64,000 nt of DNA from positions 11,520,758 through 11,584,757 of the forward strand of contig NC_037600.1 in assembly GCF_003073045.1 (NCBI RefSeq), written 5' to 3'. This DNA is from Pomacea canaliculata (taxonomy: Eukaryota > Mollusca > Gastropoda > Architaenioglossa > Ampullariidae). The notes under the pieces were generated by a model that was given only the letters and a program-made list of their open reading frames with translations, did not search any database and was not told where the DNA came from. The position numbers and the translations under genes were made by a program. Positions 1 through 64,000 of this stretch are shown one piece after another (position 1 is the first letter of the stretch; every line of letters starts with the position of its first letter).

Positions 1-841
1 TATTGCTAGTTTTAGTTATCATTTTTCTCTTTGTCTAGCTTGCTTATTTAGCGTTTAGCAGCCAGACTTCTAGTTTGAGATTTTAATTTCTAGTTCCATT
101 TGGCTTATAATAGACTGCTTTTTGGTCTTTGAATGTTATATCATGAGATGTTGCTCTGTATTTCCTTTGCTGGCTGTTTTTCTTTTTTTCATTCTAAGGG
201 TTTTCCAGTTGTCCAGGGTGGTGTTGACGGATAGAAGTTTGTCAACGATTTGAAGGGACTTGAATATTCTGTGGCAGAGCAAAGAAAAATATGTAGTAAA
301 TGATGGTTGCAAGAGTGGCAATTAGATTTCTGCATATACATCAATAGCATTCTAAAGAAAAATGATGTTATCCACAAACTGATTTAGTGTAAAGTGTCAG
401 AAAATTATCAATCCTGCAAAAATGGACAGAAAATATCATTTAAATGTGGATATATATATTTGTGTGTGGATTCAATTATTCACTTTTCATTTTGCTTTTG
501 TTTTAAAATGTGTGATTGTGACTGTTTGAGAGTAAAATAAATTTCACTATGTAAATTTTAAGACATTGTGTATTACTTGTTGAGATGGCAACATGTTGCA
601 CACAAACTTCAGAACACAGCATTCTGCGCGCAAAGTTCACAATAGAGCCACCGTAAAACATGAATTATTCAGCTGCTTACCTCCTGTGAATCTGGACCAT
701 TCACTGGAATAAAAAACATGTTTTAAAAATTGTACTTCATTTAATCAACAAGCATATAGCTGATGTATAAACAATAAAAGAAAAGTAAATAATGGTTGCA
801 TTTGAGGCAAGATTAAACCAACCCATTTCAACCTGTGGTAA
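1..841. other. Left flank outside the array, no gene seen
   Basis: AT-rich sequence that does not match the repeated units seen elsewhere in the window. Only short chance reading frames occur and no splice-bounded or domain-bearing frame could be recognised. Array sequence becomes recognisable at about 842, where a segment begins that recurs near 9.87, 15.3, 27.4, 36.3, 41.65 and 61.2 kb. Confidence 0.5.
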
Positions 842-3634
842 CCAGTAAATTGGAAATTGTTTCTGACATTTAGTTCTTCTGTCATCATTTGACAATAATC
901 TTACAACTCATACTTAAAACCTTCCTGTCCCTCTAGGGTATTTCAAGAGAAGCCGTTTATAAATAAATGTTTAAAAGTTGTTCAACTTTTGTTGTAATTA
1001 TATGATAAATATTAGCAAACTGCTTTGCAGTTTAAAAAAAAAGCGTATATATATATACAATATTGACCTACTGGAATACATCTTTTGATGATTATTCACC
1101 AATAAAATGAAATTCACACACAGAGAACATCTATTCAGACTGGACAGGAAAAATATCCATAAAAAAACTGTGCAGTGAATGCCGAGCGGATGCAAAGGTA
1201 ATTGAAAGTAGAGGTTTGGTCACGTGACTTCAACAAGAATTAAGGAATTGTAAACGAGATGACTAGAGGACTGTTGATAATTATAATGTTAGCGATTATC
1301 GCACCTCCTAAAATTTGTTGTAAATATCTCTCGATTTAATAACAATTTCTCTAAAACACTAAACTGAGTTGGTGTATTTTATGCTCAGGTGTGAGAGAAT
1401 TTCCGTTAGTATGTGATGCAGAAGAGAGAATGATATCAGTGGACAGGTGAGAATGCGAAAGTTCAATGTTCACTTTTCTTGCACTTTGCTGTGATGCTGC
1501 CTGGGACGTGTTACAAAGTCCGACTAGTTTTACCTACAGATTTGACTTCTAATAAATTGAAACCTTGTCCTATAATGGCATAGTAAGTAAAAAACTACAA
1601 CAGTTGGTACAGTGTCAGTAACTTTTTCTGGACGACGAAGTTAAAAACTTCTTGACGATTCTTTTAAACAGTCTTCTGTAGGTGCGTGTGAGCTCGCTCA
1701 CTGGTATTATGCAAGTCTAGATATTTAATTTTTTATTTGAGAAATTACAGCAGCCTACAAAAGTATCGTTATTGTTAAATTACAGATAAAACAGTACCGT
1801 TTATATATATAGAGAGATATATGTGCATACGATTGACAGGAGTAACATTTGACAATAATTTAAAAATCAAACCATTCCAGTCTTCATCTCACTGATGGCG
1901 CTCAAGGCAACTACGGAGATATCTGATGGCAAAGCCAAGCATGTGAATACCAAATAGAGTCTTTCAAAAGATGATTCATGTACTTCCTTCGAGAAAATTT
2001 ATTGCAACAAAGAAGTGTAGAAAAAAGGGGTTAAGAAGAATCAAATAGTTGAAGTTTCTTTATTTATGTCAGTAGCGATTTCCTACACAAAGCTAAATTC
2101 ACTCTGGTATATTTTATTGCAGAAAGTAATTTGGACAAGAATTTCTGTTCACTCATGTTGTCTTCTTTAGTCTTGTGACCCCATGGCACAACACCAAGTC
2201 GAGGACTATCCTTTTTTTTTTTGCATAATTGTCGCCCTGATCCACAACAGATCATCTCTTTCATCCTCATCCCCGACCGGCCAGTAATCGGGCTTGTCAG
2301 ACAGGACATGGTAAGGGTTGTGTCAGGATGTCTGCTGCCGATGTCTGACACTGTGTGAGTAGGAGAGAGAGAGTGAAACAGGGAGATAGTGTGTAAGATA
2401 TTATTTCACTATCTCCCCTATCAGTTTATTCCATATTCATGGTCTGTTAGTGTAAAGCATGGAGAGCCTGACCACGTGATAGCATTCCGCGCTATACGAG
2501 CATCACAAGTTTTATTTTTATCTTTGATGATACCAGGTGTCTTTATACCAATAGTTCAATATACAGCGACGCTATTAAATATAATGTTTTAATATTACTT
2601 AGGATATCTTCGATTTCTTTCCAGAAACCGCTTGATTGCATTTTTAGAAATAAAACCTTTTATAGCAACACACAGCATTTTTAATGTTTGGTGTTTGTGT
2701 GCTTGAACACAACATATTGTTGATAGAACGGTGGAGCTAGGACTGGTATAGCTCTTACCTGGCGATGGTACTCAAAGGATGTTTGTTTGTATACAGCCCT
2801 GATGATAGAGCCGCTTCACTTTATTCCGTATTCGTGGTCTGGTAGTAAACTTTTATTGCAGGGGAGGGAAACGCTTTGCCTGCGGTGTGTGTAGACTCGC
2901 GAAATCATTAAATTTGTGTGTGGTCCTGGCAAGACAACAGCAGGCGCAATTTAAAATTCAAGAAATCTTAGAGCTTTTTATAGCAGTTTTAATGTATATG
3001 AAGTGAATCATAATAATGCTCTAAATAATGAAGGCAGTGGTAGGCAGGCTGCGAGTGAACTCTTGCAAGAGTGGTAAGACACTTTCCCAAACTGCGGCTG
3101 ACCAAACATGGCTGACTAATTGTAAAGTTGATAAGTTTGCATGGCCTGCACAATGATACGTGAGCACCTGCAGTAAGTTGACAGTGAAAAAATGTTCTTT
3201 TTTAGTCAAAATTCCTTAGCTCGAAACCTTTATTTTCGCAACCTCATCAACAAATGTAATTTTCTTAGCAAGTTAAGTAAACAAATTTCAACTATGTCAA
3301 CTAATTATTATTTTTAGTCTGTATTTTTGCCATCCTTTATTTTGTTATATTTTCATCAGAAGCTGTCAGGCACAATTTACCCCCATTTCTATACCTCCTC
3401 ACCCACCCCCAACACACCCACACACACACCTAGATGAGGCAAGCTTATAGTTTATGCTCAATCTTTGTCCTAAACGTTCTGCTGTCACAGATGCTGTTGA
3501 CAATTTGTGGAGTTTATTTCAAGTTTTACACAGCATGCAAACAGTCATACCAAGTTCATGCCTCGTGTATGGGTTCAACCTAAGGTCAATCCCAGTCATC
3601 ATCTTTGTAGGTGTTCTGTAGAGAACGTACAATA
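842..3634 (-). repeat. Array unit remnant lacking the EGF gene head
   Basis: Non-coding unit sequence in the orientation of the minus-strand genes. At about 1370 the segment ending in a run like CACTAAACTGAG is joined directly to the segment beginning GGTGTATTTTATGCTCAGG. In the unit at 36.8-38.7 kb these two segments are separated by about 1.8 kb that holds the EGF gene, leader, TATA box and block B. This unit has therefore lost its gene by a clean deletion. The rest holds the usual spacer landmarks and no supported coding region. Confidence 0.7.
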
Positions 3635-3848
3635 CCTTAGACCAGTGGTTCTTAACCTTTTTTGAGGTACTGAATCCCCCAGTTTCAAATGCACAGTCAC
3701 CGAACCCTTCTTTAGTGATAATTGAAATAAGTTTTTTTTTCAAATTCAAGACATAGATATATGTTTTTACACAAAATGAACCCTGCATGAACATCACCTT
3801 GATCTAAGAACAAAACACACAACTCACAGCAAACTACACACCTGCAAA

Positions 3849-4067
3849 TCAGTGTGATTTCTGCTGTTGTTTTTGAGAGACCAGTTCAGATATGCATTGC
3901 TTCACCTTGGCAAGTGCTACTCTCATGTCATTTTCACAGCAAAGTCTGTTCCTTTTCTTTGTTTTTATGTCGAGCTTCCTCGAAAGGGATTGTTCGCAGA
4001 AATATGTTGAAACAAATGGTATAAAAAGTTCCAGAGCTTTCTTAGCAATAACTGGGTACCTTTCCAA
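3849..4067 (-). pseudogene. hAT transposase C-terminal dimerisation fragment
   Basis: A 72-residue frame reads like the C-terminal dimerisation region of ZBED5-like hAT transposases: a segment like LELFIPFVSTYFCEQSLS, then DIKTKKRNRLCCENDMRVAL and a KPRISELVSQKQQQKSH-like end. In the family this region mediates transposase dimerisation and contributes conserved residues to the folded catalytic domain. It sits next to the left terminal repeat in the expected orientation. The catalytic core and BED zinc finger are absent, so it cannot encode an active transposase. Confidence 0.85.
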
Positions 4068-4464
4068 CTGTCGGCACCAAAACCTCTAGAATGTTGTTAT
4101 TCTGAAGAGTTGCTGTTGAACCTGGCTTTGCTGAATTTCAATGATTTCGTCGAGTTATTCATAATGGACATCTGCTGTCTCAACAGCAAAGGTGAACGGC
4201 TGTCTCACCCATGCCTGATATGACTCTCTCAAAGTTTTGTCTTTCACATAGCGCAGGACAACAGCAAGCTGGCTTAGGTTACAAACGTCTGTACCACGTG
4301 GTCTCGAACGAACGAACGAACGAATTTTTTTATTGACTCAGGCCACGTGGCCTCAACATTCAGGTGATGAGTACAGCTTGTATAATATCATGAGGCCTAA
4401 CCACTTCGGTATAATATATCGTAATATCGTATCATGGACAATGACATAAAATAATACAGAATAA

Positions 4465-5013
4465 TTAAACAATACCACTTTGAACTTTACGACGTTTAAA
4501 GCAATAATACAGGTATCTGGCAAGACAGTTAAGGTGTGAAGCATCATTAAACAAAAGATTAATTGTAAAATATGATGGTTGGGTTCTATATTGAATTGGC
4601 AAAAATGTAAGTCTCAGGTCCTCTAAAAGATGGCAATGGAAAAGATGTATTTCATCGTCTTGCGCTGTCTGACAGTGGGGGCATTTGAGGTCTGGCTCTG
4701 TAGTAGTCACGTGTCTGTACCTATGAGTTTTCAGGTCAGAAATTCCCATACGGAATCTCATTAGGGAATCTCTCAGAATCTTATTTTTAACAATATGCAG
4801 ATAAGGTTCTATCTGTAGACTTGGTTTTAAAGTTGCATAAACGGTAAACCTAGAACTGTCTGCAACATGTTGATGCCAGTCTTGTTTGTAACAGTCGATA
4901 AGACGTTGCTTAAAAATACGAAGGAAGAGTCTCACATTCTGTACACCCTGATTCATCCACACATATCCAAAACATACGAGTGTAGAGTCATACACACTTC
5001 TGATACCCAGCAT
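4465..5013 (-). pseudogene. LINE ORF2 C-terminal fragment with zinc knuckle
   Basis: A continuation of the same LINE protein after frameshifts between 5013 and 5087. It contains a cysteine/histidine motif, CPHC followed after about 10 residues by HLFHC, typical of the C-terminal nucleic-acid-binding knuckle of non-LTR ORF2 proteins. It ends shortly before the element's 3' untranslated tail. The two pieces are separated by about two frameshifts, so the copy is dead. Confidence 0.82.
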
Positions 5014-5086
5014 ACCTTCCCTCTATTATGCAGTTGCAACAACATATTATATGCTTTCCGTGGTATCCTGTTGGAGTTCAGTCTTG

Positions 5087-5987
5087 TCAAACGTAACCAG
5101 TATCGCAAACATGAAACTTTGGCGTGGATCGATAAGGGAATCTACCAGTATCACCATACACCATATCGTTTGGAGTTTTGGGGCTAACATTTAACAACTT
5201 TTTCAGTGCAAGGGTAAGTACTCGCTCCACAGGAAGATGAGATTTTAGGCCCCAGATTTCAGATCCGTACAAAAGCAATGGTCTTATTCGGCTGTCAAAT
5301 AGTTTAAACAGAAGGTTCGGATTGTAACTCCCAATTTTCCAAAGAGTCTTGAAAATTTGAACGACGCCTTGTTTTGCTTTTATTGACAGATCACTGAAAG
5401 TAGCCGAAAAGGACAGTCTAGTCGAGAAGAATAAACCAAGATATTTATAGGAATTCACTACTTTCAGTGGCTTACCATTACATGTCCATCTTTCTCTGCC
5501 TGCCAAATGACCGCCGTTCCTGAATACAATGATGTTTGACTTTTCTAGGTTTATTGTGAGGCTTAATTCTTCAGAACTTCTGGATAGAGTGTTTAGCTGA
5601 TTTTGGAGGCCAATAGCGGTATCTGATAATAGTATAATATCATCAGCAAACAACAGAATGAAGATTTCTATAAGATCTGGGTGAAGTTGTATACCATGTT
5701 TACCGCTCTGAATTATATCCTGTGCCAATTCGTTAATGAATAGTGAAAATAAAATAGGGCTGGTTATTTCTCCTTGTTTTAGGCCGTTAGGACAGTAGAA
5801 AAAATCAGAGAGGTTAGCTTTGGAACCTACACGTGCCTTTACAGTTGTGTAAATGCTCTTTAAAGCCCGGTGCAATTTCCCCCGAATACCCTTTCTCCAC
5901 AGCACTTGCCATAATTTAGCACGAGAAACAGAGTCAAAGGCTTTCTGGAAGTCTATGAAGGCTACATATAATTTCTTTTTTTGTAGG
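5087..5987 (-). pseudogene. LINE reverse transcriptase domain fragment
   Basis: About 300 residues of non-LTR reverse transcriptase. Visible motifs in order are VAFIDFQKAFDSV (catalytic block A with its aspartate), GLKQGEITSPILFSLFINEL, the catalytic FADDIILLS box, LTINLEKSNIIVF, and YKYLGLFFS. The fragment begins at the block A region, so the N-terminal part of the enzyme and any endonuclease domain are missing. The frame shifts near the 5087 end, and the protein continues in other frames toward 4465. The enzyme would copy its own RNA at a nicked chromosomal target, but this copy cannot do so. Confidence 0.92.
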
Positions 5988-6261
5988 ACCACGTGGTCTC
6001 GTCAAGTTAAAGGCTGAATTTTGCCGGACTTGAAATCAAATCTGCAACTACTTGAGCCAAGATGTCTTTACTCGTGCACTCTATCTTGTCACTGAGGGTG
6101 TCATTTAAAAGAGGAATTTGGGATAATTAACCTTCCGCCGCTGTTCCGAGTACCGGATTCGCAATCTTTAACGCTGCTGGTCTGATGAGAGTTTCGCCGA
6201 TGGGAGCTCCGCCCAACCCTCGAGACCGACCCACCTAACCCCTAGGGATTAAGAATCACTG

Positions 6262-6919
6262 CCTTAGACCTTGGATTAAATTTTAACAGCGTTGTATTAA
6301 GGTCTGTTGACATCAACACCACCACGTGGCCTTCTGAACGTGTGAGTGCAAGTGGGAATTGTTTCGTCCTTTGACCATAGTTAACGCCCATTTCCTCTAT
6401 TATTACCACTCACGATAATAACTAGTGTCCTCCAGACGATTGAGCCGGATAATAGACAGGGTTAACCGTGTGAGTACTGGCTGTAACAAATATTGCTTCT
6501 CGGTGCTCTTCGTCTCTTATATACGCGAGCAGAGAGGACACCCAACCACCCTCCTATTCCCAATCTTTCATGCCATATGTCCCGACCACCTCGCGTGTTT
6601 GTGGCTTTATGTTGTTCTGTTTTATGCTCAGGTGTGAGAATATTTGTGTTAGCGTGTGATGCAGAAGCGAGAATGATATTGGCGGATAGTTGAGAATGCC
6701 AATGTTCACCGACTGAAAAGAATTTAATTTTCAACCACCTTCTTTGCAAATAATTGTACATAAGACGGCTAGTTACTCTACAAGTTAGCTCTGAGGTTTC
6801 TATCATTTATTTCTTCGTCGCTAAAATAATATTTTAAAAACCGTATCATTCCTGTCTTCCACTCACTGATGGCGCTCAAGGCAACTGCCGAGATATGATG
6901 GCAAAGCAGACAGGACATG
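6262..6919 (-). repeat. Partial gene head: leader, TATA and truncated block B
   Basis: This segment matches the leader, TATA region and start of block B of complete units. Downstream in the gene sense it is interrupted by the hAT element, with no EGF reading frame. Block B is cut short: the shared stretch ending in CCCGACCACCTCGCGTG is joined to TTTGTGGCTTTATGTTG. The same junction is present near 18717, showing that the two regions derive from one duplicated segment. Confidence 0.7.
6517..6523 (-). promoter_or_regulatory. TATA box of a gene-less unit
   Basis: Read on the minus strand this is GCGTATATAAGAG, the same TATA-box context as in complete units. No EGF gene follows it because the leader is interrupted by the hAT insertion. 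It could still start a non-coding transcript. Confidence 0.6.
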
Positions 6920-8533
6920 TCATGAAAACCGGCCGAGAAATAACATTAATGATGGCTCCGGCGAGAACAATAAACCATTCCCCGCCAATGCCGCCATCAT
7001 GTGTTCAGCTTCCAACGAGGAACAGCTTGGACAGCTCCACCTGTATCCGGAAAAAGTGAGAGGACAATACGTCCGTGTGCTACGGGACTCCAGGGCAACC
7101 ATAGCAGGCGTCCGGGAATCCTTAGTACATCCCGATGATTATATACATAAACAGCAATCCTGCATTACCTTTGGAGGAAAGATTGAAGTCTTCCCACTAG
7201 CAAGAGTTCCAGTCGAGACACCTTTCTATACTGGAATCTTAACATGCTGTGTAGTCAAAGATCCTGTAGCGGACCTCATCATTGGGAACGTAAGAGGGGC
7301 CCGCCACGTCACCTTTAATCTACCTGACGGAGGTCTGGCCCCAGCAGGTGCCGTCACTACCAGGGCCCAGTCTAAGCTACATGATCGGCAACTGCAGCCA
7401 ATGAACATTCCGCCCGTTCAGTGGAATTTGACAAAAACGGAGATAATAGAGCTCCAGAGGAAAGATCCTTCCTTGGCCACTGCGAGAACCATGGCCGACC
7501 AGCAGCTCACTTCTCGAGACGGGTTAGAATCATTCGGTTATAAAAAAGGAATTCTTCATCGTATATATAAGCAAGAGAACGAACAAGTTCACCATATTGT
7601 CGTCCCTGAAGGGCTGCTTTTGACAGTTATGAGGCTCAGCCATGACAACCCTTTATCGGGACACATGGGAAGCCGAACCACCTTAAGGCGAATTAGAAAT
7701 CAATTTTGGTGGCCGAAAGTGAGGAGAGATACCCAGGAATATTGCAGAACATGCGATATTTGTCAACGGACGTCAGCACCAGGGAGAGTCCCACCAGTAC
7801 CAATGGTGAAAGTACCCACCATTGAAGAACCATTTTACCGGGTCGCGGTGGACCTAGTCGGACCTCTTCATCCTCCATCGGAAGAAGGCCATACCCATGT
7901 TTTGACCCTGATTGACCTCGCTACACGCTACCCGGAAGCCATACCGCTCAAAAAAATCGACACCATCACCGTAGCTGAAACTCTGTTAACCGTCTTTAGC
8001 AGAGTAGGGTTTCCACAGGAGATCCTAACCGACCGAGGATCGCAATTCACCTCACAGTTAATGGAAGAGATTATGCAGACATTATCAATTCGAACGCTGC
8101 ATTCAACACCATAGAGATTGTTGCGCTTGCCAGTCGGCATGTGAGTGTTTTTGCGGCGTCTTGGTTTTGCGTCAGAGCCCGACGTCATTTTTATGACGTA
8201 ATTTTATGACGTCATTTATATGGCGGAGTTTGACGGGGAGTGAAGAATGGATAGGGAGTGAAAACGGACGTGAAAACGGAGGAGCTGAGAAATCGTACGT
8301 GTGGTTACTGAGACTGTTGGGAGAAAGGATCAGTAGCGGACTAGAGTGTGTGGATTGTCCGTTTTGGGAAACTGGAAGACCTGTGAACTTTGTAGTTAGT
8401 TAATGTTAATTGATTTAAAGTTTTTGATTCCCACGGCAAATCTTGGTGATAAGTGTATGGAAGAACACGCAAGGGGACGCGTGCGTGTAGAGAGAGAAAG
8501 TGAGTGATCTAAAAAAAAACTGCGTTCCTGACA
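6920..8533 (+). mobile_element. Ty3/gypsy-like retroelement relic
   Basis: A plus-strand insertion with a protease-like and an integrase region, followed by about 0.4 kb of non-coding DNA with repeated TGACGTCA-type motifs, ending ...CCTGACA. That last part resembles the style of a long terminal repeat. The element looks incomplete and broken. It is absent from the sister unit around 19.03 kb, so it is younger than the duplication that made the two units. The exact left end is uncertain. Confidence 0.75.
6999..8114 (+). pseudogene. Gypsy-like pol fragment: protease-like and integrase parts
   Basis: A frame of 371 residues. Roughly residues 1-105 resemble the retropepsin-adjacent region of mollusc gypsy polyproteins. 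Residues about 210-260 are the integrase zinc-binding H2C2 domain (LSGHMGSRTTLRRIR, then CRTCDICQRT). Residues about 280-371 are the start of the integrase catalytic core (VAVDLVGPL, HVLTLIDLATRYPEA, ILTDRGSQF). It is a fossil part of a broken element and is not a host gene. Confidence 0.85.
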
Positions 8534-10442
8534 CCTCGTACCCGGCAATGCTACCCAAAAGATGTTTGTTTGTATACAGCCCTGATGATAGAGCCACTTC
8601 AATTCATTGTGTATTTGTGGTCTGGTAGTAAATTTTTATTGCAGGGAGGTAAACGCTTGTCCTGCGGTGTGTATAGACTCGCGAAATCATTAAATTTGTG
8701 TGTGGTCCTGTCATGGCAACAGCAGGCGGAATTTAAAATTCAAGAAATCTTAGAGCTTTTCATAGCATCTTAAATGTATATGAAGCGAATCATAATAATA
8801 CAGTAAATAATGATGGCAGTGCTAGGCAGGCTGGGAGTGAACTCTTGCAAGAGTGGTAAGACACTTTCCTGAACTACTGCTGACCAAACATGGCTGACTA
8901 ATTTCAGAGTTGATCAGCAGTACATTGCCATCTGCAAGTCGTAAGTGGAACTGATTATGGTAGTTTGATGTAGAATGTCGTGCAAATAAATTGTTAAACT
9001 ATAAGCAATGTGTTGTGTGTGGCTGTAAGGTGTCACCAACATGTGTATATCGGATGTAGGTCTTTATACTTATCACTAGATCTCGTGGTATGGTTAATGA
9101 GGTAATGTGGAGGTTGTCAATAGGTGACATTATTCTATGAACGGTCAAGATAAATTCTTTTTCAAAAAAATGTTCATATACTTCAGGTAGTTCTTTCTAG
9201 TAAATGTATTGCAAAGAAAAGAGAAGAAATAAAAATTAATTATCAAACTATTTCTCGTGACAAGCGAGTTATTGTATTACTCAAAGAGACAACATGTGTG
9301 ATCGTGTTTTAGTAACTTCTCCTAGTACTTCTGAGATAGATGCGGTGTCGTATATTGTTCCTCACTAACATCAGTTTCGAAGACTACACCTCATCTTACA
9401 TCGACGGAAACATTTGTGGATCTTAGTAGTTTCAGTAAAGGGACTGGATGGTTAAGTACAGTACAGACAGAAGAGGAATGTGTGAAATGAGCATCACCAG
9501 ACGACAGGTCAAGTCAGTCAACGTCACGACCTACCGTGAAAAGTCACGTGACAAAGCAGACAATTAGTTACAAACCAACAGTACACACCCTCCAACATTC
9601 AACATGTCAAACTCACTCAAGGATAAAATCAGTCCAACACAATATTAGTCAAGATCGATAACTCTTATATTGACATTTTCAGTTCAACATGTCTTCATCA
9701 CAGACACCGTTGCCTATATTATTCACTGTCGACAGTTGATGTCAACAAAGCCGTTGCCGCCTGCTCGGTGTCGTTGGTAAAAACATGAGAACTCATCAGG
9801 ATATTGGTATTCTTGCTGGCTGTAGACAAACACATGAGTAAGTAACTCTTATCATCGGTTATTTCAATAAATTGGAAATTGTTTTTGACATTGCGTTTTT
9901 TGTCATCATTTTACAGTAATCTTACAACTCATACTTAAAACCTTCATGTACTTTTGGTGTATTTCAAGAGAAGCCGTTTATAAATAAATCTTTAAAAGCT
10001 GTTAAAATTTTGTTTTAATTACATGAGAAATATTCGCAAAGTGCGTTGCAATCAAAACGCTTTTACATATTTATATACAATATTTAACGAGTGAAGTACA
10101 TCTTTTGATGATTGTTCACTAACAAACCAAACAAAAAAAATCACACCCACAGAACATAGATTCAGACTTGACAACCACAATATCCCAAAAAAAAACAACC
10201 TGTGCAGTGAATTCCGAGCGGATGCAATGGTAATGTAAACTAGATGGTGGTTCACGTGACTTCGATAAGTATAAAGGAATTGTAAACGAGATGACTAGAA
10301 GACTGTCGATAATTATAATGTTAGCGATTAGTGCACCTCCTAAAATTTGTTGCAAAAATCTCTCGATTTAATAACAATTTCTCTAAAACACTAAACTGAG
10401 TGTGGTTACTGGGGTAGGCTGGGTGCTGGGAGTCATGGTTAC
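8534..10442 (-). repeat. Array spacer, no gene seen
   Basis: Unit spacer sharing landmarks with the other units, including the segment around CTCTTGCAAGAGTGGTAAG (8840-8870) and the CGACGACAGGTCAAGTCAGT segment near 9500. A palindromic E-box GTCACGTGAC lies near 9543-9552. No reading frame recurs in a way that suggests coding. Confidence 0.6.
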
Positions 10443-10536
10443 CTGTGCGAGCCAATGAGTGTAAGTGTCGCATACACCTACATGTCGGTGCGTCTCCCGG
10501 AGCCTCGAGGCGGATGAGTACAATATCTTTGTCCAT
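10443..10536 (-). other. Block C: conserved short open block, possible exon
   Basis: On the minus strand an ATG starts MDKDIVLIRLEAPGDAPTCR, and the frame stays open to LHSLAR, where CACAG|GTAACC resembles a splice donor. The same block occurs at 15841-15923, 36901-36994 and 50701-50793. A shortened form beginning MSKYIVLIRLEAPGDA occurs in the units at 22, 28 and 42 kb. It lies just downstream, in the gene sense, of the donor that follows the EGF frame. It may be an internal exon or conserved intron sequence. No domain is recognised. Confidence 0.35.
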
Positions 10537-10769
10537 TTCGTTTACCTATACCCCAAGGTTCACGAAACTAACACAAGTCCTCTTAATTGACTTAAATGAC
10601 TGACAATACACCTTACTTGAGTTGCGAGACAAGCGGCCAACATAGACATGCATTCGCCTGGCGACAACGGTTCACTGTCGAGCCATGATGTCTTTGTTGA
10701 GGTCTAGTACTTACCTTGTGCTGTCAACAATTCGGACTGAGGTGTGTTCTCTCATGACACCTCCACCAT

Positions 10770-11139
10770 TTCTACAGGCCGCTCTTCAGACTCATCATCC
10801 GCGTTGTCCGTCCCGGTCTTGGTTGGTTTATATGCCGTGTGCCCAGTAAAGTAAGTAAGTTACGCTTAGCATCAGGCACTACCGGATGTCCGAAACGTTG
10901 ATCACATTTGTGTCCCGACGAAGGTTGCACACATCTACATTGTAATGTATATAGGCTATCGATGTATTCACTTTGTACCTCAACTCTCGTGCCCCCGTTG
11001 TAGCAGCGAAGCTTTCATTCGTCCCCAGCATCGACGGCAAGCCAGCAGCAGCAGCAGTGCGACAAGTGCTGCACGACTAGCGCCGCACGACACTGACCTA
11101 GGACTGCAGCTCGCTTTTAAGTGTGTTAGTAGGACTCAT
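10770..11139 (-). pseudogene. Broken EGF-like secreted protein gene, copy 1
   Basis: Minus-strand relative of the 37.2 kb gene (subtype B, ending FGHPV...DAKRNLL before a lysine/threonine-rich tail). The first start codon of the family is altered to ACG. From the second ATG at 11139 the frame hits a stop within the leader peptide because of small indels. The signal-peptide stretch, CYNGG region, C-x-C region and tail can all be aligned, but in different frames. The splice donor CACAAG|GTAAGTAC is intact at 10707-10717. Several one-base indels lie in runs, so assembly error cannot be excluded. Confidence 0.75.
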
Positions 11140-11472
11140 ATTGGTCGTGGACAGTGGTCTGGACTCTGTTGATCCGTGCTGAGGTCAACGGTCAGCCTGT
11201 TTCCTCACCTTCGAATGTAGGTGTTCTGTAGAGATCGTACAATACTTAGACCTTGGACTAGTTGTAGGAAGGTCTGTTGACATCAACACCACCACGTGGC
11301 CTCTCTGAACGTGTTAGTGCACTTGATAATTGTTTCGTCCTCTGACCAAAGTTAACGCTCCTTTCCTCTGTATTACCACTAGAGATAATAACGAGTGTCC
11401 TCCAGACGATTGAGTCGGACGATAGACAGGGCTAAGCGTGTGAGTTGTGCGTTGTGTTTCAAAGTTCGTCTC

Positions 11473-11479
11473 TTATATA
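11473..11479 (-). promoter_or_regulatory. TATA box of EGF copy 1
   Basis: Minus-strand reading GCGTATATAAGAGACG, identical in context to the other copies. It lies about 330 nt upstream of the family start codon position. Confidence 0.7.
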
Positions 11480-11577
11480 CGCGAGCAGAGAGGACACTCA
11501 GTCCACCCTCACATTCCCACCCATCATGTTACATTACAGCTCCATCACACCTCCATCTCGTAGGTCTGCCTCGGATC

Positions 11578-11740
11578 TCAGTTTCCAACCAATCCTATCA
11601 ATTCTTCATGGCCAGCGGTGGATGGTACCAGACACCCGGCACCACGCTGATGTCGACCACCTCACGTGTTTGACGGATGGAATGGAGGGGCCGCCCAACC
11701 TTCTCTGACAGCAGGTAGGCGAATAGCAGTCCACGAATAG
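11578..11740 (-). other. Block B, copy with frame disruptions
   Basis: This conserved block upstream of the TATA box encodes, in better copies, CYAYLLSEKVGGGPSIPS...GCLGWLHVPS. Here small deletions break the frame. The upstream boundary reads TTAATTCAG|CTATTC, a possible splice acceptor. Confidence 0.5.
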
Positions 11741-12053
11741 CTGAATTAACGAAGGACACACACGATGATTAGTTATATTTTCCTATTCTTTATTGTGTTA
11801 AATTTTCATCAGAAGCTGTCAGACAGGATCTACTCCCCTTTCTATACCTTACCACCCGACACACCCACCCACACACACACACCTAGATGAAGCAAACCTT
11901 ATAGTTTATGCGCAGTCTTTCTCCTAAAGGTCCTGCTGTCACAGATGATCTTGAAAAATTGTAAAATTTATTTCGAATTTTTAAACAGCATGCAAGCAGT
12001 CATACCCAGAGTTCATGCCTCGTGTATGGGGTTCAACCTCAGGTCAAGCCCAA
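11741..12053 (-). repeat. Array spacer with CA-rich tract
   Basis: Spacer sequence found after block B in every unit, including a short (CA)n tract near 11870-11880 and the segment CACAGATG...TTGTAAAATTTATTTCG. Nothing coding is seen. Confidence 0.6.
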
Positions 12054-12681
12054 TGTCATGGATCTAGTCAGAGTGCTAGGGCTGGGCGCGTGTGTAGATT
12101 AAAGCGTGCGAATGATGGACGTTCTCTAAATAGAACGTGACAAATGACGTATAGTGACGTCAAAAGAAATAGTGAGGTAAGCGGGAGAGACGTTAGAAGG
12201 GATATGGAAGCAGAAGGACGTTAGAGGACATTTTTAGAAGAAGAAGGACGCTGGAGAATAGAGAGAAGAAGAGGACGTTAGAGAGTAGATAGAAGAGGAA
12301 GAACGTTAGCGAGTGGAAGAAGAAGAAAGTTAGAGAGCGGAAAGGAAGACGTGAACGCATTTTGCAGACAATGCGATTGCTGATCAGAGATCGAATGTAC
12401 TATGTGAAAGGAGAAAACGAATGCCAAGACAGTGAGTTTATAGTGTGTGAGGTGTTCGTTGTACTTTGTAGAAGTGGAGATTGAAGGAAAAACTGTGGTG
12501 TTTAGAGACCGTTTTGCTTTTATGGTTAGGATTATTTTTTTTTGTTGGTAATTTTGATCAGTAAACCAGACTCGTACAGGCGAATCATTCTTCAATTGGA
12601 ACGAAAGAACGCGCAATTGCCCGACCCGCTGCGTGAGTTGGAAGAGAGCGAAAAACAAGAGGCACCGGCGGTGTCGTGACA
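12054..12681. mobile_element. Probable solo LTR
   Basis: A 628-bp insertion starting TGTCATGG and ending GTCGTGACA, with TG...CA ends and short inverted terminal bases as in long terminal repeats. It interrupts spacer that is continuous in other units. The flanks are CCCAA and CCCAT, a near-perfect 5-bp duplication. It holds repeated GACGTTAGA-type motifs and no open coding region. The family is not identified; a Ty3/gypsy origin is plausible. Confidence 0.6.
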
Positions 12682-12841
12682 CCCATCTACATCTCTCTGT
12701 ATGAGTGTAAGGACCAGTTGACAGTCAGCATGTATGTACGAGGACCAGCATGACTGAATCTCAACTGTTGTTGACAGTCTGTACTTTGCATGACACATCC
12801 AAGCTTCGATTCTTTTAAGACTCTGACTAATTTTTCACAGC

Positions 12842-13352
12842 GTTGTAGGAAGGTCTGTTGACAATCAACAACACCACGTGGCCCTCTCAACGTCCTAGTG
12901 CACTTGGTAATTGTTCCGTCTTCTGACGCAAGTTGCCCCTTCACTCTATATTACCACTACAAATTAATAACGAGTGTCATATAGACGATTCAGCCTGATG
13001 ATAACCCAGGGTTAAACGTGTGAGTATTGGTTTGTAACAAATATTGCTTCTCGTGCTCTTTGTCTCTTATATTCGCGATCAGAGAGGACGCCCAGCCACC
13101 CTCCTATTCCCACTCATTATGTTACAGTAAAGCTCCACTCCACCTCCAATCTCGTAGGCCTGCATCGGCGCTCACTTTCCAACTAATCCTTTTCAATTCT
13201 TCAGGGTGAGAAGTGGATGGTACGTGTAAGCCACCCAGACACCCGGCACCACGCTGATGTCCCGACCCAACCGTCACGTTTTGACGGATGGAATGGAGGG
13301 GCCGCCCCCAAACTTCTCTGACAGCAGGTAGGCGTAAACAGTCCGAGAGTAG
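12842..13352 (-). repeat. Partial gene head without EGF gene
   Basis: Contains the leader region with its CCACGTGG E-box, a weaker TATA box (TTATATT at 13067-13073, read inverted) and block B (13172-13352). Block B is broken by indels. Where the leader should run into the EGF gene it joins ordinary spacer at about 12841. This is therefore a truncated duplicate of the gene head. Confidence 0.65.
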
Positions 13353-15840
13353 CAGCAGTAACGAAGAACACATGATGATTAATTTCATTTTTCTCATCAT
13401 TATTGTTTTATATTTTCATCAGAAGCTGTGAAACAAGATATAACTCCATTTGCTATACTCTCTACCCACCTCCAAACTCATAAACCCGCACAGACACACC
13501 TAAAAATGAGTCATGCGTTTATTTATGCGCAGCCTGACCACGTGATAGCATTCCGCGCTATACAGCATCACGAGTTATTATTTTTTATTTTTCATGATAC
13601 CGGTGTCTTTATAGCAATAGCTCAATATACAGAACATATCATCTTTTATATTACTTATGATATCTTCGATTTCTTTCCAGAAACCGCTTGATTGCATTGT
13701 ACAAATAAAACCTTTTATAGCAAACACACAACAATTTAATGTTTAGTATTTGTGTGAAACAAAAATATTGTTGATCGAACGTAAAACTAGAACTGGTATA
13801 GCCTCGTACCCGGCAATGCTACCCGAGATGTTTGTTTGTATAACAGCCGATGATAGAGCCGATTCTATTCAATTGGGTATTTGTTGGACTGGTAGTAAAA
13901 TTTTTTATTGCAGGGAGGTAAACGCTTGCCTGCGGTGTGTATCAGGGTATACACATAATCGATCAAAATAATACAGTAAATAATGATGGCAGTGCTAGCA
14001 GTCCAAAAGCCTGGGAGTGAACTCTTGCACAAGAGTGGTAAGAACTTCCCTGAATACTGCTGACCAAACATGGCTGACTGATTGTAAAGTTATTAAGAGT
14101 GTATGGCATGATAAGTTGTTTTAAATATTCAAACTGACCTTGACAGTAAAAAGTTCAGCTACACTTATTCACGGCATGTTAGCAAAAGAAAAGTTGTAAC
14201 CTTGATCCCAAGTGTCCTCTTGTTCATAGGATTTTAAAAACAATTGAGTAGGATCTTTCGATAAAGGTTGAATTTTCTGAAGCAATATTTAGTTTTCACA
14301 TTTTCCTATTCAAGATGAATATATTTCTCTGTGTGTAAACAATCATACCATCCTACCCTCGTAGATCATAATTCTCAAGGTTGGCAACATCAGTACAATG
14401 CCTCTGGAAGTCGTAAGTGAAACTGATTATGGTAGTTTGAGGTCCAATGTGTGCAGATAACTATTAAACTACAAGCAAATGTCTAGTGTGTGGCTGTAAG
14501 GTGTCACTAACATGTGTATATCGATGTAGGTCTTTAACTTATCACGTACATGTCGTTGTAGGTTATGAGATTGATGAGGAGGTTGTCATAGGTGAAGTAA
14601 TCTATGAACGGTCGAAGAAGTTCTTTTTCAAAAACATTTTTCATATACTTCAAGTCGTTCTTTCTTGTAATGAATCGCAAAAAAAGTCAAGAAAAAATAA
14701 TTAATTATCAACTTTTTCTCGTGAGTAGTGAGTTTGGTGTATTACTCAACAAGACAACATTGTGTAATCGTGTTTTAGTAACTTCCTGAGATAGATGACT
14801 GTCATACATTGTTAATCAATAACATCATTCTTGAAGACTACACCTCATCTTCACGACGGAAACTTTGTGGACCTGAGAGGTTCAGTAAAGGGACGGACAG
14901 ACAGAAGAGGAACCCAGACATGTGTGAAATGAACAGACGACAGGTCAATCAGTCAACGTCACGACTACCCAGAAAAGTCAGTGACAAAGCAGACAGTTAG
15001 TTCCAAACCAACAGTACACCCTCCAACATTCAACATGTGAACTCACTCATGATAAAATCAGTCCCAAACACAAATTTAGTCAAGATGGATAACTCTTATA
15101 TTGACATTTTCAGTTCAACATGTCTTCATCACAGACACCGTTCCTATATTATTATCTGCGACAGTTGATGTCAACAAAGCCGTTGTCGCCTGCTGCGGTG
15201 TCGGTTGGCAAACATGAGAACTCCTCCAGGATATTGGTATTTTGCTGGCTGTAGACAAAACAATGAGTAAGTAACTCTATGCAATCGGTTATTTCCATAA
15301 ATTAGAAATTGTTCTGACATTTAGTTCTTCTGTCATCTTTTACTCTAACTTACAACTCTTACTTAAATCTTCATGGTCCTTGTAGGGTATTTCAAGAACA
15401 AGCATTTTGAATAAATGTTTAAAAGCTGTTCTAATTTTTTTTAGTTACATGATAATATTCGCAAGTGCAATATACAATATTTAACGACTGCAGTAAATCT
15501 TTTGATGATTGTTCACTAACAACAACAAAAAATTCCACCCACAGAACATAGATTGACTGGACAAACCAAATATCCAAAAAACAAAACTGTGGAGTGAATG
15601 CCGAGAGGATGCAATGGTATGTAAACTAGAGTGTGGTTCACGTGACTTCAATAAGTATAAAGGAATTGTAAACGAGATGACTAAGAAGACTGTCGATAAT
15701 TATAATGTTAGCGATTATCGCAGTCCATATTTGCTGCAAAATCTCTCGATTTAATAACAATTTCTCTAAAACACTAAACCTGAGTGTTGTTTACTGGGGT
15801 GTACGCCTGGGTGCTGGGAGTCATGGTTACCTTGCGAGCC
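13353..15840 (-). repeat. Array spacer, no gene seen
   Basis: Unit spacer with many small deletions compared with other units. Near 13540 there is a shortcut junction that joins the segment after block B directly to the one beginning GCCTGACCACGTGATAGC. No supported coding region is present. Confidence 0.55.
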
Positions 15841-15923
15841 AATGAGTGTAAGTGTCGCATACACCTACATGTCGGTGCGTCTTCCGGATCCTCGAGGCGG
15901 ATGAGTACGATATCTTTGTCCAT
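15841..15923 (-). other. Block C, second copy
   Basis: On the minus strand an ATG starts MDKDIVLIRLEDPEDAPTCR, open to a GCAAG|GTAACC donor-like site. It differs by a few residues from the copy at 10443-10536. Confidence 0.35.
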
Positions 15924-16159
15924 TTCGTTTACCTAGTCCCCGAGGTTCACGAAACTAACACAAGTCCTCTTAATTGACTTAAATGACTGACAACACACCT
16001 TACTTGACTAGCGAGACAAGCGGCCAGCATAGACATGCATTCGCTGGCAAGCAACGGTTCACGTGCCGAGCCATGATGTCTTTGTTGAGGTCTGGTACTT
16101 ACCTTGTGATGTCATAATTCGGACTGAGGTGTGTTTTCTCATGACACCTCCACCATTTC

Positions 16160-16530
16160 AAGGCCGCTTCTCAGACTCATCATCCGCGTTGTCCGTCTCT
16201 CTTGTTTGGTTTATATGCTGTCGTGCAACTGGAGTAGGTAAGTTACGCTTAGCAAGGCGGTACGGATGTCCGAAACGTAAGTCCACATTGTGTCCCGACG
16301 AAGGGTCGCACACATCTACATCGATATGTAAAAGGTTAGGGAAGAATTCATTTTCTTCTCAATTAACGTGCCCCGTTGTAGCAACGAAACTTGTCATCAG
16401 TCCCCAGCATCGACGGCAACGCCAGCAGCAGCAGCAGTGCGACAAGTGCTGCACGACTAGCGGCGCACGACACTGACCTAGGACTGCAGCTCTCTTTTAA
16501 AGTGTGGTTAGTAGGACTCATATTGGTCAT
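16160..16530 (-). pseudogene. Broken EGF-like secreted protein gene, copy 2
   Basis: The start at 16530 (ATGACCAATATGAG) and the whole signal-peptide region (residues 1-44, core AALVALLLLLALPSMLG) are intact. One base is missing in the G-run encoding NGG of CYNGG, and the frame then meets a stop. Downstream sequence in another frame matches the subtype B gene at 37.2 kb, with a CRCV-like pair, FGHP and the lysine-poor tail. The donor is present at 16095-16105. With a single break near a homopolymer, this may be a live gene misread by the assembly; otherwise it is a recent pseudogene. Confidence 0.75.
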
Positions 16531-16847
16531 GGACAGTGGTCAGGTCTTTGTGATCGTGCTGAGGTCAACGGTCAGCCTGTTCCTCACTTCGACTGTAGTT
16601 GTTCTGTAGATCGTACAAACCTTAGACCTTGGAGTAGTTGTAGGAAGGTCTTGACATCAACACCACGTGGCCTCTCAACGTGCTAATGCACTTGATATTG
16701 TTTCGTCCTCTGACACAGCTAACGCCCATTCTTATATCCAGTAGAGATAATAACGAGTGTCTCCTGACGATTGAGCCGGATGATAGACAGGGTTAACCGT
16801 GTGAGTATTGGCTGTACATAAATATTGTTCTCGGTGCTCTTCGTCTC

Positions 16848-16854
16848 TTATATA
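16848..16854 (-). promoter_or_regulatory. TATA box of EGF copy 2
   Basis: TATATAAGAG context on the minus strand, about 320 nt upstream of the start codon at 16530. Confidence 0.7.
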
Positions 16855-16951
16855 CGGCGAGCAGAGAGGACACCCAGTCACCCTCCTCTTCGACCATTCA
16901 TGTTACAGTAAAGGTCCACCCCACTCCAATTGGTATGCCTGCCGTCTGCTC

Positions 16952-17122
16952 TCACTTTCAACCAATCCTTTCAATTCTTCAATGTCAGCGGGATGGTACG
17001 TGTAGCCACCCAGACACCGGCACACGCTGATGTCCCGACCATCTCACGTGTTTGACGGATGGAATGGAGGGGCCGCCCCCAACCTTCTCTGACAGCAGGT
17101 AGGCGTAACAGTCCGAGAATAG
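16952..17122 (-). other. Block B, copy next to EGF copy 2
   Basis: Conserved block encoding part of the CYAYLLSEKVGGGPSIPS frame (the frame is open across 16985-17167). The terminal half is disturbed by small deletions. A possible acceptor, TTAATTAAG|CTATTC, lies at its upstream edge. Confidence 0.5.
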
Positions 17123-17477
17123 CTTAATTAACAAGGACACACGACGATTAGTCTGTATTTTTACCATCCTTTATTTTGTTATATATTTTTATCAGAAGCT
17201 GTCAGACACGATCTACTCCCATATCTATACCTCCACACTCACCACCAACACCCACACACACACCTAGATTAAGCAAGCTTATAGTTTATGCTCAATCTTT
17301 GTCCTAAACGTCCTGCTGTCACAGATGCTGTTTGACAATTTGTGGATTTATTTCAGGTTTTACGCAGCATTCAATTAGTAATACTCAGTTCATGCTCGTG
17401 TATGGGTTCAACCTAAGGTCAAGCCCAGTCTACATCATCTTTGTAGGTGTTCTGTAGAGAACGTACAATACCTTAGA

Positions 17478-18383
17478 CAGTGGTTCTTAACCTTTTTTTT
17501 GATGTACTGAATCCCCAGTTTCAAATGCACAGTCACCGAACCCTTCTTTAGTGATAATTGAAATAAGGTTTTTTTTTCAATTCAAGACATAGGTATATGT
17601 TTTTACACAAAATGAACCCTGCATAAACATCACCTTGATCTAAGAAAAACACACAACTCACAGCAAAACTACAACACCTGCAAATCAGTGTGATTTCTGC
17701 TGTTGTTTTTGAGAGACCAGTTCAGATATGCATTGCTTCACCTTGGCAAGTGCTACTCTGCCTGTCATTTTCACAGCAAAGTCTGTTCCTTTTCTTTGTT
17801 TTTATGTCGAGCTTCCTCGAAAGGGATTGTTTCGCAGAAATGTTGAAACAAATGGTAAAAAAGTTCCAGAGCTTTCTTAGCAATAACTGGGTACCTTTCC
17901 AACTGTCGGCCCCAAAACCTCTAGAATGTTGTTATTCTGAAGAGTTGCTGTTGAACCTGGCTTTGCTGAATTTCAATGATTTCGTCGAGTTATTCATAAT
18001 GGACATCTGCTGTCTCAACAGCAAACGTGAACGGCTGTCTCACACGTCTGATATGACTCTCTCAAAGTTTTGTCTTTCACAACAGCAAGCTGGCTTCGGT
18101 TACAAACGTCTGTACCACGTGGTCTCGTCCAGTTAAAGGCTGAATTTTGCCGGACTTGAAATCACATCTGCGACTACTTGAGCCAAGATGTCTTTACTCA
18201 TGCACTCTATCGTATCACTGAGGGTGTCATTTGAAAGAGGAATTTGAGATAATTAACCTTCGGCGCTGTTCCGGAGTACCGGATTCGCAATCTTTAACGC
18301 TGCGGTCTGATAAGAGTTTCACCGATGGAGCTCGCCGAACCTCGAGACCAACCCACCGAACCCCTAGGGGTTAAGAACCACTG
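17478..18383 (-). mobile_element. hAT DNA transposon relic, sister of the 3.6 kb copy
   Basis: About 906 bp with the same terminal inverted repeats (CAGTGGTTCTTAACC / GGGGTTAAGAACCACTG) and the same flanking CCTTAGAC as the element at 3643-6261. It contains the same minus-strand transposase C-terminal remnant at about 17690-17900. It lacks the LINE: the LINE target ACCACGTGGTCTCG occurs once, at about 18115-18128. Identical element, target and flanks mean the pair arose by segmental duplication after the hAT insertion. Confidence 0.92.
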
Positions 18384-18391
18384 CCTTAGAC

Positions 18392-18720
18392 CTTGGACCA
18401 AATTTTAACAGCGTTGTATTAAGGTCTGTTGACATCAACACCACCACGTGGCCTTCTGAGCGTGTTAGTGCAAGTGGTAATTGTTTCGTCCTCTGACCAT
18501 AGTTAACCTCCTTTCCTCTATTATTTCCACTCACGATAATAATTAGTGTCCTACAGGCGATTGAGCCGGATAATAGACAGGGTTAACCGTGTGAGTATTG
18601 GCTGTAACAAATATTGCTTCTCGGTGCTCTTCGTCTCTTATATACGCGAGCAGAGAGGACACCCAATCCACCCTCCTATTCCCAATCTTTCATGCCATAT
18701 GTCCCGACCACCTCGCGTGT
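18392..18720 (-). repeat. Partial gene head without EGF gene
   Basis: Leader segment with an E-box and a TATA box at 18648-18654 (minus strand), followed by a truncated block B. Nearly identical to 6270-6600, including the block B truncation junction. It has no EGF frame. Confidence 0.7.
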
Positions 18721-21700
18721 TTGTGGCTTTATGTTGTTCTGTTTTATGCTCAGGTGTGAGAATATTTGTGTTAGCGTGTGATGCAGAAGCGAGAATGATA
18801 TTGGCGGATAGTTGAGAATGCGAATGTTCACCGACTGAAAAGAATTTAATTTTCAACCACCTTCTTTGCAAATAATTGTACATAAGACGGCTAGTTACTC
18901 TACAAGTTAGCTCTGAGGTTTCTATCATTTATTTCTTCGTTGCTAAAATAATATTTTAAAAACCGTATCATTCCTGTCTTCCACTCACTGATGGCGCTCA
19001 AGGCAACTGCCGAGATATGATGGCAAAGCAGAGCCTGTGAATTGCAAATAGAGTCTTTCGAACGATCATTCATGTACTTCTTTCGAGAAAACTTATTGCA
19101 ACAAAGTAAGAGAGAAAAAAGGTTAAAGAAGAATCAAATAGTTGAAGTTTCTGTATTAACAGCGACGCTCTACACAAAGCTGGTTTCAATCTGGTATATT
19201 TTATTGCAGACAGTAATTTTTCACTTGTCTTCTCTAGCCACGTGACCCCATGGCACAACTCCATGTTGAGGACTATCCTTTTTGTTTTCCTTTTGTATCA
19301 TCGTCGCACCGATCAACAACAGATCATCTCTTCCGTCCTCACCCCGGACCGGCCAGTCATTGGACTTGTCAGACAGGACATGGTAAGGGTTGTGTCAGGA
19401 TATCAGTTATATTCATGGCCTGTTAGTGTAAAGCATGGAGAGCCTGACCACGTGATAGCATTCCTCGCTATAAAAGCATCACGAGTTTTATTTTTATCTT
19501 TGATGATACCCGGTGTCTTTAGAGCGATAGTTCAATATACAGAAACGCTATTAAATATAATGTTTTAATATTACTTATCACATCTCCGAATTCTGTCCAG
19601 ATGCCACATGACTTCATTTTTAGAAATAAAACCTTTTATAGCAACACACAACATTTTTAATGTTTGGTGTTTGTGTGCTTGAAAACAACATGTCGATAGA
19701 ACGGTGGAGCTAGGACTGGTATAGCCTCGTACCCGGCAATGCTACCCAAAAGATGTTTGTTTGTATACAGCCCTGATGATAGAGCCACTTCAATTCATTG
19801 TGTATTTGTGGTCTGGTAGTAAATTTTTATTGCAGGGAGGTAAACGCTTGTCCTGCGGTGTGTGTATAGACTCGCGAAATCATTAAACTTGTGTGTGGTC
19901 CTGCCAAGGCAACAGCAGGCGCAATTTAAAATTCATGAAATCTTAGAGCTTTTTATAGCATCTTAAATGTATATGAAGTGAATCATAATAATGCACTAAA
20001 TAATGATGGCAGTGCTAGGCAGGCTGGGAGTGAACTCTTGCAAGAGTGGTAAGACACTTTTCCAAACTACTGCTGACCAAACATGGCTGACTAATTTCAG
20101 AGTTGATCAGTTTGTATGGCTTGCACAATGCTTAATGAGCACATTCAGTAGCTCACAGTGAGAAAATGTTCATTTTTAGTCAAAATTCCTTAGCTCGAAA
20201 CCTTTATTTACTCTCTTTGTCGTCAGTCCCTAAGATAAAGTGACAACGAAAGGGGAGAAGCTCTTGTGCTGTATGCTTTATTGCCCTATAGTAGAAATAT
20301 TCTTTTACTCTGGCATTTTTAGTGTTTTCATAGGAAGTGTCACAAGTCTGACATTTTACTACGAGTATCAGTAAAGCATCCTTCCATTTGTGACTTTCAA
20401 AAAAGAAGAGGTTTGTTACCTTGCCGACTTTTTATTTTAAATCTCTATAACCCCTATGTATTTTCCTTTCAACTCACTGGGTGTAAAGCCCTTTTCCTTC
20501 AAAAAGGCTTTCAAGATGAAATCGTTTTCTCTGTGTGTGAAATAATTATACCATCCTAACCCTCGTAGCCACAATTCTCAAGGTTCGAGAACACAATGGC
20601 AGCAGTACAATGCCATCTGGAAGTCTTTAGTGCAACTAATTATGGTAGTTTGATGTAGAATGTCGTGCAAATAAACTGTTAAACTACAAGTAATGTGTTG
20701 TGTGTGGCTGTAAGGTGTCACCAACATGTGTACAGCGGATGTAGGTCTTTATACTTATCAAGTAGATGTCGTCGTATGCAGGAAGGGCATATCTGTAAGA
20801 GTGCTAATAAGGAATATCAATTTAATTAATTAAACTTAAACCCAGGCTAGTGTCATACAGTGTGTGTGTGTGTGTGTCCTGCAGTTACCATCAAGGTGGG
20901 ACAGATCCGCTCTGAGCAAAAAAGTTTTAAAAGCCAGGCCGACATAAAATATTGTCAGTTGATTTACAGACACACGTGATACAGATTACTCACTACATCT
21001 ATTGCTCTGTATTTATCCATGCAGTGTGGTATGAATATGAGTATTTATTCTTTTAAAAACAGTCATAAAAAATATATTTTTAGCATTTCTTAAAATATCA
21101 GTAATTATATAACAAAGCAGACAGCGATCGCCAAACCAACGGCAACGCACAATCCAACACTCAACATCTAAACTCTCAAGGATACAATCAGTCAAACACA
21201 ATATTGGTAAAGATCAATAACTCTTATATTGAAACTTTTAGTTAAACATTTACAATGAGAGACACCGTACCGAATATTTATAGTCGACACAAAGTCCTGT
21301 ATAAACTGTACATCCGATCAGTTGTACACGGATATCCCCCTCAGACGATGTCCGGGGTACAGCCCATCGGGAGGCAAAACTTGATGTTCAAGAAAGCCGT
21401 TGTCTCCTAGTCGGTGTCGTTGGGAAAAAAATAAAAATTCCTCCAGGATATTCGTATTTTGTTGGCTGCAGACAAACACCATGACTAAGTCATTCGATGC
21501 AACGATTATTTAAATAAAATGGAAATTGTTTCTGACATTGAGATCTTATGTAATCATTTTACAGTAATCTTACAACTCATACTTAAAACATTCATGTCCT
21601 TGTAGGGTATTTCAAGAGAAGCCGTTTATAAATAAATGTTTAAAAGCTGTTCAAATTTTGTTTTAATTACATGATAAATTTTCGCAAACTACGTTGCAAT

Positions 21701-22164
21701 AAAAAGCATTATATATATATACAAATTATAATTAGTGAATTATATCTTTTGAAAGTAACTTGCAATCCTATATTGCCAGATTGTTCACTAACAAAACAAT
21801 TAGGGAATTGTAAATGAGATGACTAGAAGACTGTCGATAATTATAATGTTAGCGATTGTTGCAGCTCTGAAAATTTGTTGCAAAAATCTCTCAATTTAAT
21901 AACAATTTCTGTAATGCACTAAACGAATACACCTACATTTGGTTGCGTCTCAAGGAGCCGCGAGGCGGATGAGTACGATATATTTGCTCATTTCGTTTAC
22001 ATATTCACGAGACTAAAAAAACTACTTTTAATTGACTTCCGGAACACACCCTACATGACTGACAATACACTTACTTGACTTGCGAGACAAGCGGCCAACA
22101 TAGACATGTAGTTTCCCGGCGACATCGGTTCACTGTCGAGCCATGATGTCTTTGTTGAGGTCTA
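18721..22164 (-). repeat. Array spacer, no gene seen
   Basis: Holds the usual spacer landmarks. At about 20370 it shows the uninterrupted form of the site that is occupied by a hAT element at 24573-25286. A (GT)n tract lies at about 20862-20876. Around 21000-21500 the sequence is more diverged than in other units. No coding region is supported. Confidence 0.55.
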
Positions 22165-22228
22165 GTACTTACCTTGTGCTGTCAATAATTCGGACTGAGG
22201 TGTGTTCTCTCACGGCCCCTCCACCACT

Positions 22229-22612
22229 CTACCAGCCGCTCTTTAGACTCATCCGCGTTGTCCGTCCCTGTCTTGTCTGGTTTAGTCGGCGCTTTTCCGT
22301 CTCGATGGCGTCGCGTATCCAATTACCCAAGTTCCTATACACGGAGCGGTACTGACATCGTGGCCCTTCAAAATATGAGGAACAAATACATCGACAGTTA
22401 GCATTGGCGGGGTCATTGTCGAAATCCCGCTGGCCCCCGTTTAAGCAGGGAAACACGGAAGCACAATCCCAAGTGTACTCATTCTCCCCTAGCGTCGATG
22501 GCAAAGCCAGCAGCAGCAGTGCGACAAGTGCTGCACGGCTAGCGCCGTACGACACTAACCTAGGACTGCAGCAAGCTTTTAAAGTGGGGTTAGTAGGACT
22601 CATATTGGTCAT
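22229..22612 (-). CDS. Small secreted EGF-like protein, six-cysteine type (copy 3)
   Basis: Predicted 127-residue protein. I chose the ATG at 22612 because MTNMSP is shared by all copies; the frame is open further upstream but has no ATG there. Residues 1-26 form a polar lead-in, 27-42 (AALVALLLLALPSTLG) a hydrophobic signal or anchor core, and 50-86 the EGF-like domain with Cys 50, 56, 73, 75, 77 and 86 and the motif CLNGG. Next comes QYR, a helix-like charged stretch (NLGNWIRDAIETEKRRL) and an NQT glycosylation sequon. The tail is basic, ending MSLKSGW. The donor CACAAG|GTAAGTAC lies at 22165-22175, past the stop. It is the closest relative of the 42.5 kb gene. Likely secreted as a ligand, defence or recognition peptide; the function is unknown. 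Confidence 0.8.
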   Translation of the reverse strand: MTNMSPTNPTLKACCSPRLVSYGASRAALVALLLLALPSTLGENEYTWDCASVFPCLNGGQRDFDNDPANANCRCICSSYFEGPRCQYRSVYRNLGNWIRDAIETEKRRLNQTRQGRTTRMSLKSGW

Positions 22613-22975
22613 GGACAGTGGTCTGGACTTTGTGATCCGTGCTGAGGTCAACGGTCAGCCTGTTCCTCACCTTCGACTGTAGGTGTTCTGTAGATCGTAC
22701 AATACCTTAGACCTTGGAGTAGTTGTAGGAAGGTCTGTTGACATCAACACCACCACGTGGCCCTCTCAACGTGCTAATGCACTTGGTAATTGTTTCGTTT
22801 TCTGACAACAGTCGCCCCTTTTACTCTATATTACCCCTAGAGATAATAACGAGTGTCCTCCAGACGATTGAGCGGGATGATGAACGGGGTTAACCGTGTG
22901 AGTACTGGCTGTAACAAATATTGCTTCTCGGGGCCGTTGTTCCCTCTGGTGTGCGTTGCGTAGAAAGTTCGTCTC

Positions 22976-22982
22976 TTATATA
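22976..22982 (-). promoter_or_regulatory. TATA box of EGF copy 3
   Basis: Minus-strand TATATAAGAGACG, about 365 nt upstream of the ATG at 22612. Transcription would be expected to start some 25-30 nt downstream. The leader carries a CCACGTGG E-box near 22756. Confidence 0.75.
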
Positions 22983-23077
22983 CGCGATGGACACCCAGTC
23001 CACCCTCCTATTCCCACTCATTCATGTTACATTACAATTGTACCCCACCTCCAATCTCGTAGGCCTTCCCTCGGCGC

Positions 23078-23256
23078 TCAGCTTCCAACCAGTCCTTTCA
23101 ATTCTTTACTGTCAGCGGTGGATGGTACGTGTAGCCACCCCAGACACCCGGCACCACGCTGATGTCCCGACCACATCACGTGTTTGACGGATGGAATGGA
23201 GGGGCCGCCCCCAACCTTCTCTGACAGCAGGTAGGCGTAACAGTCCGGGAGTAGAG
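23078..23256 (-). other. Block B, open copy
   Basis: Minus-strand frame open from the upstream edge: LLPDCYAYLLSEKVGGG, then PSIPSVKHVMWSGHQRG, GCLGWLHVPS and LKGLVGS before a stop. The stop position is shared with the 43.2, 49.4 and 56.1 kb copies. The upstream edge lacks an AG acceptor in this copy. It may be a terminal coding exon or conserved promoter-proximal DNA. No domain is recognised. Confidence 0.5.
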
Positions 23257-24572
23257 CAGTAACGAAGGAAACACGATGATTATTTTGTATTATTCCCATT
23301 CTTTATTTTGCTATATTTTCATCAAATCTGTCAGACAAGATCGACTCCCCTTTCTTTACTTCCCTAACACACCTAGCACACCCACACACACACACCTACA
23401 TGAGGCAAGCTTATAGTCTATACCCAGTCTTTCTACTGAAGGTTCTGCTGTCACAGATGCTGTTGACAATTTGTGGAGTTTATTTCAAGTTTTACACAGC
23501 ATTCAAGAAGTAATACCCAGCTTTCATGCCTCGTGTATGGGTTCAACCTAAAGTCAACCCCAGTCATCATCTGTATGAGTGTAAGAACAGTTGACAGTCA
23601 GCATGTATGTACGAGGACCAGCATGATTGAAATCTCAACTTACACGTTTGTTGACTGTCTGTACTTTGCATGATCACATCCAAGTTCAGTTCCCTAAGGT
23701 TTTTTTTATGTTGGTGTATTTTATTCTCAGGTGTGAGAAAATTTGTGTTAGTGTGTGATGCAGAAGCGAGAGTGATATTGGGGACAGGTGAGAATGCAAA
23801 TGTTCAATTTCCATTTTTTCTTGCACTTTGCTGTGATGCTGCCTGCAATGTGTTTGACATTGTGTCTGACTAATTTTTCCTACACTTTTGACTTCTAAAA
23901 ATTTGTAAAGAAACTTTGGGAAACCTTGTCCCCCAACGGCATAGTCAGTAATAACTACAACAGCTGGTACAGTGTCAGTAACTTATTCTGGACGACGAAG
24001 ATCAAAACTTCTTTCAGATTCTTTTTACAGCCTTCTGTTGGTGAGTGTGAACTCGCTCACTGGTATTATGCAATCTAGATATTGAAATTTTCATTTGATA
24101 AAATGCAGCAGCCTTTAAAAGTATCAGTATTGTTAAATTATAGATGAAACGGTAGTATATATGCATATGATTGATCGGTGTTACATTTTGGTTTCTTCGC
24201 TAACCAAATCATTCCTGTCTTCCACTCACTGATGGCGCTCAAGGCAACTGCCGAGATATCTGATGGCAAAGCCAAATCTGTGAGTTGCAAATAGAATCTT
24301 TCAAAGGATGTTTCATGTACTTCTATCGAGAAAATTTATTGCAAGAAAACAAGAGAGAAAAAAGGGTTAAGAAGAATCAAATAGTTGAAGTTTCTGTATT
24401 TATGTGAATAGCGAGTTTCTACACAAAGCTGGTTTCACTCTGAAATCGAGAAGCTCTTGTGTTGTATGCCTTATATTACCCTCAAGTATAAATATTTTTT
24501 GTAGTCTGGCATTTTTAAGAGTGTTATCATAGGAAGTGTCACAAGTCTGACAATTTACTACGGAGTGTCAGT
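23257..24572 (-). repeat. Array spacer, no gene seen
   Basis: Usual spacer order after block B: CA-rich tract (23380-23395), the CGTGTATGGGTTCAACC segment, and the segment with GGTGTATTTTATTCTCAGG. No coding region is supported. Confidence 0.6.
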
Positions 24573-25286
24573 CAACGGCGGCGTTTGGGGGTGGCAAATG
24601 GAGCGACCACCGCAGTACTCGCTCTCGAAGGGGCCCCGCGCTTCAGCCCGGAGGTCATCTTTATGAACTTGTCAACTTTAATAGATTGTGTGTTAAATGG
24701 AAAAATGCTGAGAGGGGCTCTTTAAAATCAGATGGCGTTGCGATTCTATCAATAGAATAAGACATTGCTTCCAATTTGGACTACGAAGACCTCATCAATG
24801 AATTTTCCACACGGAAGGCAAGAAAACTGTATTTCATAAAAAATCATTAATGTAAAACTTTTGGTTTGAAAACTCTGAAACTGGCGTTCATGTGCAGAAG
24901 GCTGCTATGTCCATATACAGCCTAGTCGTCATCTCTTTATTGCATGTCTCGTATTGACTTATTGCTGGCTGTGTTAAACAAGTTGTGACAAAAACATTGA
25001 CGTCCAGAAAACACTTCTAAGTTCTGATTAAGCAAATTATTGAACCCATGTCTTCACGATCAACCCGAAGATAATAACAAGCAGTTTATTAAGCTATCGA
25101 CACCATATTATTTCTCTTTAAGAAAAATCCGGTACTGTCACAGACGGGGGGAAATGTTACAAACAATTAAAACACTAAGTTCGTGGTTATTTCGAGAACT
25201 AGATCCCGCTTATCTAACTGTATATAAATCAGTGCTTCCAGCATCATATCAATAGGGATTTGACACACGTACTCCATTACCCCGCG
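24573..25286 (+). mobile_element. hAT relic (ZMYM-type transposase remnant)
   Basis: Insertion beginning CAACGGCGGCGTTTGGGGG, interrupting spacer that is continuous at about 20370. A plus-strand remnant near 24700-24850 reads KMLRGAL, then ILSIE, DIASNLDYEDLINEF and KARK. This matches the C-terminal end of ZMYM-type hAT transposases, in which the sequence normally runs through a SIE...DFA..KAR pattern. It is interrupted by a stop and lacks the rest of the protein. A related left end occurs at 53432. The target duplication is not clear. Confidence 0.7.
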
Positions 25287-25848
25287 CATCCTTCCATTTG
25301 TAACTTTCAAAAAAATGAGGTTTGTTACAAGGCCTACTTTTTATTTTAAATCATTTTTAAATGTACAACCCGTATGTATTTTCCCTTTGATTCAATGCGT
25401 GTAAAGCTTCTTTCCTTCAAAAAGGCTTTCAGATTGAGAAACAACAAAAACTATTACTGGTTCCTTTTCTGTAGAGAAATCGAATGTGAGCCATCCTCTA
25501 ACAGTATTGTATTGTAGTGTAGATATCAGGCTTCAAAACAGACTGTTTATGTAAATTGAAATTTTAACATTGATGGTGGATGCTGCTAATGTCCTTCAAT
25601 TTTACCTGGAGGGTAGGGAAACAGGTAAAGAGACAAAAGATGTTCCCAGACCCTAATTCGCCATCTTCAAACTTGATCCCCATGTAAAGTATGAGCTGAA
25701 GCTGGTCGGGTGTCTTTTCAGTGCAACCTCATCAAGAAATGTAGTTTTCGTAACAAGTTAAGTAAACAATTTTTCACTATGTCAACTAATTATCATTTTT
25801 TCTCCCAATAATAGCAAAAATTTGACTTGAAATGTTGAGAACAACACA
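25287..25848. other. Mixed spacer and unrecognised sequence
   Basis: Starts as array spacer, then from about 25440 to 25740 carries sequence not found in the other units. Nothing recognisable is encoded; the purpose is unknown. Confidence 0.4.
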
Positions 25849-25947
25849 ATGGCTGGTATCGACGTCTTGGAAAGAATCAAACAAATGGAGTTATCTAAGC
25901 AAATAGCAAAATTAGACGACGACGACGACGACGACGACGATGAGTAG
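25849..25947 (+). CDS. Short acidic reading frame, possible gene fragment
   Basis: An ATG opens a 32-codon frame, MAGIDVLERIKQMELSKQIA followed by KL and a run of aspartates encoded by (GAC)n, ending in E and a stop. After the stop the same frame continues with DDDDAAAADDDDDHEG and a second stop. The mix of a helical lead and an acidic tail looks more like a fragment of a real protein than chance. The parent is not recognised. It could be a retrocopy fragment or a trinucleotide repeat captured by chance. Confidence 0.25.
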   Translation: MAGIDVLERIKQMELSKQIAKLDDDDDDDDDE

Positions 25948-28114
25948 GACGACGACGATGCTGCTGCGGCTGCGGATGATGATGATGATCATGAAGGATA
26001 GTTAAACTGAAGAACAAGAAGTGTGGGGAGCTCTGTAGCTTGTCAGTGATATAGTTTCACAATTCTAGTGCAAAATTAGTTTGATCATTATTAATAATGA
26101 TAGAATTTATCTTAAAGAAACAAATATTCAACTATCGGATAACAACGGTAGCTATAGATGTATAATGAATACTGTTAGTTACAAATAAAATAAAACCTGC
26201 CTTACTTTAGTTTTAGTCTATACTGTTTGATCTCTTCATGCAGCCAAAGAAGTGAAAGCAGCTTGACAAAAAATATTTTCTGAAGCCATCCTCTGTTTTC
26301 ATCTCACAGCCTGCTACTTTCAAGATGAAATCGTTTTCTCTGTGTGTAAATGAATTATACCATCCCGACCCTCGTAGTGATAATTCTCAAGGTTTGGCAA
26401 CACAATGGAAGCAGTACAATGCCATCTGGAAGTCTTTAGTGCAACTAATTATGTCAGTTTGAAGTAGAATGTCTTGCAAATGAACTGTTAAACTATAAGT
26501 AATGTGTAGTGTGTGGCTGTAAGGTGTCACCAACATGTGTAAATCGGATGTAGGTCTTTATACTTATCACGTACATGTCGTTGTATGGTTAATGTGGTGA
26601 TGAGGAGGTTGTCAATAGGTGATAGTAATGTAAAAACGGTCAAAGAAGTTCTTTTTCAAAAAACCTTTTCATATACTTCATGTAGTTCTTTCTTGTAAAT
26701 GTATTGCAAGGAAAAGAGAAGAAAAAATAATTAATTATCAAACTACTTGTAGTGAATAGTGAGTTTGTGTATTACTCAAAAGAGACAACATGTGAGATCG
26801 TGTTTAGTAACTTCTCCTAGTACTCTGAGATAGATGACTGTCATACATTGTACCTCACTAACATCATTCTCCAAGACTACACCTCATCTTTCATCAACGG
26901 AAACTTTTGTGGACCTGAGTAGGTTCAGTAAAGGGACTGGATGGTTAAGTACAGTACAGACAGAAGAGGAATGTGTAAAATGAGCATCACCAGACGACAG
27001 GTCAAGTCAGTAAACGTCACGACATACCGTGAAAAGTCACGTGACAAAGCAGACAGTTACAAACCAACAGTAACACACCCTCCAACATTCAACATGTCAA
27101 ACTCACTCAAGGATAAAATCAGTCCAACACAATATTAGTCAAGATGGATAACTCTTATATTGACATTTTCAGTTCAACATGTCTTCATCACAGACACCGT
27201 TGCCTGTATTATTCACTGTCGACAGTTGATGTCAACAAAGCCGTTGCCGCCTGCTTGGTGTCGTTGGTAAAAACATGAGAACTCCTCCAGGATATTCGTA
27301 TTTTACTGGCTGTAGACAAACACATGAGTAAGTAACTCTATGTATCGGTTATTTCAGTAAATTGGAAATTGTTTCTGACATTTAGTTCTTCTGTGATCAT
27401 TTTACAGTAATCTTACAACTCTTACTTAAAATCTTCATGTCCTTGTAGGGTATTTCAAGATAAGCCGTTTATAAATAAATTTTTAAAACCTGTTCAAATT
27501 TTGTTGTAATTATAATAAATATTCTCAAAGGGCTTTGTAATCAAAACTATTTTATATACATATACAATCTTTAACGACTTGAAAACATATTTTGATGAAT
27601 TTTTCAAACAAAAAAATTCAGCAACAAATAACACTCACAGAACATCTATTGAGACTGAACAAGGAGAATATCCGTAAAAAATAGTCGTGAATGCCGTGCG
27701 GATGTAATGGTAATGTAAACTAGAGACCGGTTCACCTACTTTCTATATTAAGTAATTTTAAACGAGATCACTAGAAGAGTATCGATAATTATAATATTAG
27801 CGATTATTGCACCTCCTAAAATTTGTTTGCAAAAATCTCTCAATTTAATAACAATTTCTGTAATGCACTAAACGAATACTCCTACATTTGGTTGCGTCTC
27901 CCGGAGCCTCGAGGCGGATGAGTACGATATATTTGCTCATTTTGTTTACATATTCACGAAACTAACAAAACTTCTTTTAATTGACTTCCGGAACACAACC
28001 TACATGACTGACAATACACCTTACTTGACTTGCGAGACAAGCGGCCAACATAGACATGCACTCGCCCGGCGACATCGGTTTATTTTCGAGCCATCATGTC
28101 TTTGTTGAGGTCTA
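25948..28114 (-). repeat. Array spacer, no gene seen
   Basis: Usual landmarks, including the palindromic E-box GTCACGTGAC near 27036-27045. The shortened block C frame (MSKYIVLIRLEAPGDA on the minus strand) ends near 27940. No other coding region is supported. Confidence 0.55.
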
Positions 28115-28179
28115 ATACTTACCTTGTGCTGTCATCAATTCGGACTGAGGTGTGTTCTCTCACGACCCCCTCCACCACT

Positions 28180-28545
28180 CTACCAGCCGCTCTCTCTCCG
28201 CGTTGTCCGTCCCTGTCTTGTCTGGTTTAGTCGGCGCTGTTCCGTCTCGATGGCATCGCGTATCAAATTACCCAAGCTCCTATACGGGGAGCGGTACTGA
28301 CATTTTGGCCCGTGGAAGTCTGGCAAACAATCACATCGAGCGATCAAAAGGGTAGGGATGAATTCACTTTCTTCGTCAGCTTCCGTGCCCCCGTTGTAGC
28401 AGCTATTCGCGGAGACCGTCCCCAGCATAGACGGCAACGCCAGCAGCAGCAGTGCGACAAGTGCTGCACGCCTACCGCCGCTCGACACTGACCTAGCACT
28501 GCAGCTCGCTTTTAAAGTGGGGTTAGTAGGACTCATATTGGTCAT
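28180..28545 (-). CDS. Small secreted EGF-like protein, four-cysteine type (copy 4)
   Basis: Predicted 121-residue protein starting MTNMSPTNPT. Residues 27-42 are the hydrophobic signal core. The EGF-like part has Cys 49, 71, 73 and 82: CYNGGT, then CDC, then a FHGPKC end with the glycine typical of EGF domains before the last cysteine. The first and third cysteines of six-cysteine copies are absent, so one disulfide fewer is expected. QYRSPYRSLGNLIRDAIE, an NQT sequon and a basic tail (GRTTRRESGW) follow. The splice donor lies at 28115-28125 with an A in place of G at its distal end. The last part is shortened by 12-15 nt relative to sister genes. Role unknown, probably extracellular. Confidence 0.8.
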   Translation of the reverse strand: MTNMSPTNPTLKASCSARSVSSGGRRAALVALLLLALPSMLGTVSANSCYNGGTEADEESEFIPTLLIARCDCLPDFHGPKCQYRSPYRSLGNLIRDAIETEQRRLNQTRQGRTTRRESGW

Positions 28546-28863
28546 GGACAGTGGTCAGGACTTTGTGATCCGTGCTGAGGTCAACGGTCAGCCTGTTCCT
28601 CACCTTCGACTGTAGATGTTCTGTAGATCGTACAAAACCTTAGACCTTGGAGTAGTTGTAGGAAGGTCTGTTGACATCAACACCACCACGTGGCCTCTGA
28701 ACGTGCTAATGAACTTGATAATTGCTTCGTCCTCTGACCAAAGTTAACCCTCCTTTCCTCTGTATTACCACTAGAGATAATAACGAGTGTCCTCCAGACG
28801 ATTGAGTCGGACGATAGACAGAGCTAAGTGTGTGAGTTGTGCGTTGTGTACAAAGTTTGTCTC

Positions 28864-28870
28864 TTATATA
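28864..28870 (-). promoter_or_regulatory. TATA box of EGF copy 4
   Basis: Minus-strand TATATAAGAGACA context, about 320 nt upstream of the start codon. Confidence 0.75.
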
Positions 28871-28936
28871 CGGGAACAGAGAGGACACCCAGTCCACCAT
28901 CAAATTCCCACCCATTCATTTTACATTACAGCTCCA

Positions 28937-29148
28937 TCACACCTCCAATCTCGTAGGCCTGCCCTCGGATCTGTTTCCAACCAATCCTATCAATTCTTCA
29001 TGGCCAGCGGTGGATGGTACGTGTAGCCACCCCAGACACCCGGCACCACGCTGATGTTCCGACCACCTCACGTGTTTGACGGATGGAATGGAGGGGCCGC
29101 CCCCAACCTTCTCTGACAGCAGGTAGGCCAATAGCAGTCCACGAATAG
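28937..29148 (-). other. Block B, open copy with extended frame
   Basis: Open minus-strand frame AYLLSEKVGGGPSIPSVKHV, then RWSEHQRG, GCLGWLHVPS and LIGLVGN. Unlike other copies, it runs past the usual stop by about 13 codons. A candidate acceptor, TTAATTCAG|CTATTCG, marks its upstream edge. Confidence 0.5.
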
Positions 29149-30030
29149 CTGAATTAACGAAGGACACACGATGATTAGTTTGTATTTTCCCTTTTCTTTA
29201 TTGTGGTTTTTTTTTCATCAGAAGCTGTCAGACAGGATCTACACCCCTTTCTATACCTTACCACCCCCAACACACCCACCCACACATAGATGAAGCAACC
29301 TTATAGTTTATACGCAGTCTTTCTCCTAAAAGTCCTGCTGTCACAGATGATCTTGAAAAATTGTAAAATTTATTTCGAGTTTTTACACAGCATTCAAGAA
29401 GTAATACCCAGTTTATGCCTCGTGTATGGGGTTCAACCTCAGGTTAAGCCCAGTCTACATCATGTATGAGTATATAGGACCAGTTGACAGTCAGCATGTA
29501 TGTACGAGAACCAGTATGACTGAAATCTCAACTTACATTGTGTTGACAGTCTGTACACTGCATGATCACATCCAAGCTCGATTCTTTGAAGTTTGTGTTG
29601 GTTTTATGTTGTTGTATTTTATGCTCAGGTGTGTGAAAATTTGTGTTAGTGTGTGATGCAGAAGCGAGAATGTTGTCGGTGGACAGGTGAGAATGCGGCT
29701 GCGGTGTGTATAGGGCTCGCGAAATCATTAAATTTGTGTGTGTTCCTGCCAATAATGATGGCAGTGCTAGGCAGGCTTGAAGTGCACTTTTTCAAGAGTG
29801 CTAAGAGACTCCCAAACTGTGGCTGACCAACCATGGCTGACTAATTTCAAAGTTGATCATTTTGTATGGCACGACAAGATGTTTTACATATTCCAATGTT
29901 CCTTGACAGTAAAAAGTTCCCTACACCTTATTCACGGCCTTTTTAGCAAAGAAAAGTTGTAACCTTGACCCTTAGGGTTGAGACTGGTAATGCCAGCTAA
30001 GTGTCCTCTTGTTCATAAGATTTTAAAACA
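29149..30030 (-). repeat. Array spacer with an internal deletion
   Basis: At about 29697 the segment GGACAGGTGAGAATGCG is joined directly to the segment with GCGGTGTGTATAGGGCTCGCG. In other units several kilobases separate these. The missing part includes the DNA around the CGACCACGTGATAGC landmark. Nothing coding is seen. Confidence 0.55.
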
Positions 30031-30198
30031 ATAGCGCTTTCTCCTGTAACTAAAAATAGAATGTGACGTCACGCAGCAGAGCATCATGGGATTGCTTTGC
30101 AGTCAAACGCCTTATGTCAATTGAACATTTATTGTTCATTGTACTCTACGCTACGGCGACTGACAAAAAGTGAATTTTTGCTATTAATCTCTGAAACA

Positions 30199-30372
30199 AT
30201 GCTGAAAACAGGAGGAACCAAGCACTGCTGTTGGTGTTTATGTAAATCTGACTCCAGATATCCAGAGCGATTACCGGAGGGGACATTTTTTATTCCATTT
30301 CCAAAACCTGGTAAGACCAGTGACAAAATGACCCATGCAGTGGGAAAGACAACAGGGCAAGTTCAAGACTGA
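30199..30372 (+). pseudogene. THAP-like zinc finger remnant
   Basis: From the ATG at 30199 the frame reads MLKTGGTKHCCWCLCKSDSR and GTFFIPFPKPGK, the first half of a THAP domain with its paired cysteines and the FIPFP segment. After a frameshift near 30350 the other half follows in a second frame, with RRQFLCG and the NTYICSLHF end that supplies the last Cys and His zinc ligands. THAP domains of transposases bind the element's terminal repeats. Confidence 0.75.
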
Positions 30373-31121
30373 CAAAGCAAAGCGCCGGCAGTTTTTATGT
30401 GGGCGATCTGATTTCCAAAATGGGGAGAAAATAACCAGGAACACATATATCTGCTCTCTGCATTTTCGTGGTGAAAAAGACCCAACATCTGAGAAGACGA
30501 ACCAATATTAGCGACACTTACAGAGGAGGAGACACAAAAGCGACAGGGAGGTAACAGGAAGGCTCCAGCGCCACATGGCGACCAAACTGCACATTATCAA
30601 CGTGAACGTGGGAGAAAAAAGCTTCGCAAAGAAAACTCATCATTTCCAGAACCCACAGAACAAAGTGACAACATAACATTTGAAGACGAAGGTGAAGCCG
30701 TGGCTGAGAGTGCATTGCTGAATGTAAGTCGGCTAGCCCAAACCACAAAGCTACACAAACATCTTATGATCATTACATGCTTGGAGCTAAAATCGAAACT
30801 ATGATCATGAGAAACGCTGCTGCAGTAAAAAAAAAAAAATGATCGAAGTGAAACTGAAGTTACCAACAGGATGGACCCAACATTTGTTTTTAAAGACAGC
30901 AAGAATACAAAGTTTTTAGTTGGACTATTTCTCTAGCAGTTTGGCGTTTTGTACACATTTCTTGGTCCAGCAAAATACAACCTTCAATACTGGGACTCCA
31001 AGTGAAATACCAGAGAAACCAACGGGACAAATGATAAGAACACTGGTCCATCTAGGCGTTTTACCCCAAAAGAGGAACTTTTATTACACTTCTGAGACTG
31101 CGAAGGGGACTTTCACTGAAA

Positions 31122-31652
31122 ATGATGGCCTACATGTTTGACACATCTGAATCGTTTGTAAGCAAAATTTGTATCACATGGATTCAGTTTATGCTCCTAC
31201 ACTTCAAGTCTATGAATGTCCCTATGTTCCCAACAAAAGATATAGTTAAAACATCTTTGCCAAGAGTGTTGAAACAGTTTAAAAATGTCAAATGCTCTGT
31301 AGACTGCACAGAGTTCTGTTGCAAGACACCGAGGGATTATGGGCAGCAAGGCAATGTGCATTCCTCTTACAAGAACCATACCACAATGAAAGGACCGATT
31401 GCAGTGACCCCTAAAGGTTCTGCATGTTTTGTTGATATATTTGAGAAATGTGGCATTCTACAACACATTGAACAAGATGTTTTGCTTGTGGACAAAGGGT
31501 TTAAAGTGTGGGATTTGCTTTTGTCAAGACAGGCTACTATAAAAATCCCTGCATTTCTAGGTAAGCGAGCTAGCCTGTCTGCAGAACAGATGGATACAAG
31601 GAGGGTAGCCAAGGCACGAATTCATGTAGACCGCTTTAATGAAAGACTGTAA
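31122..31652 (+). pseudogene. DDE transposase core (DDE_Tnp_4 type) fragment
   Basis: A 176-residue open frame. The first catalytic aspartate is in KCSVDCTEFCC and the second in VLLVDKGF. The third acidic position, normally glutamate in the HVER motif of this family, reads HVDRFNERL here. SYKNHTTMKGPIAVTPKG lies in the expected place between the first two. The upstream half (TIRTLVHLGVLPQKRNFYY, in another frame from about 30990) belongs to the same protein. The enzyme would cut and paste the element, but frame breaks and the acidic-residue change suggest loss of function. Confidence 0.82.
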
Positions 31653-32173
31653 AAGTTCATGCTTCTCAGTAGATATCCCCCTAAGCCTCAGTTGTGTTGC
31701 CTCCCAAATAGTTTTTCTTGGATGCAGTTTGTTAAATTTTCAGAGTAGCTTATGCATTTAAAAGCAAGTCAAATGCTAATGTGCGCAATAGACAGGTCAA
31801 AGATAGAAATGTGGGAGTAATTTTTACCAAAACAGACTAAAAAGAATTTTTGGTGCAAAAATAATGGTCAACCTATCAATTCATTCAGGGGCATATGACA
31901 GAAAAGTATTGTAAATAAATCTGTATAGTAATTAATATTATAGGTTACAAGTACTGACTGTACTGTTCTGCTTCATAGTAAACAAAGAGAAAAATAAAAA
32001 ATCAAAACCGCATTTTTACACGTTCACGTTTTGTTTTGTTTAACAATAAACTGCACAGCAACGCATTCGCTGCAAACGCTGGTGTAGTACATGTGGGGAA
32101 TATATTTGTCCGCTTTGCATTCCCAGAAACCCTTGCGCGGCTAGATCGTGACGTCATCTGTGGAAAGCGCCAT

Positions 32174-34427
32174 TCTAGTACAAAATTAGTTTGATCATTA
32201 TTAATATTGATAGAATATATCTTAAAGAAACAAATATTCAACTATCGGATAACAAAGGTAGCTATAGCTGCCTAATTAATACTGTTAGTTAAAAATAAAA
32301 AAAACCTGCCTTACTTTAGTGTTAGTCTATACTTTGTCTAATCTCTTCATTCAGTCAAAGAAGTGAAAGCAGCTTGACAAAAAATATTTTCTGAAGCCAT
32401 CCTCTGTTCTCATCTCACAGCCTGCTACTTTCAAGATGAAATCCTTTTCTCTGTGTGTGAACTAATTATACCATCCTAACACTCGCAGGCTGTTGACAGT
32501 CTGTACTCTCCATGATCAGATCCAAGCTCAATTCCTTAAAGTTTGTGTTGGCTTTATGTTGGTGTATTTTATGCTCAGGTGTGAGAACATTTGCGTTAGT
32601 GTGTGATGCAGAAGCGAGAATGATATCGGTGGACAGGTGAGAATGCGAATATTGCTGTGATGCTGCCTGGGACGTGTTAGAAAGTCCGACTAATGTTTCC
32701 TACAGATTTGACTTCTAATAAATTGAAAAGAAACTTTGGGAAACCTTGTCCTATAATGGCATAGTAAGTAAAAACTACAACAGTTGGTACAGTGTCAGTA
32801 ACTTATTCTGAACGACGAAGATCAAAACTTCTTTCAGATTCTTTTTACAGCCTTCTGTTGATGCGTGTGACTCGCTTACTGGTATTATACAAGTCTAGAT
32901 ATTTAATTTTTTATTTGAGAAACAGCAGCCTACAAAAGTATCGTTATTGTTAAATTACAGATGAAACGGTACCGTTTATATATAGAGAGATATATGTGCA
33001 TACGATTGACAGGAGTAACATTTTGACAATAATTTAAAAATCAGACCATTCCAGTCTTCATCTCACTGATGGCGCTCAAAGCAACTACCGAGATATGTGA
33101 TGGCAAAGCCGAGCCTGTGAATACCAAATAGAGTCTTTCAAAAGATGATTCATGTACTTTTTTCGACAAAATTTATTGCAAGAAAGAAGTGTAGAAAAAA
33201 GGGGTTAAGAAGAATCAAATAGTTGAAGTTTCTTTATTTATGTCAATAGCGATTTCCTACACAAAGCTAGTTTCAGGGTTTCATTAGGACAAGAATTTCT
33301 GTTCACTTATGTTGTCTTCTCTAGCTATGTGATCTCATGACACAACACCATGTCGAGGATTGTTTTTTTGTTTTTTTTTTATCATTGTCGTCACGATCCA
33401 CAACAGATCATCTCTTCCGTCCTCACCACTGACCGGCCAGTCATCGGGTTTGTCAGACAGGACATGGTAAGGGTTGTGTCAGGATGTCTGCTGCCGATGT
33501 CCTGACACTGTGTGAGTGGGAGAGAGAGTGAAACAAAGAGATTGTGTGTTTCTAAGTTATTATTTCACTCCATCCCTTATCAGTTTATTCCATATTCATG
33601 GCCTGTTAGTATAAACATGGAGAGCCTGACCACGTGATAGCATTCCGCGCTATACGAGCATCACGAGTTTTATTTTTATCTTTGATGATACCTGGTGTCT
33701 TCATAGCGATAGTTCAATATACAGCTACGATATTAAATATAATCTTTTAATATTACTTAGGATATCTTCGATTTCTTTCCAGATGCCTATTGACTGCATT
33801 TTTAGAAAAAAAAAACTTTTATAGCAACACACAGCATTTTTAATGTTTGTTGTTTGTGTGCTTGAACACAACATGTTGTTGATAGAACGTTGGAGCTAGG
33901 ACTGGTATAGCATCTTACCCGGCGGTGCTACTCATAGGATGTTTGTTTACAGCCCTGATGATAGAGCCGCTTCACTTTATTCCCTATTCGTGGTCTGGTA
34001 GTAAATGTTTATTGCAGGGGAGGGAAACGCTTGGCCTGCGGTGTGTATAGACTCGTGAAATCATTAAATTTGTGTGTGGTCCTGCCAAGGCAACAGCAGG
34101 CGGAATTTAAAATTCAAGAAATCTTAGAGCTTTGCATGACATCTTAAATTTATACGAAGCGAATCATAATAATACAGTAAATAATGATGGCAGTGCTAGG
34201 CAGGCTGGGAGTGAACTCTTGCAAGAGTGGTAAGACACTTTCCCAAACTGCGGCTGACCAAACATGGTTGACTGATTGTAAAGCTGATTAGTTTGTATGG
34301 CACGACAAGATGTTTTAAATATTCAAATGACCATCGACAGTAAAAAGCTCCCTACACCTTTTTCACGGCATTGTTAGCAAAGAAAAGCTGTAATCTTGAT
34401 CCTTAAATTTGAGACCGATAATGACAG
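32174..34427 (-). repeat. Array spacer, no gene seen
   Basis: Follows the transposon with the segment TCTAGTACAAAATTAG that also occurs at 26060. It then runs through the common landmarks up to the LTR at 34433. No coding region is supported. Confidence 0.55.
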
Positions 34428-34432
34428 CTATG

Positions 34433-34887
34433 TGTTACGACCGTAGCGGTAACTTGGCTCGTTTAAAGATCTGAAAATCTGCGGTGTCACACTTTCCTGT
34501 ACAAAGTCACTTCAGTCATCCGTTGAACAGAAGATAGAACACGTATACAGCGTCTCACACTGTAATATTTCTCAGTATTATTTCAATGTTCAACAACTCA
34601 ACGTTATAACCACATAATCAGCGGACTGACACACAGGCTACTTATCCTCTTATTTTCAACTCACACAGAGTACTACTTCCAACTCACACAGAGTACTACT
34701 AACAACTCAGAAAATCGAATACCGACACTAGGTCTACCCAGCCCTTTTTATAGATCCCTTCAAAAATGCTAAAAATGCATAAATAAAAAAAAAAATATTA
34801 AAAAAATTAAGACGCAGTACGCCCTGGCCTTGACATCGCCACTTCCGCCAAGGCCTCGTCAAACTAAAAATACTCAATTTCGTAACA
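34433..34887. mobile_element. Solo LTR with intact target duplication
   Basis: 455 bp with ends TGTTACGA...TCGTAACA (perfect 8-bp inverted ends) and the 5-bp direct repeat CTATG on both sides (34428-34432, 34888-34892). The other units have this site empty. It contains a TTTTTATAG promoter-like motif and an A-rich AATAAA-like stretch. The 5-bp duplication fits Ty3/gypsy or Bel/Pao elements. No internal coding part is present. Confidence 0.85.
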
Positions 34888-34892
34888 CTATG

Positions 34893-36900
34893 TGTCCTCT
34901 TCTTCATAAGATTTTAAAACAATTGAGCATAAGAAGTTAAGCAAATAGAAATATGTGCAACAAGATCCGCATCACATGTTTTTCTGATGTAGTTTTCTTA
35001 TATTGAAATCTGAAACTCCTTCCGACATCAGGATGAGGTGTGAAAGGTGAGACGGAAGTGTGGCACTGATTGTTGACAGTCCCTGCGATAAAATAAAATC
35101 TTCCTATACGCTCTTTGTAAATTATTAAACATTAGATGAGAGTTCTTGAATTATCTAAACTCAGTCTGAGTAATTCTCCATAAAGCCCTATGTATCAAAC
35201 AGCAGTCACCGCTGATGGCATCACATTAAAAAAAAGTGGAACCAATGTCCAGTATCTCCGATAAAAGTTGATTTTCTGATGCAATCCTTAGTTTTCACAG
35301 CCTCCTACTTTCAAGATGAAACATTTTTCTCTGTGTGTAAACTAATTATACCATCCTAACCCTCGTAGCCACAATTCTCAAGTATTGGCAACAGCAGTAC
35401 AATGCCATCTGGAAGTCTTTAGTGCAACTAATTATGTTAGTTTGATGTAGAATGTCTTGCAAATGAACTGTAAAACAATAAGTAATGTGTAGTGTGTGGC
35501 TGTAATATGTCACCAACATGTGTATATGGGATGTAGGTCTTTATACTTATCACGTACATGTCGTTGTATGGTTAATGAGGTAATGTGGAGGTTGTCAATA
35601 GGTGATAGAAATCTAAGAACGGTCAAAGAAGTTCTTTTTCTAAAAACTTTTTCATATTTTTCAGGTAGTTCTTTGTCGTAAATGTATTGCAAAGAAAAGA
35701 GAAGAAAAAATAATTATCAAACTATTTCTCGTGAGTAGTGAGTTTGTGTATTACTCACAAGAGACAACATGTGTGATTGTGTTTAGTATCTTCTCCTAGT
35801 ACTCTGAGATAGATGACTGTCATACATTGTTCCTAACTAACATCATTCTTCAAGACTATACTTCATCTTTCATCGACGGAAACTTTTGTGGACCTGAGTA
35901 GGTTCAGTAAAGGGACTGGATGGTTAAGTACAGGATAGACAGAAGAGGAAAGTGTGAAATGAGCATCACCAGAGGACAGGTGAAGTCAGTCAACGCCACG
36001 ACATACCCTGAAAAGTCACGTGACAAAGCGGACAGTTAGTTCCAAACCAACAGTACACACCCTCCAACATTCAACATGTCAAACTCACTCAAGGATAAAA
36101 TCAATCCAACACAATATTAGTCAAGATGGATAACTCTTATATTGACATTTTCAGTTCAACATGTCTTCATCACAGACACCGTTGCCTGTATTATTCACTG
36201 TCGACAGTTGATGTCAACAAAGCCGTTGCCGCCTGCTTGGTGTCGTTGGTAAAAACATGAGAACTCATCCAGGATATTGGTATTTTGCTGGCTGTAGACA
36301 AACACATGAGTAAGTAACTCTATGCATCGGTTATTTCAGTAAATTGGAAATTGTTTCTGACATTTATCTTCTGTCATCATTTTACAGTAATCTTACAACT
36401 CATACTTAAAACCTTCATGTCCTTGTAGGGTATTTCAAGAGAAGCAATTTATGAATAAACGTTGCAAAACTATTCAAGTTGTTTAATTACATGATAAATA
36501 TTCGCAAAGTGCGTTGCAATCAAAATGCTTTTATATACAATATTTAACGACTGAAGTACATCTTTTGATGATTGTTCACCAACAAACAAACAAAAAAAAT
36601 CACACCCACAGAACATAGATTCAGACTGGACAACCAGAATATCCACACAAAAAAACTGTGGAGTGAATGCCGGGCGGATGCAATGGTAATGTAAACTAGA
36701 GGGCGGTTCACGTGACTTCAATAAGTATTAAGGAATTATAAACTAGATGACTAGAAGACTGTCGATAATTATAATGTTAGCGATTATCGCACGTCCTAAA
36801 ATTTGTTGCAAAAATATCTCGATTTAATAACAATTTGTCTAAAACACTAAACTGAGTGTTGTTACTGGGGTGTACGCTGGGTGCTGGGAGTCATGGTTAC
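34893..36900 (-). repeat. Array spacer, no gene seen
   Basis: Common spacer landmarks, including the GTCACGTGAC palindrome near 36017. No coding region is supported. Confidence 0.6.
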
Positions 36901-36994
36901 CTGTGCGAGCCAATGAGTGTAAGTGTTGCATACACCTACATGTCGGTGCATCTCCCGGAGTCTCGAGGCGGATGAGTACGATATCTTTGTCCAT
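36901..36994 (-). other. Block C, third copy
   Basis: MDKDIVLIRLETPGDAPTCR on the minus strand, open to LHSLARTG across the CACAG|GTAACC donor-like site. One residue differs in the first 20 from the 10.4 kb copy. Confidence 0.35.
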
Positions 36995-37220
36995 TTCGTT
37001 TACCTATACCCGAAGGTTTACGAAACTAACAAAAGTCCTCTTAATTGACTTACATGACTGCCAATACACCTTACTTGAGTTGCGAGACAAGCGGCCAGCA
37101 TAGACATGCATTCGCCTGGCGACATCGGTTCACTTTCGAGCCATGATGTCTTTGTTGAGGTCTAGTACTTACCTTGTGCTGTCAATAATTCGGACTGAGG
37201 TGTGTTCTCTCACGACACCT

Positions 37221-37619
37221 CTACCCTTCTACAGGCCGCTCTTCAGACTCATCATCCGCGTTGTCCGTCCCGGTCTTGGTTGGTTTATATGCTGTCGTGC
37301 CCAATAAAGTAAGTAAGTTACGCTTAGCATCAGGCGTTACCGGATGTCCGAAACGTTGATCACATTGTGTCCCGACGAAGGGTGGCACACATATACATCG
37401 TTTTATATTTGGGACGATTACCCCAGGCATGACTTCACTATCCATATCATATACCGTACCTCCGTTGTAGCAGCGAAACTCGTCATCAGTCCCCAGCATC
37501 GACGGCAACGCCAGCAGCAGCAGCAGTGCGACAAGTGCTGCACGACTAGCGCCGCACGACACTGACTTAGGACTGCAGCTCGCTTTTAAAGTGGGGTTAG
37601 TAGGACTCATATTGGTCAT
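37221..37619 (-). CDS. Small secreted EGF-like protein, subtype B (copy 5)
   Basis: Predicted 132-residue protein from the ATG at 37619. Residues 27-43 are the hydrophobic signal core, with one extra leucine. The EGF-like part has four cysteines (50, 75, 77, 86): CYNGGT, CIC, then FVGTQC. After it the sequence leaves the family norm: DQRFGHPVTPDAKRNLLTLL replaces the QYR/helix/NQT region. The tail is acidic (TDNADDESEERPVEG), read in a different frame of the same DNA that gives other copies a basic tail. The broken copies at 10.8, 16.2 and 62.1 kb are of this subtype. The donor lies at 37165-37175 after the stop. Likely secreted; role unknown. Confidence 0.8.
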   Translation of the reverse strand: MTNMSPTNPTLKASCSPKSVSCGASRAALVALLLLLALPSMLGTDDEFRCYNGGTVYDMDSEVMPGVIVPNIKRCICVPPFVGTQCDQRFGHPVTPDAKRNLLTLLGTTAYKPTKTGTDNADDESEERPVEG

Positions 37620-37937
37620 GGACAGTGGTCAGGACTTTGTGATCCGTGCTGAGGTCAACGGTCAGCCTGTTCCTCACCTTCGACTGTAGGTGTTCTGTAG
37701 ATCGTACAATACCTTAGACCTTGGACTAGTTGTAGGAAGGTCTGTTGACATCAACACCACCACGTGTCCCTCTCAACGTGCTAATGCACTTGGTAATTGT
37801 TTCGTCCTCTGACCAAGTTAACGCTCCTTTCCTCTGTATTACCGCTAGAGATAATAACGAGTGTCCTCCAGACGATTAAGTCGGACGATAGACAGAGCTA
37901 AGCGTGTGAGTTGTGCGTTGTGTACAAAGTTCGTCTC

Positions 37938-37944
37938 TTATATA
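37938..37944 (-). promoter_or_regulatory. TATA box of EGF copy 5
   Basis: Minus-strand TATATAAGAGACG context, about 320 nt upstream of the ATG at 37619. Confidence 0.75.
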
Positions 37945-38044
37945 CTCGAGCAGAGTGGACACCCAGTCACCCTCAAATTGCCACCCATTTATGTCACATT
38001 ACAGCTCCATCACACCTCCCATCTCGTAGGTCTGCCCTCGTATC

Positions 38045-38220
38045 TCGGTTTCCAACCAATCCTATCAATTCTTCATGGCCAGCGGTGGATGGTACGTGTA
38101 GCCACCCCAGACACCCGGTACCACGCTGATGTCCCGACCACCTCACGTGTTTGACGGATGGAATGGAGGGGCCGCCCCCAACCTTCTCTGACAGCAGGTA
38201 GGCGTAACAGTCCGGAGTAG
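38045..38220 (-). other. Block B copy
   Basis: Conserved block with a good acceptor-like edge (TTGTTGCTGCAG|CTACTCC). A one-base deletion close to that edge changes the frame relative to the acceptor in this copy. The CYAYLLSEKVGGG frame is otherwise recognisable. Confidence 0.5.
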
Positions 38221-41200
38221 CTGCAGCAACAAGGACACACGATGATTAGACTGTATTTTTACCATCCTTTATTTTGCTATAGCTTCACCAGAAGCTGCCA
38301 GACAAGATCTACTCCCCTTTCTATACCACCTCACCCACCCCCAACACACCAACACACACACCCCTAGATGAGACAAGCTTATAGGTTATACGCAGTCTTT
38401 GTCTTGAAGGTTTTGCTGTCACACATGCTGTTGACAATTTCTGGAGTTTATTTCAAGTTTTACACAGCATGCAAGCAGTCATACCCAGAGTTCATGCCTC
38501 GTGTATGGGGTTCAACCTAAAGTCAAGCCCAGTCATCATCATCAGTATGAGTGTAAGAACAGTTGACAGTCAGCATGTATGTTCGAGGACCAGCATGACT
38601 GCAATCTCAACTTACAGGCTGTTGACAGTCTGTACTTTGCATGATGACATCAAAACTCAATTCCTTAAAGTTTGTGTTGGCTTGATGGTGGTGTATTTTA
38701 TGCTCAGGTGTGAGAGAATTTGCGTTAGTGTGTGACGCAGAAGCGAGAATGATATCAGTGGACAGGTGAGAATGCGAATGTTCAATTTTCACTTTTCTTG
38801 CACTTTGCTGTGATGCTGCCTGGACGTGTTACAAAGTCTGACTAGTTTTACCTACAGCTTTGACTTCTAATAAATTGAAACCTTGTCCTATAATGGCATA
38901 GTAAGTAAAAAACTACAACAGTTGGTACAGTGTCAGTAACTTATTCTGGACGACGAAGTTCAAAACTTATTAACGATTCTTTTGACAGTTTTCTGTAGGT
39001 GCGTGTGAGCTTGCTCACTGGTATTATGCAATTCTAGACATTTAATTTTTTATTTAAGAAATTACAGCAGCCTACAAAAGTATTGTTATTGTTAAATTAC
39101 CGATGAAACGGTACCGTTTATATATAGAGAGATATATGTGCATACGATTGACAGGAGTAACGTTTTGACAATAATTTAAAAATCAGACCATTCCAGTCTT
39201 CATCTCACTGATGGCGCTCAAGGCAACTACGGAGATATCTGATGGCAAAGCCAAGCCTGTGAATATCAAATAGAGTCTTTCAAAATATGATTCATGTACT
39301 TCCTTCGAAAAATTTATTGCAAGAAAGTAGTGTAGAAAAAAGGGGTTAAGAAGAATTAAATACTTGAAGTTTCTTTATTTATGTCAATAACGATTTCCTA
39401 CACAAAGCTGGTTTCACTCTAGTATATCTTATTGGACAAGACTTTCTGTTCACTTATGTTGTCTTCTCTAGCTATGTGATCTCATGGCACAACACCGTGT
39501 CGAGGATTGTCTTTTTTTTTTTTTTGTATCATCGTCACCCCGATCCACAACAGATCATCTCTTCCGTCCTCACCACTGACCGGCCAGTCATCGGGCTTGT
39601 CAGACAGGACATGGTAAGGGTTGTGTCAGGATGTCTGGTGCCGATGTCTGACACTGAGTGAGTGGGAGAGAGAGAGTGAAACAAAGAGATTGTGTGTTTG
39701 TGTTATTATTTCACTCCATCCCTTATCAGTTTATTCCATATTCATGGTCTGTTAGTATAAACATGGAGATCCTGACCACGTGTTTGCATTCCGCGCTAAC
39801 GAGCATCACGAGTTTTATTTTTATCTTTGATGATACCAGGTGTCTTTATAGCAATAGTTCAATATACAGCCACGATATTAAATATAATGTTTTAATATTA
39901 CTTAGGATATATTCGATTTCTTTCCAGAAACCGCTTGATTGCATTTTTCGAAATAAAACATTTTATAGCAACACACAGCATTTTTAATGTTTGGTGTTTG
40001 TGTGCTTGAACACAACATATTGTTGATAGAACGGTGGAGCTAGGACTGGTATAACCTCTTACCCGGCGGTGCTACTGCAAGGATGTTTGTTTGTTTACAG
40101 CCCTGATGATAGAGCCGCTTCACTTTATTCCCTATTTGTGGTCTGGTATTAAATTTTTATTGCAGGGGAGGGAAACGCTTGGGCTGCGGTGTGTGTAGGT
40201 TTCGCGAAATCATTAAATTTGTGTGTGGTCCTGCCAAGACAACAGCAGGCGGAATTTAAAATTCAAGAAATCTTAGAGCTTTTTCGTAGCAGCTTTAATG
40301 TATATGAAGTGAATCATAATAATACAGTAAATAATGATGGCAGTACTAGGCAGGCTGGGAGTGAACTCTTGAAAGAGTGCTAAGACACTTTCCTGAACTA
40401 CTGCTGACCAAACATGGCTGACTGATTTCAGAGTTGATAAGTTTGTATGGTATGACAAGATGTTTTAAATATTCAAATTACCCTTGACAGTAAAATGTTC
40501 CCTACACTTAATCCTTAGGGTTGAGACTGATAATGCCAGCTCTGTGTCCTCTTGTTCATAAGATTTTAAAACAATTGAGCAGGATCTTCGATGAAGGTTG
40601 ATTTTCTGAAACAATCCATACTTTTCACAGCTTGCTACTTTCAAGATGAAATCCATTTCTCTGTGTGTAAACTAATTATACCATCCTAACCCTCGTCGCC
40701 ACAATTCTCAAGTATTGACAACAGCAGTACATTGTCATCTGGATGTCTTTAGTGAAACTAATTATGATAGTTTGATGTAGAATGTCGTACAAATGAACTG
40801 TTAAACTATAAGCAATGTGGAGTGTGTGGCTGTAAGGTGTCACCAACATGTGTATATGTGATGTAGGTCTTTATACTTATCACGTACATCTCGTCATATG
40901 GTTAATGAGGTAATGTGGAGGTTGTCAATAGGTGATAGTAATCTATGAACGGTCAAGATAAGTTCTTTTTCAAAAATATTGTTCTTATATTTTATGTAGT
41001 TCTTTCTTGTAAATGTATTGCAAGGAAAGGAGAAGAAACAATAATTAATTATCAAACTATTTCTCGTGAATAGTGAGTTTGTGGATTACTCAACAGAGAC
41101 AACATGTGTGATTGTGTTTAGTAACTTCTGAGAAAGATGACTGTCATACATTGTTCCTCACTAACATCATTCTCGAAGACTACACATCATCTTTCATCGT

Positions 41201-42427
41201 CGGAAACTTTTGTGGACCTGAGTAGGTTCAGTAAAGGGACAGGACAGACAGAAGAGGAATGTGTGAAATGAGCATCACCATACGACAAGTGAAGTCAGTC
41301 AACCACACGACATACCGTGAAAAGTCACGTGACAAAGCAGACAGTTAGTTCCAAACCAACAGTACACACCCTCCAACATTTAACATGTCAAACTCACTCA
41401 AGGATAAAATCAGTCCAACACAATATTAGTCAAGATCGATAACTCTTATATTGACATTTTCAGTTCAACATGTCTTCATCACAGACACCGTTGCCTATAT
41501 TATTCACTGTCGACAGTTGATGTCAACAAAGCCGTTGCCGCCTGCTCGGTGTCGTTGGCAAAAACATGAGAACTTCTCCAGGATATTGGTATTTTGGTGG
41601 CTGTAGACAAACACATGAGTAAGTAACTCTATGTATCGGTTATTTCAATAAATTGGAAATTGTTTCTGACATTGAGATCTTCTGTCATCATTTTACAGTA
41701 ATCTTACAACTTATACTTAAAACCTTCCTGTCCTTGTAGAGTATTTCAAGAGAAGCCGTTCATAAATAAATGTTTAAAACCTGTTCAAATTTTGTTGTAA
41801 TTATATGATAAATATTCACAAAGGGCTTTGCAATCAAAAGGATTTTATATATATATATACAATCTTTAATGACTTGAATACATACCTTGATGAATTTTTA
41901 CCAACAAATAAAAAAAACAAACAAATAACACTCACAGAACATTTATTGAGACTGGACAAGGAGAATATCCATAAAAAAATTGTCGAGTGAAAGCCGTGCG
42001 GATGCAATGGTAATGTAAACTACAGGGCGGTTCCCCTACTTTCTATATGAATTAATGAATTTTAAACGAGATCACTAGAAGACTATCGATAATTATAATG
42101 TTAGCGATTATTGCACCTCCTAAAATTTGTTGTAAAAATTTCTCGATTTAATAAAAATTTCTGTAATGCACTAAACGAATACACCTACATTTGGTTGCGT
42201 CTCCCGGAGCCTCGAGGCGGATGAGTACGATATATTTGCTAATTTGGTTTACCTATTCCCCGAGGTTCACGAAACTAACAAAACTTCTTTTAATTGACTA
42301 ACGGAACACACCCTACATGACTGACAACACACCTTACTTGAGTTGCGATACAAGCGGCCAACATAGACATGCATTCGCCCGGCGACATCGGTTCACTGTC
42401 GAGCCATGATGTCTTTGTTGAGGTCTG
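38221..42427 (-). repeat. Array spacer, no gene seen
   Basis: A near-complete spacer without recognised insertions, useful as the reference form for the other units. Landmarks in order: CA-rich tract (38350), GGTGTATTTTATGCTCAGG (38690), GACCACGTG (39774), GTCACGTGAC (41326), GTTGCCTATATTATTCACTG (41490). No recurring coding frame is seen. Confidence 0.6.
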
Positions 42428-42491
42428 GTACTTACCTTGTGCTGTCAACAGTTGGGACTGAGGTGTGTTCTCTCACGACCCCTCCACCGTT

Positions 42492-42875
42492 CTACCAGCT
42501 GCTCTCTAGACTCATCCTCGTTGTCCGTCCCTGTCTTGTCTGGTTTTGTCGGCGCTGTTCCGTCACGACGGCGTCGCGTATAAAATCACCCAAGTTCATA
42601 AACGCACTGCGGTACTGACATCGTGGCCCTTCATAATCTCGGGAACAAATACATCGACAGTTAGCCATGAGGGGGTCATGGCCGTAATCCCGCTCGCCCC
42701 CGTTTAAGCAGGGAAACACTGCATTACAATCCCAAGTGTACCGATTCTCCCCTAGCGTCGATGGCAACGCCAGCAGCAGCAGTGCGACAAGTGCTGCACG
42801 ACTAGCGCTGCACGACACTGACCTAGGACTGCAGCTCGCTTTTAAAGTGGAGTTAGTAGGACTCATATTGGTCAT
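42492..42875 (-). CDS. Small secreted EGF-like protein, six-cysteine type (copy 6)
   Basis: Predicted 127-residue protein from the ATG at 42875. Signal core at 27-42 (AALVALLLLALPSTLG); Cys 50, 56, 73, 75, 77 and 86, as in the 22.2 kb gene; CLNGG motif; QYR; NLGDFIRDAVVTEQRR helix-like segment; NQT sequon; tail MSLESSW. Against the 22.2 kb gene, the part after the signal differs at about 21 codons that change the residue and at one that does not, while flanking DNA is almost identical. The leader is about 100 nt shorter than in most copies. The donor lies at 42428-42438. Probably secreted; function unknown. Confidence 0.82.
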   Translation of the reverse strand: MTNMSPTNSTLKASCSPRSVSCSASRAALVALLLLALPSTLGENRYTWDCNAVFPCLNGGERDYGHDPLMANCRCICSRDYEGPRCQYRSAFMNLGDFIRDAVVTEQRRQNQTRQGRTTRMSLESSW

Positions 42876-43116
42876 GGACAGTGGTCGGGACTTTGTGATC
42901 CGTGCTAAGGTCAACGGTCAGCCTGTTCCTCACCTTCGACTGTCGGTGTTCTGGAGAGATCGTACAATACCTTAGACGTTGGACTAGTTGTAGGAAGGTC
43001 TGTCTTCAAAACGATCGAGCCGGACGATAGTGTTAACCGAGTGTATTGACTGTAACAAACACTGCTTCTCCGTGCCGTTGTTCCCTCTCGTGTGCGTTTG
43101 GTAGAAAGTTCGTCTC

Positions 43117-43123
43117 TTATATA
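43117..43123 (-). promoter_or_regulatory. TATA box of EGF copy 6
   Basis: Minus-strand GCGTATATAAGAGACG, about 245 nt upstream of the ATG. The distance is shorter because part of the leader is deleted near 43005. Confidence 0.75.
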
Positions 43124-43224
43124 CGCGAGCAGAGAGGACACCCAGTCCACCCTCCTATTCCCACTCATTCATGTTACAGTACAGCTCTACCACACCTCCA
43201 ATTTCGTAGGTCTGCCCTCGGCGC

Positions 43225-43401
43225 TCAGCTTCCAACCAATCCTTTCAATTCTTCACTGTCAGCGGGGGATGGTACGTGTAGCCACCCCAGACACCCGGCA
43301 CCACGCTGATGTCCCGACCACCTCACGTGTTTAACGGATGGAATGGAGGGACCGCCCCCAACCTTCTCTGACAGCAGGTAGGCGTAACAGTCCGAGAGTA
43401 G
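43225..43401 (-). other. Block B, open copy
   Basis: Open frame LLSDCYAYLLSEKVGGG, PSIPSVKHVRWSGHQRG, GCLGWLHVPS, ELKGLVGS, stop. The upstream edge lacks an AG, so acceptor use here is doubtful. Confidence 0.5.
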
Positions 43402-44343
43402 GGGCCGTAACGAAGGACACATGATGATTAGTTTGTATTTTTCCCATTTTTTTCCCCTATATTTTCCAAACAAGTTGTCAGACAAGATCACGGGGAAAAA
43501 AAGACACACACACAGACACTCACACAGACACACACACACACAGAAAATTTGCTTTACTGTCTGATGCAAACGCGAGAATGATATTGGCGGAAAGGTGACA
43601 ATCCAAATGTTCAATTTTCATTTCTCTTGCACTTTGCTGTGATGCTGCCTTTGATGTGTTAAATTAAATGTGACTAATTTTTCCTACCCCTTTGACTTCA
43701 AACAATTTGAAAAGAAACTTTGGGAAACTTCGTCCTCCAGTGGCATAGTCAGTAATAGCTACAACAGTTGGTACAGTGTCAGTAACTTATTCTGGACGAC
43801 GAAGATCAAAACTTCTTTCAGATTCTTTATACAGCCTTCTCTTTATGCGTGTGAGCTCGCTCACTGGTATAATGCAAGTCTAGATATTTAAATTTTCATT
43901 TGATTAATGACAGCAGCCTCTAAAATTATCGTTATTGTAAATTTATAGATTACACTTTAGCATTTAAATATATATATATGTGTGTGTGTGTGGATAATAT
44001 TGACCGGAGTAACACTCACTGATGGTGCACAAGTCAACTGTCCAGATATCTGATGGCAAAGTCGAGCCTGTAAATTGCAAATATAGTCTTTCGAAAGATA
44101 ATTCATGTACTTCCTTCGAGAAATTTTAGTGCAAGAATGCAAAAGAGAAAAAAGGGGTTAAGAAGAATCAAATAATTGAAGTTTCTGTATTTATATGAAC
44201 AGCGACTTTCTACACAAAGCTGATTTCACTCTGGTATATTTTATTCCAGATAGTAATTTGGACAAGAATTTCTGTTCACTTACATTGTGATCTTTAGCCA
44301 TGTGACCGCATGGCACAACACCATGTCAAAGACTATCGTTTAG

Positions 44344-44374
<31 letters not shown>

Positions 44375-44632
44375 TTGTATTATTGTCGGCCCGATCCACA
44401 ACAGAAATTCTCTTCCGTCCTCATCCCGGACCGGCCAGTCATCGGGCTTGTCAGACAGGACATGGTAAGGGTTGTGTCAGGATGTCTGCTGCCGATGTCC
44501 TGACACTGTGTCAGTGGGAGAGAGTGAGGGAAACAGAGAGATAGCGTGTGTCTGTGTGTGTGCATGTGTGTGTTATTATTTCACTCCCTTCCCTATCAGT
44601 TTATTCCATATTCTTGGCCTGTTAGTGTAAAG
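43402..44632 (-). repeat. Array spacer with microsatellites
   Basis: Spacer with a (CA)n/(CACAGA)n tract at about 43500-43545 and a TA/TG tract at about 43965-43991. No coding region is supported. Confidence 0.55.
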
Positions 44633-45967
44633 CAGCGGTTCTCAACAAGGGGTCGCGAAGGTGGTCATTTTTTAAAAGTTTCTTATACCGGTATTAGTGA
44701 AATTAGTTTACATTGTGTAACCGAGTGGTGAGGGGGCTCAAACTCCAAATCTCTTCTCCCTATTCAAGTACACTGTCTCGGCATGCAGTGACTTCTCACT
44801 TACAAAACTCAAAACACAATCCCCCTCTCAACAATTGAGCCTCAAATCTCCTTCCTCTCGCCTTTTTACCTCTCTCTCCCCCAATCTCTCATCGCTGACT
44901 CCTCTCTCCCTCTCCAGTCACACCTCCCTATTTTTTTTTTAACATCTAAAAGGCACGCATTCAGGAAACGTCCATCATTCACACCCTTTCGCGCTCGCAC
45001 GTGCTCAGTCCTAGAACTCTAGGTCCCTGACAGAAGGCCATGACCAGACAGTGCGGGGTGGGGGCTTAAGAACGACCGATGACTGCTGCTAATGGCATAT
45101 TTATCGGACATATTTGAGAAACTGAACGTTGTGAATACTTCTCTGCAAGGGAAAGACACCACCATATTACAAACAACTGACAAGATGAATGCTTTCGTCC
45201 GAAACATTTTGTTGTGGACGCAAAAGATACGCCAAGAAAATATTTTTGATATGTTTCCGTGCTTGTGTAAGTGCAAGGCTGACTTTAACTTGAATCTTGA
45301 TCAGGTGAAGAATGTAATTATTGCCCATCTAAACGGACTGCAAGAAAGGCTTCAGCATCACTTCGCTGAAATTGAAATACGATTGGATTCGTAATCCATT
45401 TCTGGCTGATCCTAGCACAAGCGGGTTGTCCACGGAAGAAGAAGAGCAGCTCATCGACCTTTCGAGTGACCAATCCCTGAAAATGGTCTTCCAAACAACA
45501 CCAGTGCCAACATTCTGGATTAGCATCAACGGTGCTTTCTGAGAAAGCAATGAAAGTTCTTCTGCCATTTTCAACTTCGTATATGTGTGAGCAAGGATTT
45601 TCAGCATTAGCAGCACTGAAGTCTCAATACAGAAATCGTGTGGACGCAGAGGCTGAGCTGCGAATAGCAGTGGGTACGAACATCGCACACAGATTCGCTT
45701 CTCTATTCAACAGCAAGCAGGCTCAACCTTCTCATTAATCAAAGTGTGTGTCTAATAAAACTAATAAAATAATATTTATTAGCACCGCAGAATTTGCTTT
45801 CGTAAAATTTCATTAACAGTTATACTTCTTGCAGATACGAACTTTGTTCTTCCGTTGTTGAATTGCATTGATTTTTTCGACGCGGCGTTCGAGGTTAGCT
45901 AAGGCCCCTACCCTTCCCCTCCACCGACCTATAGCTGGCTTCACAAGTAAAAGGCTAAGAACCTCTG
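44633..45967 (+). mobile_element. hAT DNA transposon (ZBED-like), deleted copy
   Basis: 1,335 bp with ends CAGCGGTTCTCAAC and, inverted, CAGAGGTTCTTAGCC. It is flanked by the perfect 8-bp duplication GTGTAAAG (44625-44632, 45968-45975). It sits in spacer just before the GACCACGTG landmark. It encodes only the C-terminal part of a transposase, so it is an internally deleted copy. Confidence 0.92.
45092..45738 (+). pseudogene. hAT transposase C-terminal part
   Basis: The first piece (45092-45394) reads MAYLSDIFEKLNVVNTSLQG, DKMNAFVRNILLWTQ and FDMFPCL, as in FAM200/ZBED5-like hAT proteins. A frameshift near 45390 is followed by RNPFLADPS, and a further break precedes the dimerisation end at 45532-45738 (VLLPFSTSYMCEQGFSALAA, RNRVDAEAELRIAV, QAQPSH). 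The BED finger and most of the RNase-H-like core are missing. It once cut and pasted the element and is now non-functional. Confidence 0.88.
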
Positions 45968-45975
45968 GTGTAAAG

Positions 45976-46824
45976 CATGAAGAGCCTTACCACATGATAT
46001 CATTCCGCGCTATACGAGCATCACGAGTATTATATTTATCTTTGATGATACCCGGTGTCTCTATAGCGAAAGTTCAATATACGGCCACGATATTAAATAT
46101 CATCATTTAATATTACTTATGATATCTTCGATTTCTTTCCAGATGCCGCTTGACTGCATTTTTACAAATAAAACCTTTTATAGCAACACACAACATTTTT
46201 AATGTTTTGTGTTTGTGTGCTTGAACACAACATATTGTTGATAGAACGATGGAGCTAGGACTCTTACCTGGCGGTGCTACTCAAAGGATGTTTGTTTGTA
46301 TACAGCCCTGACGATAGAGCCGCTTCAGTTTATTCCCTATTTGTGGTCTGGTAGTAAATTTTTATTGCAGGGGAGGGAAACGCTTGGACTGCGGTGTGTA
46401 TAGACTCGCGAAATCATTAAATTTGTGTGTGGTCCTGCCAAGGCAACAGCAGGCGGAATTTTAAATTCAAGAAATCTTAGAGCCTTTTTATAGCAGTTTT
46501 AATGTATATGAAGTGAATCATAATAATACAGTAAATAATGATGGCAGTGGTAGGCAGGCTGGGAGTGAACTCTTGCAAGAGTGGTGAGACACTTTCCCAA
46601 ACTGCGGCTGACCAAACATGGAAAACTTATTTCAGAGTTGATAAGTTTGTATGGCACAAGATGTTATAAATATTCAAATGACCCTCGACAGTAAAAAGTT
46701 CCCTACACCTTATTCACGGCATTGTTAGCAAAGAAAAGTTGTAGTCTTGATCATTATGGTTGAGAATGATAATGCCAGCTGTGTGTCCTCTTCTTCATAA
46801 GATTTTAAAACAATTGAGCATAAG
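45976..46824 (-). repeat. Array spacer, no gene seen
   Basis: Common spacer from the GACCACGTG-type landmark to the CAATTGAGCATAAG segment that received the next insertion. Nothing coding is seen. Confidence 0.6.
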
Positions 46825-47121
46825 CAGGCCTGAAGAGAGGGGGGGACAAGGGGGTCTGGTGTACCCGGGCCGCCGCGTCAAGGGGGCCCGGCCTTGGTCA
46901 GTGGATTTTTTTTCTTCTTCTCCTTTTCTTTCCTTTTAAAGAAAGGTCTAAGACAGAACACCCAAGCATTACACATGCAGAAGTTGAGTTTGAGTGTAGA
47001 TATTGAGATTCGAATTGTAAACATACATTATATACTGGGAAAATAATTTACGATTACAAGTACAAGGGGCCCAAAGAGGGGTCGTCTGTCCCGGGGCCCG
47101 GGCTGGCTCTCGGCGGCCCTG
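46825..47121. mobile_element. hAT-type MITE, GC-rich ends
   Basis: 297 bp starting CAGGCCTGAAGAGAGG and ending CTCGGCGGCCCTG (inverted, CAGGGCCGCCGAG). A perfect 8-bp duplication AGCATAAG flanks it (46817-46824, 47122-47129). The empty site is seen at about 34926. There is no coding capacity. Confidence 0.9.
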
Positions 47122-47440
47122 AGCATAAGGAAGTTAAGCAAATAGAAATATGTGCAACAAGATCCGCATCACAGTTTTTTCTCATGTTGTTTTCTTATAT
47201 TGAGGTCTGAAACTGCTTCCGACATCAGGATGAGGTGTGAAAGGTGAAACAGAAGTGCGATACTGATTGTTGACAGTCCCTGCGATAAAATCAAATGTTC
47301 CTTTACGCACTTTGTAAATTATTAAACATTAGATGAGAGTTCTTGAATTATTTAAACTCAGTCTGTGTAATCCTCCATAAAGCCCTAAACGTGATTCACT
47401 GGACTGTTGACATTTATAATTTATCAACAAAAAGAAGAAG

Positions 47441-47586
47441 ATGGTCAGCGGTGGATGGTACGTGTAGCCACCCCAGACACCAGGCACCACGCTGATGTCC
47501 CGACTACCTCACGTGTTTGACGGATGGAATGGAGGGGCCGCCCCCAACCTTCTCTGACAGCAGGTATGCGTAACAGCCCGGGAGTA
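47441..47586 (-). other. Orphan block B without TATA or EGF gene
   Basis: Only block B survives here, cut at 47441, with its acceptor-like edge (TTGTTGCTGCAG|CTACTCC) intact. The leader, TATA box and EGF frame are absent, and unit sequence from another position abuts it. Confidence 0.65.
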
Positions 47587-49414
47587 GCTGCAGCAACAAA
47601 CTACACACGATGATTAGTCTGTATTTTTCCCATACTTTCTTTTGTTATATTTTCACCAGAAGCTGTCAGACAAGAACTACTACCCTTTCTATACCCCCTC
47701 ACCCACCGCCAACACACCCACACACACCTAGATGAGGCAAGCTTGAAGGTTTTGCTGTCACAGATGCTGTTGACAATTTGTGGAGTTTATTTCAACTTTT
47801 ACACAGCATGCAAGCAGTAATATCCAGTGCTCATGCCTCGTGTATGGGGTTCAACTTAAGGTCAAGTCCAGTCATCATCTGTATGAGTGTAAAGACAGTT
47901 GACAGTCAGCATGTATGTACGAGGACCAGCATGACTGAAATCTCAACTTACAGGCTGTTGATAATTTATACTTTCCATGATCACATCCAAGCTCAATTCC
48001 TCAAAGTTTGTGTTGTCTTTAGGTTGGTAAATTTTATGCTCAGGTGTCAGAAAATTTGCGTTAGTGCAGACCTGGACAAAGGCCGGCCCGCCTCCTGTCT
48101 CTGACCGGCCCTATATATACAGTATTGGGTAAAACTGTGTTAGCTTTATTAGTCCAGCCCTCTAAAACCATCCCAATTTCTCATGCGGCCCCTTGCGAAA
48201 ATTAATTGCCCACTTCTGTGTTAGTGTGTGATGCAGAAGCTAAACGATAACGGTTGACTGGTGAAAATCCGAATGTTCAATTTTCGGTTTTCTTGCACTT
48301 TGCTGTGCTGCTGCCTGGGATGTTAGAAAGTCCGACTAGTTTTTTCTACACCTTTGACTTCTAATAATTGAGAAGAAACTTTGGGAAACGTTCTCCTCAA
48401 AATGGTATAGTCAGTAAAAAGTACAACAGTTGGTACAGTGTCAGTAACTTATTCTGCAAGACGAAGAACAAAACTTCTTTAAGATTTTTTTAACAGCCTT
48501 CTGTTGGTGTGTGTGAACTCGCTCACTGGTATAATGCAAGTCTAGATAATTAAATTTTCATTTGATTAAAGACAGCAGACTGCAAAAGTATCGTTGTAGG
48601 TAAATTATAGATGAAACGGTAGCATATATCTATCTATAAATAGGGAGTTACATTTTGATTTCTTTCCTATAACAATAATAAAGAAATCCACACTATTTCT
48701 GTCTTCCACTCACTGATGGTACTCAAGGCAACTGCCGAGATATCTAATGGCAAAGGCGAGCCCGTGAATTGAAAATATAGTCTTTTATAAGCTGATTCGT
48801 GTACTTCTTTCACGAAATTTAATTGCAATATCAATGGGTTCAGAAGAATCAAATAGTTGAAGTTTCTGTATTTATGTGAACAACGACTTTCTACACAAAG
48901 CTGGTATCACTCTGGTATATTTTATTGCAGACTGTCATTTGGACAAGAATTTCTGTTCACTTATGTTGTCTTCTCTAGCCATGTGACCCCATGGCACAAC
49001 ACCAAGTCGAGGACTATCCGTTTTTTTCAAACATCGTCGCCCCGATCCACAACAGATCATCTCTTCCGTCCTCACCGCGCACCGGCTAGTCATCGGGCTT
49101 GTCAGACAGGACATGGTAAGGGTTGTGTCAGGATGTCTGCTGCCGATGTCCTGACACTGAGTGAGAATGAGAGAGAGTGAAACAGAGAAGATAGTGTGTG
49201 TGTTATTATTTTACTCCCTCCCTTATCAATTTATTCCATATTCATGGACTGTTAGTATAAAGCATGCAGAGCCTGACCACGTGTTTGCATTCCGCGCTAT
49301 ACAGCATCACGAGTTTTATTTTTATCTTTGATGATACCTGGTGTCTTTATAGCAGTAGTTCAATATACAGCCGCCACTTTTAATATTACTTATGATATCT
49401 TCGATTTCGTTTCA
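47587..49414 (-). repeat. Array spacer, no gene seen
   Basis: Common spacer with a MITE at 48067-48218. It ends at an inversion breakpoint near 49415, where the GATATCTTCGATTTC landmark runs directly into block B on the opposite strand. Confidence 0.6.
48067..48218. mobile_element. hAT-type MITE (GGCCGGCCCG family), copy 1
   Basis: 152 bp, starting CAGACCTGGACAAAGGCCGG and ending ATTGCCCACTTCTG. The flanks CGTTAGTG and TGTTAGTG match at 7 of 8 bases. A second, longer copy lies at 57376-57559. Confidence 0.88.
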
Positions 49415-49589
49415 GATGCTGAAGTGCTTCGCCTACCTACTGTAGGAGAAAGTAGGGGGCGGCCCCTCCTTTTCATCCCTTAAACACGTGAGGTGGTCGG
49501 GACGTCAGCGTGGTGTCGGGTGTCTGGGGTGGCTACACGTACCATCCACCGCTGACCCTGAAGAATTCAAAGCATTGGTTGGAAAGTGA
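49415..49589 (+). other. Block B, plus-strand copy with an in-frame stop
   Basis: Aligned to open copies, this reads FAYLL, then a stop, then an altered GGGPS region and GCLGWLHVPS, ending at the usual stop (49587-49589). It lies at the inversion edge and is likely non-coding. Confidence 0.5.
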
Positions 49590-49692
49590 GCGGCGAGGGC
49601 AGACCTACGAGATTGGAGGTGGGGTGGAGATTTACTGTAACATGAATGGGTGGGAATAGGAGGGTGGACTGGTTGTCTTCTATCCTCGTGTG

Positions 49693-49699
49693 TATAAGA
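49693..49699 (+). promoter_or_regulatory. TATA box of EGF copy 7
   Basis: GTGTATAAGAGACG, slightly shorter than the TATATAAG of the other copies, about 365 nt upstream of the ATG at 50059. The leader E-box CCACGTGG lies at about 49912. Confidence 0.65.
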
Positions 49700-50058
49700 G
49701 ACGAACTTTCTACGCAACGCACACGAGAGGGAACAACGGCTACGAGAAACAATATTTGTTACAGCCAGTACTCACACGTCTTACACCATCGTCCGGCTCG
49801 ATCGTTTTGAGTACACTCATTATTATTTCTAGTGGTAATATAGAGGAAAGGGGCGTTAACTGTGGTGAGAGGACGAAACAAATACCAAGTGCACTACCAA
49901 GTTCAGAGGGCCACGTGGTGGTGTTGATGTCAACAGACCTTCCTACAACTAGTCCTAGGTCTAAGGTATTGTACGATCTACACAACACTTACAGTCGAAG
50001 GTGAGGAACAGGCTGACCGTTGACCTCAGCACGGATCACAAAGACCTGACCACTGTCC

Positions 50059-50460
50059 ATGACCAATATGAGTCCTACTAACCCCACTTTAAAAACGAGC
50101 TGCAGTCCTATGTCAGTGTCGTGCGGCGCTAGTCGTGCAGCACTTGTCGTACTGCTGCTGCTGGCGTTGCCGTCGATGCTGGGGACGGATGCGTACAATA
50201 CATCCAGGTATTGCTGCTACAACGGGGGCACAATGTATTTCAACTATCAACGCTTTTTTACGTCCTGTCGATGTATTTGTGGGCGAGACTTTGTCGGGCA
50301 CCGATGTGAGTACCGCGCAGTTCCCGAGCGCAGCGCGTTTAGGGACTTGGCTAACTTTTTACGCAACGAATACGAGAGGGAACAACTCCGACTAAACCAG
50401 ACAAGACAGGCTGATGATGAGTCGGTTGATGAGTCTGAAGAGCGGCCGGTAGAAGGTTAG
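50059..50460 (+). CDS. Small secreted EGF-like protein, six-cysteine type (copy 7)
   Basis: Predicted 133-residue protein, the longest open copy. The signal core is at 27-42. The EGF-like domain has Cys 52, 53, 70, 72, 74 and 83, with an adjacent CC pair, CYNGGT, CRCIC and FVGHRC. There are two N-glycosylation sequons (NTS at 47-49 and NQT near 113). An insertion (AVPERSA) precedes the helix-like RDLANFLRNEYEREQ stretch. The tail is acidic (DDESVDESEERPVEG), as in the 37.2 kb gene, although the EGF part belongs to subtype A: a mosaic. The donor AAG|GTAAGTAC starts its intron at 50509. Likely secreted; role unknown. Confidence 0.82.
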   Translation: MTNMSPTNPTLKTSCSPMSVSCGASRAALVVLLLLALPSMLGTDAYNTSRYCCYNGGTMYFNYQRFFTSCRCICGRDFVGHRCEYRAVPERSAFRDLANFLRNEYEREQLRLNQTRQADDESVDESEERPVEG

Positions 50461-50700
50461 AGGGGTCGTGAGAGAACACACCTCAGTCCGAATTGTTGAC
50501 AGCACAAGGTAAGTACTAGACCTCAACAAAGACATCATGGCTCGACAGTGAACCGATGTCTCCAGACGAATCCATGTCTATGTTGGCCGCTTGTATCGCG
50601 GGTCAAGTAAGGTGTGTTGTCAGTCATGTAGGGTGTGTTCTTTTAGTCAATTAAGAGGACTTTTGTTAGTTTCGTGAACCTCGGGGACTAGGTCATTGAA

Positions 50701-50793
50701 ATGGACAAAGATATCGTACTCATCCGCCTCGAGGCTCCGGGAGACGCACCGACATGTAGGTGTATGCGCACTTACACTCATTGGCTCGCACAG
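50701..50793 (+). other. Block C, plus-strand copy
   Basis: MDKDIVLIRLEAPGDAPTCR on the plus strand, about 190 nt downstream of the EGF donor. It is preceded by a TTCTTTTAG acceptor-like site at about 50638-50646 and ends at CACAG|GTATCC. One base is missing after CRCM compared with the 10.4 kb copy. Confidence 0.35.
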
Positions 50794-53431
50794 GTATCCA
50801 TGACTCCCAGCACACAGCGTACACCCCAGTAACAACACAAAGTTTAGTGTATTAAAGAAATTGTTATTAAATCGAGATTTTTACAAAAATTTTAGGAGGT
50901 GCAATAATCGCGAACATTCTAATTATCGACAGTCTTCTAGTCATCTCGTTTACAATTCCCTGATTCTTATTGAAGTCACGCGAACCGCTCTCTAGTTTAC
51001 ATTACTATTGAATCCGCTCGGCATTCAACCGACAATTTTTATGGATATTCTCCTTGTCCAGTCTCAATAAATGTTCTGTAAGTGTTAATTATTTTCTAGT
51101 GAACAATCTGGCGATATAGGATTGCAAGTTACTTTCAAAAGATGTATTGCAGTCGTTAAAGATTGTATGTATATACTTAAACGCGTTTTGATTGCAATTC
51201 ACTTTGCGAATATTTATCATATAATTACAACAAAATTTGAACAGATTTTAAACATTTATTTAGTAATGGCTTCTCTTGAAATACGCTAAAGGGACATGAA
51301 GGTTTTAAGTATGAGTTGTAAGATTACTGTAAAAGAACTAAAGAAACGATTTATTTATTGAAATTTATTGAAATAACCGATACATAGAGTTACTTACTCA
51401 TGTGTTTGTGTGCAGCCAGCAAAATACGAATATCCTGGAGAAGTTCACATGTTTTTGCCAACGACACCGAGCAGGCGGCAACGGCTTTGTTGACATCAAC
51501 TGTCGACAGTGAATAATATTTACAACGGTGTCTGTGATGAAGACATGTTGAACTGAAAATGTCAATATAAGAGTTATCGATCTTGACTAATATTGTGTTG
51601 GACTGATTTTATCTTTGGCTGAGTTTCACATGTTGAATGTTGGAGGGTGTGTTACTGTTGGTTAGGAACTGTGCTTTGTCACGTGATCTTTCACGGTAGG
51701 TCGTGGCCTTGACTGATTGGACCTGTCGTCTGGTGATGCTCATTTCACACTTTCCTTTTTCGTGTGTCCAGACCTTTTACTGAACATACTCAGATCCACA
51801 AACGTTTTCGCCGTTGAATCATGAGTTGTAGGGAACAAGTGTTAGTTGTAGAAACACAGAAGAAGTGAAATGTTGATCTGTTGCATCGTACTGTATGACA
51901 CAAGCGTGGATTTTTGTCTAAAAATTAAATTAATATTCCGACATATTTTCACTATGAACTTATCTGCATGTGCTCACGTATCGTTGTGCAGCCATACAAA
52001 CTTAACAACTTTACAATCAGTCAGCCATGTTTGGTCAGCCGCAGTTTGGGAAAGTGTCTTAGCACTCTTGCATGAGTTCACTCCCTAGCACTACCATCAT
52101 TATTTACTGTATTATTATGATTCACTTCATATACATTAAAGCTGCTATGAAAAAGCTCTAAGATTTGAAATTTTAAATTCGGCCTGCTGTTGCCTTGGCA
52201 GGACCACACACAAATTTAATGATTTCGCTAGCCCTATACACACCGCTGGCCAAGCGGTTCCCTCCCCTGCAATAAAAATTTAGTACCAAACCACAAATAC
52301 ACAATTAATTGAAGTGGCTCTATCATCAGGGCTGTATACAAACAAACATCCTTTGAGTAGCACCGCCAGATAAGAGACTATACCAGTACCACTTCTACCG
52401 TTTAATCAACAATATGTTGTGTTCAAGCACACAAACACAAACCATTTTGTGTATTGCTATAAAAGGTTTTATTTCTAAAAATGCAATCAAACGACATCTG
52501 GAAAGAAAGCTAAGATATCATGAGTAATATTAAATGATGATATTTAATAGCATGGCTGTATATTGAACTATTGCCATAAAGACACGGGGTATCATCAAAG
52601 ATAAAAATAAAACTCGTGATGCTGTATAGCGCGGAATGCTATCACGTGGTCAGGCTCTCCATGTTTTACACTAACTGACCATGAATATGGAATAAACTGA
52701 TAAGGGATGGAGTGAAATAATAACACACACACTCTCTCTCTGTCTGTTTCACTCTCTCTCTCCCACTCACACTGTCTCAGGACATCGGCAGCAGACATCC
52801 TGACACAACCCTTACCATGTCCTGTCTGACAAGCCCGATGACTGGCCGGTCCGTAGTGAGGACTGAAGAGAACGATCTGTTGTGGATCGGGGCGACGATG
52901 ATACAGAAAAATAGGGTATAGTCCTCTACATGGTGTGGTGCCATGGGGTCACATGGCTAAAGAAGACAACATAAGTGAACAGAAATTCTTGTCCAAATTA
53001 CTGTCTGGAATAAAATATACCAGAGTGAAACCAGCTTTGTGTAGAAAGTCGCTGTTCACATAAAAACAGAAACTTCAAGTAGTTGATTCTTCTTAACCCT
53101 TTTCCTCTCTTGCTTTTTTGTAACAAATTTTGTCAAACGAAGTACATAAATCATCTTCTGAAAGATTATATTTGCAATTAACAGGCTCGACTTTTCCATC
53201 ACATATCTCGGTAGTTGCCTTGAGCGTCATCAGTGAGTGGAAGACAGGAATGATATGGTTTTTAAAATATTATTTGGCGTCAAAATAAAATGATATAAAC
53301 ATCAAAGCTAAGTTGAGATTTCAAGCATGCTGGTCCTCGAACATTCATGCTGATTGTCGACTGGTCCTTACACTCATATAGATGTAGACTGGGTTGACTT
53401 TAGGTTGAATCCCATACACGAGGCATGAACT
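50794..53431 (+). repeat. Inverted array spacer, no gene seen
   Basis: The reverse complement of the standard spacer; the CACGTGGTCAGGC landmark lies near 52644. No coding region is supported. Confidence 0.6.
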
Positions 53432-55658
53432 CAGCGGCGGCGTTAGGGGTGGCAAATGGGGCAGCCGCCCCAGGCTCCGCTCTCGAAGAGGCCCAGCGCT
53501 TCAGCCCCGAGGTCATCTTTATGAGTTTGTCAACTTAAATATATTCTGTGTTCAATGGAAAAATGCTGAGAGGGGCTTTTTCAATAAGACTTCTTCAAAG
53601 TCAAGTTCGCCTACCTAACTGTATATAAATCAGCGCTTCCGGCATCATATCAATAGGGATAAGGTTACCAGACCCGCTTTTGACCTCGTGTTCCACCTGC
53701 TCATGAAATGTCCAGGCGGGACGCCCAATGTCCCGCCTTCCGGCAAGTCCATCAAATACCTCGCATGTCTTTAAAAATCTGAATATCGTACACTGATTCT
53801 CATCCGCGCCTTTGGTTTTGGCTTTTGCCTTTTGGCGGTGTCTTGTTGATCCCTTTTTTTTTTCGTCTCTCTGCGGGCTCCGGGGTTTGATCCGTGACGA
53901 CAATGACCTGCCGGCCAATATCTTATTGCACGCGCCGCTGGTACATCGCCGGTGGTCGTCTGCTCTTCCCTTCAGCTTCTTTGGTTACGGTTGTCTGAGT
54001 TTCCCCACTTCCCAGTGGCAGCCCACGCCAACAGGTGACTACACCCCAAACCTAGTGATAATGGAATGGACAGCAAATGAGTACACAATGGCTTTCACCT
54101 GCCGAAGTTATTGTGTAAAGTGAAGCTGTTTGTAGTCGCTCGCTTTCCTTTGAAGGCAGCCGCCCCGTTTGCCCTCTAACGACTCCATCAGACCTGTCAG
54201 TCTGTTATTATTTTTTTTTTATCTTTTTACTTTGTCTGTGTTGGAATGCTACGGACTGCCGATTTCTAACTCTGTTATGCTTGATAAAATACATTTTTAG
54301 CAAATTAAGCTAGGCTGATTCAAAAAAAAAGAAAAAGAAAACAAGCGCATTTTACACTTTGGCAGACGATGCTGATCCAAAGGCATCCACAGGCCGTACT
54401 GAAGCCCACCCCTGGTATAAAGTTGTAGACTAATGTAGTTTGCTTGGTAATGGAGAGACGGGAAGAGAAAGTTTCACGGTGTCGTGAAGTAACTACGAAA
54501 CAAGTTCCTTTGACATCTCACTTCGGGCTTAGAGGTTGCAGTGCCAGTGGCGGATCACATCCTTTCCGTTCACAGAGTGGCCATACAGTAACATATCCAC
54601 CTCTTAACTGTCGATTCAAACTGGCTTGCAGGTCCCCCAAGTGGCACATTAATCCAGCGACCTCAATGCACGAACGGTCTTCTAAACGGTTCATGTGCGA
54701 TAAATCATTGTGTCCAGCGGCCATCTGACACCTGGCCCGCTACCCCGACAGCCCCGCCTACCTTAGGTGTGGAAATTGTATACTGCAGACTTGAACCTTA
54801 ACATCTGCAGGTGTAATGGGTGGGTGTTCCTTCTTCAGACCTTTCTTTAAGAGAAAAGAAAAAGAAGAAGGAAAACAATCCGCTGACTAAGGCGAGGCCC
54901 CCTTCACAACCGCGGGCCCGGGTAGATCAGATACCCTGCCATCTCATCAAGCCTACGTCAGCAGGTTTCCCCTCACCTCTCTGCATTTCTTCCTCCCGCG
55001 TGTTTTCCGCTGCCCGGCATTTTATTCACTTCCAGTAATCGTTTTCTTTGAGTACGGTTCAGTGACTAAACTAGTGTCGTTGACTATACGAACATCGCCA
55101 GTGAAAAGACAGTTAAAGGTGGAAACACTGAAAGGACTTTTAATAGTGAAGTGCAACTTTGACAGCGAAAATTCAGGAAATCCTTGTGGAAATATTTTTT
55201 GACATTATCTTGCAATGACCGAAACTTTACAAGGAGATTCACGGTCTATGAAGTACGGTTTGGGACCAACAGCCCCGCAAGATGACAAAGGTGCCGGACC
55301 ATCGTCGGCACGATAATTTATACAGCGCCTCACCTGCACGTCCGCAAAGTTGGTAGGTAAGGTAGGAATATTTCAATTTAAATTTTAAATACCGGTTTTC
55401 TATTTTAAATGGAATACTGTAGTGGCGTGGACAGATCTGCCGTTGAAAGCATCACTACTCGGAAAAGTCAGAGGAAAGTACCCCCAACCCCCGTTTTTGG
55501 GCGTTCTGTGTCGGTGACCACACCATCATCGGCACGCGTCCTGCTCTCGCCCCCGAAACGTCTGGTCACCTTAAGGGATGTTGATACACGTACTTCATTA
55601 CCTCGGCCACGCGCGGATGGTCGGCCTTAGGCCCCGCGTAGTCCTAACCCCACCTCTG
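53432..55658. mobile_element. hAT-like insertion of about 2.2 kb
   Basis: Starts CAGCGGCGGCGTTAGGGG and ends CCCCACCTCTG (inverted, CAGAGGTGGGGTTAGG), so the ends match as terminal inverted repeats. The standard spacer CATGAACTGGGTA is split by it. The left 0.2 kb is related to the hAT relic at 24573-25286. The interior holds only small frames (for example minus-strand 53601-53918, starting MAGRSLSSRIKPRSPQRDEK) that I cannot assign. The target duplication is unclear. It is probably a deleted hAT element with captured or rearranged DNA. Confidence 0.6.
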
Positions 55659-55925
55659 GCTGGGTACTACTGCTTGCATGATGTGTACAAGCTCGAAATA
55701 AACTCCACAAATTGTCAACAGCATCTGTGACAGCAGGACCTTTAGGACAAAGACTGGGTATAAACTATATGCTTGCCTCATGTAGGTGTGTGTGGGTGTG
55801 TTGGGGGAGGGTGTGGAGGTATAGAAATGGGAGTAGATTGTGTCTGACAGCTTCTGATGAAAATATAACAAAATAAAGGATGGTAAAAATACAGACTAAT
55901 CATCGTGTGTCCTTCGTTCCTGCAG

Positions 55926-56102
55926 CTACTCCCGGACTGTTACGCCTACCTGCTGTCAGAGAAGGTTGTGGGCGGCCCCTCCATTCCATCCGTCAAACAC
56001 GTGAGGTGGTCGGGACATCAGCGTGGTGCCGGGTGTCTGGGGTGGCTACACGTACCATCCACTGCTGACACTGAAGAATTGAAAGGATTGGTTGGAAAGT
56101 GA
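55926..56102 (+). other. Block B, open copy with acceptor
   Basis: The best copy: the polypyrimidine stretch and acceptor CCTTCGTTCCTGCAG precede 55926. The frame LLPDCYAYLLSEKVVGG, PSIPSVKHVRWSGHQRG, GCLGWLHVPS, ELKGLVGK then ends at a TGA (56100-56102). The TATA box of EGF copy 8 follows about 100 bp later. It could be the last exon of the upstream unit. No poly(A) signal is seen before the TATA box, so a promoter role is the main alternative. Confidence 0.5.
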
Positions 56103-56203
56103 GCGCCGAGGGCTGGACTACGAGATTAGAGATGGGGTGGAGCTTTACTGTAACATGAATGAGTGGGAATAGGAGGGTGGACTGATCGTCCTCTCTGCTC
56201 GCG

Positions 56204-56210
56204 TATATAA
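56204..56210 (+). promoter_or_regulatory. TATA box of EGF copy 8
   Basis: GCGTATATAAGAGTCG on the plus strand, about 370 nt upstream of the ATG at 56575. Confidence 0.75.
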
Positions 56211-56574
56211 GAGTCGAACTTTCTACCCAACGCACACGAGAGGGAACAACGGTTACGAGAAACAGTAATTGTTACAGCCAATACTCACACGGTTAACATT
56301 GTCTATCGTACAGCTCAATCGTGTGGAGGACACTCGTTATCTTCTCCAGTGGTAATATAGAGGAAAGGCGACTTAACTGTGACCAGAGGACGAAACAATT
56401 ACCAAGTGCATTAACACGTTCAGAGGGCCACGTGGTGGTTTTGATATCAGCAGACCTTCTGACAACAACAAGGTCTAAGGTATTGTACGATCTCTACAGA
56501 ACACCGACAGTCGAAGGTGAGGAACAGGCTGACCGTTGACCTTACCACGGATCACAAAGTCCTGACCACTGTCC

Positions 56575-56955
56575 ATGACCAATATGAGTCCTACTAACCC
56601 CACTTTAACAGCGAGCTGCAGTCCTCGTCAGTGTCGTGCAGCACTTGTCGCACTACTGCTGCTGGCGTTGCCGTTGATGCGGGGGACGGATGCAGCAATT
56701 TGTACCTGCGTCAATGGGGGCACGGAAATTACCACCGGAGGCAACTACTATACTTCCTGTTATTGTCAATGTTCACGACAGTTCTCCGGGCCACGATGTG
56801 AGTACCGCACCTTGTACATGGAGTTAAGTAATTTAATACGCCACGCACAATTTATAGAAGAGCGACGACGAAACCAGACAAGACAGGGACGGACAACGCG
56901 GATGATGAGTCTGAAGACCGGCCGGGAGAAGATTGGAGGGCTCGTGAAAGGATAA
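56575..56955 (+). CDS. Small secreted EGF-like protein, six-cysteine type (copy 8)
   Basis: Predicted 126-residue protein. The lead-in is five residues shorter than in other copies, and the signal core is at 22-37. The EGF-like domain has Cys 43, 45, 62, 64, 66 and 75: ICTCVNGGTE, CYCQC, then FSGPRC. EYRTLYMELSNLIRHAQFIE follows, then an N-Q-T sequon (RRNQTRQ). The tail starts in the basic frame (GRTTRMMSLKTG) and runs on to IGGLVKG because the usual stop is lost. In the alternative tail frame the DNA stays open through the splice donor at 56987, encoding TDNADDESEDRPGED and on. The protein could thus be extended by splicing if that frame were used. Likely secreted; role unknown. Confidence 0.8.
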   Translation: MTNMSPTNPTLTASCSPRQCRAALVALLLLALPLMRGTDAAICTCVNGGTEITTGGNYYTSCYCQCSRQFSGPRCEYRTLYMELSNLIRHAQFIEERRRNQTRQGRTTRMMSLKTGREKIGGLVKG

Positions 56956-56986
56956 ACACCTCAGTCCGAATTATTGACAGCACAAG

Positions 56987-58880
56987 GTAAGTACCAGACC
57001 TCTTCAAAGACATCATGGCTCGACAGTAAACCGATGTCGCCGGACGAGTGCATGTCTATGTTGGCCGCTTGTCTCGCAACTCAATTAAGTGTATTGTCAG
57101 TCATGTAGTCAATTAAGAGGACTTTTGTTAGTTTCGTGAACCTCGAGGACTAGGTCAAGGAAATGGGCAAAGATATCGTACTCATCCGCCTCGAGGCGAT
57201 GTACGATTGTAAGTTACTTTTAAAAGATGTATTCAAGTCGTTAAAGATTGTATGTATATATAAACGCATCTTGATTGCAACTCACTTTGCAAAAATTTGT
57301 CACATAATTACAACAAAATTTGAACAGCTTTTAAACATTTAATTTATAAACCGCTTCTCTTGAAATACCCTAAAGCAGACCTGGGCAAAGGCCGGCCCAC
57401 CTCCTGTCCCTGACCGGCCGGCCCGCTGGCCCGCCCGCCTGTATATATATACTATATATATATATTGGGTAAAACTGAGTTAACTATATTAGTCCGGCCC
57501 TCTAAAACCATCCCAATTTCTCATGCGGCCCCTTAGGGAAAATTAATTGCCCACCTCTGCCCTAAAGGGACATGAAGGTTTTAAGTAAGAGTTGTAAGAT
57601 TACTGTAAAATGATGACAGAAGAACTCAATGTCAGAAACAATTTCCAATTTACTGAAATAACCGATACATAGAGTTACTTACTCATGTGTTTGTCTACAG
57701 CCAGCAAAATACCAATATCCTGGATGAGTTCTCATGTTTTTGCCAACGACACCGAGAAGCGGCAACAGCTTTGTTGACATCAACTGTCGACAGTGAATAA
57801 TATAGGCAACGGTGTCTGTGATGAAGACATGTTGAACTGAAAATGTCAATATAAGAGTTATCCATCTTGACTAATATTGTGTTGGACTGATTTTATCCTT
57901 GAGTGAGTTTGACATGTTGAATGTTGGAGGGTGTGTACTGTTGGTTTGTAACTAACTGTCTGCTTTGTCACGTGACTTTTCACGGTTTGTCGTGACGTTG
58001 ACTGACTTGACCTCTCGTCTGGTGATGCTCATTTTACACATTCCTCTTCTGTCTTTCCTGTCCCTTTACTGAACCTACTCAGGTCCGCAAAAGTTTCCGC
58101 CGGTGAAAGATGAGGTGTAGTCTTGGAGATTGATGTTAGTGAGGTACAATGTGTGACAGCTCATCTATCTCAGAGTACTAGGAGTAGTTACTAAACACGA
58201 TCACACATGTTGTCTCTTTGAGTAATACACAAACTCACTACTTAACGAGAATTAGTTTGATAAATAATGATTGTTTCTTCACTTTTCCTTGCAATACATT
58301 TACTAGAAAGAAGTACCTGACGCATATCGAAACATATTTTGAACAAGAACTTTTCTTCACCGTTCATAGATTACTATCACCTATTAAAAACCTCTACCGC
58401 AGCTCATTAATTAAATATACACATGTTGGTGACACCTTACAGCCACACACTACACATTACTTATAGTTTAACAGTTCATTTGCAAGACATTCGACATAAA
58501 TCTAACATAATTAGTTGCACTTAAGACTTCCAGATGGCATTGTACTGCTGTTGCCAAACCTTCAGAATTGTGGCTACCAGGGTTAGGATGGTATAATTAG
58601 TTTTACACACAGAGAAATGGATTTATTTTGAAAGTAGCAGGCTGTGAAAACTAATGATTGATTCAGAAAATCAACCTTTATCGAAGATCCTGGACATTGG
58701 TTCCACTTTTGTTTAATGTGATGCCATCCGCCGTGGCTGCTGTTTGGTATATGCGATATATACAAGATTCCACCTTCTGTACACTATCCTTGCCTACTAC
58801 TAATACTACTAATCAGTAATCATGATTACATAGCGCACTGACATTTATTATTTATTGCATTGTTACGATTCGCTTCATAT
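56987..58880 (+). repeat. Inverted array spacer, truncated
   Basis: Begins at the donor of copy 8. Block C here is cut after MGKDIVLIRLEA (near 57199), where it joins a distant spacer segment. It contains a MITE (57376-57559) and the palindrome GTCACGTGAC near 57968. Nothing else coding is seen. Confidence 0.55.
57376..57559. mobile_element. hAT-type MITE (GGCCGGCCCG family), copy 2
   Basis: 184 bp, starting CAGACCTGGGCAAAGGCCGG and ending ATTGCCCACCTCTG. A perfect 8-bp duplication CCCTAAAG flanks it (57368-57375, 57560-57567). It is related to 48067-48218 and differs mainly in a longer GC-rich and TA-rich middle. Confidence 0.92.
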
Positions 58881-58982
58881 ACATTTAAGGTAAAAGCAGG
58901 ACTTAGCAAGAGTTGTGTCAGGATGCCGAAGTCCTGACACTGAGTGAGTGGGAGAGAGAGAGTGAAACAGAGAGATAGTGTG

Positions 58983-60012
58983 CCGCGTGTCATGATTTCG
59001 TTTGTATAAGTATATTTTGTTTAGAAAAGATGCAGTTGCGGAAGAGCCGTGTGTTTGGATACATTGGTTTTTTTTTTCTTTCTACAGGCTTCCATTGGGT
59101 TCCATTTATCTGTTCATATCGTTTCTACTTGTTCTACCTGTTCTGCTTGTTCACCATGATTTGCATCTCTCCGTATTCGCCATATTCTACGTGTTCTTCG
59201 TCGTTGACGTCTCATCCGCCATTGTGTCAGGCCAGCCACAGTGTACCCGCGTCACCTCATCGGCGTGTGAACTCGTGACCCCGCTGCGCGAGTGTGCGGC
59301 CAGCCTTAGGTGGAGCAGCCAGGGTTAGGACCGGCGAGCAGGGGTTCACGTGACCAGACTCTGCCTGCCCACGTACCTGGTTGAGAGGAGGGAGTGGGGC
59401 CAGCTGGAGGAGAGGGAGAGTGGGGTAGTGTTCGGCTCTGGGGCAGCCAGCAGTGCCAGAGGACGGGTGACATTTTCAGGGGACTTTTGGGTTGCCACCC
59501 CGCAGTATGTGCGGGTTGTGGTTCTTCTTAGTATTCTTTGTAGTTATTCTGTATTTCGCCTGGGCACAGGGCGGCTGTTTTATTGTGTTTAGATTTTGTT
59601 TGGTTATTTTAAGGAAGTGTGAAAGACTCTGGGGTACCCACCCAGACCTGACTGTGTTGGCTTGCAGTGCACGTGGTTATTTGCTGCTGTGTGTACATTT
59701 TATTTTTATCTTCTTTGCGGGGAGGCAGTCCCCGGTTGTTATTTTGTTTTGACGAGGGCGCGTAGGTGTATTTGTTATCCAGTTGTGCGTTTGTGTATTC
59801 GTGTCTGTGTATATATATATATATTTTTTTTTATACATTTTGATTAAACTTTGTATTTGTATCGTTCTTTCCCGTTTTTGTCGTGGTCTTCGGTGTGCAC
59901 GGGTTCGAGAGGTAAGCCGCGCACTGCCTCCAGCCGAGTGTCTGAGTGTGTCTGGTCGGCTGTGCGGGAGGCCGTGAGCGTGCTTCCGGCGACGCTGGGG
60001 GCGAAACGCGAC
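58983..60012. mobile_element. Unclassified 1.03 kb insertion
   Basis: Flanked by the 8-bp direct repeat ATAGTGTG (58975-58982, 60013-60020). Other units have this site once, within a run like GAGAGATAGTGTGTG. The ends (CCGCGTGTCATG... and ...GAAACGCGAC) do not form a clear inverted repeat. The interior is GT- and T-rich on the plus strand, with a TA tract at 59809-59822 and several chance hydrophobic frames. It could be a solo LTR-like or a non-autonomous element. No protein is recognised. Confidence 0.6.
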
Positions 60013-60020
60013 ATAGTGTG

Positions 60021-61995
60021 TGTTATTATTTCACTCCCGCTATCAGTTTATTCCATATTCATGGACTGTTAGTGTAAGCATGGAGAGCCTGACCACGTGC
60101 TAGCATTCTGCGCTATACGAGCATCACGAGTTTTATTTTTATCTTTGATGATACCCGGTGTCTTATAGCGATAGTTTAATATACAGCCACGCTATTAAAT
60201 ATCATTTTTAATATTACTTATGATATCTTCGACTTCTTTCCAGATGGCGCTTGATTGCATTTTAAGACATAAAACCTTTTATAGCAACACACAACAGTTT
60301 AAATGTTTTGTGTTTGTGTGCTTGAACACAACATATTGTTGTCATAGAACGGTGGAGCTAGGATTGGTATTGCTTTTACCTGGCGGTGCTACTCAAAGGA
60401 TGTTTGTTTGTATACAGCCCTGACGACAGAGCCGCTTCATTTTATTCCGTATTCGTGGTCTGATACTTAATTTTTTTTTGCAGAGGTAGGAAACGCTTTT
60501 CCTGTCTCAAACTTTACTTTCCTTGCATTTTGCATATACTTCAGGTACGTCTTTCTAGTAAATGTATTGCAACGAAAAAGGAAAAAAAAATTAATTATCA
60601 AACTATTTCTCGTTAATAGTGAGTTTGAGTTTGTGTATTACTCAAAAGAGACAACATGGGTGATCGTGTTTAGAAACTTCTCCTAGTACTCTGAGATAGA
60701 TGACTGTCATACATTGTACCTCACTATCATCATTCTCCAAGACTACACTTCACCTTTCAGGGGCGAAAATTTTGCGGACTTGAGTAGGTTCAGTAAAGGA
60801 ACAGGACAGACAGAAGAGGAATGTGTGAAATGAGTATCACCAGACGACAGGTCAAGTCAGTCAACGTCACGACAAACCGTGAAAAAGTCACGTGACAAAG
60901 CAGACAGTTAGTTCCAAACCAACAGTACACACCCTCCAACATTCAACATGTCAAACTCACTCAAGGATAAAATCAGTCCAACACAATATTAGTCAAGATG
61001 GATAACTCTTATATTGACATTTTCAGTTCAACATGTCTTCATCACAGACACCGTTGCCTATATTATTCACTGTCGACAGTTGATGTCAACAAAGCCGTTG
61101 TCGCCTGCTCGGTGTCGTTGGCAAAAACATGAGAACTCATCCAGGATATTGGTATTTTGCTGGCTGCACACAAACACATGAGTAATTCTATGAATCGGTT
61201 ATTTCAATAAATAATAAATTGTTTCTGACATTTGCTTCTTCTGTCATCATTTTACAGTAATCTCACAACTCATACTTAAAACCTTCATGTCCTTGTAGGG
61301 TATTTCAAGAGAAGCCGTTCATAAATAAATGTTTAAAAGCTGTTCAAATTTTGTGTATATTATATGATAAATATTCACAAAGTGCTTACAATCAAGATGC
61401 GTTTACAATATTTATACACACAATCTTTAACGACTGGAATACATTATTTTGAAAGTAACTTACAAGCGTATTTCGCCATATTGCTCACTAACAAAACAAT
61501 TAACACTCACAGAACATTTATTGAGACTGGACAAGGAGAATATCCATAAAAAATTGTCGAGTGAATGGCGAGTGGATGAAATGGTAATGTAAGCTAGAGA
61601 GCGGCTCACGTGACTTCGATAAGAATTAAGGAATTGTAAACAAGATTACTAGAAGACTATCGATAATTAGAATGATAGCGATTATTGCCACCTCTTAAAA
61701 GCTCTCGACTTAATAACAATTTCTTGAATGCACTCAACTGTCACTTTTTTTTTTACTGGGGTACGCTGGGTGCTGGGAGTCATGGTTACCTGTGCCAGCA
61801 AATGAGTGTAAGTGTGCGCATACATCTACATGTCGGTGCGGAATTAAGAAAACACCTCTTAATTGACTTCCGGAACACACCCTACATGACTGACAATACA
61901 CTTACTTGACTTGCGAGACAAGCGGTCAACATAGACATGCAGTCGCCCGGCGACATCGGTTTATTTTCTAGCCATGATGTCTTTGTTGAGGTCTA
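60021..61995 (-). repeat. Array spacer, minus-strand orientation resumed
   Basis: Standard landmarks return in the original orientation. A shortcut junction near 60505 skips about 2 kb of spacer. GTCACGTGAC lies near 60890. Block C is reduced to a fragment around 61770-61840. No coding region is supported. Confidence 0.55.
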
Positions 61996-62055
61996 GTACT
62001 TACCTTGTGCTGTCAACAATTCGGACTGATGTGTGTTCTCTCACGACCCCTCCAC

Positions 62056-62398
62056 CCTTCTACTCTCCGCTCTTCAGACTCATCAGCCGCGTTGTCCGTC
62101 CCAGTAACTCGAATAAGTTGCGCTTAGCATCATGCGGTACCGGAGTCCCGAAACGTAAGTCACAATATCTCCCGACGTAGCCTGACAAACATCTACATCG
62201 AACTTTTATAAACACTAGGGGTGTCAGTTCTGATAAAATATACCGTGCCCCCGTTGTAGCAGCGAAACTCGTCATCAGTCCCCAGCATCGACGGTAACGC
62301 CAGCAGCAGCAGCAGTGCGACAAGTGCAGCACGCCTAGCGCCGCACGACACTGACCTAGGACTGCAGCTCGCTTTTAAAGTGGGTTAGAAGGACTCAT
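62056..62398 (-). pseudogene. Broken EGF-like secreted protein gene, copy 9 (subtype B)
   Basis: The first family ATG is altered to AAG, and the second, at 62398, leads into a frameshift within the lead-in. The EGF region can be read as FRCYNGGTVY in one frame and, after a further shift, RCRCLSGYVGRYCDLRFG and PHDAKRNLFELLG in another. The latter matches the 37.2 kb gene. The tail is MSLKSGE. The donor is intact at 61996-62006. At least two frame breaks are visible, so it is probably a pseudogene. Confidence 0.78.
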
Positions 62399-62636
62399 AT
62401 TGGTCTTGGACAGTTGTCAGGACTGTAGAAATTCTTTAGAGATCGTACAATATCTTAGACCTTGTGTTGTTTTCTGACAACAGTCGCCCCTTTCTTCTAT
62501 ATTACCACTAGAGATAATAACGAGTGTCCTCCAGACGATTGAGCCTGATGATAGACGGGTTAACCGTAGCTGTAACAAATATTGCTTCTCGGTGCCGTTG
62601 TTCCCTCTCGTGTGCGTTGGGTAGAAAGTTCGTCTC

Positions 62637-62643
62637 TTATATA
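62637..62643 (-). promoter_or_regulatory. TATA box of EGF copy 9
   Basis: Minus-strand GCGTATATAAGAGACG, about 240 nt upstream of the start position. The leader is shortened by a deletion near 62460 that removes the CCACGTGG E-box. Confidence 0.7.
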
Positions 62644-62758
62644 CGCGAGCAGAGAGGACCCCAGTCCACCCTCCTATTCCCACCTATTCATGTTACAGTA
62701 CAGCTCCACCCCACCTCCAATCTCGTAGGTCTGCCCTCTGCTCTCACTTTCCAACCAA

Positions 62759-62930
62759 TCATTTTAATTCTTCAGGTCCAACGGTGGATGGTACGTGTAG
62801 CCACCCCAGACACCCGGCACCACGCTCATGTCCCGACCACCTCACGTGTTTGACGGTTGGAATGGAGGGGCCGCCCCCAAACTTCTCTGACAGCAGGTAG
62901 GCGTAACAGTCCGAGAATAGCTGCAGTAAC
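62759..62930 (-). other. Block B, open copy with acceptor
   Basis: Frame LFSDCYAYLLSEKFGGG, PSIPTVKHVRWSGHERG, GCLGWLHVPS, ending at a stop about six codons earlier than in other copies. The upstream edge has TTGTTACTGCAG|CTATTC, a good acceptor. Confidence 0.5.
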
Positions 62931-63027
62931 AAGGACACACGATAATTAGTTTTTATTTTTTCCCATTCTTTATTGTGTTTTATTTTCATCAGAAGCTGTC
63001 AGACAAGATCTACTCCCATTTCTATAC

Positions 63028-63209
63028 AGCGGTCCGGTGGCGCAACGATTAGCGCCTGCCACCAATACAGTGAAATTTGGCTGCCCAGAGTTCATTTCTC
63101 GTCTCGGGCACGCTGTTCTTTCTCTGCACGTGGCTTCTGTTTACAGGGCTGGCTGCCTTGCCGTACTATAGCCTCAGTAGCTGACACGGTGTAAAACACC
63201 AATTCCCCC
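63028..63209 (+). mobile_element. tRNA-derived SINE
   Basis: 182 bp with a tRNA-like head: a TGGCGCAACGATTAGCG A-box region and a GAGTTCATTTCTC B-box region, the two parts of an internal RNA polymerase III promoter. A body and a GTAAAACACCAATT tail of the kind seen in mollusc SINEs follow. A perfect 15-bp target duplication CTCCCATTTCTATAC flanks it (63013-63027, 63210-63224). It would be mobilised by a partner LINE. Confidence 0.92.
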
Positions 63210-63224
63210 CTCCCATTTCTATAC

Positions 63225-64000
63225 CTCCACACCCTCCCGCAACACTAGATGAGGCAACCTTATAGTTTATGTCTTTGTCCTGAAGGTCCTGTTGACAATT
63301 TGTGGAATTTATTTCAAGTTTTACACAGCATTCAATCAGTGATACCCAGTTCATGCCTCGTGTATGGGTTCAACTTAAGGTCAAGCCCAGTGATCATCTG
63401 TATGAGTGTAAGGACAGTTGACAGTCAGCATGTATGTACGAGGACCAGCATGATTGAAATATCAACTTACATGTTTGTTGGCTGTCTGTACTTTGCATGA
63501 TCACATCCAAGCTGAATTCCTCAAAGTTTGTGTTTGCTTGATGTTGTTGTATTTTATTCTCAGGTGTGAAAAAAATTGCGTTAGTGTGTAATGCAGAAGC
63601 GAGAATATTGTTGGCGGGAAGGTGACAATGAGAATGTACACTGACTGAAAAGAGCTAAATTTTCACTCACTTTCTTTGGAAATAATTGTACATAAAATTC
63701 CTAGTTTACAACTTTGCTTGGAGGTGTATCTCGTTTTTTCGTTCTAAAATTATATTTAAAAAACCAAATCATTTCTGTCTTCCACTCACTGATGGCGTTC
63801 AAAGCAACTGCCGAAATATCTGATGGCAAAGCCGAGCCTGTGAATTGCAAATAGATTCTTTGAAAAGATGATTCATGAACTTCCTTCGAGAAAATTTATT
63901 GGAAGAAAGCAAGAGAGAAAAAGGGTTAAGAAGAATCAAATAGTTGAAGTTTCTGTATTTATGTGAAGAGAGACTTTCTACACAAAGCTGGTTTCACTCT
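63225..64000 (-). repeat. Array spacer to the window edge
   Basis: Standard spacer after block B, including the GGTTCAACTTAAGGTCAAG and GATGGCGTTCAAAGCAACTG segments. The array continues beyond the window. Nothing coding is seen. Confidence 0.6.

Follow-up and report, generated by a model that had tools for sequence, protein, structure and literature searches.

On C11 of the Pomacea canaliculata assembly, a tandem family of small genes, each a single open reading frame (ORF), probably diversifies in the EGF-like core and C-terminal helix of its A-type copies, while exchange between copies would keep the signal parts and flanks alike. The initial annotation had proposed diversifying selection from a hand codon count between two of the copies, 3 and 6. 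This proposal is supported by the dN/dS (omega) of that pair and by a selected class of sites across the family, and is qualified by a raised silent divergence in the mature part. By this divergence, many of the variable cassettes appear either older than their flanks or faster mutating.

The tandem cluster and its gene unit

Searched at the protein and the DNA level, the genome shows at least 11 copies (nos. 0-10) in one C11 cluster of ~80 kb, at about 11.515-11.596 Mb, and at least one further copy on chromosome 12 (C12). The window, the whole stretch of 64,000 nucleotides analysed here (C11:11520758-11584757), holds nine copies, six of them intact (3 to 8), and copies 0 and 10 flank it, one on each side. 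The signal part of copy 0 is out of frame, and copy 10 is open from a later Met. The cluster also holds a tail-only fragment beyond the 11 numbered copies. Within the window, the copies and the hypervariable segments of copies 3 and 6 are as follows.

Copy 1, 10770..11150, reverse strand: start codon altered, signal and mature parts out of frame with each other; mature EGF part still open
Copy 2, 16152..16530, reverse strand: broken by in-frame stops and several one-base indels
Copy 3, 22229..22612, reverse strand: intact 127-aa ORF, A type, six mature cysteines
Copy 3 hypervariable segment (codons 43-110), 22283..22486, reverse strand
Copy 4, 28180..28545, reverse strand: intact ORF, four mature cysteines, likely recombinant
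Copy 5, 37221..37619, reverse strand: intact ORF, B type, four mature cysteines, acidic tail
Copy 6, 42492..42875, reverse strand: intact 127-aa ORF, A type, six mature cysteines
Copy 6 hypervariable segment (codons 43-110), 42546..42749, reverse strand
Copy 7, 50059..50460, forward strand: intact ORF, six mature cysteines, acidic tail
Copy 8, 56575..56955, forward strand: intact ORF, six mature cysteines, basic tail
Copy 9, 62055..62405, reverse strand: broken; second half open

The C12 copy is intact and 156 aa long; compared with copy 6, its upstream region is 69% identical over about 220 b. Among the 11 copies, unique one-base indels are most numerous in copy 2 (window 15980-17230), with five deletions and three insertions, which could reflect decay or uncorrected long-read error. 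Relative to copy 5, copy 1 has a short stretch in another frame between two opposite indels, and this stretch may represent decay, since copy 1 is broken.

In these genes, the signal and mature parts lie within one uninterrupted ORF, and recurrent elements surround it, given here for copies 3 and 6.

TATA box TATATAAGAG of copy 3, 22973..22982, reverse strand: 370 nt 5' of the copy 3 ATG; putative promoter element
TATA box word of copy 6, 43114..43123, reverse strand: 248 nt 5' of the ATG
Splice-donor-like GTAAGT of copy 3, 22167..22172, reverse strand: 56 nt past the copy 3 stop; putative splice site
Conserved upstream block of copy 3, 22854..23291, reverse strand: 88% identity to copy 6; taken as non-coding

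The TATA box word is exact in 10 of the 11 cluster copies, copy 7 having a variant; among the intact copies of the window, the five with an exact match carry it 248-371 nt upstream of the ATG. Each copy would presumably be transcribed from this region. The splice-donor word AAGGTAAGTA is likewise present in 10 of the 11 cluster copies, 31-57 nt 3' of the stop in the six intact window copies. A conserved upstream ORF (23078-23299) was considered as a coding sequence and was not taken as such, because it matches no Pfam model and copy 4 has it with a shifted frame. Upstream-region pieces that lack an adjoining EGF copy lie at window positions 13059-13385, 47444-47626, 6509-6572 and 18630-18694, so parts of the unit seem to have moved or been lost apart.

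Fragments of mobile elements also lie in the window, on the forward strand: a retroelement integrase at 6999-8114 (Integrase_H2C2 E 2.4e-20, rve E 2.4e-13) and a DDE_Tnp_4 transposase at 31122-31652 (E 4.3e-18). The whole window has no Rfam match at the gathering threshold and no tRNA by a scan for such genes. RING/B-box ORFs are found on both sides of the cluster (two scanned, L014:281-1396 and L019:4081-5319), with similar ones, by eye, in the flanking stretches L015, L018 and L020; this class of proteins includes immune genes.

Replacement and silent change in the mature part

Copies 3 and 6 have open frames of 127 codons and can be compared without gaps; they are one pair, chosen as striking. 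In mature codons 43-110, 21 codons are replaced and one differs silently, exactly the hand count of about 21 replacements and one silent Ser up to the NQT sequon. The sole silent codon (codon 90, Ser TCC/AGT) involves three base changes, and seven of the 21 replaced codons carry two changes, where the annotation had spoken of several. Its estimate for the signal part, about five replacements and three silent differences, is also exact for codons 1-42 (replaced 9, 14, 19, 22 and 23; silent 13, 25 and 36). Tail codons 111-127 add two replacements and one silent difference.

By NG86, the mature part of this pair has Nd 29 over 160.3 sites and Sd 2 over 43.7 (dN 0.207, dS 0.047), and the signal part has dN 0.057 and dS 0.093. 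Replacement change in the mature part exceeds silent change there (p = 0.017), change in the aligned non-coding flanks (63/677; p = 0.0017) and replacement change in the signal part and tail (p = 0.0006; all Fisher, one-sided). Maximum likelihood (ML) gives a mature omega of 4.84 (LR 6.28, p = 0.012) when codon frequencies are taken from the pair itself and 4.63 (p = 0.016) when they are taken from the family, and omegas of 0.71 for the signal part, 0.88 for the tail and 2.2 (p 0.068) for the whole frame, the pattern of high mature and low signal dN/dS that the initial annotation had anticipated. As evidence of selection, this pair alone is modest: when only mature codons with a single change are counted, there are 14 replacements and no silent change, which has a chance of about 0.03 under neutrality.

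Assembly or long-read error could in principle create differences between copies. The assembly's description reports PacBio reads with Pilon correction (PMC6129957), and copies 1 and 2 have five and eight unique one-base indels in the 11-copy alignment. However, copies 3 and 6 have none, which makes such error unlikely for these two, and their differences are open-frame substitutions that spare the mature cysteines and are denser in the mature part than in the flanks. We therefore give error very little weight as a source of the divergence.

Across the family, codon tests leave out copies 2 and 9 and use copies 0 and 1 only by their open mature parts. The ML mature omega exceeds 1 as a point estimate in 31 of the 36 pairs of cluster copies, with p < 0.05 in six of these (two saturated), and no pair lies below 1 with p < 0.05. 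All nine pairs with the C12 copy have omega below 1 (0.02-0.64, the lowest saturated), and this copy was kept out of the site models because it is too distant. The NG86 values of distant pairs do not serve as main evidence here, since codons with multiple hits and unsure alignment push them toward 1.

Site models were fitted with an in-house script to 65 codons of copies 3, 6, 4, 7, 8 and 0 (the last by its open mature part). Here the analysis that the earlier proposal had envisaged for the open copies brings out a large selected class: M8 vs M8a gives LR 26.2, with omega+ 3.15 at 64% of sites, M2a vs M1a gives LR 26.0, and the mean omega by M0 is 1.605 (LR 5.6). The M8 vs M8a LR is 34.4 on a star tree, 19.0 with copy 4 removed (mean omega 1.60) and 8.9 with copy 4 and the loop removed (mean omega 1.23, LR 0.7). 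For the EGF half it is 31.0 (mean omega 2.36), for the C-terminal half 6.2 (mean omega 1.26, LR 0.5), for the B copies 5, 10 and 1, with the frame-shifted columns of copy 1 removed, 9.7 (mean omega 0.98), and for nine copies on a star tree 40.5 (mean omega 1.57). The signal part of seven copies, as a control, has omega 0.74 and LR 2.5 (p 0.056). The mean omega is not clearly above 1 for the C-terminal half, for the A copies without copy 4 and the loop, or for the B copies; in all three, the site-class test alone is significant. In the A copies, then, omega rises above 1 for the mature part but not for the signal part, and the mean of the B copies does not show this.

None of 32 neutral simulations reached the observed LR (0/15, maximum 11.0; 0/17, maximum 9.1); 17 of the 32 used a faster fit, which on the real data gives 25.8. 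These maxima indicate that the chi-square p values are too optimistic, and neither recombination nor multi-base changes, both of which can inflate site tests, were part of the simulated data.

Probable exchange between copies

Distance between the copies is highest in the mature block. Averaged per 60 alignment columns, it reaches 0.32-0.51 across this block (columns 1140-1380) and falls to 0.06-0.18 over the signal part and the adjacent flanks (columns 360-1140 and 1380-1800), climbing again further out. At identical residues, silent differences pooled over non-independent pairs come to 161 per 518.3 mature sites (36 pairs, nine copies) and 58 per 599.0 signal sites (21 pairs, seven copies). 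The ML dS tree lengths of mature and signal parts are 0.536 vs 0.169 for copies 3, 4, 6 and 7, 0.336 vs 0.130 for copies 3, 6 and 7, and 1.777 vs 0.385 for seven copies, so that mature silent change is 2.6-4.6 times that of the signal part. This raised silent divergence calls for a second process besides selection, either exchange making the flanks uniform or locally faster mutation.

Exchange between copies is supported by copy 4, whose nearest neighbours are copies 5 and 1 in the 5' flank and copy 3 in the helix, tail and 3' flank. More broadly, its signal part and 5' flank are closer to the B copies, and its helix, tail and 3' flank to the A copies. In tree tests on copies 1 to 7, the 5' flank with the signal part speaks against the A grouping by p-AU 0.022, although KH and SH give 0.058, and the tail with the 3' flank speaks against the B grouping (p-AU 0.0095). 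Once joined to the EGF N-part, the 5' segment favours neither grouping (p-AU 0.21), and nor do the two middle segments. Together, these affinities make copy 4 a likely recombinant. By extension, gene conversion or unequal crossing-over might keep the signal part and flanks alike around an older, selected cassette, and exchange would now and then join halves of different cassettes, as in copy 4.

The same observations could be read without positive selection, if the mature part were unconstrained and older and gene conversion kept the flanks and signal part young. The raised mature silent divergence, the discordant copy 4, the mean omega of 0.98 in the B copies and NG86 dN/dS values near 1 in many distant pairs agree with this reading. 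Yet omega exceeds 1 by M0, M2a and M8 at an LR that none of the 32 neutral simulations reaches, the cysteines are kept, and in copies 3 and 6 the mature dS (0.047) is lower than the divergence of the flanks (K 0.100) while dN is 0.207. We regard an account without selection as unlikely.

Alternatively, a mutation rate raised locally, and only in the cassette, may supply the variation, a mechanism put forward for the mature exons of conotoxins. The cassette has elevated dN and dS alike, as do Conus mature exons and the trappins of some species, according to the two reports (PMC3862624, PMC2831891). However, copies 3 and 6 have no silent excess. Counted at identical residues, copies 3, 4, 6 and 7 have 19 silent differences per 126.4 mature sites vs 18 per 176.3 signal sites, and the mature figure falls to 13 per 126.4 without two Ser TCC/AGT comparisons; the larger A-B excess can be explained by exchange without a special mechanism. 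Such a local rate increase is, in our estimate, improbable, and the preferred account remains diversifying selection on the core and helix of the A-type copies, which would act together with exchange.

The predicted protein, its relatives and possible roles

Each gene would encode a protein that combines a conserved, hydrophobic signal segment with a disulfide core of EGF-like type and ends in a helix and a tail. In copy 6, the hydrophobic stretch AALVALLLLALPS follows a 26-residue lead and is likely a signal segment, a membrane anchor being possible; the proteins are presumably secreted.

C56, N58, G59, C75, C77, G83, C86 and R89 are invariant in all nine aligned copies, and their neighbours change. 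The EGF pattern C4-x-C5-x8-C6 with a conserved glycine is present in all nine as C75-x-C77-x8-C86 with G83, and the core shares C-x-NG and C-x-C-x8-C, and putatively a hairpin region, with the EGF modules of Notch, factors VII and IX, Del-1, EGF and neuregulin (profile and model). The canonical six EGF cysteine places are incompletely filled. A canonical EGF module has its third cysteine shortly after NGG, whereas in the nine copies the 11 residues that follow NGG (NGA in copy 0) contain no cysteine; instead, the A copies carry an extra cysteine two residues before C75, and the B copies have neither this extra cysteine nor the first one. The first and extra cysteines are both present in copies 0, 3, 6, 7, 8 and C12 and both absent in copies 4, 5 and 10, a concordance of nine out of nine copies readable at both places; the copy 1 piece is without the extra cysteine and starts too late for the first to be read. 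The first cysteine shifts in place among copies, which suggests that the two pair as a disulfide, common descent of the types explaining part of the concordance.

Against solved structures, the family profile matches EGF modules, with E values from 5e-5. In the members scanned, every Pfam model stays short of its cut-off; the best EGF-type E values are 0.01 (copy 9 piece) and, among the nine aligned members, 0.028, below the cut-off. The AlphaFold model, weak at a mean pLDDT of 63, shows a pair of short strands and places a helix at 91-125. Its Foldseek matches are EGF modules, the best being those of Notch and of factors VII and IX (probability about 1.0); the lowest E is 0.019, and none has E <= 0.001.

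A protein search with copy 6 alone returned none of 26 candidates at E <= 1e-3. With a profile, a search of 5.8 billion proteins gave 38 matches at E <= 1 among 7993 scored candidates. Only one of them, P0001, matches along most of the protein, and apart from an additional Gln it equals the C12 copy; all 37 others contain Pfam domains of EGF type. P0001 derives from three contigs of at most 1503 b marked lgn, which we take to be assembled public reads, so that its presence there would by itself be no proof of expression. A search with P0001 found itself alone among 57 candidates. By these protein searches, the family appears to be without a full-length relative outside itself. No match named as a conotoxin is among the 38 profile matches, most of which are unnamed. 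Among the literature matches listed, from a search with most subscription journals outside it, we recognised no described EGF-like or reproductive family of Pomacea and no tandem EGF-like family of molluscs.

The core may present a binding surface that follows a fast-changing partner, and judged from the sequence the products would be extracellular binding peptides in an arms race, with defence as the first candidate and reproduction as the second. An effector or recognition peptide against parasites or microbes is a reasonable, if tentative, assignment; a reproductive or egg protein is somewhat less likely, and a defensive toxin-like peptide or one acting on the EGF receptor is doubtful. Either of the first two would give a secreted-type family of an invasive pest snail a candidate role in defence or reproduction.

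Several known families share parts of this organisation. Conotoxin superfamilies likewise combine a conserved signal with a hypervariable, cysteine-framed mature part in which Dn and Ds are both raised, as described for the mature exon in Conus (PMC3862624). In contrast to the single ORF of the snail family, conotoxin genes have introns between the signal and most of the mature part, and an exon-by-exon mechanism therefore cannot explain the boundary seen here. The profile search gave no sequence relation between the two, and any venom role of the snail family would be hypothetical. Since the variable part begins and ends within one ORF, this locus can help to separate selection, gene conversion and local mutation, a question that exon borders confound in conotoxins. 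Mytilus CRP-I is also molluscan, tandemly duplicated and composed of a conserved signal and a positively selected cysteine-rich mature part (PMC10138031); it differs in being a knottin, in its propeptide and in its six conserved cysteines, whereas the snail family has an EGF-like core with four or six cysteines and a helix. In mammalian trappins, as in the snail family, the coding part outpaces the flanks, and in trappins also the introns, with an accelerated dn, joined by ds in armadillo and pig (PMC2831891); trappins differ in their WAP domain, their mammalian hosts and their intron-bearing genes.

More speculatively, and with a low probability in our view, the cluster might be a conotoxin-like diversity generator on an EGF-type scaffold, within a single exon and in a snail not known for venom. 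It would combine borders kept by exchange, a selected cassette, a disulfide whose cysteine pair comes and goes, and a tail that switches frame between acidic and basic through upstream length changes. If true, the set of recognition peptides could differ from one animal to the next.

The tail DNA after the helix is indeed read in two frames among the copies, and the switch accompanies upstream length differences that are not multiples of three. The acidic frame is used by copies 5 and 7 (charge -5 and -6 in the last 18 residues) and by copy 0 (charge 0), and the basic frame by copies 3, 4, 6, 8 and 10 (charge +2 to +5 in the last 18 residues). The two frames can be compared in the following examples.

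Basic tail frame of copy 3, window 22230-22298
Acidic tail frame of copy 5, window 37221-37300
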